DNA from: Polytrichum commune
Taxonomy: Eukaryota; Streptophyta; Polytrichopsida; Polytrichales; Polytrichaceae
Assembly: GCA_950295325.1 (NCBI GenBank)
Contig: OX485804.1
Coordinates: 4,588,001-4,652,000 of the forward strand
Reading direction: 5' to 3'
DNA length: 64,000 bases
This document shows, in pieces, positions 1-64,000 of this stretch. Both the position numbers and the translations under genes were made by a program. Below the pieces are notes generated by a model, which was not told the origin of the DNA, did no database searches, and was given only the letters and a program-made list of their open reading frames with translations. Numbering within the stretch: position 1 is the stretch's first letter; every line of letters begins with the position of its first letter.

Positions 1-1735
1 ATACCATGATCCTTAAAAAATATAGTTGAATGCTTTGGAAACGAACTCCCCATCATTGTCTAATCAAAATATTTTGATTTTATGCTCTGATTGTATCTCT
101 ACAAATACCTTGAACTTCTTGAATTTTTCAAAACATTCTCCTTTGGATTTCAACGCATACAAGCACACATTTCTTTAAAAAAATCATGAAAATTACAAAA
201 TACCTTGCAACGCGCATGGATATGGTTCTCATGGGGCCACAAACGTCGAAATACATAGTTTTCAAAGGCTTGGTCACTCGTTTCTTCCCTCGTTTGAAAA
301 TACAACCCTATGTTATTTGCCTTTGACGTACACTTCATAAAAAAATGAGGTTGTGGGCAAATGTTTTTGCTAAGGTTCATACCATTTAGCATATTTTGGA
401 GGGTTTAAATACCCTTCACGTTCAAATGACCAAGTCATCGATGCCAAAGCTCGAGCACGACATCTCCCATTGGAGATTACACCAAGTTGGTTGTTTCTGC
501 TTCATGTATCTTCACAAAATTGATTTCATACAAGTTGCATTCATATGACGCAATGACAATGACTTCATCATAGCAAGATTTGACAACGCATTCGTTTAGG
601 TTGAAGTAGGTTTTTCAATCATTTGACACAAGTTTGCTCACCAAAAGTAATTTGGCATGCAATTTGGGCACATGAAGCACAACTTTGATACAAAATTGGT
701 TGATTTTACTTTTCAAGATTGCTTCAATAATAATGGATTCCATTCCGATAGCTTGGACAACGCTATTATCACCCAAATGTACATTGCATGAAGTGATTAC
801 CTCATACGTGTCAAATATAGCTCTATACAAAGTCATATGCTTGGAAGCTCCCGAATACATGATCCATTTGCACACGTTCTTGGAACGTGTTTTATTATAC
901 ATTACAAATGTGTAATCATCATCGTCCTTTGCATTCTTCATTTGTTCTTGTTACTTGTTTTTTGTTTTGTACCAAAAACACGCAATGTGGGCCAGTTTGT
1001 CATAATAGAAACACGATTTTGCGTCTTGGCATAAAAATGAGTTACCGCCTTTGTTTTGTTGCAACATCATGGCAACATCTTCACCATGAGGCTCCTTCTC
1101 CTTGCGCTATAATATCTTGTACATCACACATATCATCACATACTCTATCATAAGTTCTTTCATCGGCATTGTCTCCATGGTGGTAATCAAGTATTCATAC
1201 GACACCGACAAGCTCTCAAGCAAGGTCATGACAATGTTTTCATCTCTCATAGGTACCTCCAAACAAACAAGTTGATCGCTATCGCCTTGACCTTGTTGAC
1301 ATGGTCCAACAAGTCGTCGTCTTCTTGCATCGTGCACGTAAAAAATTTGCGGCAAATGAAAATGATGTTAGACAAATTTTTCGTCTTGTGAATGTTGCAA
1401 AGGATTGTTCACACCTTTGCAGGTCCTTTATAATTTTTGATGTGCGCAAATTGGTTATTTGCTAAGTTGAGGCCAATGATAGACATAGCATTCTTGATGT
1501 ATCTTTTATATTCTTTCAATACTTTGGGCTTCATATTGGAAGGTGGAGTTTCTTCGGATCCGTCCACAATGTTCCAAAGGTCCACGGATGTCAACAACAT
1601 TTTGATTTCCATCTTTCATAAGTTGAAGTTCATTTCATTGAACTTGTCAATAATTCTAGCAGCCTCGCTTTCAAATGATGTCATCGTATGGTTGGATATA
1701 TTATCAAAATACTCTAACTAGTTTTAACGTATTTT
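1..1735 (-). pseudogene. Ty1/copia Gag-protease-integrase relic
   Basis: Broken minus-strand remains of a Ty1/copia polyprotein that runs off the left edge. In minus-strand order: a Gag N-terminal piece (1,612-1,409, with a KMLLTSVDLWNIVDG-like stretch), a Gag core piece (1,355-1,107, LLESLSVSYEYLITTMETM, typical of the UBN2/copia Gag domain), a protease and pre-integrase piece (941-615) and a more degraded piece (392-150). The protease signature reads WIMYSGASKHM. The catalytic Asp expected before SGAS is Tyr, so the enzyme would be dead. Stops and frameshifts separate all the pieces. No LTR was found for it in the window. A 32-nt A-tract follows at 1,747. Family assignment is by motif. Confidence 0.75.
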
Positions 1736-1742
1736 TTATATT

Positions 1743-1746
<4 letters not shown>

Positions 1747-1778
<32 letters not shown>
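1747..1778. repeat. A32 homopolymer
   Basis: A run of 32 A on the plus strand, directly beyond the 5' end of the copia relic. It is a simple homopolymer. It could be a retroposition scar, but no retrocopy is seen beside it. Confidence 0.9.
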
Positions 1779-1781
<3 letters not shown>

Positions 1782-1834
1782 ACAATCAACCCAATTCAAA
1801 CTAAAAGTTATTTCATAAATTCAAAATATGTGTT

Positions 1835-4240
1835 TGCCCCTCAAATGCCTTATACTCTCAAATACCTCAAGTTATATCTTCCACTCCTTAAGAAATATTT
1901 CCTTCACCTCAAATGCCTCACACTTTCAAATACCTTAAGTTAGATCTTTTATACGTCAAGAGAGTTCTTACGACATTTGTGATAGCAAATTTTAGTTTAC
2001 CTTTTTTGCAAATCAGATTTCAATGTAAAAAGGGTTAAATTATGTATTAGAATCCTAAAACATTGTCAATGTAAATAGGCTATAGTCTTCAGATTCCGAA
2101 AAGCACAACTTTCAAGGCTATAGTCTGATATGAAAGGATGGAAGGTGGAGATGACTCCTCACAGAGTATAAAGGGAGGAGGAGGAGAGATAGAAATCAGT
2201 TATCTCTGGGAGAGAGATTGAACTCCATAGTCATTCAGAGCTCTTGTGCGAGTCTGTACTTGAATACACTTCTGATGTGTATAGCAATTGTCTTTCTGAT
2301 ATTATTGTTTATTAATACTAAGTTAACATCTCTCTAGGAGTGAATCCTGGATTGTGATAGTTTGAAAGATTCATCTTGACCTTTTGTTGTGTCTATTGAA
2401 TATCATTTGCAAGTTCGGGCCATAGTCTTGATATTGGGATGGAAGACTAATTCTAAGTGAGTGTCAGGGTTATAGTTTGAGACTGTATGTCAGTACACTT
2501 TGCAGGGATTGCAAAGTGAAGGAATTACCTTTGTAGGAACTGTTTTTACTTTGCTACCGTAGCGACAGACCATAGCCATGTGCAGTAAGCGTAAGTGATT
2601 ACAAGACAAATTGAAATGACATAATTGCATGATACAATTACCTAATCAAGCTATATTCTGGTTAATCATTATACAATGATTTAGAGGAATTGAATAAGGC
2701 ATGGCAATTGTCTATATTTAGTTGACATTATCATCTCTAACAATATGTCAAGGCTATGGCCTGGGTAATTAACCTCTCACAGAAAGAGATGATGAGATTT
2801 CGTATTTGATTACTTTGAGTGAAGTCTATAGTCTTTGGGATTGATAAGTGAATTTCCCTGGGAGATAGGAGAAATCATGAGTAAGGCAAGGCTATAGTCT
2901 TTGTAATAAATAGGAACTCTGAGAGAGGATTGCTAGTATGTGACTGAGTGTAATCCTGGGATTCCTATTATGCTGAAGTAAGAGTGTAAGATCAGCAAAG
3001 GAATTGATGACAAGATCTAATATGAGAATTGAGTGAATTCAATGAATTTACTTAAGCACCAATGATGGTGTTTGTGATCTCAATCATAATGGAACTTATT
3101 ATCTTAGGAAGGCAATAGTCATGCTGGGAGATGAATGGACCTAGTGAAAAGACTATAGCCTTGAACAGTTGCTCTGGAGGGAGGCCGAAAGGACAATACA
3201 GTCACTGGCTGGACGTTTCCTATCCCAGAGGATAGTAATTCTAACTTTTCTTGTAACCATGAGTTGGTAATAATCGAATTCATGTAATTCCAGTCTATGG
3301 CCTTGTTGTAATTGCGGTTTTTAATGAACTGAGAATCCATTAAAGACTATAACCAGATGTGAATTATGCTAATGTGGAACTAAAGACTATAGCAAAGATC
3401 AAAGTGCCCTTGGCTTTGACAAATAAGACTCAATGATGTTACTCTTGAAAAGACTATAGTCGATGGCTGTGCCTATACTTGTGCACCGCACTTGGTCCAA
3501 ATAAAATGAACTCACTGCCAGACTATTGCCTGGGACTTAGTGTGAGGTGAGAGACTGTCACATTTGTATGTACTGACAAGGAGAGTTTTTAGAATTGTTA
3601 TCCCTTACCCCTAAGATAATTGTCAGTTCTAAGTTAAAAGGAAGTGAAATAATTCTATGTTTTTCCTAATGAACCTTGTCTAAGACACCTAGATGAGATA
3701 AAAGTCACCTTTTAAGTCTTCCTTGATTGTTTCCCTGGGTTTGTTTGTAACCAAAAAGCTAACTACAACATTCAAATAAGATTTCCTTCACCTCAAATGC
3801 CTTACACTCTTAAATACCTCAAGTTAGATCTTCTACACCTCACGTGAATCCTTAAAACATTCAAATCACCTAAAAAAAATTCCTCAACTCAAATGCACCT
3901 TATACTTTCAAATAAACTTTTCAACACTCAAGTATCTCAAGTCATATGTTATTGGAGTCTAAACACTTTCAAAGTTCTCAAAAAAACTTTTGAACACTAA
4001 AAATATTCAAGTGAAATGCTTTGAAGTCTAAACACCTCCAAACCTCTCAAATAAGCCTTTTAATACTCAAGCCTTTCAAGTCATATGCTATTGGAGCCTA
4101 AAAACCTTCAAAGCTCTCAAAGAAACCCTTGAATGCTCAAAATAACTCAAGTCAAATGCTTTGAAGTCTAAACACCTCTAAACCTCTCAAATAAGTCTCT
4201 TAACACTCAAGCCTATCAAGTCATGTGTTCTTGCATCAAA
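1835..4240. repeat. ~70-bp tandem satellite interrupted by a solo LTR
   Basis: Degenerate tandem units of about 70 bp built on phrases such as CTCAAATACCTCAAG and TCTAAACACCTC. They lie at 1,835-1,977 and resume at 3,768-4,240. In the right block two variants alternate: CAAGTCATATGCTATTGGAG (about 3,940, 4,078, 4,219) and CAAGTGAAATGCTTTGAAG (about 4,009, 4,151). This gives a dimeric period near 140 bp. The array was continuous before the solo LTR inserted at 1,978. Confidence 0.7.
1978..3767 (+). mobile_element. solo LTR, 1,790 bp, target duplication ACATT
   Basis: It begins TGTGATAGC and ends GCTAACTACA (TG...CA, imperfect inverted ends) and is flanked by ACATT at 973-977 past 1 kb (1,973-1,977) and at 3,768-3,772. 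It interrupts a tandem satellite that resumes on the other side. No second copy, PBS or coding sequence is present, so it reads as a solo LTR left by LTR-LTR recombination. A TATAAAG box at 2,167 suggests plus-strand promoter polarity. The LTR carries about 16 copies of a motif close to the palindrome AGACTATAGTCT between 2,077 and 3,535. Confidence 0.8.
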
Positions 4241-6779
4241 CATAAATTCAAGCAAAAAAACAAAAAATAAAAAACACTTACAACAACAAAATGCGCCCTC
4301 AGACACCTCCAACGCTTCAAAACGCCAACCCCTCAAGATCCACTCCGCACCCTCAAAGCAATCAAATTTCTAGGCACTTCACTTGCATGGTGGGTCCATA
4401 ACCTAGCAGAATTAATAGGAGATAAGACTGCACAAGCATAGATACCTATACAAAGGCATATGAACAATGCTTGGAATGAGATGGTCTCATGTTCTCCTTG
4501 CTTTGTCTTTTATTGTTTTTCTTTTCTTCATTGGTTCACACAAAAAATATGGGATAATTTTTATCCCCTCTTCAGATTAGCGTGGTAGCCTTATTCTAAC
4601 CTTATTCTTTTTCATGCCTCTTCCATTATATTTTTATTTACTACGAGCAATCTAATGCTCTACCCTCTACAAAAATAGAGCTCAATGAATTAGATTTAAA
4701 GGGTTGGAGAAAGGTGTACCATGTGGAATAAAATTTTCCAATTCCTTCTAATGGATTGTAGGTGGGATGTAGAGCCACCTAGCTCACATTGCACAATGCA
4801 TGAGAGAAGAATCAAGCCAAGAGATACCATTGCAAAAGAAAGAAGCTCGAGAGGCTAGAGTTGGGCAAGTGAGCCATTGCAGAGACAAAGATAGAGGCAA
4901 AGTTCGGGAACTTTATCGGGAACAGAGGCCTAGCTAGGAATGAAGAAGAGTTCATGAACCAAACCGGGAACGAGGGAGAGTTCAAGAGCCAAATCCGGAA
5001 TGAAGTTGAGATCAGGATTTAAGCTGATAACTTAAGTAGGAACCTTTAGTTAAATAGTAAACGCTATTAGATGAAAGTAAGTAGATGGAGGGACATGCCC
5101 AAAGGATGACCATCTTTTGGATGAACATAACTATCTCAACTTGTTTTGAATGAATGTGGTGGATGAAATTTCATCGAATTCAACAGAAGACCACAGCACA
5201 TCTAGGCATGTAGATGAAATGGGCCATAGGTCTCTCGCATGCACATATCAATAAAAACATGTGTTTATTACTTAAAGTAAATCTACAAAGACTGAATTAG
5301 AACATACCAACATGCATGGCTAAAAAAAAATAGTTGGAACATTTGATGATAGAAGAAGGAAGTGTAACCGCCCTATCAAATGATTTGTAAATTTTAGACC
5401 CTATATAAGAAGGCATTTAGGGCACCTAAGAGACCTCATTCGACAATGAGCATCTTACGTGAACGTCGTGAAGACTTATTGGAAGCATATTATTTTGAGG
5501 ACCTATTGAAGATTACACGCTTAGGGATTCTACACAAAGCTTTCCAACTCCAATGATCCCATGTGGATCTCACCCCACTCACATAACTTATAGATAATCC
5601 CACGTTAATAGCAAGTTAAATTCCACGAGATCCTTTTTGAAGACCTTCTTTGCTCTTTGAGGCCATTTCAAGAAACCTTTGGAAGCCATAGGGCTTGTGA
5701 AACTAATTAAACTTGGAATTCCAAGTCTTAGAAGATGGGAGAAAATACCGAAAGGTCATTTGAAAGAGAAATAAATATATATATATACTTGAAGTCTAAC
5801 TTAGGAAAATTTACAAAAAATTTACCAAAACTTCAATTTAGAGAAATCAAGCAAAATTATTGTGAATGTTAATTTACAATTATCTACAAATTCTAGAAAC
5901 AACAACTTAACATGTGATCTCAAAAAGAAAATCGATGGAAATATTGGAAGAGGACTTATGAACTTTATGGAAGGTTTTTCGAAGTATTATACCCAATACC
6001 AAAACTTGAATAGATAAATTAATTTTAGATTTGCTTATTAATCATTCGACTCTCAATTAGCTTTGGATTTGAGATCTTGAGATACACTTGAAAATGACAT
6101 GTGAACTCTAATCGGAATGTGCGGGAACCATCATGTGAAAAGAAAACTCAAAGATGAAGGAGAATCGTGCGAGGCCATCAAGTAGGCCCAATCATCCGTC
6201 ACCTCGTACTTGGGATTAAACTAGGATTTCACATCATAGTAACATCGTATCTATGTAAGTGAATATTGAATAATTAAATGAGGGAATACACCTAGATTAT
6301 GATTAGCACTTACAAGGGGATTTTCAACATAGGCTAAGAATGTTTGGCATCAAAATTGGATAGAATAAATTTGAATATATTCCTTGCGAATGATGGAATG
6401 AATAAATATATTTACACTTGATATTATGTGTAGAAAATGATGTTGGAAATATGAACTTATTCTATTCTAAGACACTTAACCTTAACATTAGAATCTTAGG
6501 GGACATAAACTTGTAAGACTTGAGCACCTACTCCATAGAAAATTTCTAAGAGATTGAAAAAAACGAATTCTTTGAAGCCAATAAGATATATGTGTAATGA
6601 AATTACAAAGAGTCAAGAAATATAAGATTACCCTTGGTGAATGCATCTAGGTGATCTTTGAACTGGAGGAGTTCAAAGTATACCTAGAAGGGAATAATTC
6701 TCCTCACCCGTAGGGATAGGGATTCCACTGGCTCACTTCATAAGGCAAGATAATACATAGAACAACTTGGATTAAACTT
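4241..6779. other. intergenic, no gene recognised
   Basis: AT-rich sequence with no credible reading frame. A TATA-like CTATATAAGAAGG at about 5,401 followed by a GC-richer stretch looks like a decayed LTR promoter, but no partner repeat is present. A short (AT)n run lies near 5,772. Confidence 0.5.
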
Positions 6780-9700
6780 TTAGGTTTCCATAGAATTATC
6801 TAATTTACATAAGGTGTGATATTCATGCAACCGGTCAAGTAGCAAGTTACACCATCTAAGGTTGAGAGACCCTTTGACCAGAAGGCGACCTTGACAATGG
6901 ATTACTATTGGTGACTTCAACATGGTTAAGAGTCCCCTAGATAGGTTCATGTTGTCGTATAGCCGTCTTATGGGGATTTTAAAAGAATTAGCATGGGCAT
7001 ACATTTAAAAAAAATACAATATTGAAGAGTATTTTAGTAGATTGAACGGACTTATTTATTCATGGGATAATCTACGAGAAGATGGTATTAGGATTATTGC
7101 TAGGTTGGACATGTTCTATTTATTCTCTAGTTTGGTTCAAAACCCGTCCTCTCATTTTATGCATTATAAGATTCTTGTTGTCTCTTCCTAATATGACCAC
7201 CATCCGGTCTCTCTTCTCATAAATCGCAACACTAGCAACCGAGGTGGCTCCTCTTGGAAGCTTGATGCTTGGTACCCTGCAAGTGGCCAAAGACCCCATT
7301 ATGGGATGGGTCTCCTCCTCAAATACCTTTCTTTACTAAGCTTAGAATAGTTGTAAGATTTTATAAACAATTTTGTATTGCTAAAGTAGCTAAGCTAGGT
7401 TGGAAGACGCCAAACTTAGGAATTTTCTTGAATCTTGGCAAGTTGTGCTTCATTTTGACCCACAAAACGAAGCTAGTAAAGTAGCAATCAAGGATTTATG
7501 GACTTAACATCAAGCCTTCATAAATAGGAAAGAAGATGGGCATAGGAATCAATCTAGAACCAAATAGATGAATTCCGGAGACAAGATGAACAAATACTTT
7601 TTCTCTTCGGTCAAGGAGCGTCAAGTAGGAAGCTTTATCACTGAGTTATATGATAAAGTTAATAATGCAATCCCTTCAAGTGTGGATCTTGCACAAGTGT
7701 GTAATAATTTCTACTCCAAATCATATGCTAGTCCTACACTGGAGGAACATAAAGGAAAATGTTGCAAGGAATAGTTGAGACATGTTCCATGTAAATTTCC
7801 ATCGTCGCTCGGAAGGTGTTGTATGCCCCAAATACGGAGGAGGGATTAACTAACACAATCCAAGCACTTGCTAAAGGCAAGAGCCCAAGCCTAAATAAAC
7901 TCACAGCTGACCTTTTCAAAACTTATTGGAGTTTCATAAGCACAAATTTTACTACGATGATGGACAAATGTATGAGGCGCAACTGGTTCTCAAATGGAGT
8001 TACACATAGTCTTATCACACTTTTGTTCAAGGAAGGGGACTAGTTAAAACTAACAAAATGGCATCCTATCACTTCACTCAACACCACCTACAAGTTTTTT
8101 GCCAAAGCTTTGCAAAAGCGCCTTCAACCTATGTTGGTGGAGGTAATTAATGGTGACCATATCGCTTTTCTTCCTCTTAGATTTATCCTTGACAACATTC
8201 TTCTTACTCATGAATCTAGTCAATGGGCTAAAGAGTCACGTCAAGATTCAATCTTCCTTAAAGTAAACTTTACCAAAGCTTATATAGAGTTGATTGGTCA
8301 TTTATGTTCCAAGTTATGGAAAACTTAGGTATGCTTAACTCTTTTACTAATATGATTTGATAATTGTTTCACAATGCAATTGTCGTTGTCTCCATCAACA
8401 ACCAAGTTACCAAGCCTTTTAAACTTCATAGAGGAGTTTGTCAAGGTTGTCCTTTAGCTCCTTACATGTTCGTTATTTTTGCAAAAGCATTAAATAAGAC
8501 AGTTTAATCTGAGCTTGCGTCTGGCTCGGTGATTAATTGACATGAGAGTGTGGCGTATTGGTGCGGTTGTGGAACCCCATCGGATTGGATGGAAAAATAC
8601 CAATGAAAATAGGCTTCCAATGGAGATTGGTGTTGACCTGCATTTGTAGTTCAAGAATGTTGACCAACTCCTTGTAGACATGGTCAAGGTCAAATTCAAG
8701 TACTAGAGCTTCACTCACTTGTTGTTAGCTGGTTGGATTCATTGTGAATAAGGTGTTGATGTCTTCCCTTTGGTACTTCATTGCATTATGGGTTGGATTG
8801 AGGAAACATTTGGGGAAGATTAAAGGCTTTGAGGAACACAACATGAGCAAGAGTAGGTTGGGATGATTGTACGATGCCAAAGGAAGTCATGAGAGCACTC
8901 AAGAGCAAGTGATAATTCAAGCACTTCTCCCTGGCCAATCAAATGTGCAACTTTTATTGAGGTATTGCATCACTCAATTGCAGCCTTCTTGCCATGGATT
9001 ACGGGGTTCCTCCTCTCACTGGTTGTTTTCCCCTAATTTCTCTATCAAAGGCGGGCCAAAAGTTTGGCACCACATTGCCCAGTCATGAAAATAATGGTGC
9101 AAATGGTATCCTTCCTCTCCCCATCATGCTCGGAGGATATTTTGCAACTCAACCTTTGTTGGAAGACATACTACCAAGGTCTTATTTGTTATCACCACGG
9201 ATAGAGCCTTAGTTTTCCATAGGAGAGCCATGTAGTACTTCCGAGATATTTGGGATCCAAGAAGGAACAATTTATTGGAGTGGGAGGCGGCGTGAGCTAA
9301 ATTCTACCTTGATAAGATCTACTTTTATTTTTGGGTTAAGTTGTTGGAGTATTATAGATCTTTCCAGGAGAGGATGCTTAGCCAACTAGGTGCTCCTCCT
9401 AAGTCGTAGAAATGGGTTGGCTTGTACAATAACTCATATGATGTGTTACCTGAATGGATGGCTTGTGATGGTTACTTTAAAGACTTTGGATTCATTCTAG
9501 TGAAATTTAGTGCGGAATTTTTTGGGCACCTTTCCTAAGTCCATTGTTGGAACCCAACATTTTACTCTTATTCAGGTGAAACCATATGCAAGGAATGTGG
9601 CTCCTCCCATAGCATTCTTGGGATGGATGTCACGTGTTAGGGTGGATAGACTATCATAGGGAAGTGCACAAACTCAATTCATTTTGTTCTTTGGAAAATT

Positions 9701-10570
9701 GGACTAGTTTTTATTTGTTTATTCTTAATACCTAACATGGTGGTGGTGGTGGCCTGAGCTTACTCCTTTCCTTGGGTATTTGGTCAAGCCCGGTAAGAAT
9801 TGGATTATCACCCAAGAGATTTTTAAGAAGTCAATTCTTGACAAATGGCACAACGAAGTTTCCCCTTCCACCTCTCCAAGTTTGAGTATCATTTGGCACA
9901 AACAAAAGGCCTAGAAGGAAGCAACTTTCCTTTGATTTATCATTCATAAGGCGATTGTGGTGAATGAATGGAACATGCGCATCTCGGCAAAAATTGACAA
10001 GAGTTGCCCTCGTTGTGGTCTGCAATTTGTGGAGTTGGTGCAGCAAGGGTTTTTCAAATGCCTATTGGCTCAACAAGTGTGACGCTAGGTGACCAACGTC
10101 ATGTGGCAACTCTTTGCCAAAAGAGGTAACCTTGGCCCTTGGATTTTTTTTTCTATGATGTAATGCTTCTTTGATTAGCCTTTTGGCAAATCATCGAAAC
10201 CTTGCAATCGTATTTGGTTTTCCTTGAGAGGTGGTCTCATGTGGATTATTTGGTGTCAACGTAATAATTTGGTCTTTAAAAGGCCTTCAATGGTTGAGAA
10301 AACTCACCAAGTTGTGTGGGACTCCTTGATTGACTATGGTTGACTTGGGTGAAAATGGACTCTCATTGATATGGAAAAAAAACTCCATACATTGCTTATG
10401 AAGATGTTCTTCACAAATTTAATTCAGCTCGGTGTGTGCAAGGACTTATTGTTACTCATAGCAATTTCACAACTACTTGGAAGGTTAAGCCACAAATGGG
10501 CATTATTTCTTGAAAGTCTTCTTGGTTGTTTTGTTTTCCGAGGACGTTGTATTTTATTCATTTTGAATTG
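6780..10570 (+). pseudogene. degenerate LINE (non-LTR retrotransposon)
   Basis: Plus-strand relic of a plant LINE ORF2, broken by many stops and frameshifts. Visible in order: an endonuclease piece with GDFNMVKSPLDRF (about 6,910) and a DHHPVSLLI motif (about 7,197); a linker and fingers region (7,568-8,040); reverse transcriptase with LKLTKWHPITSLNTTYKFFA, FILDNILLTHE and IFLKVNFTKAY (8,046-8,290); HRGVCQGCPLAPYMFV (about 8,430); and a zinc-binding tail with CPRCGLQF (about 10,010). The YADD box was not found, and the 8,500-9,700 stretch is badly decayed. No poly-A tail or target duplication could be fixed. Confidence 0.75.
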
Positions 10571-11466
10571 ATTTGTTTCAATTTTCACCAAAATAGGGAA
10601 AAAAATGACACAAACTTCAAGATCACATCTATACATTTGGACTTTCTATATAAGATCATAGGCTTCATGTAAGTATTTTCAAAGAAAAAAATTAAGAAAG
10701 ATTTGATAGAATGGAGATGACATTAATTTGCTTTAATATTTTGTACTCGTGTTCATCTTATGAAATTTATGAAATCTTCTAAAATACATGAGAGAATCTG
10801 ATTAAATGTATAGAGCGCGAACAACATTTGTTGATGAAATTGAAAACTTATCATTCAATTCATCAAAATATGATAATATGTTCTAACCTTTTGAGAACTT
10901 TACCATGTACCTAAATTATACCCTTGGCAAATTGTGTTTGGAAGCCTACAATTGGTACGCATTTTGACAAGGCATTATTTGTTCATGTAGGCCTGGTAAA
11001 TGTGTCCATTATGACACCACATGCACTATAGTTAGGTCCTCAACAATCAACATGTATTGTGTGGTCATTTTATTGCCCAAAGATCGTCAAATTGTCCCCA
11101 CTTCTAGTAGTCATTGAACATAATAAGTTGCATTTCCTCTCTTTCAAATATAACCCTAAGTGACCACTTATGTCGGATCTCACTCATCCCGTTAATTAGG
11201 TCACCAAAATAAGTGTTTGCATTGGAGAATTGTTTGGGATCAACTTACAACTTCTATCACAATCATAGAGAAAATGAAAGTCATTTTTAGAATGGTATGT
11301 AGATTCCACATCAGTTTAGGAAACAAAGTGCATGCATTCAAACAAACAATTGCTATGTTGAAAAGTGGATATGGGTCATCAATTTCTTGATGGTTCTCTT
11401 TTGAGTTCACAACCACATGGAGCATGGGGCATGTTTTTATTACACCCCACATGGTAGGTATTGGGA
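10571..11466. other. intergenic, nothing recognised
   Basis: AT-rich DNA with only short random frames between the LINE and the next inverted-repeat element. Confidence 0.5.
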
Positions 11467-11474
11467 AACTTAAT

Positions 11475-11885
11475 CCCGGGGAGGTCACTCCATTGTCAAG
11501 TTGAAAACCATGTGCGACGGAAAAAAATATACTTTTTCTAAAAAAACATCAACAAAATGGGTCAAACTTTTATCAAAAAAAATTACGAGTACATATACAT
11601 GGTATCTATTACATAGTAAAAATTGATAACCAAATTTGATAATTTGTTTTTTCTAGAAAACATACCATTTCTAACTAGAATGACGTAGAATTGATCTAAA
11701 CAAATTACTAGAAAAAATGGAGATGACTAAAAATTTCAGAAAAATATTCAAAAGATATTATCAATGGATATGTATATATAGAAAAAATATCATGATTTTT
11801 AAAATGATCTATGGCATATAATATAGGGGTAGCAAACTTCCGTTGCAGATGGTTTTCAACTTGACAATGGAGTGCCCTCCCCGGG
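11475..11885. mobile_element. 411-bp MITE with 46-bp TIRs and 8-bp TSD
   Basis: The left arm (11,475-11,520), starting CCCGGGGAGGTCACTCC, is the near-perfect reverse complement of the right arm (11,840-11,885), ending GGAGTGCCCTCCCCGGG. The element is flanked by AACTTAAT at 11,467-11,474 and 11,886-11,893. The 8-bp duplication fits hAT-type transposition. The AT-rich interior has no coding capacity, so it is non-autonomous. The few arm mismatches suggest moderate age. Confidence 0.85.
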
Positions 11886-12288
11886 AACTTAATATTGGAT
11901 TGATCTCCTACACCCTGCCATCATCATCATACATACATAGAACTTGGACCCACATGCACAACTATCAACAACAAATGCACGCATTGATACAAAGAAATAC
12001 AACTTCACTAATCTACATTCATACACTTGGAACTTACGAATATTGTCATAACACAATATATATGTTGTTATGTACATTGTAGTCATTTGGTGTGGCATTA
12101 ACATTGGCGTGCCATATTAATTAGAGTGACATTCATGACTTTACATTTAGCAAATCATGTCCCATGTCACCTTCTCTAATTGGTATTTTTGCCACCAAGC
12201 CTAGTGGGTGTGATCCATTCTAAAATGGGAAGCTCCTAGCCCAACCTATTGTGTTGGCAATCACCTAACGCTCAAGTTCACTCTTCTT

Positions 12289-12321
12289 CCCCCCCCCCCC
12301 CCCCCTCCCCACACACACACA
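12289..12321. repeat. C17 tract plus (CA)n
   Basis: Seventeen consecutive C residues, then TCCCC and a short CA-dinucleotide run. A simple repeat. Confidence 0.9.
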
Positions 12322-12521
12322 TAATGAATCCTCACACCAAACATATAGTGATCATGAAGTTCCCAATCATTGTAAGCTCGAAAATTCCCACTCAACGGTT
12401 CAATGCAGCAGAGTGAGCAATTCTCATGCTTAAGTGTTGTTCTTTTTGTGAGGAATCTCCAGCAGAAAATGAACATTATTCCCAAAATATTCTCGACCCT
12501 ATGGTGCAAGAACCTACTACT

Positions 12522-12730
12522 TATGCCATGCCCACACTTACAGGTTGGCATAACCAGTGATCGGTTCCCACCAGTATGGGTGGTTTTGGCATTGCTTTTA
12601 GCCATCGATTGGATGTAACGTAGCAAAGTTTTACCCATTCATTGCGTAAAGAAGATAATTGAAAATACCACCTATACTGGTGGGATCCTCCCACTAGCTA
12701 TGCCCACTAGTAAATGTGGGGTAGGGCATA
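12522..12730. mobile_element. MITE copy A (~209 bp)
   Basis: The ends are inverted: TATGCCATGCCCACACTTAC on the left against CTAGTAAATGTGGGGTAGGGCATA on the right. The interior contains GCCATCGATTGGATGTA, shared in slightly changed form with the element at 13,013-13,172, so the two are one family. A TA dinucleotide at each edge would fit Tc1/mariner-like insertion, but the boundary is uncertain. Confidence 0.55.
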
Positions 12731-13012
12731 AATAATATTATGAACTTGTTCTACAATTTTTATTTTAAAACCACTTAAGAAATTTTATAAAATATCCAAA
12801 AGAACTTAACAATTTACAAATACAATTACACCTAAATTGGCATGATGATTTTGACTCCATGTTTTTTTTTAAAACGTGCATAAATGACCAAATCTTGTTA
12901 TATAATTATGCTCCAAATTTGGATAAGAACAAAGGAACACTTCTGCCAAAGCTTTGTTACCAAGTTGACAATCATGTAAGCATTATGGATGACCTTTGGA
13001 CAATAATGTCTA

Positions 13013-13172
13013 ATAGCATGCCCACACTTACTAGTGTGGCAGACCAAAAAACAACTCCTGCCAACAAGGGCCACTTTTAGAGTTGGTCTGGCTAATGAAA
13101 GCCATTGGATGTACCCAATGCTAATAGGAACGGTTCACTAGTGGCTTGTACTAGTAAGTGTGAGTGGACTAT
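13013..13172. mobile_element. MITE copy B (~160 bp)
   Basis: Left end ATAGCATGCCCACACTTACTAGT, in two parts of which CCCACACTTACTAGT is matched in inverse by ACTAGTAAGTGTGAGTGG at the right end. The interior GCCATTGGATGTA matches copy A at 12,522. It is a short non-coding foldback element. Confidence 0.6.
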
Positions 13173-13234
13173 AAGTATTGTCTTGACAAGCTTATGTCAT
13201 GCATCATGCGTTTATTGAAATCTTGTATCTTTTG

Positions 13235-13790
13235 GCTATCAAGGTAGATGGGTCTTAAATGGTTAAATTGCAATTGTAGCAAACAATGTTGATTTTTGCA
13301 GTTGTTAGATACCTATCAAATGCCCAACATACCCATCAAATGTGCATCATGTACACATTTGGGGTTTGTGGTTTTAGACATGTGGGGTTTGTGACGAGTG
13401 CAAAACTCAATTCCGGTAGCAAACCACTTTCCTCATAATTTATGAAGCTTGTATGAAAATCTTGTTCACTAACAACTGAAGATCTTGTGCTCATTAAATG
13501 GTCATATAGATCCCCTCAATAATAGTGACTAATGAATCTAGAATGATTATCATATTTTGAATAAACAATCCATTATCTTTTAAACACATGGTTTTTATAT
13601 GTGATTTTGGAGACACCAAACCATATACTGCACAAATATACATGTCCTAATAAAATAAGCAATCGAATAAGGATTGTCTACCTTGCCTACAGTGGTTTAT
13701 GTGAATGTATGAAGTATATGGAAATAAGACATTCTTTTAAAACTTAACGTCCTAGGGGGCTCAATTTAATAACATATTATTTTCACACTT
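13235..13790. repeat. dispersed repeat, copy 1
   Basis: Shares long diverged stretches with two consecutive copies at 33,391-34,240, for example GGTAGATGGGTCTTAAATGG, GCTCATTAAATGGTCATA, AGAATGATTATCATATTTTG and GAATAAGGATTGTCTACCTT. It is non-coding, and neither its ends nor its class could be fixed. Confidence 0.6.
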
Positions 13791-14859
13791 AGTTTGAAGT
13801 TCAACTACAAACAAAGCTATGAAGGGGATTATTATGCTCTATCCATATGGTTGTAATTAATAGTGCTATCAATAGTCTTTATGAAAACAAATTAGAAGTA
13901 TTTCAAGCCAATTAATAATAAATAAAAATAAAAATACTTATAATATATCCAATATTAATCAAAATCTATCAATGTTTCATTCTATTGGTTAAAAAACACG
14001 AGTTGCATAATACCATGCCCGTACTCGGACCAATTGTTGCTTCTTGGTAGCAGGAGTCCCTCTTGATAAGATGGGTTCTTTTTTTTTTGAAATTTTTTAC
14101 TACCAATAAGGATTTTTCTATCCTATTCATAGTAACATCACTACAACTTTATGATATAGAGTGGAACGAGGCTAAAACTTCAATAATTTGTTGGATTGAT
14201 CTTGTGATGTTAGGTCCTTGATTTAAATACATATGCTATTATATTCGTGGTTGGAATTATATCTGCGAAATTGGGTGTTGATTTCACCTATATTGTATTA
14301 CCTACACAAATGTAGCACCTATTAGAGCATTTGATTCTAAAAATACTATATAGCTTCCAGTTGATCATCACGTTCTCACAATTTTTGCAGCCATGGTAGC
14401 CGTCCATGTTGTTGCTATCCTTCCCCGCAAGCTCCAACAAGTCTCCACCATTACCACAAGGAAATTATTAATCATATGGATGGTAGAACACAAATCAATA
14501 CATGATCAACATGGCCTCTACATATTCACGATTACCGTATTTTTGGAGCATTTTCGAAGACAAAAAAATACAAAAATTATGCGTGTTATGTGTTGATGGG
14601 CACAACGAGACCAATTTTGCGACGAATGTGAACAAAAAATTGATCTCTGTGAATTTCCTACAGCATGGGCCTAATAGAGGGATGGAAATAATTTCATACA
14701 AATGTAACCTCATATCATGGACATAAACGCTCATATTGGGTATAATGTCTATACCCTATATTACTTGATGCATTTGAACATTTTAAGAAATATGAAATTA
14801 ATTTTTCAACACGCCTTCTTATCGAGTTAGCCATGACATCTTTATTAGATCCTACCTCA
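13791..14859. other. intergenic, nothing recognised
   Basis: AT-rich sequence. The overlapping short frames near 14,390-14,740 lie on both strands and show no recognisable domain. Confidence 0.5.
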
Positions 14860-15700
14860 CCTTATACAACCGACTCTTATGGTCCAAAGGATAATGCTTT
14901 GTTCATTGAAAAATTCACCAACAATTGGATTCAATATTTCATGTTTGCACGTAATAATGTTATTTTATCATAAAGAGGGCATTTGACATGCAATCTTTAA
15001 AAAATGTGAAATTGAAATGCATACTGCATTTCATTTCAGTGTGCTACAAGGGTTTCTTTGAATGGTACATTCAATGAAACTCTAATAGAAAACATCGATG
15101 AAATCCACTTTATTGTAAACATAGATAATAGAAGAACCTTAAGATTTAGGGGTGATAACGCAATATTCTATGTTGAAGTGGTGTCGTGATAAGATTCCAA
15201 GACAATGGTCATTAGAATTTCCAAGGGCGATAATCAATGATCAAAACCCCTAATTCAACTTTTATAAATCCAAACGGCGACTATCTTATTCATGATTTAG
15301 ATGATAGTATTCTAGGGGTATGTTATAGGACCAAACCTAAAGGCTGGATGGATCAATCTTTATCTGTAGAATATTTTGTTGAATCTAGGGCATTCAAATC
15401 CAATGTTCATGGCCGTCCTGAGGTGATTTGGGTGAATAATTGCATGGGTTACAATATGACCCGAGATTTAAGAATGTTTTGAAAACAAAACAAGTCTCCT
15501 AAAATATTTGTCGCCATGTTCTATACATTTGTGTCAATCGGTCAATAGTTTTATTATTTTCAAAGTCAAGAATGTATGGACCAAAAGATGGGATGCCAAG
15601 AAAAATGACGTCATTGCAGCAAACACTTAGCAAAACACACCCCTGACATGCAATCAGTGGCCCAAGAAACTCACCAACCCCAATAAGAGGTTATGCTTAT
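14860..15700 (+). pseudogene. pogo/DDE_1-like transposase relic
   Basis: Plus-strand remnant spread over several frames. Recognisable pieces are a region around ENIDEIHFIVNIDNRRTLRF (about 15,089), RISKGDN, and an open stretch (15,237-15,482) with NPNGDYLIHDLDDSI, GPKGWMDQ-like KPKGWMDQSLSVEYF, and GRPEVIWVNNCMGYN. In DDE_1 (pogo/Tigger-type) transposases the last motif is normally W-x-D-N-x-x-G-H. Here the Asp is Asn and the His is Tyr, so catalysis is lost. No terminal repeats were identified. Family is by motif and moderately sure. Confidence 0.5.
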
Positions 15701-17061
15701 TGGCTGCATATTTGATTGAAGATTTCAACCGGGAGGTAAATTATGTTGCACACTTCTCTTTAAAAAAATGTTCGCAACACTATGGAAACAAGGGAAACCC
15801 GGGAGTGACACCCGAAACTTATGGCGGCATAGGTGAGAGGGCATGAGTGATCCTAGTGTGGGTGAGGGCTCCATGCTTCGAAAACGCCTCCCATCCACGG
15901 CGACTAAGGTAATGTCATAAGCATTGGGTAGCTTATGGTGTCCGGATTCTAGAATCATCAAGAACTACACAATCGGTGGTGTGAGCTAGGAGATATGACA
16001 ATTTGAGTGGAATGCCGCCTAGGGACAACGCCCAACATTCAAGGGGGCATTGTGGTGGGACAACATTGACTTAAAAGTTGCCCCCAAGACTACTGAAGTT
16101 GGGACAACCATAAATCCTACAATACTTGACCAAATGAAGAATCTCTCGGTATCTACGCGAAGAGTAGACGTTGATGGATTGGTCGGATGATAGAATTGGA
16201 GATCGGATACGAAGTTATGGAGGTTTAAAGTTGTTGGGGCTCCAGCCCCCAACGGCTAAGGAAAACCATCTATTTGACCCCAACTCTTAGGAGAGAAAGA
16301 AAATGTTACTTAACGGTGAGGTAGGGGCCATGTCCAAAGTCCTAGAGACTTATATGGAAAGGCGATTTTGCCGATCGACCCTACCTGCTAGAAAACAACG
16401 TGGCCTCCACGAGCGTTGGCTTAATGTGGGGGTGAAGTTGTCAAATACGCTTTGGGTTGTTGTAGTGTTCCTCTGGCAGCGCGATGTCAGCCATAAACCC
16501 CCACCCTTATGCGTCGTAGTCCGGGTAGGAGCTTAAGACTCACATGTATTAATCTGCTCCTTTTTCTTCCACACACAATCCATTCACTGCTTCCCAGGGT
16601 AAAAACAATGTGCACACACACTCCTTAATAAGAGAACACCTTACATCCACATTGTTATGAATGCTCTAAATCACACAATCCCTAACTCCAACTACAGCTA
16701 ACCCTTATGAGCACATGCCAAACCACCTTGCAATCATTACAAATGCCCAAGCATTAATAAATACTTGAACTTGATTGGGATTAATTGGATCTCAAGGCTG
16801 ATGCCACACCTCATTCATTAACTATTATCTGCCCTCTCTGAACTAGTCCTAAATTGCATCAACATGTCTAACCCTAGCCAATAAACCCTACTAACACCTA
16901 AACCAACACTAATTACCCACTATGCCTCCAACTCTGTACCCAACACGCCCTCTAGGAGGCCCCTGGAATTCCCAAATCGGTCACGCTTCCAGCCTCTACA
17001 CCAGTCCTCTCACTGCCAACAGAATTCCACTCCCGCCCTTCAACGCAGAGTCTTCGGTTGA
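15701..17061. other. unresolved, moderately GC-rich region
   Basis: The sequence is richer in GC than its neighbours and holds short open frames on both strands (for example 15,725-15,961 and 16,019-16,252, minus). None shows a recognisable domain. It may be decayed transposon coding sequence. Confidence 0.4.
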
Positions 17062-17069
17062 GTCACCTG

Positions 17070-17688
17070 CACGGGTAGATCACTTAGTGCATTTTAAAAA
17101 CGACGTGCGGCATAATATAGAGAGGATTAAAATCATTTGAAATAAAAATTATAAAGGAATTCCAAATAATGAAGGGGCCATTAAATGTAGACAATCTCAT
17201 TATAAGTAAGTTAGATGGACATAAAACGTGGGCCATTGTTTTTTTGTAAAATTGATATAGGGGCTGAAGATAAGGATCCTAGAAGGTATGTTTAGTATGG
17301 TAATGACCGCTATGGTATTTGTGTTGGCATCTCCTATGTGTTTTCATCATAACAGTGTTTGCAATAGTATTACTTTGCTATGGTCTCCTATGTGTTTGCA
17401 ATGGTATTACTATTTGCACCCTTCTTTGTTTCCATGTTTTCCCTCAACACTCGTCAATTGTGTTAGGAAGTAGATTAGCTTTTATTACTTAAAAGGAATA
17501 TAGAGTACAAAAAATTACAGTGACTTGGACAATATAAGTAATGGAAGGGTGCAAACAAATGGGCCATTTTTGAAATTTAAGTAATTATAGGGAGGCTTTA
17601 ATTCAGCCCTTGAAGGTAAATAACCCCAAAACAAAAAAACCCCAGCCGCACGTGGTGCACAAAAATGCCTTAGAGTGATCTACCCGTG
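17070..17688. mobile_element. hAT-type MITE copy 1, TSD GTCACCTG
   Basis: The ends are inverted repeats of about 42 bp starting CACGGGTAGATCACT and ending AGTGATCTACCCGTG. Perfect 8-bp duplications GTCACCTG lie at 17,062-17,069 and 17,689-17,696. A second copy with its own 8-bp duplication is at 47,959-48,460. The outer roughly 210 bp on each side are nearly identical between copies. The central block differs: here it has about 180 bp, including near-repeated TATGGT...TCCTATGTGTTT phrases. It is non-coding and was presumably moved by an hAT transposase elsewhere. Confidence 0.9.
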
Positions 17689-17696
17689 GTCACCTG

Positions 17697-20284
17697 ACAG
17701 TCGGTATGATATCCATTGAACTCCAACTCCGCTGGTTGATAGAGGTAGCTCCCTCAATCTTCGCCCCAACAATACCAATTTGATGCCTCACACCGAATTC
17801 GTTCACTCTGCACTTCAAGCCTCCTTGACGTCCCCTTCCCAGTCTCGACGAGCACAACAATTGAGCAGCTCCCATGTTTGCTCCCCGCAATCCACCTTCC
17901 AGGCTCTAATCCAACTGTTGCTCGGGTCTGGACCCATCCAACCGGCGCTGAGCTTGCATTGTTGTCGGACTGACTATAGATCAGCAGCCCTTCGGGCTGG
18001 GACTCTAATTGGAAGAGTGATCCCAACGCCTTAATTCAAATTAGGGGATTCTTCTCACGACAGTGCTCCAGCCATTTGGAGACACATTCGCCTTGGCCTC
18101 ATTGACCGTTAGCGACATTCATCCATTGCATGGCAGTTTGTACTAGGCCAGCAGCCTCGACAAATTTAGCATCATTCAGACCATGATCGCTATTACCTTC
18201 AGAATTTGAGTTGCCGCAGCAGGAAGCAAACCGCCCCCTCTCAAGTGGCAATGCCGAACATTACATTTGCCCTCCCATTGTGTCAGCTCAAATCTGGTTG
18301 CACTTGCCCTTCACTTGCTGGTTTGCCTCATCACCCGCAGGAGCACCAAATCCTCAACTTGCCGACTCCCTTGCTCTTTCCGTGCGCAACACAACACTGA
18401 CCTCACTCGCCATGGTATCACCCTCCCTTACTACCACCTTTTTCATCCTAGCATTCCCTCTCATCTGTCGCCGAGAGCAGCCATCCTTGCCATTCCGTCC
18501 AGCTCGAGTTGCCTCCCAGCCGCACCGCATCCCCTATTTTCCTCTTCGTAGAGAGAATGTCCAACTCCGAGAGCCTCCCTTGGACCCCTATTGTTGGACC
18601 CCGCATTCCGGATCTCATCCACACTCGGGAGGAACCCCCTCCCTTAATCAACACCACACCCATCTAAAATGACCCTGACACCCACCTAAAACGAACAATA
18701 ATCATTGGCTTAAGCCGCTTCCAAAGATGAACACTAACCTAAGTCCCAAGCCAACTAACTTTAAGCTTCCCCTAACCACTTAATTAATTCCCAACTCAAC
18801 ATTCCTAGCTTCAATCCCGACATAACTCCTATACTAGTCTCCAACTCCACTCAAACCTAAGTACCAAAGTTTCACTATTTTTATTTTTTTGACAGTTCAA
18901 TGTAATTCACAAGCCTAAGTTTTAATGATTTTTTAAGGTAGAGAACACATGTGGCCACAATATTGGGCTCACACGTGATGATCGATTCAATATTGGATAG
19001 TGAATGGAAGTTCGCACCTAACCATTGGCTACCTACAAAGGTGATAATCTCGAATACATGTGTAGGAGAATTTGGTAACGAAACTATGAGCTTGAAAGTT
19101 GATATGAGAAGCTAACTATGCGTGTGTTTGGGATGTGTATGGCTAGCGCTTGTGACACTTGCTAGAGTGTGAAACGGTGAAGATAAGTTAAGGCGAGCTA
19201 GCAATAGTCGCGAAATATTATGATGATTAATAATATGCTAGAAAAATTATGATACGAGGTATATCTTTGGCTATTGATGACACTTCAAATGCCCATCAAC
19301 TTCTCTTATATCTTCAAGAGATTGTAAAAAAATATCAACAAAATATTTTAAGGGCACTATGTACCACCTTCAACTTGAAAATTGTATATTTTTCTTATTA
19401 ATTTGAATGCAATGTCTTTTATGTTCAAAACCTCTCTTTCATTGCGCATGGCTCTCACATGCTATGAATTATTCTCAAAATGATTGTTTTATGTTTTCAA
19501 GCTCAAATGCTACAATGTTGAATTTTACAGGCTGAGTGCCTAGAATGTTAAGTGTCTCCCACATGCTGAATGGATCCCATTTTAATATCATTGGATTCAT
19601 ATGAATGGTTGGAATTAGATGCTCAAATGAAAAACTTAGTTTAGTTTAATGCTATAACGTTGAATTGTATTTATTCTCCTAATTATATATGATGTCATGT
19701 TGGGATGCTGAAATATTGGAGGGTTGGAATGCTAGAAGATATGTTGGAATTATTCTTCTATCATTGTCAAAAAAAAATCATACTCTAAGTAACACTAAAT
19801 TTGTAAACTTATAACTTCCACATATTACCATAGTTGTTAATTAGTGTTTGAGTTTACATTTAATGTTACTTACTTTTATAGGGTTATTGATATTTAGTGT
19901 ATGCATTTGTATTTAGTGTATCAAACACTAAATATCCTATTTAATAGAGTTGTTATACTATAATTTTGTTTGTTTGCTTCACTACAAACAAGATAAAAAC
20001 TCCAATAAAAATGAAAACCCTCCCACTATTGTAGGCTAGTCGTTGGACCTAGTGTGAGCATGATATAAGATTAAGCCCACTCTCCTTGCATTTGCATTTG
20101 CATTTCCACTTCAACATCTGTAATGCATATGCAGATGCAAAGAAACCGCCCACTCAGTGGCGTGTATATCAAACATGGATGAAAAGTAATGCTAGAAGCC
20201 TCCAACTCCCTGCATAGTGAGAGATATGCAGGGAGGGTTATATATAATAATTTTTTTTTTCTTAACCTCTGACCTAATATTTTT
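17697..20284. other. no gene recognised; GC-rich then AT-rich
   Basis: 17,697-18,670 is C-rich and carries overlapping open frames (the longest is 18,211-18,672, plus) with Ser/Pro-rich translations in several frames and no domain. 18,680-20,284 is AT-rich with small local inverted repeats, for example GATATTTAGTGT/ACACTAAATATC near 19,889-19,940. Nothing else is visible. Confidence 0.4.
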
Positions 20285-20660
20285 CTCAAGTATCAACTAG
20301 TTATAGATGAACTAGACGAGTTTGAGAAATAATCAGTTGAGATTTGAAACTTCAAAGAAATAACTAGTTACATATGATTTGGGCGAGTTTGAGAAACAAT
20401 TGGTCGAGGTTGGAGACTTCAGAAAAAATAATAGTTACAAATGATCTGGATGAGTTTGAAAAATAATCGGTTGAGGTTTGAGACTTCAAAAAAATTACTA
20501 GTTACAAATGATCCGGATGAGTTTGAGACATAAGCGGTCGAGGTTTGAGACTTCAAAAAATTAACCATCACAAATGAATCGGAGGAGTTTGAGAAATAAG
20601 CGGTTGAAGTTCATGACTGTAGAAAATTACTGTTCATTTTAGAGGAAATTCAAAAGTTGG
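20285..20660. repeat. tandem array of ~64-bp units
   Basis: About five and a half copies of a unit containing TGAGTTTGAGAAATAAGCGG, then TTGAGGTTTGAGACTTCA. Single related units occur at 41,222-41,345 (inside an intron) and 45,615-45,740. The family is therefore both tandem and dispersed. Confidence 0.75.
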
Positions 20661-20710
20661 TAGGAAAAACAATGCAGGATGAGTGGCAATTTTGCTGGGG
20701 TCTATATATG

Positions 20711-20929
20711 TGTTGAGAGACAAGCATTATCAGTATCAGCATCAAAAAGAATGAGCCGGAGCTCTATTCCATTATGGTTATATAGTGATGAATATAGTTG
20801 GTTAACTCAAGTTAAGATATATAGTGTAACTAGAGTTAAAATCCGTCTACCTTATCGTTATCGTCCTATGCTTACTAAGCTATGGATGGAACAGGAGAGT
20901 GAATGGATGACATTCATCCTATCTTAACA
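20711..20929 (-). repeat. copia 3' LTR
   Basis: 219 bp. Differs from the 5' LTR by about four substitutions and a 6-bp insertion. On the minus strand it starts TGTTAAGATAGG, directly after the purine tract. Confidence 0.92.
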
Positions 20930-21016
20930 TTCCTCCTTGAACGATGATCTTCCTCGTTAAAAAAACTTCATGATTCTGTGAAGGAAAAAGAGTAAAGTCA
21001 TCATTCGCCATCTAAT

Positions 21017-22421
21017 TCACTCTAGTTCAGTAAGGGTTCTCATACCAGCCGCAATGATTAGTTTGCGGTGCTGAGGGGCTGGTAGTGCCTTGGTGAGGAC
21101 ATCGGCGATGTTGTTTGCTGATGCAATCTTCTTGACCTCGATCTGCTCGGTCTCCATGAGGTCTTGAGTATAGCCGAAGAGGTAAGGACTGATGTGCTTC
21201 ACACGGTCGGCTTTGATGAATTCGGTGGAAACTTGCTCAATGCAGGCCGCGTTGTCTGCAAATATGGTCGTGGGTTTGTCCATTGATGGAAGGCCTCGTC
21301 GAAGGAGAGTAATTCAACATGATTTATGGACGTAGCGGTCACGGTCTGCTTGGTGGAACGCCATGAGATCGGTGTGCCATTTTTGATGAAGATATAGCCG
21401 GTTTGAGACTTGTCTGAAATGGGGTTTGTCTTGAAGCCAAAGTCTGCGTATCCAATGATATCACTGGAAGTATCCTTGCGGAAGTGTAGGCCGAAATCCT
21501 CCGTGCCGCGGAGGTAGCGCAAGAGATTCTTGAGGCCCTGCCAATGCTGGGAAAGACGAGTACAAGCAAAAACAAAGAAGCATCAACGAGTACAAGGAAG
21601 TACTTGAACTGACATGACTGGGGAGTGATGGGGCCTCACCAATCACTGTGGAGACGATATAATGCCGCTGGCATTTCGGCCGGGAGCTTCCACCGTGATG
21701 GCGGCCTGATGAGCTTCCCTTGAATGCACACTGCGCACTCCTCCACGCGCTCCGCATCACTCGTACATAGGCCGTGACCAGTAAAGATGGGAATCATTTT
21801 CCGCATCATGGTCGTCCCGGGGTGCCCCAACCGGCGATGCCAAATGTTGGCTTTGGAGCTGGCGGCTAGAAAAGATGCCTGGGCACCCCCCCAGGGGTAG
21901 GCGTGGGTGACACTCGTGTCAGTGTTCACCAACCTCTTCCTCACCTTTGCAAGGGGGGCTAGCTTGCATGATGCAAAGCTCATATAGGCCGTTGGCTGCC
22001 GCGTGTGCGGTGGCGAGGCGCCGCGGCCCTCGCCTAAGCTCAAGGACCTCTTCATCGTTTTCCACCGCAGTGGAAACGTGGATGTCATTAGCCCGTAGGT
22101 CACATAGCTGATCAGGCTCCGAGGGGCGTCCGGGCCGTACATGGCCCTTTCGCAGATGAGGGGGGCTCCCCCGGGCATAATCACAACTGCCCGGCCCTCA
22201 TGAAACTTGAAGTTTCGTTTGCTTGCGATTGTGACTAGGTCACAAGTTTGCCAACACTCATTTCGAGTTTTGAACTCAAAATGTGCATGGTCTTGCAAAA
22301 CGGTATTAGTGGAGGCACTTTGGGGTTTGGAATATTGGTGCCACGTGTGTTTGGGCTTCCAATTTCCCTTTGGCTTCCGGCGCGGTGCGTCGGAGATGTG
22401 GGACTCCTTGAATGTAGGCAT
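21017..22421 (-). pseudogene. deleted copia polyprotein
   Basis: The minus-strand frame 22,421-21,636 holds a protease-like tail ending YGPDAPRSLISY and a pre-integrase domain with WHRRLGHPG and CAVCIQGK (an H-H-C-C zinc site). It ends in a stop just after LHSDW, where the integrase core should begin. The next coding pieces (21,522-21,199 and 21,283-21,017) are already the RNase H end of copia Pol: MRYLRGTEDFGLHF, GYADFGF, SQTGYIF, FADNAACI and the late NNIADVLTKALP. The integrase catalytic core and reverse transcriptase palm are therefore deleted, and the rest has stops and a shift. It could move only with helper proteins. Confidence 0.85.
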
Positions 22422-22965
22422 AGAAAGTTAGTAAAACATGACAGACCTGGTTTAGGTCAGAAAACATGGGATTAGTATAGAAATATACATGTATGTAAAC
22501 AACATATATATATATATATATATATAAAGAGTTAGAGAAATACAAATCAGAAACACATGTACACACAAAAATTAGTTACAAAGTTTATGAGAAAAATTTA
22601 GCAGCATAATAGTAAGATGTATTATGGCCAGTATATAAAGAAATAGTCCGAGGATGAAGAGAAGAAAATTATGACAGATTTCTAAAAATTTCGACAGCAA
22701 TTTGGTAAGGGTGAATGCAATCTTAAGGAAAATTTAGATTTATGGATGCTGGTCTAGAGGAATTTGGACAGCATTTCCCCTCTATAAGCATAATTTCTAA
22801 AGAAAATTGAGCAGCATAACAGTAGGATTTGAGAATGCAGAATAGAGATAAGAAAAGTTTTGCGTAGATAATAAAGATGAGTGAAGAAGAGCAAGAGCAA
22901 GAGCAAGAGCTACAAAAAGCTATGGTGGAAGAGCTATTGCGGAAGAGCTAACGGTGTTGATAACG

Positions 22966-23178
22966 TGTTGAGAGACAAACATTATCAGCATCAAAAAGAA
23001 TGAGCCGGAGCTCTATTCCATTATGGTTATATAGTGATGAATATAGTTGGTTAACTCAAGTTAAGATATATAGTGTAACTAGAGTTAACATCCGTCTACC
23101 TTATCGCTATCGTCCTATGCTTACTAAGCTATGGATGGAACAGGAGAGTGAATGGATGACATTCATCATATCTTAACA
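22966..23178 (-). repeat. copia 5' LTR
   Basis: 213 bp, the pair of 20,711-20,929. It is followed on the right by the target duplication ATATG. Confidence 0.92.
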
Positions 23179-23183
23179 ATATG

Positions 23184-24261
23184 CATCCCGGATGGAGGGC
23201 ACTTTTCATTCCCGGATGCAGATCCAAGAACGACTGGGCTTGCTCTAAGATGATGAAATATGAAGAAAAAAAAACCAACAGTAATAACTTTGTTGTTTTC
23301 TTTGTATAGTAAGTGTTATTACCAAAAAAGGAAAGTAAATCATCAATCGTAGATTACTTTATCACATGAAGAGACAAGCTTCCACTTGTAGGACACTTGA
23401 GTGATAAACTTTTAAAGAATAAATAAATGAAAAAGAACACAAGAAGTCGGAGATAGGAGATGTTTTGAAAAGGAGCGTGAGCACTTTTTAGTTGCTGGGG
23501 ACTTTAGGGAGTTAGTAGTGTCTGAAATCAAAGACATTTTAGAAGTGTGTGCTTGCATGACTGGGACATGATCAAATACTTTAAGCTTGTCTTTACTGCA
23601 AAGCCACATGCAATTTATAGGAGAGAGAGAATTATCATATAAAAGAGTGCACCTGTCTTTCATCCAACATAAACTACCATAAGTAGTATGCAGTTTAAAG
23701 GCTATATTTTTTAGTTGCTTTGACACTGGAATTAGTTTCAAGGACTTCAAATTAGTTTATTTCATGTCATTTGAAATGAATGAGCAATAAATAAATAGGA
23801 GGTCAAGTTCTTATGTTGAATGGATGACAATTACACCCATATACAATAAACTTCTCTCTCCCAATTTATGAATGTAATTTCTTTTGGAGTATACTTGTTT
23901 GGATCATCATAAACACAACATGAAAACTTGTCCATTTTAGTCATCTTATGCGACTTGTTCATTGCAACATATGGCAAGGAAGTGTGTCAATAAATAGTGG
24001 TGGTTATTAGTTGTAGATTTTTGGTTGCAACTTTGAATAAAAGGAGACCAAAAACCTCCATTTGACAACCAAACTAATTTATTTATGTAATTTATTACCA
24101 TCAGTTGTAATGGACAAGTCGCAAAGGATGATTGTAATATACAAGTTTTCTTCTAGTGTAAGTAATATAGATAAATATTAGGCATACTAAAATGATTGTC
24201 CCAATTAGTGAGGGATGGCTAATAATGAGTGTGGGAAATTAATGAAGGTGATACTAAATTT
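23184..24261. other. intergenic, nothing recognised
   Basis: AT-rich. A 112-codon minus-strand frame at 23,750-23,412 shows no domain and is judged a chance frame. Confidence 0.45.
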
Positions 24262-24313
24262 CAAGTCCTTTTGGTTATGGCTTACTCAAAATTTTAACCA
24301 AAAGGACTTGAAA
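24262..24313. repeat. short perfect inverted repeat
   Basis: TCAAGTCCTTTTGGTTA is followed after about 18 nt by its perfect reverse complement, a 17-bp hairpin stem. AACCAAAAGGACATAAA recurs just downstream. Confidence 0.7.
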
Positions 24314-24730
24314 ATTCTAAAGACATATTCTTTAACCAAAAGGACATAAAAACTATAAAGATATCAAGCAAAAGGACATAAAGAAAGAAAAGGATATGCA
24401 TCGTGACAAAAGTAAAGGATATCCAATGTCCATATAGCTCAAGTACAAAGGAGAAGCCCTCTTATATGCGTTGTGATAACTATCTACTTGGGAGTCATTT
24501 TCCCAACTTGCTATGGGCAACTACTGTTATGTTAAAGATCATTTGCAAGTGGTGCTTCCTGGTTCACACGGTGAAATGAACTGACAATCAATAGGCCATT
24601 GGTCTTTTGTCTGCTTCGTGTGCCCCCTCCCCCCCAAATTAATGAAAACCTCACCTCATGGAAGGACACCTCGTGAACTAGAAGAGGCCAAATTGCCAAA
24701 ATGTGTCTATAGATCATGTGAAGCCCCCAT

Positions 24731-25048
24731 CTACACATAACTTGAGCTCAAGATCAAAGCTTGCAAGCTTGGTGAGTCCAGGTAAAAAGTTGGACCTTTA
24801 CATGTGCCTAAGGTTAAAGAATTAATATTAATCTAAAAAGGCCAGAAACTTGAAATTGTCTTCATCGGACTTTAAAATCCTTCAATTCCAGATTTGAACT
24901 TGAGCGTGAGAGCGAATCCCCCGAAAGTGGCGACCAAACCTTGAAACATAACTCCACCATTTTAGGCACATGTAAGGGCTCAAATCTTTCGACCTTGGGC
25001 CACCAAAGTTGCACGCTCGAAACCCTTGAGCTCAACTCGCGTGTGTTA
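24731..25048. mobile_element. old inverted-repeat element (degraded MITE)
   Basis: Arms of about 80 bp are inverted but diverged. The clearest pairing is GACCTTTACATGTGCCTAA (about 24,795) with TTAGGCACATGTAAGGG (about 24,962). The outer ends ACTTGAGCTCAAG and CTTGAGCTCAACT also pair. It is non-coding. No target duplication could be fixed. Confidence 0.5.
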
Positions 25049-26828
25049 ACGCCATGAGCAGTTCACGAGGCCCACCCGATACCCATGCATAACATCTCAC
25101 AATCAAGCACTCGGAGCCTAGATAATTTCAACAGCTATATCTGGAAAAAAAGCAAACAAACAAACAAACACACACACACCGAACAAAAGTAACATTTTTC
25201 CTTGGAGCATGATCCGAATACTTTTAAGTTATTAGTCCCACTTTGGGACTCGCGTCGGGAGCCGGGTAAGTTACACCACCACCAATAAGCTAAACAAAGC
25301 ACAATCTCTCTGACCCCGGAATGGAAGACAATTACGCAGGAAACCAGCGATTATACTACATCGAGCCACCTCATGGAGAACCGACCATCTCGCTGCAACC
25401 TCTAATAAGTTAACATATTTGTCTCCTAGTTGTTGGGATGGCTCGATCGATCACTCATGGTGGGGCTCCACAGAAGCACACCCAATTTAGCCTCCTCATA
25501 ATGCCTAATATATCTGCTGTATGATTTATCGGTGCCCAAAATTTAGCCTCAATCCATCACGCATGCAACTTAACTTATGTTGTGGATATGCTCCTGTAAG
25601 CTTCAAGGTTCTAAAATCTCCAATCAGCATAAAAATAGGCTGGAGTCATGATGTAGGTAACAGGGAAACAACAGCGGTAATAAATGCGCCTGTGTAGCGA
25701 AATCCCCTTGAAAGGTGGTCATTTTGCCTCCTACAACTGCCACCTTTGAAGGGGTTGGAGTAGTGTGTGTATGTATATTTATGCAGAGTAAGAAATTTTC
25801 AATATTCAACCTTTTTATAGGGTGTTAAATAGTTGTACAAATGACTGAGCCTGGAAATGATGAGGAGCCTGTCAATTCCTTTCCTTTCCTTTCCTTTTGT
25901 CCGGAGAACGAAGCTACGTAGTGTGCACACTTCACTTTATTTATTTGGTGTCGAGTCGGAGGGATGATGTTTTCTTCCGAGTAAGTCAGTGTTCGTTTTT
26001 TATTGTTTATTTTTAAAAATGTTCAGTTCTTTTGCTAGGTCAGGTGATTGGTGAATTGCTTTCAGCTGTGAAGTGTTGTATGAGTTTGGGTCTCCAAGTA
26101 TCTCTTTTTGTCTTCACCCACCTTTTCCCATTGTGTGGCTGCCTCGGCTGGATAGAAGATTGTTATTACTAGTGACTGATTTGCCTGGCAGTCATCAGGC
26201 TGCGGAAAGGAAAGGAAAGGAAAGAAAAGAAAAGAGAGCAAGATTTTTGTGGAGGGAAAAGGTAGAGAGAGACAACCGATGGTTGTTTCTTTTCAAGTAA
26301 CAGAGGAGTGTTCATGGGTTCCCGTCCCTTGGGCCCTTTTGCTGCAGGCTAGCTACCTAGGTCTGCAGAGTAGATAGGATCCTTCACCACAAGTGCTCAA
26401 GAGCTCTCTGAAGAATTGCTGCCTTTTTAGAGTGGGAGGGAGCCTAATAAGTTCGGTGGGTTGAACTTATTAGAGCTTCTTCATCATATCATATCCAGTC
26501 TAGCAGCTTGTGGTGTTGGTGGTGGTGTTATTGTTGTTATTGTTGTTGCCAGCAGGTTACTTTGCTTGGCGGATTGATCGAGGAGCTTGTTGAAGAAGAG
26601 TCGGCGTTGGGCTTTACTTGCTTTGGTTTTGTGGTGTGACCTCACCTATTAAGCTTACTTAACCCATCCACAAGTCTCTCTTCCGAGGTCTTTCCTTTCT
26701 GGCGGCTGGCTGCTGCTCCATTGGGAAGAAGATTCCTTGTATCTCCACACTTTCTTGTGGGAGTACCTATCTACTACAGGGTTAAAGGATTTTCATGCTT
26801 TTGTACCATATTTTGCTTCCCCCCACGC
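25049..26828. other. intergenic and probable COI1 promoter region
   Basis: No coding sequence is recognised. Contains (CAAA)n/(CA)n near 25,153-25,180, a pyrimidine tract of CCTTT units at about 25,878-25,899 and its complement, a GGAAA tract, at about 26,204-26,235. The transcription start of the downstream gene cannot be placed from sequence. Confidence 0.4.
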
Positions 26829-26857
26829 CTCTCTCTCTCTATCTCTCTCTCTCTCTC
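26829..26857. repeat. (CT)n microsatellite
   Basis: CT dinucleotides with one A interruption, about 950 bp upstream of the COI1 start codon. Such tracts are common in plant promoters and leaders. Confidence 0.9.
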
Positions 26858-27140
26858 GGGAGCTGTTTCCAACCACTCTTGTGGACTCTTGCGGACAGCT
26901 TCCTTCTTCGTCTCCTCTCCTCTATATCTGCTCATGTTGGGTTCTATGGCCGGGTGAGTGTTTTGTATCTAGAAGTTGATTTGACTGTATGTGCCGACAC
27001 ATTTTGATTTTGAGAGACTTTGGTGGTTTCATGGCGGTGAGTTGCCGACTTGTCGGTTAACCCTGCTGAAGAAGAAGAAGAAGACACTATTCAAGTTATA
27101 TGTGATTTACACATAGCCAGCGGCTCTTCAGTGCAGGCTT

Positions 27141-27805
27141 GAATCCCTTCTACCTTGGAACTTGACCCGGTTTTAGCAGGTAAGATACTTGTGTTAAGAA
27201 TGGTATACTGAAGTAATTCTGTCAATGAGGTTTAAGCTCTATCCGAACCTGAAGGCTAACCCTCACTCACTTATTTACCAGAGTGTGTGTGTGTGTGTGT
27301 GTTCTTCGTCACCGTTTTGCAGGTGGAGTTTTTGCTCACTTTGCCGTGTGACACCTAGATTTTTTTGTTTTTGCTCCTTTTTTAATAGTTCGGGAGAAGG
27401 TCTCTGGAGAAACTCGGATGGAGACACAACCAGCGGTTTGGTAGTCCTCCTCCTCGAGCTTCAAACGGACTTCGAGGATTTAGAATCCCCACCTTGAAAC
27501 TTGACCCGGTTTGCAGGTAAGAAGTTTGCTTTTCAAGAAGCATACCTATTCTATTTTACACAAAAATTCTGTCAATGAGGTGGCAGTTGTGTCCGAACCT
27601 GAAGTAAGGCTTAACCCTGACTGACTTACCCTCGTGTGTGGTCTTCACCACCATTTTGCAGGTGGAGGAGTTCTTTAAATTTTTTGTGTTCTGTTCGTGT
27701 TTTCAATCTGGGAGAAGACATTTGGAGGATGGGGACAATACCATCATCGGCTTACTAATCATCCTCCTGGAGAGCCTTTAAGTGACCTCTTTCGAGTGAG
27801 GGTTG
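27141..27805 (+). promoter_or_regulatory. COI1 5' leader with duplicated exon-intron modules
   Basis: Two diverged copies, about 340 bp each, begin at 27,141 and 27,483. Both contain CTTGACCCGG then GCAG|GTAAG, AATTCTGTCAATGAGG, TCCGAACCTGAAG, TTTTGCAG|GTGGAG and a GGGAGAAG block. The GCAG|GTAAG and TTTTGCAG|G sites make plausible leader introns at 27,180-27,322 and 27,517-27,661. The end of the second module runs into the COI1 start codon. The transcript itself is inferred. Confidence 0.55.
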
Positions 27806-30800
27806 ATGGAATCACCGCATCAGCGGCAGCGAGGCATGGATTCTTCCCTGCGCCTGCTGCAACGACAGGAATCTTCTACCAGGGGACCACCCATCAAGGC
27901 CCTGGAGGACGATTTGATCAATCTGATTTTCGGCTACCTGGAGGACCCTAGGGACCGAAGTTCTGCCTCCATGGTGTGCAAGAAATGGCACGAAGTGGAT
28001 GGCCAAACCCGGAAGTCGGTCTACATCTCCAATTGCTACTCCATCCTGCCGGATGGCTTGTCCAAGCGGTTCCAGAATTTGGAGAAGATCAAGCTCAAGG
28101 GCAAGCCCAGGGCGTATGAGTTCGACCTTTTGGTGGAGGATTGGGGTGGGCATGCTGGGCCTTGGATCTATGAGATTGCCCGGTCTTACCCTAAGCTTCA
28201 ATCTCTCCATCTTCGCCGCATGGAGGTTACCGATGAAGATCTCCAGATTCTCTCCCAGCGTTGCACTTCCTTGCAGGTAATCTCTGCTTATGCTTAGCTA
28301 ACCCCATAACCGCCTTCTTTACCATTTTCTGTCCGTGCAACCTCAGCAGATTCCATACCAGTTTCTGTTTGTGCAAACCTCAGCCAGTGCATGGTCAGCA
28401 GCTCCTCAAACACGATTTTTTGTCTGTGTATCCTCTTGGGTATGGTTGTAGACAACTCAACTGAGAATCCCAGAACGATTCCGTCTGTGTATCTTTTTGG
28501 ATTTGGTTTCAGATAACTAAATTGGGAACCCTTACCAGTTTCTGTTTGTGTATCCTCTTAGGATTGGCTTTAGACAACTCAACTGGGAATTCCAGACATG
28601 TTTCGGTCTATATCCTCTTGCATTTGCTTTGAGACAACTCTATTTAGAACCCCATACCGGTTTCTATTTGCGTATCCTCTTGGATTGGGTTTCAGACAAC
28701 TAAACAGGGAATTCCATACCAGTTTCTGTCTGTGTATCCTCTTGGGATTGGTTTGAGACAACTCCACTGAGAATCCCATACCAGTTTTCCGTCTGTGTAT
28801 CCTCTTGGGTGTGGTTTTAGACAACTCCACTGAGAATCTTATACCAGATTCTGTCCGTGTATCCTCTTGGGTTGGTTTTAGGCAACTCCACTGAGTTTTG
28901 TGGAGTGTTTGCTAGCTGAAGACTCTTGTAAGCTTAGCAAATGTAGCATGATGAATATAGTGAGAGCATTCCATTCCAGTATTTGTCTGTGTAGTCTATA
29001 CCATTTTTTGTCTGTGTATCCTTTGGGGTTTGATTTTAGACAACACAATTGAGGAGATGTGGATTTGACCAGATTGGTCGACAAGAGATGTGCTGAGGGA
29101 GATTGCCCAAGTCATATTTGTCGCACTTCATGCCATGTCTATGAGTGTTGAGGTTATGTATGCCTGTGCAGAACATAATATGCTATGATGAGTTTGTCAA
29201 GTGCTAAGACCATCTTGTGGGTTTGCTTTGCTATTCTGGCAGAAATTGAAGCTGGACAAGTGCAGAGGATTCACTACTGAAGGACTCGAGTACATTACCC
29301 ATTTCTGCAGGTGCCTACTCCCAAACCAAGTGAAACCTATTCATTTTAGCTGACATTATACCCACTCATTCTTAGGAAAGGAAGACTTTGTTTCAAGTTG
29401 ATCTCTTCCATGGAATGTTTTTCGTCTTGTGTGTTTGACAAGGCTTTGTGGCTGCTGTTGTGATCAGAATCCTGAGGGTGCTTGACTTGGAGGAAAGTGA
29501 AATTGTAAGTAATAGTGAAGGGGAAGATAATGAAGCCACCGGAAAGTGGCTCCTGGAGCTTATAGAGAACAATGGCAAATTAGAAAGCCTAAACATCGCC
29601 TCAGTTAGCCTAGAGGAAAACCATATTTTACGTGCGCTGGGGGAGGTGACGAGTAAGTTGAAGTCCATCACTTCCCTCAAAGTCAGTGACATGAAGATGG
29701 AGAATTTCAGAACGCTTCTTAAGGAATGTGCAGAGCCCATGGTGGAGCTTGGCCTTGGTTGTTGGAGCTTTGAGGATCACAAAGTTGTCGCAGCGTCATT
29801 GCATCAATGGCTTTCAAAGCTCAAAATTTTGGACCTCAAGTTCTCGACATTGAGTGCTGAGGGACAGATTGAAATCTTAAGCCATTGCCAGTGTCTTGAA
29901 GAGCTTGAGGTAATGCATGCATTTGTGATGTATGTGAATTCCAGATCTATCTTTTTGATCCTGGAATAATATAGCATTCTTAAGCATGTGTAAGGATGTT
30001 CTCTTTCTATTCTAGTTTCAGATTAAATTTCCAAGAATCAAGGTCATTGCTTACATGCATGAATCCTAAGCACAATCGAGTGGCGAACTCTCAGTAGTTG
30101 ACACCTCATTGTTACTTATCTTCGGAAGAAAGCTTTTCCATCTACCAATATGCAATTCAAACACCTTGCCATTATGAAGGTCACTCTCCAAGATGTTCAT
30201 CTAGGAAGAACACCCACTACACCACTTAAGAATACTATAGACATTCCGCAGCCAATTTTTTTGCAGAGGGTTAACTTTGGAGTTTTGTGTCAATATGCAG
30301 GTGAGAAGTTTGGTGGGTGACAAGGGAATGGAGGTAATTGGCAAGACTTGCACACGACTGAAGAGGATTCGAGTGGACCAGGATTCTCACCAGGAGAGAC
30401 CAGTTTACATCACGCATAGAGGGATGATTGAAATCTGCGAAGGCTGCCGGGAGCTTCAATTTTTAGTCCTGTATCTTTCCGATATCAATAATGAGGCGCT
30501 TGCTGCTGTCGGCCGTTGCCTTCCAAAGCTCACCGACTTTCGCATTGTTCTCTTGGAGGTTGGATTCATGGTTTCAGATTATTATACTAAAGCATGACTT
30601 CAACCTTAAAATATGGTCCAATTTTTGAAGCAAGCGATTACTCACTTAGGAACTGCTTCCTCCTATCCACAATATGAGAGAAAGCAATTTCTTGTGTCAC
30701 AACTCCCCACCATGAAGGTGCACATTGTGGAATCATGAGAAACTTTCTCTCTCGACCCACCTAAGCATAAAAACTGCATCGTTTTATTGTCTAGATTGTC

Positions 30801-31936
30801 AAGGAAATGCCTTATTCTATCAACAAAACCTTTCCGTTCTATGAACCTGCCTTGTGTTGAGAAAGGCGGCCATCATCAAGTTTCATGGGAAAGCATCCTA
30901 TTAGAAAGAAAAGCTTTTGTTAGGTTTTACATTCTAAATCAGATATTGCAGTTCCTCTTCTATTCAGGGCTAAGGGTGATAAAATATTTACAAAACGGAA
31001 ACTGGTTTAGAACAAAATTCTTAAGTGGTGTAGTGGTTGCTCTCCCTAGATAAGCATCTTGGGGAGTACACACTCATTGAGAAATTTTCTGGTAGTAGCT
31101 GGGTGAAGGCTTTGTCCAAAGATAGTTAGCAATGGAGGTGGTCAATTAATGAGAGCTTGCCACTTGGCTATGCTTGGCATTTATGCATGTAATCAAGACC
31201 TCAAATCTTGGAAATTTATTCGTGGAAGCTTTAGAATAGAAAGAGAATGTCCTTACATATGTTCAAGAATGCTATACTTCAAATTCATATTCTAAGAGAG
31301 TATATTGTATTCATGCAGGTTTTGGCTAACGTTGAAGATCTTCCTCTTGATGTTGGTGTTGGTGCATTACTCAAAGGGTGCCCAATGCTTACACGCTTTT
31401 CTGTTTACCTACGTTCGGGAGGCTTAACCGATCGAGGCGTTGCGTATATTGGTCAATACGGTGGGAAGCTCAAGTGGATCCTTTTGGGCTGCTCGGGGGA
31501 GAGTGACGAAGGTTTGCGGCAGCTTGCGGCCGGCTGTCAACAACTTGAGCGGCTCGAGCTTCGTTCATGCCCTTTTGGTGAAGTAGCTCTTGCAAGCGCG
31601 GTCATGGCATTACCCTTGTTGAAGTACATATGGGTTCAAGGGCATGGAGCCACTGAAGCCCTTGGCAACTGTATTGTGAAATATAAACACGGATTTCTTG
31701 TTGAGTTGATGACAGAGAATAGGCAAATATTGGGTTACACGACACTCGCGAGCCCACGTATAGATCACCCGCCGTCCGTTAGGTTGATTGACCTGAGTGA
31801 AATCTACCAGCCTATGCAATTGGTTCCTCAAAGGTTGAATGATGACTCAAGCAGCGAAGTTTTCGACCAGCCTATGGGTAATTCGAATTCCGAAAGGTTG
31901 ATTGAGGACTCGTACGAACGCTATGACGATTTTTAA
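27806..31936 (+). CDS. COI1: COI1-like F-box/LRR jasmonate receptor
   Basis: Five coding exons: 27,806-28,276, 29,243-29,310, 29,468-29,909, 30,301-30,558 and 31,319-31,936, giving 618 aa (Arabidopsis COI1 is 592). All junctions are GT/AG and keep the frame. Known role: the F-box subunit of a nuclear SCF ubiquitin ligase that, with JAZ repressors, perceives jasmonates and targets JAZ for degradation. F-box at about residues 31-70 (ALEDDLINLIFGYL), then leucine-rich repeats to about 590. Ligand-pocket residues equivalent to Arabidopsis R85 (R102, in GKPRA), R348 (R351), Y386 (Y385), R409 (R408), Y444 (Y443, in VYLRSGG) and R496 (in LRSC) are all kept. The A384 equivalent is V383, in FLVLYLSD. 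Residue pairing is by eye. A Met at codon 11 is an alternative start. The 5' leader is duplicated, and introns 1, 3 and 4 carry repeats. Confidence 0.93.
28300..29060. repeat. ~61-bp minisatellite in COI1 intron 1
   Basis: About nine diverged tandem units between 28,420 and 28,900, each with GTATCCTCTTGG, then TTTTAGACAACTC, CTGAGAATCCCATACCAG and TTTCTGTCTGT. A looser unit follows at about 28,985-29,050. It occupies most of the 966-nt intron. Minus-strand open frames here simply translate the repeat. Confidence 0.85.
29970..30233. repeat. left arm of inverted repeat around COI1 exon 4
   Basis: Lies in intron 3. Starts TATAGCATTCTTAAGCATG and ends ACTACACCACTTAAGAAT. It is the diverged reverse complement of 31,017-31,276 in intron 4. 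Confidence 0.85.
31017..31276. repeat. right arm of inverted repeat around COI1 exon 4
   Basis: Lies in intron 4. Starts ATTCTTAAGTGGTGTAGTGG and ends CAAGAATGCTATA. It pairs along its whole length with 29,970-30,233. The arms may be two opposite copies of one transposon or the ends of a single foldback unit. Confidence 0.85.
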
Positions 31937-33390
31937 GCCATGGAGTCTATTGAGAGAGAGAGAGAGTGCATGGGACGTGGGTCACTCTCTTTTTATCGTT
32001 GCGTTGTGTTGGGCAAGTTATTATGGCCTCATCCATCCATCTCCTTGTGTACATGATGATGCCGTGAGTTTATCGTTGTATTATGGCACTTGCTCTATAG
32101 TCAAACCCTGGAGATGAAAGTGGTGATATAAGCTGGTCCTTATTCGGGGGATTGCTTGTATTGTTCAGGTTTTGTAATCACCCTGCACCCTATCCTTTGG
32201 TTTGGCAAGAGTACCAGTGCAACTGAAAAGTGAGTGTACATTACTCGTTATACTTCTATAAGAACTTTACTGACGGACTTTGCATAAAGTGACAAATCTC
32301 TTTTGTGATGGATTCAAAGTGTTTCACTGATTTGGTTGGATCTATTGGTGGCTAACCCATGTGAAAAGTGGATGCAGTTCATTTTGTGATGATATCAGTT
32401 AGAAAACTGTTGGGGAAGTTTTGGGGATTTTGAGGGGCACGAGACTTGCTGCTGACATTGCTACCTGATCTTAGATCTCCGGGTTGGTTGCCTTCTTAGC
32501 ATACAAGTAGTCACCACATTGTTGTTGTGCTAAGCAATTTTGTTGACGTGTCTATTCCATATTGGATATGAGGAGGCACATTTTTACTTGGAATTGATGG
32601 CCTTGCCATGACCTAACCATTACATCCGGTAATGAACACATGTTGCCTTGCCATCTGTTGTAGTAGGTACCACCTACCTCGTTGCTACCTTGCATCTGTG
32701 ACCTATTTCATATTACTTTGGTCCAAGCTGTGATGGAGACTTCCCAAATACAAAAGAGAGGCATGAGAAAGCTGGGAGTGGTTCACTCCCCGTTCACTAG
32801 CCTTTAGATTTCCAAGATTGTTTTGAGAGGAAAACACAAGTGCTTTTCTTGTGTCATGTGTTTGTGTTGTGTGGCACCAACAAGGATGAGCACCTTGTTG
32901 ATACTAATTTGTATTTTTCACTTTGCTTGTGTGATAGGGTGGAACCACCCTTTGCATGATCTATAATGTGCAGTTCAAGAGGCATGTGATTTTGGAAAAA
33001 CTAACTCTCGTGCCTGGTCGCATCCAATGAGGTTAGGGTAACCTTTCTGATTCGAGTTTATGTTTGTATCAGGTTGTGATTTTGCCTCTCATCTAAGTAA
33101 GTCTTTGTTTTCTGTGTAATTTATCAATGTATGCATTTTCAGGTCGAGGGTTGACAGGAGGCTTGAAGTGCTGTTGCTAGAATTGATTGAATAGAATCGA
33201 TAAAATTGGTTGCTAGATTTGTATTTTTGCCCTGTAGAGGATGAAGTGACCTTCCCAGTTTGAGCTCTGCCTGGGAACCCTTCAAAATCCCAAGGCAGTT
33301 TGCCAAGACTGGAAGATTCTAAATTACAGTTATATCATTGGTTTGATGAGATTTGTCTATGTGCTCGAACCATAGCTTGACTGCTTTAAG
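31937..33390. other. COI1 3' flank and intergenic
   Basis: The 3' UTR starts here with a short (GA)n at about 31,952. No clear AATAAA signal close to the stop and no further gene were recognised. Confidence 0.45.
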
Positions 33391-34240
33391 TCCAGATGAC
33401 TAAAGGTAAGTAGGCCTTAAACGGACACTTTTTAGCTCTCCCCCAACTTCTAGTTGGAACAAAATACACAAGTAGTGTGAGATGATTAGCAAATCCTAAT
33501 CATACCCGAAGCCATTTTCCTCATAATTTTTGCAACTCGTCGTCAAAATTAGGTTCTCTTTCTTAGTAGATGTTCATATAGGTCCCCTGAATTATCTTAT
33601 CATTGAAGCTAGAGTTGGTAACAAATTTTGGGCATATAGTTTAATCTTTTTTAAACACTTGTCTTTTTTGGTGTCCACTCTTACATCCACACTTAACCAT
33701 ACACCACTCAAATATAGGTGTCCATTTACAATGAATAGTCGAATAAGGCCCGTTGCTTAATATTATCCATGAAGAATACTTTCATTCTCAATGTATTTCA
33801 TCACCATTGATAGATTTCATTGTTAAGATGATATGATATGCAATTATTCATATGTAGTAAGGTAGATGGGTCTTAAATGGTTACTTTATTCACTATCCCA
33901 CTTACCCTAGAATGTGAAACACACGATTAGTACAATACAAGATGATTAGCAAATATGAATCCAGGTTATAGTCACTTTTCTGATCATTTATGGACTCCAT
34001 ATGAATATCTTATTCATTATTAAAGTGAAGATTCTCATGCTCATTAAATGGTCATACATGTCTCCCAAATTATGTTCACTGTTGAAACTAGAATGATTAT
34101 CATATTTTGAGCACGCAACCCAATCTATTCTAAACACATAACAAACCACACACCACTCACATATAGGTGTCCTAATAAGGAAAGTAATTGAATAAGGATT
34201 GTCTACCTTATGCCAATTTCTATGAAGTAAAGTGCTTTGG
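33391..34240. repeat. dispersed repeat, copies 2 and 3 in tandem
   Basis: Two consecutive diverged copies (about 33,391-33,860 and 33,861-34,240) of the sequence at 13,235-13,790. Shared landmarks are GATGATTAGCAAAT, ATATAGGTGTCC and GGTAGATGGGTCTTAAATGG. Non-coding. Confidence 0.6.
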
Positions 34241-35329
34241 TGCTTTCAGTTGTTATCCTATTCTACTCTTCAAACTTTTGAAAATCCATTACGAAAAGAT
34301 TGGTGTAAGAAAGATATAAGGAACATTGATAATTTTACCAACGTGAGTTTGAGCCCGTTGGCCCTTCCTTGTTCAAGAGTCCCCTTGGTACAAGGTAGGG
34401 TTTATTGCCTACCATGTAGTAGGTGGGCCCTAGGTTAATAGAGGTGCTTAGGTAAGGTTTGTGTGGTAAAATAGCTCCTACATGGGGAAGTATCAGTGTT
34501 TTTTTGTTGTATAATTTGCGTTTGTTTAGGACGAGGTGCATAAGCTACTTTATCTCAGTTCAACACATGTTTTTCGTGGTTATTTTTATGAGTGATATGG
34601 GTATTTGTAGGGTTTGAGTTCCTCCATGCTATTGGTGTGTATGACGCCTCCAACTCCGTTGGTTATGATTTCAAGGGGGTTGACGTTCCATCCTTGTGCT
34701 TTGATTGCTTCTATTATTGGGTTTTATTTTATTTTATTTTATTTTGGTATTAATGGTTTGGTAGATGTATTGGTCATATGTGTATGTGAATTCAATAATT
34801 TGTAAGTGTACGAAAATGCTGAGGATTGGAGGCCATTTGTTCAAGTTTGGAATTTGTTTGCAATAGGAAAAGTGTGGGTCTAGAGAAGGATATAAGTAGT
34901 TGGGGCGACTTCAAAAAAATTTACATTCATATGTGTATTTTTATTATTTTTCCCTATAGTAACCAATTTGCTAAGCCAATCATACATACCATTTATTCAT
35001 GTAGAGTCCAAAAATTGTCTAAATCAGTCAAAAGACCAATTTAACACCCTTAGGTCTTGGTTTCAAATATATTGTATCGCCCATTGTTCAATTGGCTCAA
35101 TATAAACTAATGAGCTACATTTGTGCTCTATAGAACATTGTTGCAAATGACTACTTTATGATCACAAGTGTTTGAACAAGAACTTTGTTAGAAATGAGAA
35201 GCAGAAATGACACTCATGTTATCAAGAATCTATGGCATAGTTATTTCTTTATGAACATTAATTGTAGATAGACAATTTTCCCCTTCCACATTGTAATAAA
35301 GCAAAAAGCCAAATATGAACGCCTTTAAA
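34241..35329. other. intergenic; (ATTTT)n at 34,722-34,745
   Basis: No gene recognised. One ATTTT pentanucleotide repeat. Confidence 0.45.
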
Positions 35330-35540
35330 ATACACTACCTACTTGAAAAAGGTGGCATCAACTTCCAAGGTGACGTTGCCATTCCATAACTGCTTCTTAA
35401 TGGATACCCACCCGTAAGATGAAATTAATTCTAGAGTTCACGAAAGCAAAGGACATATGAGACTAGGAGTACGTCAAGGTGGGGACAACAATGCTAATTC
35501 CTTAGAGTGATAGAGGGTAATGGCCCATGTGAGAATTCGG
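35330..35540 (-). pseudogene. LINE C-terminal tail fragment
   Basis: The minus strand encodes a piece ending LYHSKELALLSPP, similar to HHSKELASLKPS in the fragment at 37,813-38,130. The two are diverged tails of one LINE family. No catalytic domain remains. Confidence 0.45.
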
Positions 35541-35621
35541 CTAACATGAACATGATGATATAACTAATAAATAACACTTGAGACTTTCTAATTCCATTGA
35601 CAACCTAAAGCCAGAGCCGGT

Positions 35622-36073
35622 TTATGCCCTTTGTGATGGAGTCCAAAGTGCTCAACCATTAAAGTTTCAACCATCATTTTTGGGCATATTCTCTACACTT
35701 ACATTTCAAATTTTAGATTTCAATATTATTGTTGAATTGTACATGTTTGTCACATTAATAGTAGTTGTGGCATAATAATGGAGGTGTAGGGATAGAAAGA
35801 GGAGAGCTAAAGTGAAGAAGAGGAAATAAATTGCTTGTCTACACATGGCTTATGTCCTTCGTGGTGAACTTTGAAGTGCATAACCATTAAAGTTTCAACC
35901 CCCATTTTTGGGCATGTTTTATATGTGTACATATCATAATTAAGCTTTCGAAACCAGGGTTGAACTAAACAAGTTCTTCACATTTGCAAAGTTGTGGTAG
36001 ATTAGATGGAGGTGTTGGGATAGAAAGAGGAGAGATGAGTGAAGAGGAGATAAATTGCTTGTCTACACACAGG
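35622..36073. repeat. direct tandem duplication of ~226 bp
   Basis: Two diverged units, 35,622-35,847 and 35,848-36,073. Both contain AACCATTAAAGTTTCAACC, TTTTTGGGCAT, GGATAGAAAGAGGAGAG and AAATTGCTTGTCTACACA. Non-coding. Confidence 0.7.
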
Positions 36074-36229
36074 TTGGGACGGCAAATACCAAGGCAATAT
36101 ATATTACCCATCTTCGAATCCTACTCAAGGGGCTAGATCAATTATTATATTTTGATTTGCAGTCAAATGTTTCCAAACATATTTGATGAAAAAAATGGTA
36201 ATGTTGCTAGTTCTGAGCAGAGCCCTACA

Positions 36230-36395
36230 TTGGGTGCCCATACCCATGCCCCTGCCCATGCCCATGCCCACCCATGCCCATGGGTTTTGGGTGGGCATGG
36301 GTGCGATATTATTGTTCATGGATGGGCATGGCTGGGCATGGCTGCAATATTATTGTTCATGGGTGGGCATGGGTGGGCATGGGTGATCATGAGAT
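36230..36395. repeat. GGGCATGGGT minisatellite, block 1
   Basis: Units of TGCCCA and TGGGCATGGG occur in both orientations. The two orientations meet near 36,283, giving a large potential hairpin. ATATTATTGTTCATGG recurs between units. Long overlapping open frames here only translate the repeat. Confidence 0.85.
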
Positions 36396-36640
36396 CATTG
36401 TAGCAGTGAGCTTAGCATTGCCAATGAATCGGGATACCACTGCTAAATTCAGTATTCTCTTGTGGTGGAAGCTGAAAGGAGCCCCCACATTCCCCATCAT
36501 GTTGCACGTGGCGCATTCGGTTACCAAGAAGCACTAACCAAGAATACGCTAACCAAGAAGCGCTCCGGGCTGAAGCCAACCATAGTGAACGACCTTTTAT
36601 TTGTCCGATCCAACCAAGACTTGGTGTAGGCGGGTAATAC
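36396..36640 (+). pseudogene. hAT transposase C-terminal fragment
   Basis: Plus-strand stretch with WWKLKGAPTFPIMLHVAHSV (about 36,464) and, after a frameshift, KPTIVNDLLFVRSNQDLV (about 36,567). Together these resemble the hAT C-terminal dimerisation region (W-x2-KG...P.L..A......R.E.LVFVHSNLRL). No terminal repeats were found. It sits between two GGGCAT-rich repeat blocks. Confidence 0.5.
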
Positions 36641-36679
36641 ACATTACACAATTTTTGAATACATGGGCGCAATTTGAAT

Positions 36680-36800
36680 AGCATGGGTGGGCACATGTCA
36701 TGCTATGTGTGGGCATGGGTGGGCATGGGTGCGCACATGTCATGCTATGGGTGGGCATAGGTCGTTGCTGATGGGCATGGTCTGGGTATGGGTGCAATTT
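36680..36800. repeat. GGGCATGGGT minisatellite, block 2
   Basis: TGGGCATGGG units, with GCACATGTCATGCTATG present twice. Same family as block 1, on the far side of the hAT fragment. Confidence 0.85.
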
Positions 36801-37469
36801 AAAAGGAAAATGTTGGGCTGTGGTTCTGAGTGAATAGATATAGTTTTAAATCTCCCTTGTACTACTTTCTCACTTTCTCACTCCAAAGCAAGCATTTAAA
36901 TAAAATTACATTCTACAATACATCTTTGATTTGACTTGGAACCCCAACATTTTTAAACGGTCATTTTACCCCTAAATTCTTTCATTTGAGTTTATATAGG
37001 CTAATATCACAAAACATGATATTTTATTATTAATATTATGAAATTGATTCTTCAAAGTGAACATGTAGGGGACAATTTTCATTGCCCCCCCCCCTTTCAA
37101 TGGTACATATCAATATTTAAATTAACACATATTTGACAACGCGAATTCTAAATAAATACACCAATAATATATGATTTTACTTTTCCTCTACCTAAATCAT
37201 ATATCATGTTCAATGGTTGGGGTAGAGCAACATTGTGGAGCCTTTTAATCTACATGCTTTAGATCTACATGCTAGAGAAGAAAATTTATCTCTAATGAAG
37301 ACATAGAGGGGACAGTTCAACAAGAAGTATGCCTTCTATCATAGCATCAAAATTGACACAATATTTTATCGTTAAGAATTGGGATTTTTGACCAAAAGCA
37401 AGTTTCAATGATAAGTTTACAATTTGAGATGCGGTGAGAAGCAATTATTTCCGAAAACAAATGCGGAAG
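36801..37469. other. intergenic, nothing recognised
   Basis: AT-rich sequence with one C9-10 run near 37,085. Confidence 0.5.
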
Positions 37470-37477
37470 AAAAAAAA
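37470..37477 (-). terminator. Pol III terminator T8
   Basis: Eight T on the minus strand, 4 nt beyond the 3' end of the tRNA-Asp gene, as expected for RNA polymerase III. Confidence 0.8.
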
Positions 37478-37481
37478 GATA

Positions 37482-37553
37482 CGCCGCTGCCGGGGATCGA
37501 ACCCGGGTCACCCGCGTGACAGGCGGGAATACTCACCACTATACTACAACGAC
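37482..37553 (-). tRNA. trnD-GUC: tRNA-Asp (GUC)
   Basis: A 72-nt intronless cloverleaf on the minus strand. The 7-bp acceptor stem (GTCGTTG with CAGCGGC, including G-U pairs), A box TAGTATAGTGGT, anticodon GTC at plus positions 37,520-37,518, a 5-bp anticodon stem, and B box GGTTCGATCCC in the T arm are all present, with discriminator G. CCA is not encoded, as is normal for nuclear tRNA genes. An oligo-T terminator follows. It looks functional. Confidence 0.96.
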
Positions 37554-37812
37554 TTTGATGTTCTCGTTCACTCACATAAAGTTACTTAGATAAAATTATT
37601 TAAAACTGAATCAGGCTATGAGGTTAAAAGTTGATTATGGCCTGCCTGGTCCTTTAAATTCAACATCTGTTTTAAGAGAATTTGGAGCAGAGGAGGGATA
37701 AAATGGGAAGAAAAATCACTGGATCCAATCATCTTTTATGGACAACTCACTCTTTTCCACATATCAATGAAATGAAATTGATTTAAAAGTCCAGTAAGCC
37801 GAAAAGGCTAGT

Positions 37813-38400
37813 GGTACTAAAAGTACGTCAAGATGGTTTCAAACTAGCTAGTTCTTTAGAGTGGTGGAGTGCAGTAGCATCTGTAAGATAGAGGCTAATG
37901 TCAACTTGATGGTCTAATTGAAAGAAAGACTTGAGGCTCCCTGGAATTGCGTTCTCAAATAGTCGTGGAACCTTACCTCTAATGGAGATATATAGGGGAC
38001 ATTCCAACACGAAATGTGCCTCACTTTCAAGTGCATTATAGGAGCAAAAGTGGCATAGTCTCTAAAGATAGGGATAGTCGTCCATCGATTGGTTTCAATG
38101 GCAAGTCTATGGTTTGAGGCATGGTAGGCAGCAATGATCTTGCGTTGTGGGTGGAGTCAATGGTTGCTTCAAGTGCAATTCACATTCGTATTTGATAAAA
38201 TCATTGAGGTGGAGGTAAGCTAATTTCTTCCCTAAGAGATGGGAAAGACATCCACTTTTTAGCAAGGAAAGCCTCCTTGATATCATCAATGCTACTTTTG
38301 ATGGCGTTAGGTTGTCATGAGTTTCCCAATGAGATAGACCCCATGATGTCTTCCACATGGTTGTCCACAATGAACTTATCAATGGGTAAGCAGCACACAA
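37813..38400 (-). pseudogene. LINE C-terminal tail fragment
   Basis: The minus strand reads CSYNALESEAHFVLECPLYI (about 38,055-37,996), then LFENAIPGSLKSFF and HHSKELASLKPS. The C...H...C pattern matches the zinc-binding tail of plant LINE ORF2. A weaker upstream piece runs to about 38,400. No reverse transcriptase domain is present. Confidence 0.55.
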
Positions 38401-38707
38401 ATAAAGGTGGTGGTTTCTTTTTAGACAAGAAATTTCTGTGGTTCAGATCTCCAGGGTCTTTCTCCACCTGTTAAGTTTATATTACATATAGCAATCCACA
38501 TTGCAACTAGATATGGTAGTTTCACTATTGCTGACTTTAAAAGCACATTATGAATAGTGATCTGCTCTGCTTAATTGAGATGAATTACTCCTTGGGATCA
38601 TGTTTGCTATACTTTTACACCTGATTGGGGCAGTCTCTTTTTCTACACTGAGTTTATGGATGAAATCTTGTGTGGAGTACACTGCTCTCTGCCTCCAAGC
38701 TCCATAG

Positions 38708-38758
38708 CCTTTGTATGCCTTTGTATGCCTTTGTATGCCTTTGTATGCCTTTGTATGC
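38708..38758. repeat. 10-bp tandem repeat x5
   Basis: Five perfect copies of CTTTGTATGC. Confidence 0.95.
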
Positions 38759-38982
38759 AATAGTACATCAGCAGTAACAGGTCCGTGTCTTTCTTCTTCT
38801 TGTGGCTGATTCCAACATTTATATTTCCCCAGCCTTGCATCAAAAATTCATCCAAAGACTATAAGCTTGCATGCATCTCAGATGCAGGCTCCATTCAAGC
38901 AAGCATCCGCGTTTTGTTTGAACTAATATATTCTGTTTTGGAAGTGTCATCCACATCTCCAACAGCAATATGACCACAATAA

Positions 38983-41898
38983 TTAAAAGGTGTGTGCTCT
39001 GTGGATTGTGCCAGGCCCTTGTGCAGCATCCAAAAGTCTCTTTCGGGCTCGAACAAGCTCATTAAATAGCTGATTTACTTGATTTGTCACGTTCTCCAAT
39101 CCTTCCTGCACAGTTGGCAATGCAGAGACTTCAACACATGTTTGGATAGATGTAGAAGACCATGGCTATAAAATATTACTGTGGATTTATTTTTGTTGCC
39201 TTCTCAAACACCCCACTTTGAAATCAACCTAATCTACCTCCTAAGTTAAGCCACAAAAACTTCTCCTAGCAAGTTATTCGATGTTTCGTTTGCATGTCAC
39301 TTGTTCATGTCCTTGAATGCATTCTCATATGCCCAATCCAATTTTCCAAACTACTCTTTACAGCCTTGGGCATTTCCGAGCTGAGCAAGACTCAAATTTT
39401 GAATTTTCATTTTTGATCTCTAGGAGGGGTTTTTGAAAGGCAAGTTCTCCCAGGCTTAGAGAACTGTGGAACCCTTGTATGGTAGCTATGAGGTCTAGAC
39501 ATGGGATACTAGCTCCAACATCCATGCTGGTACTGCACACTTATGATGTTCATATGGTCATGCACCTAATCCTATCAAATATTACCAAGTTAAGGCAATT
39601 TCTATATCTATACCCAATTAAGCACATATTGTGTGACAATGCACAGAGAATTGCATCCCAACACTGCACGCTTAACGTAAGGATCATATCCCTATGCATT
39701 CTAGTCCAAGAGTTTCTTGGGCAACATAAACCTGAATTTCCTCTAGGTTGAATAGCATTCAGAATCTAGAAAATCAAAATAAAAACAAAGTGGTTTTGGA
39801 ACCGAAGGTCATTATGGGCTAGTGAAATTATGCGAAGATTTATATCGGTCGAACAAAGTTAAAAGTTTGGACCAATCACAATTCATCATTGTCTTGCCAA
39901 CATCTGAGTGATCGCTAGCTAAACATAAGGTATGCAAGTGTTATTCAATGACTTTTCCCAATCGAACACCTGTGCTTGATTGGTGTGTGGTCTGGTGGAG
40001 ATTAAAGAACAAACACCATGAAAGACACATGTTTAAGAGAGATTGGACTATGTCTTCAAGTTTTCTTAACTACTCCACAATCAATTGTGAACACAATCGA
40101 GAGACTCTAAATTTTCAGTTAAGGAATCAACAAACAAGTACTTCCAATAACCACAACTAAATCAGAAGAAGTCCAATTTTCAATCCAATTTTTGCTGCTG
40201 CTTCATCATAGAGTTGTTAATGCAACACAAGTTTCGGTGTGTACATGTAATCAGTAGAAAGTCGGGGAACCTGAAAAACAAAGCGAATGACACTTCCAGA
40301 CCTTGGACAAAGTATAATAGTGAAGCATTTTGGAAGTACCTGGATATGGCCAAGGAGCTTCCCCATTTGTTGCACTGTGCTTTCGAGCAATTGCAAGGGA
40401 GGCGCTTCCCCCAATTCCGCACGGGCAAGTACAACCTCAATCTCCACCCGCAAGTTTGACGTGCTCTCCTCCACGAGCTTGAGCTCTTCAAAGGAGAACG
40501 GATAGCTTCGGAGCTTCCTCGTGGCACGCTCATCACGTATGAGCTCAAACATCTCCTTGCGCAATCTCTCTTGCAAGCGGCGGAATGACAACGACCACAC
40601 ATTCTCATCGCCTTGAAACACCTCGAGGTTCTGTTGCCAGATTGTGGAGGTCGGGTGCGAGCTCGAGTCCCTCAAAAGCGTCCACACAAGAATACTCGCG
40701 ATAAAATCCGTGGTCTCCCGGGTCACGTGCATCACTTGGGCTAACCCAATGCTTCCCCTGCCTTTTGCGCTCTTGGAGCTCGGTGGAGGCGGGATTTGGG
40801 GAGGCACTATGAACTTCTCACCGATGGCTATGCTCGTGTGCCGTGCGGGGCCAACATTATTATTGAAGCCGGCGTCCGGGTTGAGGAGGTGCCGTTCAGA
40901 TTGAGAGTGAAGCAAGCTGGGGAATGTAGAGGAGTTTGTGAGGGGAAGGTGGACGAGCTGTTTGAGCTCCTGCTCACAGCTCTGGAGTGCGACCATCAAG
41001 CTTTTGTCCGATATGTATTCTTGGCTTCCGGGGTTACATCTGCCATGTAACAAAACAATGATTATAATCAAACTAATCAAGTGGAGCCGTCATTCCGTTA
41101 TTACTGGACATAAATGGTATGTAATAATAATAGCACAATTTTCTACTTGACAAAGGAGCTCCTGGGATAGCATCTAGGGCAGAACCTTTTTGAGTAGAGC
41201 TTCGGAAACTAAGAACAGGGAGATCAGACAGCTAGTTACAATTGAGCCAGTTGAGTTTGAGAAATGAGCAATTCAAGTTCAAGACTTTGAGCAGATCACC
41301 AATCATTTCAGAGGAATTTATAGAATATATCTTGACTTAATAAAGGAAAACCGAAAGATATCAACATGTGACCGATGGGACTTGGACACATTTGGAACTT
41401 GAGAGATGTTGCCCAAAATCTCCCCGGACATTGTTCGGAAACCCACACAATTGTAAGTAACTTAGTTGAGGTAAGTAAAGTCAGCGAGGTGTTAATTTTG
41501 AACCTTTGGGAGGCTTGGACGACAAGCTGCACGCACATCATCAAATGCTCGAACCTCGACATTGCAGGCTTTATAACGTTACAGACGTCAAGAAGTTTCA
41601 TACTCTCCACCATGTACTCCTCCACCCAAAAGTCCTCGGAGCCTCGCACGTCCTGGGAGAGGGCACGCAGATCCTCAAACAACGTCACCATGTCCGAGTA
41701 GGTTGTGCGCATGAACTCGACGGCCACTGAAACCCATTCGAGCGTCATCCACTTTGGGTGCACAGCTTGCTCGAGTGCATCAATCTTGTTGGCCAACGCG
41801 ACGCAAAACGCCTCACACTTGTCGCTCTGCTGGTTCCCGCGCTTCAAGTGGGATCCCATGGGCGGTTTCCGTTGTGTCATCGTTGTCCTCGATGCCAT
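38983..41898 (-). CDS. BYPASS1/ROH1-like protein
   Basis: Three minus-strand exons: 41,898-41,504, 41,039-40,340 and 39,105-38,983, giving 405 aa (BPS1 is about 349). Junctions are GT/AG and keep the frame: exon 1 ends in AG and exon 2 supplies the third base of an Arg codon; the second junction is phase 0. Family features: an N-terminal helical region with FWVEEYMVESMKLLDVCN (residues about 93-110), then SRFEHLMMCVQLV; in exon 2 a hydrophobic stretch FIASILVWTLL and WSLSFRRLQERLRKEMFELI; the terminal exon supplies the conserved C-terminal helix ending NELVRARKRLLDAAQ. Known relatives: BPS1 restrains a root-derived mobile signal, and ROH1 binds the exocyst subunit EXO70. Function here is inferred. 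Reading through the second donor would give a different C-terminus ending at 40,217. The start Met was chosen by family length; upstream codons are open. Confidence 0.78.
41222..41345. repeat. dispersed unit of the 64-bp repeat family
   Basis: Contains GTTGAGTTTGAGAAATGAGC and TTCAAGACTT, as in the array at 20,285. Lies inside intron 1 of the BYPASS1-like gene. It shares GGAATTTATAGAATATATCTTG-like sequence, in part, with 45,615-45,740. Confidence 0.65.
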
Positions 41899-42785
41899 GA
41901 TGGCCTCCTCAAACTGTAACCTCACAATCAAAACTTGCGAAAGATGTATGTATAGTGAATCCAGAGCAGGTGGCTTCTTTTGCCTCTCCTCATGCAACCA
42001 CAATCACCCCACCACTTCTCTCCCTCCCGCATGCAATTCGCAGGAGGATCTTAATATTTTCTTTACTAACTTACTGCCTGCAATCTTTTCCCAAATGGTA
42101 CAGAAGAATAACTCCTCAAACCAGTTTCAAAAGAATTTGCAGATTGCCCCACATAACCTACGGCCAAAGTAGCAACATCAACAATCACCGATTTAAAAAG
42201 AATGTGCAGAAAGAACGCCACCACCAAGTCTGTTAATCAATTAGTCCTCACCCCTCCGGAATTTAAAAGAAGTTCTTCGGCATCATCATGCAGCCATCAA
42301 GATTGACTCTTCTACCACCATCATCATCCAGCCACTTGCAGGTTTATGCCTCTGGGTTGCCTCTCGAATGGTCCATTCCTCAAAGGAGATTGACAGACGG
42401 TTGAAAAACAACATGCTCAAGCAAACCGGCCGGAAGGTGGACAACATCTAACCCCTCCTCCTTCGCGGGAATATGAGCAAGCTGGCAAGCAAGCAATCCA
42501 GAGCTTCACATCAGCTCTCGCATCGCCATAGCCGGGCTAAATTGTGTAGGAACGGGACCAGGAAACCTACCCCACCCCACCTCACCCCCCGAACTTCCTG
42601 TTGAATTCGAGGGTTAAGGTTGGGATGCTCCCTTAGCAAGCAACTTGACCTTGCAAGAAAGTGATCCACACTCCATGCTCCCACCCATTGACAATCTCAA
42701 CACAACATTCTTCACTGACACACTCCACCTCTCTCACCGTGGACCAGAAAAAGAGAAACCAAGGAAGAAACCGAAACCCCCAGGG

Positions 42786-42823
<38 letters not shown>

Positions 42824-43900
42824 GCAGAAGTCTAAGAAGAAAGATTGGAATAACTTAATCCCAAACTCCAGGACCAGTCACACTTGTCCTGGTTGCGGTA
42901 ATCCGGTCTGCTCTTGGAAGACGAGATTGCTTTGCTAACTTATAGATTTCTTTCAATTTGAACTTTTCGTTTCTCTGCAAGTTTCAAGGGGCTCTCAGAG
43001 CAGTGGCGGGGGTGGTGGGGTCACAAGTGGAGGTGATGGTGGAGCCAATTCGTGGCGAGATTTGAGATTAGAACTGATTCTTCTCAGTCAGTGTGACGTT
43101 TTGTTGCCGAAAAAGCAAGCTCCAAATACGACACACTTACTAGGGATGGAATGTTCAATGATATGGATGGGATGGGATGGGATTAGAATGGATTTTTGGG
43201 ATGCGTCCCGAAGTTAGGTCGGACTCACTGCAAGTTGTTGCTTGGCTAATTAAGTTGGTTAACGTGTGTTGAGGAGGCTTTCTGGGAAGCATGCATGCAT
43301 GTGACTCCGGAGGGTGAAAAGAGTCAAGACAAGACTAACTAACACTCAAGCTAGCTACTCTTCAGGGCCCTCCTGCAGGTGGACAAATTTAGGCACAGCT
43401 TGTACCGCTCGCATACTCCACCCCACGCAGTCACTCATCTAAGTATCTTATAAGTGTCTCTCAATCCAGCTTGTCCTTTACTCCTCCCACCAGGCAGGCA
43501 GGCAGGCTTTGCTGATCAGGCTGGGATCAGCGCTGGTGAGTTAATAAGTATAAAGTGGAAGTTGCGGAAACATCGATGATCCGACTGATCACTGGAGTTT
43601 TTCTTTCAGGATGCGTTTGTCAGCGTCCGCGGGAGTAGTGGTGGTGGTGGAGGAGGAGGAAAAATGTCCCGGCTGCAGCCGCCTCCGACGATCTAACTTA
43701 TCTCAATCCATCGCCGTCGTCGCTACTGGACATTGATTTTGATTTGATCATCCGCCTGGCAGTTGCACATGATTGATGATTGCACTTGATCATTAGTCAA
43801 GTAGTTTAAGTTAAGTGCTGCTTCTCTTGTGCTCCACCTCTCTCCATCTAAGACAAAACCAACAAAATGCCACACCTTGAAGTTTTTTCCCTTATGAAAT
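41899..43900. other. upstream region of the BYPASS1-like gene
   Basis: Probable 5' UTR and promoter. A minus-strand acceptor GGTTACAG just before the start codon (about 41,917) hints at a leader intron. Contains (TTG)n at 42,785-42,824, GGGAT repeats near 43,170 and a CAGG run near 43,495. No other gene recognised. Confidence 0.4.
42785..42824. repeat. (TTG)13 microsatellite
   Basis: Uninterrupted trinucleotide repeat of about 40 bp. Confidence 0.95.
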
Positions 43901-46900
43901 ATGAAGGCCGGGTTAGACTACGGTGAACAAATGCACCGGTCAAGAATTTTAGGGAAATGGAGCAGTATGATCGGCTACGTAATGGGTTCTTCACCCACCG
44001 GGGTTTACACTACAGCTCAGATTTCTCCAGTGGAGAACTTCAAGCATGGGTGAAAAAATGACACAGTTGTCAACATGGCAATACTTTTTGTTGGGGGGAG
44101 TTCTCCGCGGGTCAAGTTTCTTGGGCAAGAAAGTTGACCTCCGGAAAAATTCCAACTTGATGCCGTTTTTTTCCATCTTGTTGTCATACCCACTGTTGCC
44201 TCAAATAACCTTGTCTTGGGCTAAAATACTTGACTGACTAGTGCACTTCTTCACCATAGTCTAAAACAACCCTAAGGGTATGTTTATGCAAAAAGCCATT
44301 AGGCCATGGCTCTTGAGAATCCTCGAATTCCTATTGGTTGAGAGTGTCACAGCTTCCTACTTTAGGTTTACATGAAGGCTTCTATGCCCATGATATCATG
44401 ACTAGGTGAAAATATTTACATGGAATCCCACACAACAAGTATGGATAATGTTGGCCAGGATTATAGGGGAATCCTCTAGAACAACCCTTGAAGGTAGGCA
44501 TGGCAAAGTGTCCAATGGGAACTTGAGTTTGCAATAAGGGCTTGTGACCTCCAAATGACTTTGGTCTATAGTCCATGGACTTCTCTATGCTCTCATCCAA
44601 GAAGCAGGGCACCATGATCATTTAAGAGCCATGCCTTTATGGTAAACATGCCATGAGTAGAGCTACACTTGAAGTAACCTTGGATCACGTTGATCGTTGT
44701 TTCAAGTTTCGATGTCTTACAATCGAAGTTGAATGCAAATGTTAAAGAAGATTGGAGTAAATATTATGTATTTCTTTTAAGTGTTTACAAAGACCCTCAC
44801 AATTATGTTAACAATTAAACTGTGAATGTTGTCTTTAGTCAATCAATCAGGCTTAGTCACCAAAATCCCATTCTTATGGCATTGGATTCATACAAGATGT
44901 ACTACTCCACTAGATATTTTTCTTGAATCTATTGCACATCAAAAGAGGCCAAACTTCCTACAAACGAACGTAGTAAGCTTGTGTAGCTTACCTTATGAAT
45001 GTAGACATGCCTAATTTGGCCACTTTTCCTTATCAATCACTTCTCTTAATCAACCACCTTTATTTCAGTGGTGTGTGATTAGGTGTGGAGCTAAGAATGC
45101 ATACCAAAACAATGTTCATGTGCTTTTTAAAAGATTAGACTGTGTGCTCAAAATTCGATAACCATTCTAAACTCAACAGTCGACATAAATGGGGAGGAGA
45201 CCTACATGATTGTTTTATAACTCCAACACTTTTGACTTCGAAAAGCATACCAGTAACCAAATCTCATATCGCATTTGCGGATCCAAGAACAATCCAAACC
45301 CAAAAACCCAAGCCCAGAATCGTGGCAAACAACAGAAAGCAATCACTTAAGACGCGTTTAAGTACGATAGTGATCTTTCATTTCTGACTGATACAAAATT
45401 TCCTGATGAGAAAGAGGAACATGTACGCTGAGTGCCAAGAGGTGAGATCAAAACGAGAGCATCCCAGAATATGTGACAAAAAAGCTCACAAACAGACAGG
45501 CTGGGAGGTACTTAGTAGGGTCGAAGCCAAGCCTCAAGTCAATCCAAACTCCACCAGAGTCACGCAAAAGCCTTCAATCTCGCCGATAAGGGGCCCAGAC
45601 AAGGCACAGGGAGAACCGACCACTGGTAACAGATGAACCGGTTGAGTTTGAGAAGTAACTTGTTGAAGTGCACGACTTCAGAAAATTACCGGTGATTTAA
45701 AAGGAATCTATGGAATATATCTTGAATAAATGAAGGATCACACCATGTAATTGGTCCGAGATGACCCTAAACTACCAGATGATGATGGAGAGATACCCAA
45801 TTCTCAAGGAAGAGGTTGGCAGTTCAATTCCCAGCTATGAAATCTCCTCTCTACTTGAAGGAAAACTTGTCAAGTGGTCAACTATCTCATGTGCTTTGGT
45901 ATTGGCATGTCGGCCTTCTGTCTCAACACAAAAACAAAACAAAAACAAACAAAAAGCACTACGATCTTGATTGATTATGCCCAAAAAGCTTCGTGGACAC
46001 TAGAGGGTCTAGAAACGATTACTGTGGTATTCTAGAAGCTTGGGCGGAAAGATATATAAATAGAAGGGTGCCTAAATTTATAAGATTTTATTGACTTGGT
46101 TTGCCTAATTCTTTAAAGATTGTATTAATGTCCAAATCACATAAGCACAACTCACATGTGTTGTAATTAAATAAATTAGTTTTTGGGTATCAATAGGTTT
46201 AAACATACATTGCAAACTCTTTTGTGAGTCTTTTGACTCACGATTCTAACACTTCTAACCCACAGTCTTTCACAAATAACAAATCATGTCACATAAGAGT
46301 TTAGGGCAACTAATGGGAGCTTTGGAGTTAAAGGTAAGGGTTAGGGTAAATCGATGAGCTTAGATGAAACTAGCAATAGCTATCCAAAAACCATGAGAAA
46401 CTTGGATGAATGTCTAGCTGATTTTAATTATAGTTTAATTAATCCTTCCCGATTTTGATATATTATTTTCCAAGTTGCCTAACTGTTTTGGTCACTTTAA
46501 TTAATCATTAGGCAAGGACCCACCCAAGCTGCTACTGAACTACAGTTCCCACCCACAACCAACTTGCTCCCCCTCGGGAGACGAGTCGGTATGATGGAAT
46601 CTAAGACCTATAAGATAGAACAAGTTTGAGTGTTTGAAAATCCCCAGATCCGAACGCGATCTGGATTTCGTTGCATTGCATTGCGTTGCGTGGATGGGAG
46701 GACCGAGCCATGGCTTCCACATGTGCAACTTGTTCACCATTCACTCACCTAAAAGATGGCGCAAAACCCAAAGTACAAACCCTACACACCTACCTACCTA
46801 CTTGCATACTACCCCAAACCCATCTCTCAAAACGACACCATGCATGGTGTTGATGATGTCACTCGAGCTAGCCCCCATTTGTGGGCACTTCTCCACCGTT

Positions 46901-47950
46901 GGATCTGGTCAGAAGTTTTTTCATCTGGTCAGCAACTGCAGACAATGAAGACTGCCATTTCAAGTTTCGTAATCGGAGATGAGACGCAAAAGCTATAAGA
47001 GGTCAAAGGAGAGGTCCTCTCGGTTGTATTTACTATTGAATCTAATGTATGCTTTATATCTATGTTTTTCAGCACATAGTCCAATGTCATCATGAAACGT
47101 GTATGTTCAGTGTAGGTTCTCAACTACGAGCCTTTGTCACATAACCATTCATTCAAATATATGAGGTGTCCGATTACGAAGAGTGACCCCGTAAACGCTC
47201 ACATACCTTAGCCGCCTTGGGATCAACCCTAGCTAGTTGCTTGATTTGTCATGGTCGTGGAGTTGGAGGGAGTCATTCTTGCATGCCGGTAAGAGGGTAA
47301 CAAAGAGGCATGCATGGGTGGTCACTTGCGTAGTATGACTTGATATTTATGTACAGAAAGCACCGACATTCTTATGCTAACCATGTTGTCTTGACATCAA
47401 CATGCGATCAAGAATGATGTGTGATTGGTCGATTTTATGAGAATACCAACCTTTATTTCCCATTGGTATCTCCCAAACTTATCCTTGTTGTTGATATTTT
47501 AGTTCATACTACTTATAGGTTTATGGTGGAAGGAGAAGAAGAAGATGTGTGGCCTAGCCTATCTTGATCTTTTGATATAATGCATACCATGTGCAATAAA
47601 TGTTTGCTTCCCTCTTATGTAACTCACGGTTGATGCTAAGTGTCTTGCATGTTGATGAAATATGCAACTTTTAGATAGGTATGTTTCAATATAGAGTAAA
47701 TGGCATTGTTGAGTTAGTGGCACCAAATACCATACATATTGTAGTTTGTCCTTGTTTGTCCGAATATCTCAATCGCTTGACTAGAAAGTTTCACAAAATT
47801 TCCAGCTCCAAAAGCACCTTGGTCAAGTCAAAATTGTATAATTGCTTCATTCTTAATTACCTCCGTTGTAAGACCATATTGTTTTGAATTGCATCCAATA
47901 GATGAGAAATCTTCAACATAATTATAATAAATAATGATAGTTTTATGGTG
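43901..47950. other. intergenic, no gene recognised
   Basis: Only short frames without domains, including one of 76 codons at 45,406. The one recognisable item is the dispersed repeat unit at 45,615-45,740. Confidence 0.45.
45615..45740. repeat. dispersed unit of the 64-bp repeat family
   Basis: Contains CGGTTGAGTTTGAGAAGTAA, GACTTCAGAAAATTACC and GGAATATATCTTGA, matching parts of 20,285-20,660 and 41,222-41,345. Confidence 0.65.
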
Positions 47951-47958
47951 CAAATATT

Positions 47959-48460
47959 CACGGGTAGATCACTTAGTGCATTTTAAAAACGACGTGCGGC
48001 ATAATATAGAGAGGATTCAAATCATTTGAAATAAAAATTATAAAGGAATTCCAAATAATGAAGGGGCCATTAAATGTAGACAATCCCATTATAAGTAAGT
48101 TAGATGGATATAAAATGTGGGCCATTATTTTTTTGTAAAATTAATATAGGGGCTGAAGATAAGGATCCTAGAAGGTATGTTTAGTATGGTGTGTAAATGG
48201 GTTTAGGACTCATAGGGATGGATGATAATTGGGATTTCCGTCTGTCCAAAATTACTTAAAAGAAATATAGAATACAAAAAATTGCAGTGACTTGGACAAT
48301 ATAAGTAATGGAAGGGTGCAAACAAATGGGCCATTTTTGAAATTTAAGTAATTATAGGGAGGCTTTAATTCAACCCTTGAAGGTAAATAGCCCCAAAACA
48401 AAAACAAAAAAACCCAGCCGCACGTGGTGCACAAAAATGCCTTAGAGTGATCTACACGTG
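47959..48460. mobile_element. hAT-type MITE copy 2, TSD CAAATATT
   Basis: 502 bp. Inverted ends CACGGGTAGATCACT and AGTGATCTACACGTG. Perfect 8-bp duplications CAAATATT at 47,951-47,958 and 48,461-48,468. Nearly identical to copy 1 (17,070-17,688) over both flanking parts, but the central block is shorter and different (about 65 bp instead of 180). Confidence 0.92.
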
Positions 48461-48468
48461 CAAATATT

Positions 48469-50344
48469 GTAGGCATGAAATTTGAGTTTCTCAAAGATTG
48501 TAAATGTAAAATTAATGTGCTACTTCTTTAGCATCGAATTTCAATGTAATATTCATACGTTGGCCTATTATTTAGACCCACCTTTGCGTGTGAAGTATTG
48601 GTCTTCACTACAAATGTAAGCGCCCCCTAACCCCCCCCCAAAAAAAAAAATACACACAGAGTGGTTGTGTGTGTATATGTGAGAAAGAGATTTAAATTGA
48701 TCTCTTTCTACACAATATGTTTGCAATAGTACTAATTACTATTGAAGCCATCTTGAGTTTCAAGCAGGCCCTAATAACAACTAATCTCCTCAAAAAAAGT
48801 GTTGACTTAGTAGACATTAATAAAGTGCCAAGTAGCTAAAAGAATCCTTGGATGAACGCAGTCGTACTACCCGCCCTATGTAGTAGACAACCAAGCATTA
48901 CAATTTTTTGTTTATTTGTTAGAAAATGACCACCTTGTTGTGTCTTCAATTAGTAAGAGAGGAGAAGCATAGGAACAAAATATATGCCATTTGTCCCTTA
49001 CTCATGGAGCACCTAAAATAAAATAAAAAAATAAAGAAGCCATAATAATCACCTTAGATTTAGTTATGTTGGAATACAAAAACGCACCTATGATATAGTT
49101 GAATGAGTTGTCTTTGTACTAAGCCTAGTTGCAATGGCAGCTTGGTTCATCTAAAGGCACTTGTGACCTTGTATACAATTCCAACAAATTTAAGATGTTT
49201 TTAGTAGTATGGGCCTAGGGGTGAGGGTACATAGATTGTCTCTCAAGACATACCAAGGGCACAACAACACGATTGTATTCTACATTTCCTATTTATTTAA
49301 TACGTTATTACTCAAAAATCTGGCTTTTTGCTCAAGTATGTGCATAGATGGCTCATATGTAGAGCCATGTCTCACCTCTAGCTAAAATCTAGAGGTGATT
49401 GAAGAAAGTGCAATAAAGTTCCAACTCAACAAAACACGAGCTTAAACGTCACATGGTTTCTTTTAAATTAACCCAAATACGATATCAATGGTATGGAAGA
49501 AAATCACATACTTGATTCATGTCATGATTTGTGCAATATGTATTATATATAGACAATGTATACCACAACCCACTCCTTGGACTAGATAGAAATTTGAAAC
49601 GAATGGCCATGTCATGGGATTTTTTTTGCTATGCTTTGCCTTTAAGATCTTGATCTCACTCTCAAAGAATATATTCAGCTCCAAAATCACTAGAACTTTA
49701 AATTTGTGATGACTTTGGTACACCCCAAAAGGATCAAAGGCTAAAATTAAAGTAAATGTAGGATTCACTTTGCCTATTTTTGCATTTTAGACACGTTGTT
49801 TTGAGTCAATGTTTCCTTCATTTACACCGATTTGATGTCCTTGGTTTATCATCAAAAATTTGTAATATGTTGAAAAAGATAGTGAACTAATATGAGTGTT
49901 TGATATTTATATATGCACATATATTCAATTTAATATTTCTAGGTGGTTTTTATGAGACATGTAATACTTTATCATAAATATGAAGGAACAAGAAATTAAA
50001 ATTATATAGATAGATAGTGAATTTGGTAGAAAAAACATATCCTTAGTGTACTTTAGTTCATTGAATTGAGAAGCTTCCAAATGCATTTGCAAAATCAAGC
50101 ATAAATCTTTTACTAATCCTAAATTGCGATAAAGTCTGCATTGAAGAAACTTCAAATGAGCAGTTGATATCAAATGCCAATGAAAACTTTTTAAAAAACT
50201 TTTAAAAAAAAAATGTTGTATCATTGTATCAAACATGCTCAAATCCAATATGAAGTATATAAAATTTTGATTTGTGTGTACATACTAGGAAGCACATTTT
50301 GGTAGGCAACAAACCAATGCATTTTATTCTGATGAACCATTATA
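48469..50344. other. intergenic, nothing recognised
   Basis: AT-rich. A C10A10 stretch near 48,632 and (GT)n near 48,664 are the only structures seen. Confidence 0.5.
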
Positions 50345-50960
50345 ACGCTTAGAACTCATAAGCAAACAAGTGGAATTAAGGGAAATGACATGGCCGATTC
50401 ACTAGCAAATGACAACACCTCAAAAGGCACCATAACACCCATACCACGCATAGAGATTCGGATGTAAAGGCCTAAAAATTGCAAGCCACAATGCCGTTGC
50501 CCACCAAGTCACCAACCTACTAAAATCAAATGTATACACTAGACACCTCACACTCATTGATGTTATTAACCAACATGGCAATCACCAAGACAACACCATC
50601 TCGCCATGGATACTAAGTTGCACACACTGCACTAAATGATGTGAATGCCTCGCAAAACTAAGAGTGTATATTGTTTACATACAAGGCATTGCATATGAAC
50701 AAAATTGTTCATTAATACCTACATTGGACCTAACCATCCAAATCATTGAATTCATCTTTACGCATGATAGATTCCTTGACCAAGCCATACAAACAAAAGA
50801 AGACAAATACAATCCGTTAGTAGACGCAATAAGAGCACAAGGCTAGAATATTAGACCCCTCATAGTTATCACCATAGGAGCAAGGCAAGCCAATCACACA
50901 AGAAGGATAGAACTCCTTGAGAACCTACATATAATAAGTCATAAACATATGGTAGTGCAC
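50345..50960 (+). pseudogene. LINE RNase H and C-terminal fragment
   Basis: A plus-strand piece with GIKGNDMADSLAND (about 50,375), the G-N-x-x-A-D-x-L-A motif of LINE-type RNase H. It is followed by a frame (50,664-50,846) with PTLDLTIQIIEFIFTHDRFL. Stops separate the pieces. No reverse transcriptase precedes it, so this is a tail fragment. Confidence 0.55.
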
Positions 50961-51629
50961 TCAAATTATTATTTTATTTTCATAAACGATCTCAATTGGA
51001 TTCACACAATTTGCATAGAAACATTACATCCATTACAAACATAGTGTTCGTGAAAACGTCACATTCACATGTGATTTTTTACTTCTTCAAAGCTGACTTG
51101 GTTTTCTAGTCTTGTGGAGTGCACTTAAACTTTGAAAAACGTTGTAGTTGGCAAAAGCTGCCTCCAAAGACCAATTCAAGCCGACCTTCCTTGTATCTGG
51201 GAAAACGGTATAAGTGATATTTCTACATGCCTAGTGATATTTTCACGAATACCATGTTTACATATGTCAATCCTTCGTTTAATATACTACATGTTTTTTG
51301 TGATGTACATGTATATGGAACACGAACTAAAGACAAGATGGAAAGTGATTTGGCTTATTTGTGTGTATCTATGTGATGGTGGGTGCCATAGAAGTTGTTT
51401 AAAACCTACCTACTAGGCTAACTTGAAAAGTCACAAAAAGAAAAGCTCGCTATTCTCAAAGATCGATCTACACAATATCCAACCATTTTAGTTATTATTG
51501 GCTTGATAGTCGGAAAACATCCTCTCATGTATCAAGCACATTAAGCTTATTAAGCACGCAATGACTCCTTACTTGGAAGTGTCTACAATTTGTATGGGGC
51601 GGGGGGCAACAAATTCTACTTAGTGCTTC

Positions 51630-51666
<37 letters not shown>

Positions 51667-53785
51667 AGCCTCTTTTGCATGAACTTTGTAGATCGCCACC
51701 AAAAGGTGACAATGCTATGATGATGGAAGGTACTATGTCACACCATGCATGGTGTTTTCATTCATACATACAATGGAACTATCCATCCAAAAGATGCCCA
51801 TCTTCATCCAACTTGTCTTCAATTTTGGAGCGTCTTATGGCATGTCATTGGGCCGTGTTGTAAGTATTATTATGGCAATGTTCAAGAAGACATGTCATAA
51901 CAATTGTGAAGCCTTTGTTGGATTAACTTTGTGCCGTAAAAAATCGATGTTTGCATATGGGTTGCATATTTTGAATTCTACCTTAAATTGTTCTAGGCTC
52001 TTGACCTAAATTTTGTTTGAAATTTGTGAAGAGTTTTGGTAAAGGTTGTCATGTAGGTTGCATAATAAACCTCCCCTTATAAGCCATCCCACCTAGGAGG
52101 ATGATGACTAAGGAGAATTAATCTACTAAATTGGAGGATCAAATAGGCAATCTTCCCATTGCTTAACAATGTTCTAGTGATGTTTTGTTGATCTTGGATG
52201 TATAAACAAGGGCAATGTCAAACACATTGATTACGACATGTTGTAAAGATTCTTAATACACATATTATTGTTGATCCATATTTTCTTTGCATGCATTGGA
52301 TAAAGTTTGACTTGATGTGGACCAAAACTTAAATTATGGCAATATTTCCGGATTTCTCAAAGATCAAATCTGCACAATTTGAATACTAATGAGCATCTTT
52401 ACCACATACTTTGCCACCATCGGGTTGTGATTTCTAGAAATATATTAATCAATTCATAGATCACCAAATTTTATAATCATCTCCTAAGGGCTCGCTAAAG
52501 TGTATTTTATTGTTTTTTTCCTTTTGATAATCACTGTCTCCGACACTTAGTTGTCATACCATAAGGCCACCTCTGGTAACCTTGCATTGAAAATAATCAT
52601 GAAAGTGAAACTTCTATTTTCATATTTATGTGAAGACTTTGACTTCAACTCACAACAACCCCAAAAAAAACTAGGTATGGAAGAGGATTCAAACATACAC
52701 TTTACTTTCCTTGCAGTGAAAGCTAGTTTGTTGCCCTTTAGGTAGTGCATCATGTGACGGCGGGTGTGAACACACTTTAAAGGGGTTGTCAGTCATCCTT
52801 TTGAACACAACCACTAGACATGGAATTATTATGTAGTCACATCATACCAAGTAACTTCAAGCATTGCTCTCCTCCCAAGCAATGGCGTCATCACTTATAA
52901 TACAACTAAGTGGTATCAAATTGAATGTCTTGTTATGAGTTAAGCATCTTTGCAAATGACATGCGTTGCAACCAACCACGAATTTGTTGTTCTAATTTGA
53001 AGCCCTCTTTAACCTCTATCCTCAAAGCATCGCTGTAGACTTCCAAGTGTGAAATTATGATTTATGTAATATTCATATTGAAATCATATCTACTCATGGA
53101 GAATGAGACCATGCTACAACATACCTATCATTCTTACATAAATGTATGGTAGAATGATATCACAATCTAACATCTAATTATCCAAGTGAAATAAAAATGT
53201 AATCAACACAAGAACAATAGATAACATACAATGTTATTTCAAATCTTCATCTACATGATAATTTTTCTTCATGATATTTAGGGTTGACTGAAGAAGTCGG
53301 GAATTAGCAATAGCCTATTATAGGGGCACTAAACTCATTGTTGGTAACATATTTCCAATCAAACTATAAACTATGTTGATATTTTAGTTCAAGGCAATAT
53401 CCTAGTTGAAATATGAATCGGTTTTCTTTGTGATGTATAATAGTGAGTAAGGCCACAAAAAAAACTTTCATGCACCCATACTATATAGCACAATAGCCAA
53501 ATATAGGAGGAATAAGAAAGTGGTGTTGTCAACACCAATTTGATGCAACGTAAATGGAAACCAAAGATTTTTGCAAATGGAATCCAATAAGACTATTCTT
53601 AGCCGTAAATGAGTGGGGGCCCACCTCCATCCATCCCACATAAAATTTTTAAAAAAACTTGACCAATTTAAACTTTAAACTGATGATTTATGGCCGATTT
53701 ATCTCAGATGATTCGGACTACACTAATTTTAGGTATTGCAAGCTAATTTTGGTGTTATATTAACTAAAAAGCTCAACCTCCGGAA
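50961..53785. other. intergenic; (CT)n at 51,637-51,664
   Basis: No gene recognised. A 28-bp CT microsatellite and a G-rich GGGGCGGGGGG at about 51,597 are the only structures seen before the gypsy element. Confidence 0.5.
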
Positions 53786-54217
53786 TGTCACGTGAGGTGA
53801 CATCGGGGGCTAAGTCACGTCAATTTAGGAGTAAATGGACTCCACTAGGAGTCCATGTGTGTTGGGATGAGTAACGGACTCCATTGGGAGTCCTAGTTAG
53901 TTGTGCATCCACTCCATGGATGAACTCCACATTGGATTGGGGTTGTATGGAGAGGAAGGCCTCTTGACTTGCCATTGTTGTCAAGTCAAGTCTTGTGAGT
54001 GTGTTTTGAGAGAGAGAGAGCTTGTTGTTGCTTTCTCATGGCTATGGTGTAATAGATTATGAGTAAAGCCTTTGCATTCTTTCTCCACCACTTGCACTCT
54101 TGGATTCTCCCTTCGTGGAGTGAGAGATAGCTTGACTCTTGTGTGTGAATTTTAGAGTTTCTTAAGCTTTGTAAGGAGACATTTTAGTTTCTTAAGCTTG
54201 GAGAGAGAAACCCTCAT
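53786..54217 (+). repeat. gypsy 5' LTR copy (Y block; lacks X)
   Basis: Identical to 63,226-63,657 except for one base (TCTTGTGAG against TCTTTTGAG). Starts TGTCACGTGAGG. Contains a G-box CACGTG (53,789-53,794), TCACGTCA (53,815-53,822), two short hairpins at 53,835-53,856 and 53,876-53,893, and the presumed start of R at 53,974. Confidence 0.92.
53974..53986 (+). promoter_or_regulatory. predicted R start / self-primer
   Basis: ATTGTTGTCAAGT is the perfect reverse complement of 54,218-54,230. If the RNA begins here, its 5' end can fold onto the site next to U5 and prime minus-strand synthesis, as in Tf1 of fission yeast. The second copy is at 63,414-63,426. The start site is inferred. Confidence 0.65.
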
Positions 54218-54230
54218 ACTTGACAACAAT
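54218..54230 (+). promoter_or_regulatory. primer-binding site, self-priming type
   Basis: ACTTGACAACAAT begins exactly where LTR identity ends. It does not start TGG and does not resemble a usual tRNA 3'-end complement. It pairs over 13 nt with the LTR segment at 53,974-53,986. Confidence 0.7.
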
Positions 54231-55549
54231 TGTTCAAATTTTTCATTTTTGGTTGTATTTCTGAGCCAGAATGGCCCAGTAATGAGAGCAAATGAGTGAT
54301 ACAAGTGTTTGAAAGCTTAGTTTGTCATTTCTTGCAACCTTCAAGAAGATTTTGAGAGAAATCTTCCCATTTTTCTTTTGTTGTCTCTTTGTGTTTTCTT
54401 CAAGTGTTGATGGTTGAATCTTGAGATTCCATTTGGTCTCAAGATTCTCAAGTCACATCATTCTTGCTTGCAATTTGTAAAAGCAAAAGTTTAATTCTTT
54501 TAAAAATCTACAAACAAATACAAACCAAACTTCAAATCCGAATTTTTTTTTTAATAATATTTTTTTGAGCTCCGGAGCTCCACGGACACTCTTGGAGCTC
54601 CTGGAGCTCCTGGAGCTCCAATTCTGCAGCCGGGGCCGGAAAAATCCCGGGCCCCACGGCGGGCGGCGGCAGCCGGGCCCCGCGGCGACGTGGCAGCGGG
54701 CCGGGGGCGGGCGGGCGACAGCCTGGCCGGATGGCGGGCGGCGCCAGCCTGGCCCCCCTCCCCTTTTCAAGGTACCCTTGCCCCCCCTTTGAGTTACTTA
54801 ATTAATTAGTTTAGTTAAGATTAGTTAACTTAATTAGTTAATTAGGTTGGTTCATTAAGTTAGTTAATTAAATTAATTAGCTTAATTAATTAGGTTCTTA
54901 GTTTAAGTTAATTAAGTTAATACATTTAGGCTAATTAAGTTACTTAGCTTAAGTTCATTAAGTTAATTAATTAAGTTAATTTTTTTGTTTTGTTTGTTTT
55001 GTTTTTTTTTAATTTTAAATAAACCGGATTTTTTTTTTTTTTTTTTAAATTTTTTTTTACTTTCACTTTCAAATTTGGCATTTCATTGTCACAAACTTTG
55101 AGGCTCAAATTTGGGGGCATACTAGCTCCGATTGAAGTGAAATTTGAGCCTATTTTGTGTGAAATTTGCCAAGGAATCCAATGGTGTAATTGAATTTTTG
55201 ATTGGAAGTCAAAATCATTGCTGAAATTGTTAATTTCAACGCTGATTTTTGTTTTTGGGAGCAAATTAACTCCGATTGGAGTGAAATTTGAGCCTAATTT
55301 GTGTGAAATCTTCCTAGGAGTCCATTGGTGCACTTAGTTTGTTGATTGGAGTTCATAATCACCTTGGAAATGAGCCTTTTCAACGCTGATTTTTCATTTT
55401 AATTACCAATCTCAAACCTTTGCACAATTTTGGAATTCTGGGGGCATAAACACTTGGCATTTGGCAAGGGATTGCCATTTAGATAGCCCGCAACAGGTGC
55501 AGGTTGCCGTTACCTTGTAGATAGTTGCAGGTACTCAAGTGATTATTTT
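54231..55549 (+). other. gypsy 5' leader with GC block, AT block and duplication
   Basis: About 1.3 kb before the Gag ATG. It holds a strongly GC-rich block (about 54,568-54,770, with GGAGCTCCTGGAGCTCC repeats), then a TTAATTAAGTT-type block (about 54,791-54,980), poly-T tracts, and a 125-bp direct duplication at 55,126-55,250 and 55,270-55,394 (period 144). Apart from a small chance frame it has no coding capacity. Packaging or translation roles are possible but not shown. Confidence 0.75.
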
Positions 55550-56617
55550 ATGGTGCAAACTAGGAGCCGATATTATCGATCTCCATCACCAGATTATTTG
55601 GAAAACGTGCATACCACAAATCTTGAGCCAGAGGTAGATACCAACGAGGCTTTTGAGCCTATTTCGGCGTTGGACACTACTAATAGGCTTCGGATTTGGA
55701 GTGTCGGCACGTTCGACGACATGGAGGACGATCGCCACAATTCAGTGCGTGATCGGTTTTCAGGTCGAGCTGGGGGCATTTCCTTGCCCGATTGGAAACT
55801 CCGGTTTCGTACCTGGATTAAGGAGAAACGCCAAAGGTCTTCCAATTTCAATGATTGGTATGCCTTTGAACTTCTGCCTCAACATTTGGAGTATGAGGCA
55901 CTCCAAACTTACGAACGATGGACAGAGGGTCATCAGCGACAACTTCGGGAGGTGGAGCAGTATTGGGAGGCCCGGGTTGAACTTATTTCAGCCCTTAAAG
56001 ATGGGGCGATTGCCACCTTAGCTCCACCTACCTTAAAGGAGGAGGATCCACTGGAGGAGTCTGAGGACCAAGAACTGGCATTTGGGCCAATGGTGGCTGG
56101 CAGTAGCACGGCTACCCTTTCACGGATGGCACGTGCTACACAGGCAGCATTGACGGCTGTTGGTCCACCACCTCCATTTAATCCCCTTACAAAATTTGTC
56201 GCACATTTGGAAGTGGAGTATGGTGGGTTTCGGCGAGACCAGATGCAGCGCATCCAGGATTTCCGCCGAGAGAAGGATGATACTCCACGGACCATGTATA
56301 CGCGACTCGCGCGATTTGCTGTGGAGTCGGGAGGTGTTTTTGCTGAGAGTCAGCTTGTTAAAATATTTTTGTCTAAGATTGACAAGCGGCTACTTGAGTT
56401 GGCATCACCTCGGATTATCCTCGACTACGAGGGCCGAGCTACGCTTGCACAAGCGTTTGCCGTGGTTGAGAAATGTGATCGGGCTCTTTGCCAACATGAT
56501 GCCACGGATATGGTATCTTGGATGACAGAGAGTCCGAAACCAAGAAGAATTGTCACAGCTACTAGCAGTTTAGCTGAGACTCAACCCGTCAAGGAGCAAA
56601 AGATTTTGCATTGTTAG
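55550..56617 (+). CDS. Gag
   Basis: 355 codons from ATG 55,550 to TAG 56,615. A Gly/Arg-poor acidic N-terminus is followed by a retrotransposon Gag-like helical region (ISLPDWKLRFRTWIKEKRQR, residues about 74-93; LLPQHLEYEALQTYERW) and a second region with a VEYGGFRRDQMQRIQDFR motif (about 222-239). It forms the particle shell. The TAG falls inside the first CCHC zinc knuckle: Cys 355 is the codon before the stop, and GCGEAGHSKNDPNC continues in frame after it. Gag lacks its first knuckle unless the stop is read through. A C-to-T change from CAG would explain the stop. Confidence 0.85.
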   Translation: MVQTRSRYYRSPSPDYLENVHTTNLEPEVDTNEAFEPISALDTTNRLRIWSVGTFDDMEDDRHNSVRDRFSGRAGGISLPDWKLRFRTWIKEKRQRSSNFNDWYAFELLPQHLEYEALQTYERWTEGHQRQLREVEQYWEARVELISALKDGAIATLAPPTLKEEDPLEESEDQELAFGPMVAGSSTATLSRMARATQAALTAVGPPPPFNPLTKFVAHLEVEYGGFRRDQMQRIQDFRREKDDTPRTMYTRLARFAVESGGVFAESQLVKIFLSKIDKRLLELASPRIILDYEGRATLAQAFAVVEKCDRALCQHDATDMVSWMTESPKPRRIVTATSSLAETQPVKEQKILHC

Positions 56618-59131
56618 GGTTGTGGAGAAGCTGGTCATTCGAAGAATGATCCCAATTGTCCTAAGAAGAAGAAAACTCAGCCTTTGGGAAAATTCAAACA
56701 AAAGATGGAACCAGTAAGGGCAGGGGACAATTCTAAGAAGAGACAATTGAAATGTAGCCATTGTGGTGGCACTAATCACGATGTGGATCATTGTTTCCTA
56801 CTTCATCCTGAGATGCGGCCTGCCAGTTATGTCACTGGAAAGTCTCTAAGGGAGCAGAGTCTTGAGGCTAAGGTGGCAGAGCTTGAGCAAAAGCTCAAAT
56901 CTTCTGCATCTTTTGCTCAAATTTCTGAGCCGCATGTCGGTGGTGGCACCTCGGGTTCGGACATGTATATGTTTGGAGCAGCTGGAGAGGTGGTGGCGGC
57001 GGCTTCTACTCGCTCACAAACATTGGCAGATGCGGTGGCTTCCACGAGTGGTGGTAGCAACGAGGTGCTACATCCTCGCCATGCCGGACCAGCTGATCAA
57101 ATTGGTCAAGCACGTTTACCTCTTTCATTTGGATTGGTAGACACCACTGTTGTTGGGGCTAAAAACCCTGTACCTTTGAGAGATGGGGATTCCATCTCGA
57201 AGGATGTTACGCAGGCATTGGCATATAAAATTCTCCATATGCCAATTTTCTCGGGTTCGGAGTTTATGGCTTCGGATTTCAAGCCTGCTGCAGTTTTTCA
57301 TTTAGCTGGGAGAATGTTAGAAGGTAAGGCGGATTTGCCATCCCTTCAAGTATCCCAAGCTGTGGTTGACGTACCTGTGGCTGAGGAGGTGGAGGACTTA
57401 GCCAATTTGCGAGCGAGTCTTGCGGATGCGGCGATCATTGCTTTTGGTAAGCAAACTGATATTCCTCCAGCATCAATTTCAGTAGTGGATACGTCATTTT
57501 CGAATTATGCGTCAGGAGCGGCATATCTTGCAGACATTTCTGCAAGGCCTGCTCGCGAACGGCATAATTTGCAACCTGGAGTTGTACGGCTGATGAACGA
57601 CAAATCTTTGTTTGTCGTTTCACGCACGGATATGCCCACTATCCGTGCTACACCACTGAAAGTTATGATGGATTCCGGTGCTCAACCGGTTATGATTGGC
57701 AAAGGACTCGCTGACAGTCTTGGATTGACGCCAGCAAGCTTGGATCCTTGTCCATTCACTATTGTGACTTCAGTAGGGGGCACTGAACGTGCAACAGGTT
57801 ACACCAAGGCACCTCTACGTTTGATTTTTCATGTGGGGGCAGGGCCTACTTACACTCATTTGTCAATGAAGTGTGTTGTTACTAATGCTACCAACTATGA
57901 TATACTTGTTGGTCAGCAAGCTCTTTACCCACTTGGCTTTGGTTTGGATAATTGGACGGAAGAGGCATGGATTAGACCAGGATGGTCCACTGGAGATGGC
58001 AGGAAGGTATTTATTCCCGTCACATTTGCAGCCACTGCTATGACTATGGTTGCGGAGGCAATGTTTGGTTGCAGCGGTTTAGTTGCAGATTTGCCTTGTG
58101 CTCCAGTTTTATTGGAGGAAACAATGGACTACACTTGTAATGCGGCAGAACAACAATTTTTACCATCTTTTCAAATTCCTGCTCGACATTTCAAGGATCC
58201 AACTCCACCATGGCGAACTCCTAAGGAGTTATCCGACCATTGTCGACACATTGTAGCGGATTTGGAGCTTGGAGAGGCACCCCCAACTTCATCCTCATTT
58301 TCTTTTGCTCAACCCATTCGTTGGCAACCATCACCTGAAGGTATTGTTCTTGTGGAGATCTTTGGAGGCATTGGCACAGGTTTGGCGGCAGTGTTGGAAG
58401 CTGGAATTACAGTTCGGCGATATATTCATGTGGACAATGGGTATGCAGCCAACAGAGCCGTCCGACATCACATCCAACAATTGTTGTTGAGATACCCCGC
58501 ACAATTGTCAGCCTCTGCCATTCATGGATGTTGTGGTCAACTTCCTCAAGATGTCACTATGATTAGTGATGAGGATTTGAGAAGGTTGGGCCACGTGGAT
58601 TTGATTATTGCAGGATGGCCTTGTCAAGGTCATTCGCGGGCAGGAACTGGCCAGGGATTGGATGATCCTAGGTCTAGTTTGTTTGCGGATTTGATGCGAT
58701 TGACGCAATGGTGGTTTACCCACCAATCAACTCCGCCAGGGTACATTTTCGAAAATGTACCATTATTGGGTGATACCCGACACAAAGTGGTGAAGGATGG
58801 TGAGTACATTAACCAAATTCTGGGTACTCCAACATTTCTGGATGCTGCATCTTTGGGATCCTTTGCTCATCGGCCTCGTTGGTTTTGGACCAACTTGGTA
58901 TCACCTCGGGTGCTTTCAGCGGCGTTTGCCCGCATTCCCCGCCTTATGGATCGCAAGGTGGATGACATTTTAGATGATCATCGTGTTTCCTTGGCAGTTA
59001 CCAAGGATGACATCTTGCCATTTGCATTAATTAACAAGATGGGCATTCCGAGAGGTGCACTACCTACTTTTGTGACATATCCACAGTCTTTTGCATTTCG
59101 ATCTCGTGGACCTGGCATGGTTTGGGATTAA
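56618..59131 (+). CDS. zinc knuckles, protease, DNA methyltransferase (motifs I-VIII)
   Basis: Same frame as Gag and open for 837 codons to TAA 59,129; the first ATG is at 56,684. Contains the rest of knuckle 1, a second CCHC knuckle (CSHCGGTNHDVDHC, about 56,756), a short coiled coil (LEAKVAELEQKLK), an aspartic protease with VMMDSGAQPVMIG (Asp at 57,671), and the methyltransferase from about 58,340. Either the product is made by readthrough from Gag, or it is dead in this copy. Protease lies before the methyltransferase, so the captured domain sits between protease and reverse transcriptase. Confidence 0.85.
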   Translation, partial: GCGEAGHSKNDPNCPKKKKTQPLGKFKQKMEPVRAGDNSKKRQLKCSHCGGTNHDVDHCFLLHPEMRPASYVTGKSLREQSLEAKVAELEQKLKSSASFAQISEPHVGGGTSGSDMYMFGAAGEVVAAASTRSQTLADAVASTSGGSNEVLHPRHAGPADQIGQARLPLSFGLVDTTVVGAKNPVPLRDGDSISKDVTQALAYKILHMPIFSGSEFMASDFKPAAVFHLAGRMLEGKADLPSLQVSQAVVDVPVAEEVEDLANLRASLADAAIIAFGKQTDIPPASISVVDTSFSNYASGAAYLADISARPARERHNLQPGVVRLMNDKSLFVVSRTDMPTIRATPLKVMMDSGAQPVMIGKGLADSLGLTPASLDPCPFTIVTSVGGTERATGYTKAPLRLIFHVGAGPTYTHLSMKCVVTNATNYDILVGQQALYPLGFGLDNWTEEAWIRPGWSTGDGRKVFIPVTFAATAMTMVAEAMFGCSGLVADLPCAPVLLEETMDYTCNAAEQQFLPSFQIPARHFKDPTPPWRTPKELSDHCRHIVADLELGEAPPTSSSFSFAQPIRWQPSPEGIVLVEIFGGIGTGLAAVLEAGITVRRYIHVDNGYAANRAVRHHIQQLLLRYPAQLSASAIHGCCGQLPQDVTMISDEDLRRLGHVDLIIAGWPCQGHSRAGTGQGLDDPRSSLFADLMRLTQWWFTHQSTPPGYIFENVPLLGDTRHKVVKDGEYINQILGTPTFLDAASLGSFAHRPRWFWTNLVSPRVLSAAFARIPRLMDRKVDDILDDHRVSLAVTKDDILPFALINKMGIPRGALPTFVTYPQSFAFRSRGPGMVWD

Positions 59132-59290
59132 AAATCCCAAACTTATGAGGAGCCTACGGCAGATGAGCGGGAACGCGCCATGGGTTTTCTTACAGGTACC
59201 ACGGCTGCTCAAGGGCTTCAGGAAGGTCAGAGACGTTTCCTATTGGGGCAAGCTATGGATCTTAATAGCATTGTGTGGATAATTGGAATT
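58340..59290 (+). other. captured C5-cytosine methyltransferase domain (Dnmt3-like)
   Basis: Motifs in normal linear order: I FGGIGTG (58,361), II HVDNGYAANRAV, IV GWPCQGHSRAG with catalytic Cys at 58,622, VI FENV (58,748), VIII HRPRWFWTN (58,868), IX ERERAMGF (about 59,168) and X RRFLLGQAMDL (59,231). The order is not the permuted one of plant DRM enzymes. The IV sequence followed by GLDDPRSSLFADLMRL, and the ends of VIII and X, look most like Dnmt3. An in-frame TAA (59,129) separates VIII from IX. The enzyme would methylate cytosine in DNA; target preference is unknown. Every residue needed for catalysis that I can place is present. Confidence 0.88.
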
Positions 59291-59647
59291 TGTCTTGCTG
59301 CTCAACAACGTATGGATGACCAATTGCTTACTCTGAGGGCAGAGAACAATGGTCAGGGGGCAATGGAGCCGCAATCCAAGGATCACATTGAGGTCAATGA
59401 CACCGAGGGATTATTTTCTTTGAAACTTCATGTTGCGGAAGAGCTTCGAGCCCAACTTGTTTTTTCGGCTTTGGGCCAAGAGTTTGGGAAGTTGGAGGCC
59501 CATAAAATGTTTCCACTTCTATTTCTTGGTGATACTTCATATGTGGGTAGCTATTTAGCTACACAAACTGATTGTGGTGGAGAGGATACGCATTTGGATT
59601 CAAGTGTAGATGATGGGGGCAAAGGTGTTGCCCTCTCCACGGACTAG
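59132..59647 (+). CDS. methyltransferase end (motifs IX-X) and linker
   Basis: In frame with the preceding segment, beginning right after TAA and ending at TAG 59,645. The first roughly 50 codons complete the methyltransferase (DERERAMGFLTGTT, then RRFLLGQAMDLNSIVW). The rest is an acidic linker of unknown role. The frame is conserved across both stops, which suggests that the ancestral protein was continuous. Confidence 0.75.
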   Translation, partial: KSQTYEEPTADERERAMGFLTGTTAAQGLQEGQRRFLLGQAMDLNSIVWIIGICLAAQQRMDDQLLTLRAENNGQGAMEPQSKDHIEVNDTEGLFSLKLHVAEELRAQLVFSALGQEFGKLEAHKMFPLLFLGDTSYVGSYLATQTDCGGEDTHLDSSVDDGGKGVALSTD

Positions 59648-62600
59648 CAATCACAGGCTGTGCTGGCACCAATTGGCAATCCTTCTATGAAGAAGGAAAC
59701 CACGGAGTTTGACGATTGGCCAATTGAAGTGGGGCCAAAGCTTACTGGTGCCGAAGCACGAAAGGTACGGGCATTTATTCGCTCTTACCGTAATTGTTTT
59801 GCCTTTAGTCTTCATGATCTTGAAGGATATAAAGGTAAACCTGTTCGTATTCAACTCGAGGACGACCACCCTATTTTCAGACGGCCATACAGATTTAGTA
59901 CGTCTGAAAGGTTGGGTGTTCAAACTCGATGTCAAGAGTTATTGGCAGCGGAATTGATTGAACTCTCGAATGGAGAGTATGCTTGTGCCACGGTTATGCC
60001 GTCAAAGAAGGATATCTTTGGCAACTGGACGGAAAAACGGATGTGTGGTGATTATCGTCCAGTCAACCGCAAGACCAAGTCGGATCGATATCCAATGCCG
60101 ATGCCGGAGGAGTTGTTTGATGCACTAGGATTTTCTAGAATCTTCAGCACTTTGGATTTGAGGTCTGGTTATCACCAATTACCTTTGTTGTTGGGTGATC
60201 GGGTGAAGACCGCATTTTGGGGAATTGATAAAGATGGCAAGGATCAACTTTATCATTGGAAATTTCTGCCATTTGGTCTCAAGAATGCACCAGCTGAATT
60301 CCAGCGGGTGATGGACCAATTATTGGTTGGTTTGCCGTTTGCTAGATGTTACATTGATGATGTTATCATCTTTAGTAATAGTCCACAGGATCATGTGAGA
60401 CATTTGCAAGCGGTATTTGAACGACTTCAACGGTGGGGACTCCGTTTACATCACGGTAAATGTAAGTTTTTCCATGATCAATTGCCCTATTTGGGCCACA
60501 TGATTGTTCCTGGCGGTCTTGGTGTGCAACAGGCGAAGGTGGATGCTTTGTACAAAATTCCCGCACCTAGTGATGTACCACGGCTTCGTGCATTTCTAGG
60601 ATTGGCAAATTATTATAGGAGGTTTGTCAAAAACTTTAGTTTGATTGCCAAACCTCTTACCATTCTCACGGGGAAAGACCAACCATGGATTTGGAGTCGG
60701 GAACAACAACAGGCATTTGATACATTGAAGCAGAGGCTCGGTTCAGCGCCAGTACTTCGACGCCCGGATGTGTCTAGAGCTTTTCAATTGCACACGGATT
60801 GGAGTGCAGTGGGATTGGGAGCGGTATTGACACAGAAAGATGAAGAGGGAAAGGAATATGTGGTGGCTTATGCATCTAGAAGCAATAATAGTGCTGAATC
60901 TAATTATTCTTCTTATGAAGGCGAGGCCTTGGCGGCCGTTTGGGCCATTGCACATTTTCGACCTTATTTGTATGGGCAAAAGTTTACTTTGGTGACTGAT
61001 CATCAGCCTTTAAAATGGCTTATGGAATCAGATAAGCTCACCGGGAAACTTGCTAGGTGGGCATTGTTACTTCAGGAATATGATTTTGAAGTTGTTCACC
61101 GAGCAGGAATTGCCAACTTGGATGCAGACGGATTGTCTCGCAATCCAAGTCCTTCAGATGAGGATTTAACTGGAGCTAGGTGGCATGGAGATTGTGATCG
61201 TGAGGCAGTGCCGGGTTGGCATGCTGCCACATATCTCACAATGATGTCGGGATTGGCTGCTGAGATCCTTGTAGAAGAACAGGATGAGGAGGTTGATAAA
61301 TCTCTCGTTGTTAGTGATGTGTGGGAAGACCAAGCGGTCTTGCACAAACTTCAACAAGCGATATTTCCTCTTGGACTATCTGCTATGGAGCGAGATAGAG
61401 TTAGTCACAGGATAACAAGGTTTCGTTGGGCAAACAGCTTGTTATTTCGTGTGTGGCCGAACGGAACGAGGCGCATCGTTCCAAGGCCAGATCAAAGAGC
61501 TTCTTTGGTGCGGCAAGTGCACGAGGAGTTTGGACATTTTGGAGTGCGAAGGACACACTCTATGTTGCGCAACCAATATTGGTGGACTGGTATGTATCAA
61601 CAGGTTTCCGCTTATGTTTCTAGGTGTGAAGTATGTGACCGGGTCAGGTCAAGTTTTAATACTTTATCACCTCAACTTCAGCCTTTACCTATTATGGGCT
61701 TGGGATATCGTTGGTCTTTGGATTTTGCTGGACCGCTTACTATCACTCCACGTGGCTCCAAGTATGTGCTTGTGATGGTAGAGCATTTTAGTAAGTGGAT
61801 TGAACTCGTGGCTCTTCCCCAAAATTCCTCAGAATTGGCGGCTATGGCATTTCTTGATCGAGTTTTGGCACGGTTTGGAGCACCTGCAGAGGTGTTGACG
61901 GATCAAGGGAGAGAATTTCTTGGATCTTTCGAGGCTTTGTGCACCAAGGCTTTGATTGATCATCGGACAACTTCCAGAGATCACCCTGAGGCAGATGGCT
62001 TAGCTGAACGAGTTGTTCAGACGGTTAAGCGCGGTTTGCGGAAGTATGGATTGCTTCATGGCAACCATCGCGATTGGGACTTGATGTTACCATGGATAGC
62101 AATGGGTTATCGTTTCAGCAGGCAAGCATCTTTGGCATCCTATAGTCCTTACCAACTCTTGTATGGACGGGAACCAATTTTACCTAGCTCAGTGCGAGAG
62201 ATATTGGCTCCCGTGGTAAACTTGGATGATCCAGATGTTTGGGCTCAATGTCTTCATGACCGAGCAGCGTTCTTCCAAAAGGCCATGCCTATGGCTATGG
62301 AGAACTTGAATATTGCTCAACATCGTGATACATTACGGTATGCCCGGATCCGCAGTGGAGCTTATCGACCTCAGGTTCGTAGATTTTCCAAGGGGGATTA
62401 TGTTTACTTGCAACGGGAGGCGCCTACGACATTGGATGTCAAGGCTGGGCGCACGATTTTGCGGGTAAAAGATGTCTTGCCAAGTGGTATATTATTGCTT
62501 GAAGGCAAGGATGGACGGGAATGTCGTGAGCATTCAAAGAATTGTGCTCCATGTCACCTTCCCATCGACGGCTCTGTGCATCCCGAGTTGGCGGTTGTAC

Positions 62601-62779
62601 CACAGGGTCTGCCTTGTTATGTTTGTGGAGAGAAGAAAGGAGCTGCAACAATGTTATTGTGCGACCAATGTCAACGTGGATGGCACATGGCATGTTTGAC
62701 ACCCCCCCCTTTTTACTCTTCCTTCTGGCAATTGGGTTTGTCCTCGTTGTCGGAAAGCCTCTCATTCCGTGGCCGTTAA
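59648..62779 (+). CDS. reverse transcriptase, RNase H, integrase, broken PHD finger
   Basis: Same frame, first ATG 59,690 region (an alternative initiator at 59,660), 1,030-1,040 codons. Reverse transcriptase: MCGDYRPVNRKT, FSTLDLRSGYHQLPL, catalytic YIDD (60,350). RNase H: LHTDWSAVGLGAVL, EGEALAAVWA, TDHQPLKWL. Integrase: HEEFGHFGVRRTH...CEVC zinc finger (61,518-61,635), then D in LDFAGP, D in LTDQGREF and E in DHPEADGLAERV. A basic KGDYVYLQREAP region follows, then a PHD finger from 62,615 (CYVC, LLCDQC, WHMAC). Order RT-RH-IN and the sequence type are Ty3/gypsy. In place of the chromodomain of chromoviruses there is a PHD finger. A 1-nt shift in C8 at 62,702-62,709 puts the final CPRC pair in the +1 frame. 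Confidence 0.9.
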   Translation, partial: QSQAVLAPIGNPSMKKETTEFDDWPIEVGPKLTGAEARKVRAFIRSYRNCFAFSLHDLEGYKGKPVRIQLEDDHPIFRRPYRFSTSERLGVQTRCQELLAAELIELSNGEYACATVMPSKKDIFGNWTEKRMCGDYRPVNRKTKSDRYPMPMPEELFDALGFSRIFSTLDLRSGYHQLPLLLGDRVKTAFWGIDKDGKDQLYHWKFLPFGLKNAPAEFQRVMDQLLVGLPFARCYIDDVIIFSNSPQDHVRHLQAVFERLQRWGLRLHHGKCKFFHDQLPYLGHMIVPGGLGVQQAKVDALYKIPAPSDVPRLRAFLGLANYYRRFVKNFSLIAKPLTILTGKDQPWIWSREQQQAFDTLKQRLGSAPVLRRPDVSRAFQLHTDWSAVGLGAVLTQKDEEGKEYVVAYASRSNNSAESNYSSYEGEALAAVWAIAHFRPYLYGQKFTLVTDHQPLKWLMESDKLTGKLARWALLLQEYDFEVVHRAGIANLDADGLSRNPSPSDEDLTGARWHGDCDREAVPGWHAATYLTMMSGLAAEILVEEQDEEVDKSLVVSDVWEDQAVLHKLQQAIFPLGLSAMERDRVSHRITRFRWANSLLFRVWPNGTRRIVPRPDQRASLVRQVHEEFGHFGVRRTHSMLRNQYWWTGMYQQVSAYVSRCEVCDRVRSSFNTLSPQLQPLPIMGLGYRWSLDFAGPLTITPRGSKYVLVMVEHFSKWIELVALPQNSSELAAMAFLDRVLARFGAPAEVLTDQGREFLGSFEALCTKALIDHRTTSRDHPEADGLAERVVQTVKRGLRKYGLLHGNHRDWDLMLPWIAMGYRFSRQASLASYSPYQLLYGREPILPSSVREILAPVVNLDDPDVWAQCLHDRAAFFQKAMPMAMENLNIAQHRDTLRYARIRSGAYRPQVRRFSKGDYVYLQREAPTTLDVKAGRTILRVKDVLPSGILLLEGKDGRECREHSKNCAPCHLPIDGSVHPELAVVPQGLPCYVCGEKKGAATMLLCDQCQRGWHMACLTPPPFYSSFWQLGLSSLSESLSFRGR

Positions 62780-62792
62780 TGGTCATGATTGA
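62605..62792 (+). other. C-terminal PHD finger, frameshifted
   Basis: C4HC3 pattern: CYVC, then LLCDQC, then H and C in WHMAC, all in the main frame. The last pair CPRC lies at 62,739-62,750 in the +1 frame, which ends at TGA 62,790. All eight zinc ligands exist in DNA but in two frames across a C8T5 tract. PHD fingers often bind histone H3 tails, so a role in choosing integration sites is likely but inferred. Confidence 0.8.
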
Positions 62793-63107
62793 GGATTTTA
62801 TGGATGTTTACCACATGTTTTAGTGGTGAAGTTGTTATTTAGTTGGTTGGAAATTTTATGGGATTGAAAACCACATTGAAAGAGTTATCCAAGAATTCAA
62901 CATTAATTGTTGAAGGCGATTAAGGATGGGGCTCACATTGCACCCAGCCTACAGTTCTTGGATTACTTTGTCAATCACGAGTTTAATTCCTTCGATTACT
63001 ACTACCCAATTAAATATGTATAGATGTAGCAACAACTTCATCATGTTCAACAACTCTATCAATGAGTGTGTTTGTTCCTAGCCGATTGGAGGGGCTCCTT
63101 ATCCGCT

Positions 63108-63117
63108 AGTGGGGGCA
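63108..63117 (+). promoter_or_regulatory. polypurine tract candidate
   Basis: AGTGGGGGCA directly before block X. It is the only purine-rich stretch near the 3' LTR. It places the start of U3 at X, not at TGTCACG. Confidence 0.65.
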
Positions 63118-63657
63118 CTTGAAGAGGTGGTTGTTAGCATTTTAGTTTGCTATTTTATTTTGCTAATTGATGTTGACAACGACACTCGATCTGTTGTGTT
63201 TAACGATCTTAGTTTACACGACAGCTGTCACGTGAGGTGACATCGGGGGCTAAGTCACGTCAATTTAGGAGTAAATGGACTCCACTAGGAGTCCATGTGT
63301 GTTGGGATGAGTAACGGACTCCATTGGGAGTCCTAGTTAGTTGTGCATCCACTCCATGGATGAACTCCACATTGGATTGGGGTTGTATGGAGAGGAAGGC
63401 CTCTTGACTTGCCATTGTTGTCAAGTCAAGTCTTTTGAGTGTGTTTTGAGAGAGAGAGAGCTTGTTGTTGCTTTCTCATGGCTATGGTGTAATAGATTAT
63501 GAGTAAAGCCTTTGCATTCTTTCTCCACCACTTGCACTCTTGGATTCTCCCTTCGTGGAGTGAGAGATAGCTTGACTCTTGTGTGTGAATTTTAGAGTTT
63601 CTTAAGCTTTGTAAGGAGACATTTTAGTTTCTTAAGCTTGGAGAGAGAAACCCTCAT
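63118..63657 (+). repeat. gypsy full-length LTR (X-GC-Y)
   Basis: 540 bp, following the polypurine tract and ending CCCTCAT. Contains block X (63,118-63,223), GC, then block Y, whose 3' boundary matches the PBS-adjacent end of the 5' copy. The X/Y joint reads GACAGCTGTC, a perfect palindrome. Confidence 0.78.
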
Positions 63658-63763
63658 CTTGAAGAGGTGGTTGTTAGCATTTTATTTTGCTATTTTATTT
63701 TGCTAATTGATGTTGACAACGACACTCGATCTGTTGTGTTTAACGATCTTAGTTTACACGACA
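63658..63763 (+). repeat. partial second LTR (block X only)
   Basis: Repeats 63,118-63,223 with one mismatch and stops at GACA, exactly where the 5' copy would continue with GC-TGTC. Joined to the LTR end, it forms an LTR-LTR junction as in two-LTR circles. Confidence 0.82.
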
Positions 63764-64000
63764 TGAATGCATGCTATCTCAAGCCCTTAATGTTGGATGA
63801 ATGAGAGATAGGTATGCTTGTATGCAATAATTCCCTCTCATCATTTGTGCAATAGCGATGGCCATTGCAATTTTCGATCATTTAATTGAATTTTTCACTC
63901 CAGCTTCCACATTGGAATTTAGTGGTGAGAAAGAATCCAAAATGAATCTAACAAAAATAATTATTCATGTTTGGGTTTAGTTTTTACCATTTATTTGAGA
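63764..64000. other. flank, nothing recognised
   Basis: Short AT-rich flank to the right edge. Confidence 0.5.

Follow-up and report, generated by a model that had tools for sequence, protein, structure and literature searches.

A Dnmt3-type methyltransferase in a moss Ty3/gypsy retrotransposon with split repeats, a conserved stop in a readthrough context and a predicted self-primer

Introduction

What does a cytosine methyltransferase do inside the polyprotein of a plant retrotransposon, and how does such an element copy and insert itself? The window analysed here, a stretch of 64,000 nt from Polytrichum commune (contig OX485804.1, positions 4,588,001 to 4,652,000, forward strand), contains a Ty3/gypsy element at 53786-63763 that raises both questions. 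Retroelements that carry a silencing enzyme reverse the usual arms race. The element, in a moss-type genome, is of a kind known from Klebsormidium, where KnitGypsy-Dnmt3 was published in 2018 (de Mendoza 2018, PMC5890265). Literature searches for a land-plant report of a Dnmt3-bearing Gypsy retrotransposon, and for REM1/PHD, found none. New here are the UAG-CAR-YYA stop dividing Gag, protease and methyltransferase from reverse transcriptase (RT), RNase H, integrase and PHD finger; DIRS-like A-body-B-A-B ends in an element that has a DDE integrase and 4-bp target duplications; and a predicted primer and primer site, both inside the element and covarying between three families, comparable to Tf1 self-priming. 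The family brings a methyltransferase-bearing retroelement into a land-plant genome in many recent open-frame copies, which makes the role of the enzyme testable in a plant. Its ends set the reverse-transcription frame apart from the integration frame, and thus bear directly on a long-standing problem, namely the ability of a DDE integrase to work on an internal junction of the LTR-LTR type.

Coding organization

A sequence-only reading had placed the methyltransferase within a Ty3/gypsy polyprotein, and this setting is borne out, with the protease upstream and RT, RNase H, integrase and PHD finger downstream in the same frame (Table 1). The Pfam scan gave the order PR-RT-RH-IN with an rve integrase, as in Ty3/gypsy; the integrase has D, D and E, with 34 residues separating the second D from the E. 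The protease match (PF13650, E 5e-4, 21.1 bits, with MMDSGAQP at 57665-57688) lies under the cut-off of 24.3, and the zinc knuckle was assigned by eye. No Pfam Gag match was found in the Gag region, and no chromodomain in the element. Tyrosine recombinase families were absent from the Pfam matches up to E 10 in four stretches, a scan limited by the HMMER filters, which discard most matches above about 0.1.

Table 1. Features of the element (window coordinates)
Feature	Position	Strand	Basis or remark
Repeat A1, 432 bp, begins TGTCACG	53786-54217	+	Left end; one mismatch to 63226-63657
Predicted self-primer ATTGTTGTCAAGT, probable RNA 5' end	53974-53986	+	Reverse complement of 13 nt after A1
Predicted primer binding site ACTTGACAACAAT	54218-54230	+	Complementarity to self-primer
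Gag	55550-56617	+	Position and homology; ends at lesion stop TAG 56615-56617
ORF: zinc knuckle, aspartic protease, methyltransferase motifs I to VIII	56684-59131	+	Ends at lesion stop TAA 59129-59131
Dnmt3-type C5 cytosine methyltransferase domain	58340-59290	+	Interrupted by TAA 59129-59131
Motif I VEIFGGIGTG	58352-58381	+	Read from sequence
Motif IV PCQ	58613-58645	+	Read from sequence
Motif VI ENV	58745-58768	+	Read from sequence
Motif VIII-like AHRPRWFWTNL	58865-58897	+	Read from sequence
Motif IX-like	59153-59188	+	Read from sequence
Motif X-like	59231-59281	+	Read from sequence
Conserved stop TAG CAA TCA, CAR-YYA readthrough context	59645-59653	+	Between methyltransferase and RT
RT, RNase H, DDE integrase, PHD finger	59660-62779	+	PHD cut by frameshift at C-run from 62702
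Polypurine tract GTGGGGGCA	63109-63117	+	Directly before B1; kept in copies, subfamily 2 (L083) and L031
Repeat B1, 106 bp, ends TTTACACGACA	63118-63223	+	One mismatch to B2
B/A junction palindrome GACA-GC-TGTC, proposed integrase site	63220-63229	+	20-nt TTTACACGACAGCTGTCACG
Repeat A2	63226-63657	+	One mismatch to A1
Repeat B2, right end of integrated element	63658-63763	+	A2/B2 joint CCCTCAT/CTTGAAG

The window copy carries lesions. The TAG at 56615 breaks Gag where homologues P0002 and P0004 have W, and the TAA within the methyltransferase stands where homologue P0001 has S. The enzyme had been called complete, but in this copy it is not: the TAA parts motifs I-VIII from IX-X. Likewise, the PHD finger is present but truncated by the frameshift in this copy. 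The TAG at 59645, in turn, is no lesion but a stop conserved in the family: UAG-CAR-YYA, the TMV-type readthrough context, lies in frame and is followed by an open frame in 29 of the 30 copies read, and also in L031, a near relative from another source.

Identity of the methyltransferase

A profile search of ORF 56684-59131 confirmed the C5-methylase assignment (PF00145, E 8.4e-12, 45.6 bits against a cut-off of 22), and 51 homologues at E <= 1e-3 exclude a chance match. Motifs I, IV, VI and VIII-X follow each other in unpermuted order. The best match among solved structures is DNMT3A by sequence, by profile (profile of relatives, E 7e-26) and by fold (E 3e-18). Against the PDB, a profile of 33 relatives scored 93.7 bits with DNMT3A, 43 with a DRM-type enzyme, 32 with HaeIII and 23 with DNMT2, with no DNMT1-named chain reaching E <= 0.01; in the Foldseek comparison all 50 among the matches listed are DNMT3 entries. 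As judged from these comparisons, the enzyme is nearer to Dnmt3 than to DRM, Dnmt1, Dnmt2 or bacterial enzymes.

Copies, relatives and selection

Scoring of 534 candidates yielded at least 145 matches in the genome; in 95 of them the stretch that was searched contains no stop. The segment sits at the same place in other copies: among the 30 read onward, it precedes the same UAG in 29 and has a shifted frame in one (L043). The suggestion that the window copy is young fits the mismatches between its repeats (1/432 for A1/A2, 1/106 for B1/B2). Nor does this genome stand alone among land plants, since databases contain proteins of the same make from Marchantia, Calypogeia and Sphagnum, as well as from Klebsormidium; the sequence-only reading was right to point to the charophyte elements.

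A search of genome contigs returned five loci; L031 is the one near relative among them. Viral contigs gave no match to a single protein and 30 loci, distant methylases, to a profile; eight of the latter formed the outgroup of a methyltransferase tree, which did not settle the position of the K. nitens protein P0153. An RT-RH-IN tree without outgroup has a 100/99 branch that leaves P0153 on the same side as the window element. Like the window element, P0153 carries the methyltransferase before RT. In this partial record, however, the two share one frame, whereas the window family is split by the conserved UAG, and no PHD finger was found in it, whereas P0052, a near relative of the window element, has a full one.

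KnitGypsy-Dnmt3 combines a Gypsy domain set, with Dnmt3 and RT in the Pol polyprotein, with A-coding-B-A-B repeats (Fig. 4 legend) and purifying selection, features that the window element shares in a different, moss-type host; independent acquisition in Klebsormidium has been put forward (PMC5890265). Priming and target duplications of the Gypsy element are not discussed in the available part of that paper.

The methyltransferase differs between family 1 and subfamily 2 by pN 0.229 and pS 0.741, and has a dN/dS of 0.25 within subfamily 2; the corresponding figures for the RT part are 0.075 and 0.14. For the methyltransferase, comparison with L031 gave pN 0.192 and pS 0.767, with dS saturated. 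By these rates, the methyltransferase is under purifying selection, with constraint across families that is weaker than on RT.

Split repeats and the integrated form

The integrated copy does not have full LTRs at both ends but the order A-body-B-A-B. Among 37 family-1 places read, the window included, both outer ends were visible in 30: 27 are A-body-B-A-B and three A-body-B, possible products of B1/B2 recombination. Perfect 4-bp target duplications flank 26 of the 30, and the same left end adjoins a target duplication in other copies. These features, like the readthrough stop and the self-primer, had escaped the sequence-only reading.

The window copy taken alone, with GGAA/TGAA at its borders, has no perfect duplication and could be read as an ordinary LTR element whose odd ends arose by chance recombination or assembly. 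We consider this highly improbable, as the same ends recur in the 27 copies and in subfamily 2 (L082/L083, TATC on both sides), and the same B/A junction in L031; the junction 20-mer is identical in all three groups. The copy survey also speaks against a plain truncated 5' LTR.

Within one copy, B1 and B2 differ by 0.61 on average, compared with 3.11 between the B1s of different copies, and 50 minority states are common to B1 and B2 while 19 are private. The nearest A2 to A1 is that of the same copy in 17 of 19 cases; for B1 and B2 this holds, ties allowed, in only 23/31. The A2/B2 joint is exact in 28 of 31, nearby single substitutions allowed; two others have deletions at short homologies and one an added base, which is what end joining would leave. 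Among 100 of the 122 A/B joints, 71 have a scored family-1 methyltransferase on the same strand no more than 20 kb away, and every one of these 71 is on its 3' side; the remaining 29 have no such methyltransferase nearby. No mirror copy (A-B-A-body-B) was seen among the 71 placeable joints.

Self-priming and the copied repeat

None of six tRNA-type patterns tried was found after A1. Instead, 13-15 nt starting with ACTTG are complementary to a segment inside A1; in family 1 and subfamily 2 they directly adjoin A; they covary with the primer in three groups (these two and L031), and were matched in 0/2000 shuffles in each of six tests. Judging from this pattern, a Tf1-type self-priming arrangement is present. 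A self-complementary primer with its primer site is likewise found in Tf1/sushi and plant Tcn1 elements, from which the window element differs in having no detected chromodomain, a methyltransferase and PHD finger instead, and a permuted integrated form (PMC6317226).

The repeat order invites a comparison with DIRS. Like SymbioDIRS-Dnmt3 and DIRS, the window element has A-coding-B-A-B split repeats and encodes a DNA methyltransferase, but those elements use a tyrosine recombinase (PMC5890265), in contrast to the DDE integrase and 4-bp duplications of the window element. The latter could replicate in true DIRS fashion, the RNA running from A1 through B2 and the inner B1-A2 serving as template to restore the ends, so that A-body-B-A-B is inherited. 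The order shared with DIRS and reported for KnitGypsy-Dnmt3 (PMC5890265), the strict orientation of the 71 joints and the exactness of most A2/B2 joints would all fit. Yet the Pfam scan found an rve integrase rather than a tyrosine recombinase, target duplications accompany most copies, B1 and B2 of one copy are closely alike, and B-A is marked as the copied repeat by a primer site that follows A1 and a purine tract that precedes B1; we therefore regard DIRS-like replication as unlikely. DIRS elements are not known to make target duplications.

A model for replication and integration

We favour, at a probability of roughly 0.6 for the whole, a methyltransferase that is linked to Gag and acts on the cDNA of the element itself, with integration through an internal site resembling a circle junction. 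The anatomy argues strongly for internal-site integration; its chemistry is predicted from sequence. Gag, protease and methyltransferase would form one polyprotein ended by the UAG, readthrough of which would yield RT, RNase H, integrase and PHD finger. Since the latter need readthrough, the methyltransferase would be made at the level of Gag, and it probably enters the particle. The RNA would start inside A1, its 5' end folding back on the site that directly follows A1 to prime as in Tf1. Reverse transcription would leave a B-A repeat at either cDNA end, as supported by the match of B1 to B2 and of A1 to A2 within copies and by the positions of primer site and purine tract. Together with the A-body-B-A-B ends and the 4-bp duplications, the internal primer suggests that B-A is copied and that integration occurs at GACA|GC|TGTC.

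According to this model, the integrase would ignore the cDNA ends and cut GACA|GC|TGTC in the upstream repeat. The two sides of the palindrome would be joined to the target, making the 4-bp duplication, and the cDNA ends would fuse as A2|B2, in a circle before integration or afterwards, giving A-body-B-A-B. The PHD finger probably steers integration by reading histone H3. Integration through a circle junction is a model once put forward for retroviruses and later dropped. Foamy virus integrase acts on 2-LTR circle junctions, where a palindrome is cut after CA on both strands (PMC1180852). The window palindrome, likened to that junction from sequence, with predicted cutting, lies inside a repeat and the cDNA joint elsewhere, whereas in foamy virus the palindrome arises from joining of the cDNA ends. 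If the two identical junctions of a 2-LTR circle were chosen freely, mirror copies should occur; their absence among the 71 placeable joints speaks against random opening of such a circle, so the internal-site scheme would need some asymmetry.

The methyltransferase probably puts de novo methylation on the cDNA or circle, which would then not pass for foreign DNA or would be preserved for the right step; de novo DNA methylation has been reported for a Symbiodinium retrotransposon enzyme (PMC5890265). Alternatively, the host or RNA may be its target, or it may be kept for slowing the element and sparing the host. Such roles are among those listed in the discussion of PMC5890265, and K. nitens element copies bear CHH and CHG methylation (PMC5890265). 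The Gag-side place before the readthrough stop, however, suggests packaging, and the domain is constrained across families; we hold these roles to be somewhat unlikely. Returning to the action on the element's own cDNA, we tentatively propose, at somewhat less than even odds, a natural retroelement that integrates at an internal palindrome resembling a circle junction rather than at its cDNA ends, with a Dnmt3 enzyme as part of the route. Methyltransferase and A-body-B-A-B order coincide in DIRS, SymbioDIRS and a Gypsy lineage, perhaps because long-lived circular or internally cut DNA needs marking. The conserved CpGs flanking the predicted cut could serve as the mark by which a junction is distinguished from its counterpart.

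A Dnmt3-type methyltransferase in a Ty3/gypsy polyprotein

The methyltransferase interval is enclosed by a Ty3/gypsy element, and Gag, methyltransferase and Pol parts share one frame. The window methyltransferase matches PF00145 (E 8.4e-12), and the top solved-structure match of its own stretch is DNMT3A (1.2e-8). A profile built from 33 relatives also has DNMT3A first (7.3e-26), followed by a DRM-type enzyme (1.2e-10) and HaeIII (3e-7). The AlphaFold2 model of one relative, P0003 (mean pLDDT 81), has DNMT3A as its top fold match (E 2.7e-18, TM 0.79 by target, 21% identity). Since DNMT3A comes first by sequence, by the relatives' profile and by the modelled fold, the enzyme is of Dnmt3 type, as the sequence-only reading had proposed. 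In the integrase, 34 residues separate the second D from E, with the same spacing by eye in L031, a near relative on another contig, and in the Klebsormidium protein P0153; the usual spacing is 35 residues.

Features of the element and of its neighbourhood in the window
Feature	Position	Strand	Remarks
Ty1/copia-like fragment	21636-22421	-	gag_pre-integrs 6e-10
ORFs of COI1/TIR1-like F-box gene	27803-31936	+	first ORF Transp_inhibit 7e-21, F-box_5 4e-14; second ORF weak LRR matches alone; third ORF without matches
ORF adjoining BPS1/ROH1-like stretch	40217-41080	-	no match in domain search
BPS1/ROH1-like stretch	41308-42003	-	E 6e-4 and 2e-3, both under cut-off
Ty3/gypsy element	53786-63763		
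Gag	55550-56617		same frame as rest
Zinc knuckle, aspartic protease, methyltransferase	56684-59131, continued to 59644		same frame as Gag
RT, RNase H, integrase, PHD	59660-62779		same frame as Gag and methyltransferase
Integrase	61715-62008		

The window copy is young, yet broken. Its A repeats differ at 1 of 432 positions and its B repeats at 1 of 106. Lesion stops lie at 56615 (TAG; W in relatives P0002 and P0004) and 59129 (TAA; S in P0001), and the PHD is cut by a frameshift at a C-run from 62702, with the remainder readable in another frame. The TAG at 59645, between methyltransferase and RT, is unlike these two lesions. An in-frame TAG-CAR-YYA occupies this boundary in L031 and in 29 of 30 copies read in the window's genome, L043 being the exception; these were best matches and hand-picked copies, not a random sample (22 of the window's family 1, the window copy being L036, and 8 of the diverged subfamily 2). 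The UAG-CAR-YYA readthrough context was first recognised in TMV. Among eleven long relatives of moss type (P0002, P0004, P0006-P0010, P0012, P0013, P0017, P0019), ten by eye terminate near this position, and P0004 terminates slightly before it with a different tail. Four Marchantia gene models (P0028, P0030, P0033, P0036) continue past it into Pol.

Copies and constraint

In the genome (G000; 408 Mb, 64 contigs, seven of 42-78 Mb), 145 of 534 candidates were scored as methyltransferase matches; identity is 87-100% for 129 of them and 66-67% for the other 16. In 95 of the 145, the searched stretch, which ends before motif IX, has no stop. The COI1-like F-box gene and the closest named proteins suggest a bryophyte host. 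A PF00145 search adds further places. Between family 1 and subfamily 2, the methyltransferase has pN 0.229 and pS 0.741, with dS near saturation, and a ratio of medians of 0.12 (86 of 176 pairs with computable dS). Its dN/dS is 0.25 within subfamily 2 and 0.48 within family 1, where divergence is little and the frame-shifted L043 is included; the corresponding RT values are 0.075 between the groups, 0.14 and 0.35. The methyltransferase domain is retained, under looser constraint than RT. About 52 kb from the window, a PF00145 match (G000:C2:4703606-4703959, minus strand; profile positions 1-100, 196-aa frame) is perhaps a cellular methyltransferase exon.

Terminal repeats and probable self-priming

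The integrated form of the element is A1-body-B1-GC-A2-B2. We surveyed flanks at 41 places (16 of family 1, 4 of subfamily 2, the window and 20 further of family 1). Both outer ends are present at 30 of the 37 family-1 places, window included; five lack a recognisable A1 start in the fetched stretch (L066, L074, L106, L108, L110; the right end is missing too at L067), and two lack the right end (L141, L145). Among the 30, the order is A-body-B-A-B in 27 and A-body-B in three (L054/55, L068/69, L136/137), and a perfect 4-bp target duplication lies outside TGTC...GACA in 26, the others being the window (GGAA/TGAA), L076/77, L114/115 (TGGC/CGGC) and L130/131. In subfamily 2, L082/83 is A-body-B-A-B with TATC on both sides; right ends are B-A-B in L079 and L081 and a single B in L085. 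The sequence TTTACACGACAGCTGTCACG, spanning the B|A junction, is identical in family 1, subfamily 2 and L031. One copy (G000:C1:45101044-45101875, minus strand) has three B repeats on its 3' side, two of them 108 bp apart.

Directly 3' of A1, family 1 has ACTTGACAACAAT; its reverse complement occurs within A as a 13-nt stretch at position 189. The counterparts ACTTGGCAAGAATGC in subfamily 2 (15 nt in L082, 13 nt in L078) and ACTTGACAAAGAT in L031 (13 nt; A border set by hand) match their own A. Primer and primer site change together across the three, and this covariation strongly supports Tf1-type self-priming. Directly before B1 lies a purine tract, GTGGGGGCA, or GGGGGGGCA in L083 and L031. 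From the places of primer site and purine tract, B-A is taken to be the repeat copied during reverse transcription.

The likeness of repeats within copies agrees with this assignment. B1 and B2 differ by a mean of 0.61 within a copy (31 copies) and 3.11 between copies, and 50 minority states are shared by B1 and B2 against 19 private ones, though the own B2 is nearest to B1 in just 23 of 31 copies, ties allowed. A1 and A2 differ by a mean of 3.05 within a copy (19 copies; one outlier at 31) and 8.99 between copies, and for 17 of the 19 copies the A2 closest to A1 is its own. In L058/L059 and L072/L073, the two A repeats of each copy share an internal duplication of part of A, a pattern that copying from a single template would leave.

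A proposed integration route

If B-A is the copied repeat, the cDNA should end CTTGAAG...CCCTCAT, whereas genomic copies end TGTC...GACA. The predicted cDNA ends meet inside copies as the A2|B2 joint, which is exact in 28 of 31 copies (single substitutions nearby allowed) and irregular in three, with deletions at short homologies in L061 and L073 and one added base in L071. We therefore propose that the cDNA ends would be joined to each other and that integrase would act on the B|A palindrome (GACA-GC-TGTC) in the upstream repeat. Foamy virus integrase is described as cutting such palindromes in vitro after CA on both strands (PMC1180852), and PMC11054761 recounts a 1984 claim that an internal circle junction is an integration site, as well as the subsequent abandonment of the circle model for retroviruses.

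The genome contains 122 A|B joints (control 0). Among the 100 listed, 71 have a scored methyltransferase of family 1 on the same strand no more than 20 kb away, and 29 have no such partner. All 71 partnered joints are on the 3' side of the methyltransferase (60 at 5.0-5.7 kb, 11 farther) and none on the 5' side. This one-sidedness goes against the simplest circle form of the route: since a finished 2-LTR circle carries two identical junctions, one of them must be chosen earlier, or be marked. Completion of the upstream junction by reverse transcription before the downstream one could explain it.

Relatives and precedents

KnitGypsy-Dnmt3 of K. nitens, as described in the main text of PMC5890265, is of the same kind as the window element and shares its repeat order. 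That main text mentions bryophyte once, for cellular Dnmt3, and does not mention moss, liverwort, Marchantia or PHD; methyltransferase and PHD are likewise absent from the main text of a plant LTR survey (PMC6317226). The accessible text of PMC12344493 gives DNMT3 in LTR and DIRS retrotransposons as an earlier report, citing PMC5890265, and that of PMC6453930 and PMC10952607 names no element-encoded enzyme. In the open-access literature searched, we found no land-plant report of such an element.

Homologue searches returned 51 proteins for the methyltransferase, including Marchantia, Calypogeia and Sphagnum, and 323 for the integrase, with Klebsormidium P0153, Haematococcus and Volvox among the 120 listed. 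Of 102 methyltransferase-matching proteins, four have the domain before RT with RT, RH and IN all present, 18 likewise have all three but carry it between RH and IN, and the rest are partial. This RH-MT-IN arrangement is a second architecture (18 proteins such as P0131, and four shorter such as P0108), probably algal. In an RT-RH-IN tree without outgroup, under a simpler model (44 of 57 rows; 13 without methyltransferase dropped), a 100/99 branch sets the 18 RH-MT-IN rows and Haematococcus P0170 apart from all others, with the window and Klebsormidium both on the opposite side. The methyltransferase tree (74 of the 102 proteins past a coverage filter, the window, L031 and 8 viral-contig rows; 65 rows after 19 were removed for thinning) sets the 8 viral-contig rows apart from the other 57, all of this kind, and does not settle the placement of Klebsormidium.

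L031 (CADCWO010000201.1, 1-9285) is a 9285-bp contig with open ORFs that begins and ends with the same 127 bases, as a 9158-bp assembly loop would. This moss-type retroelement contig stands under a cyanobacterial MAG title and is likely mis-binned.
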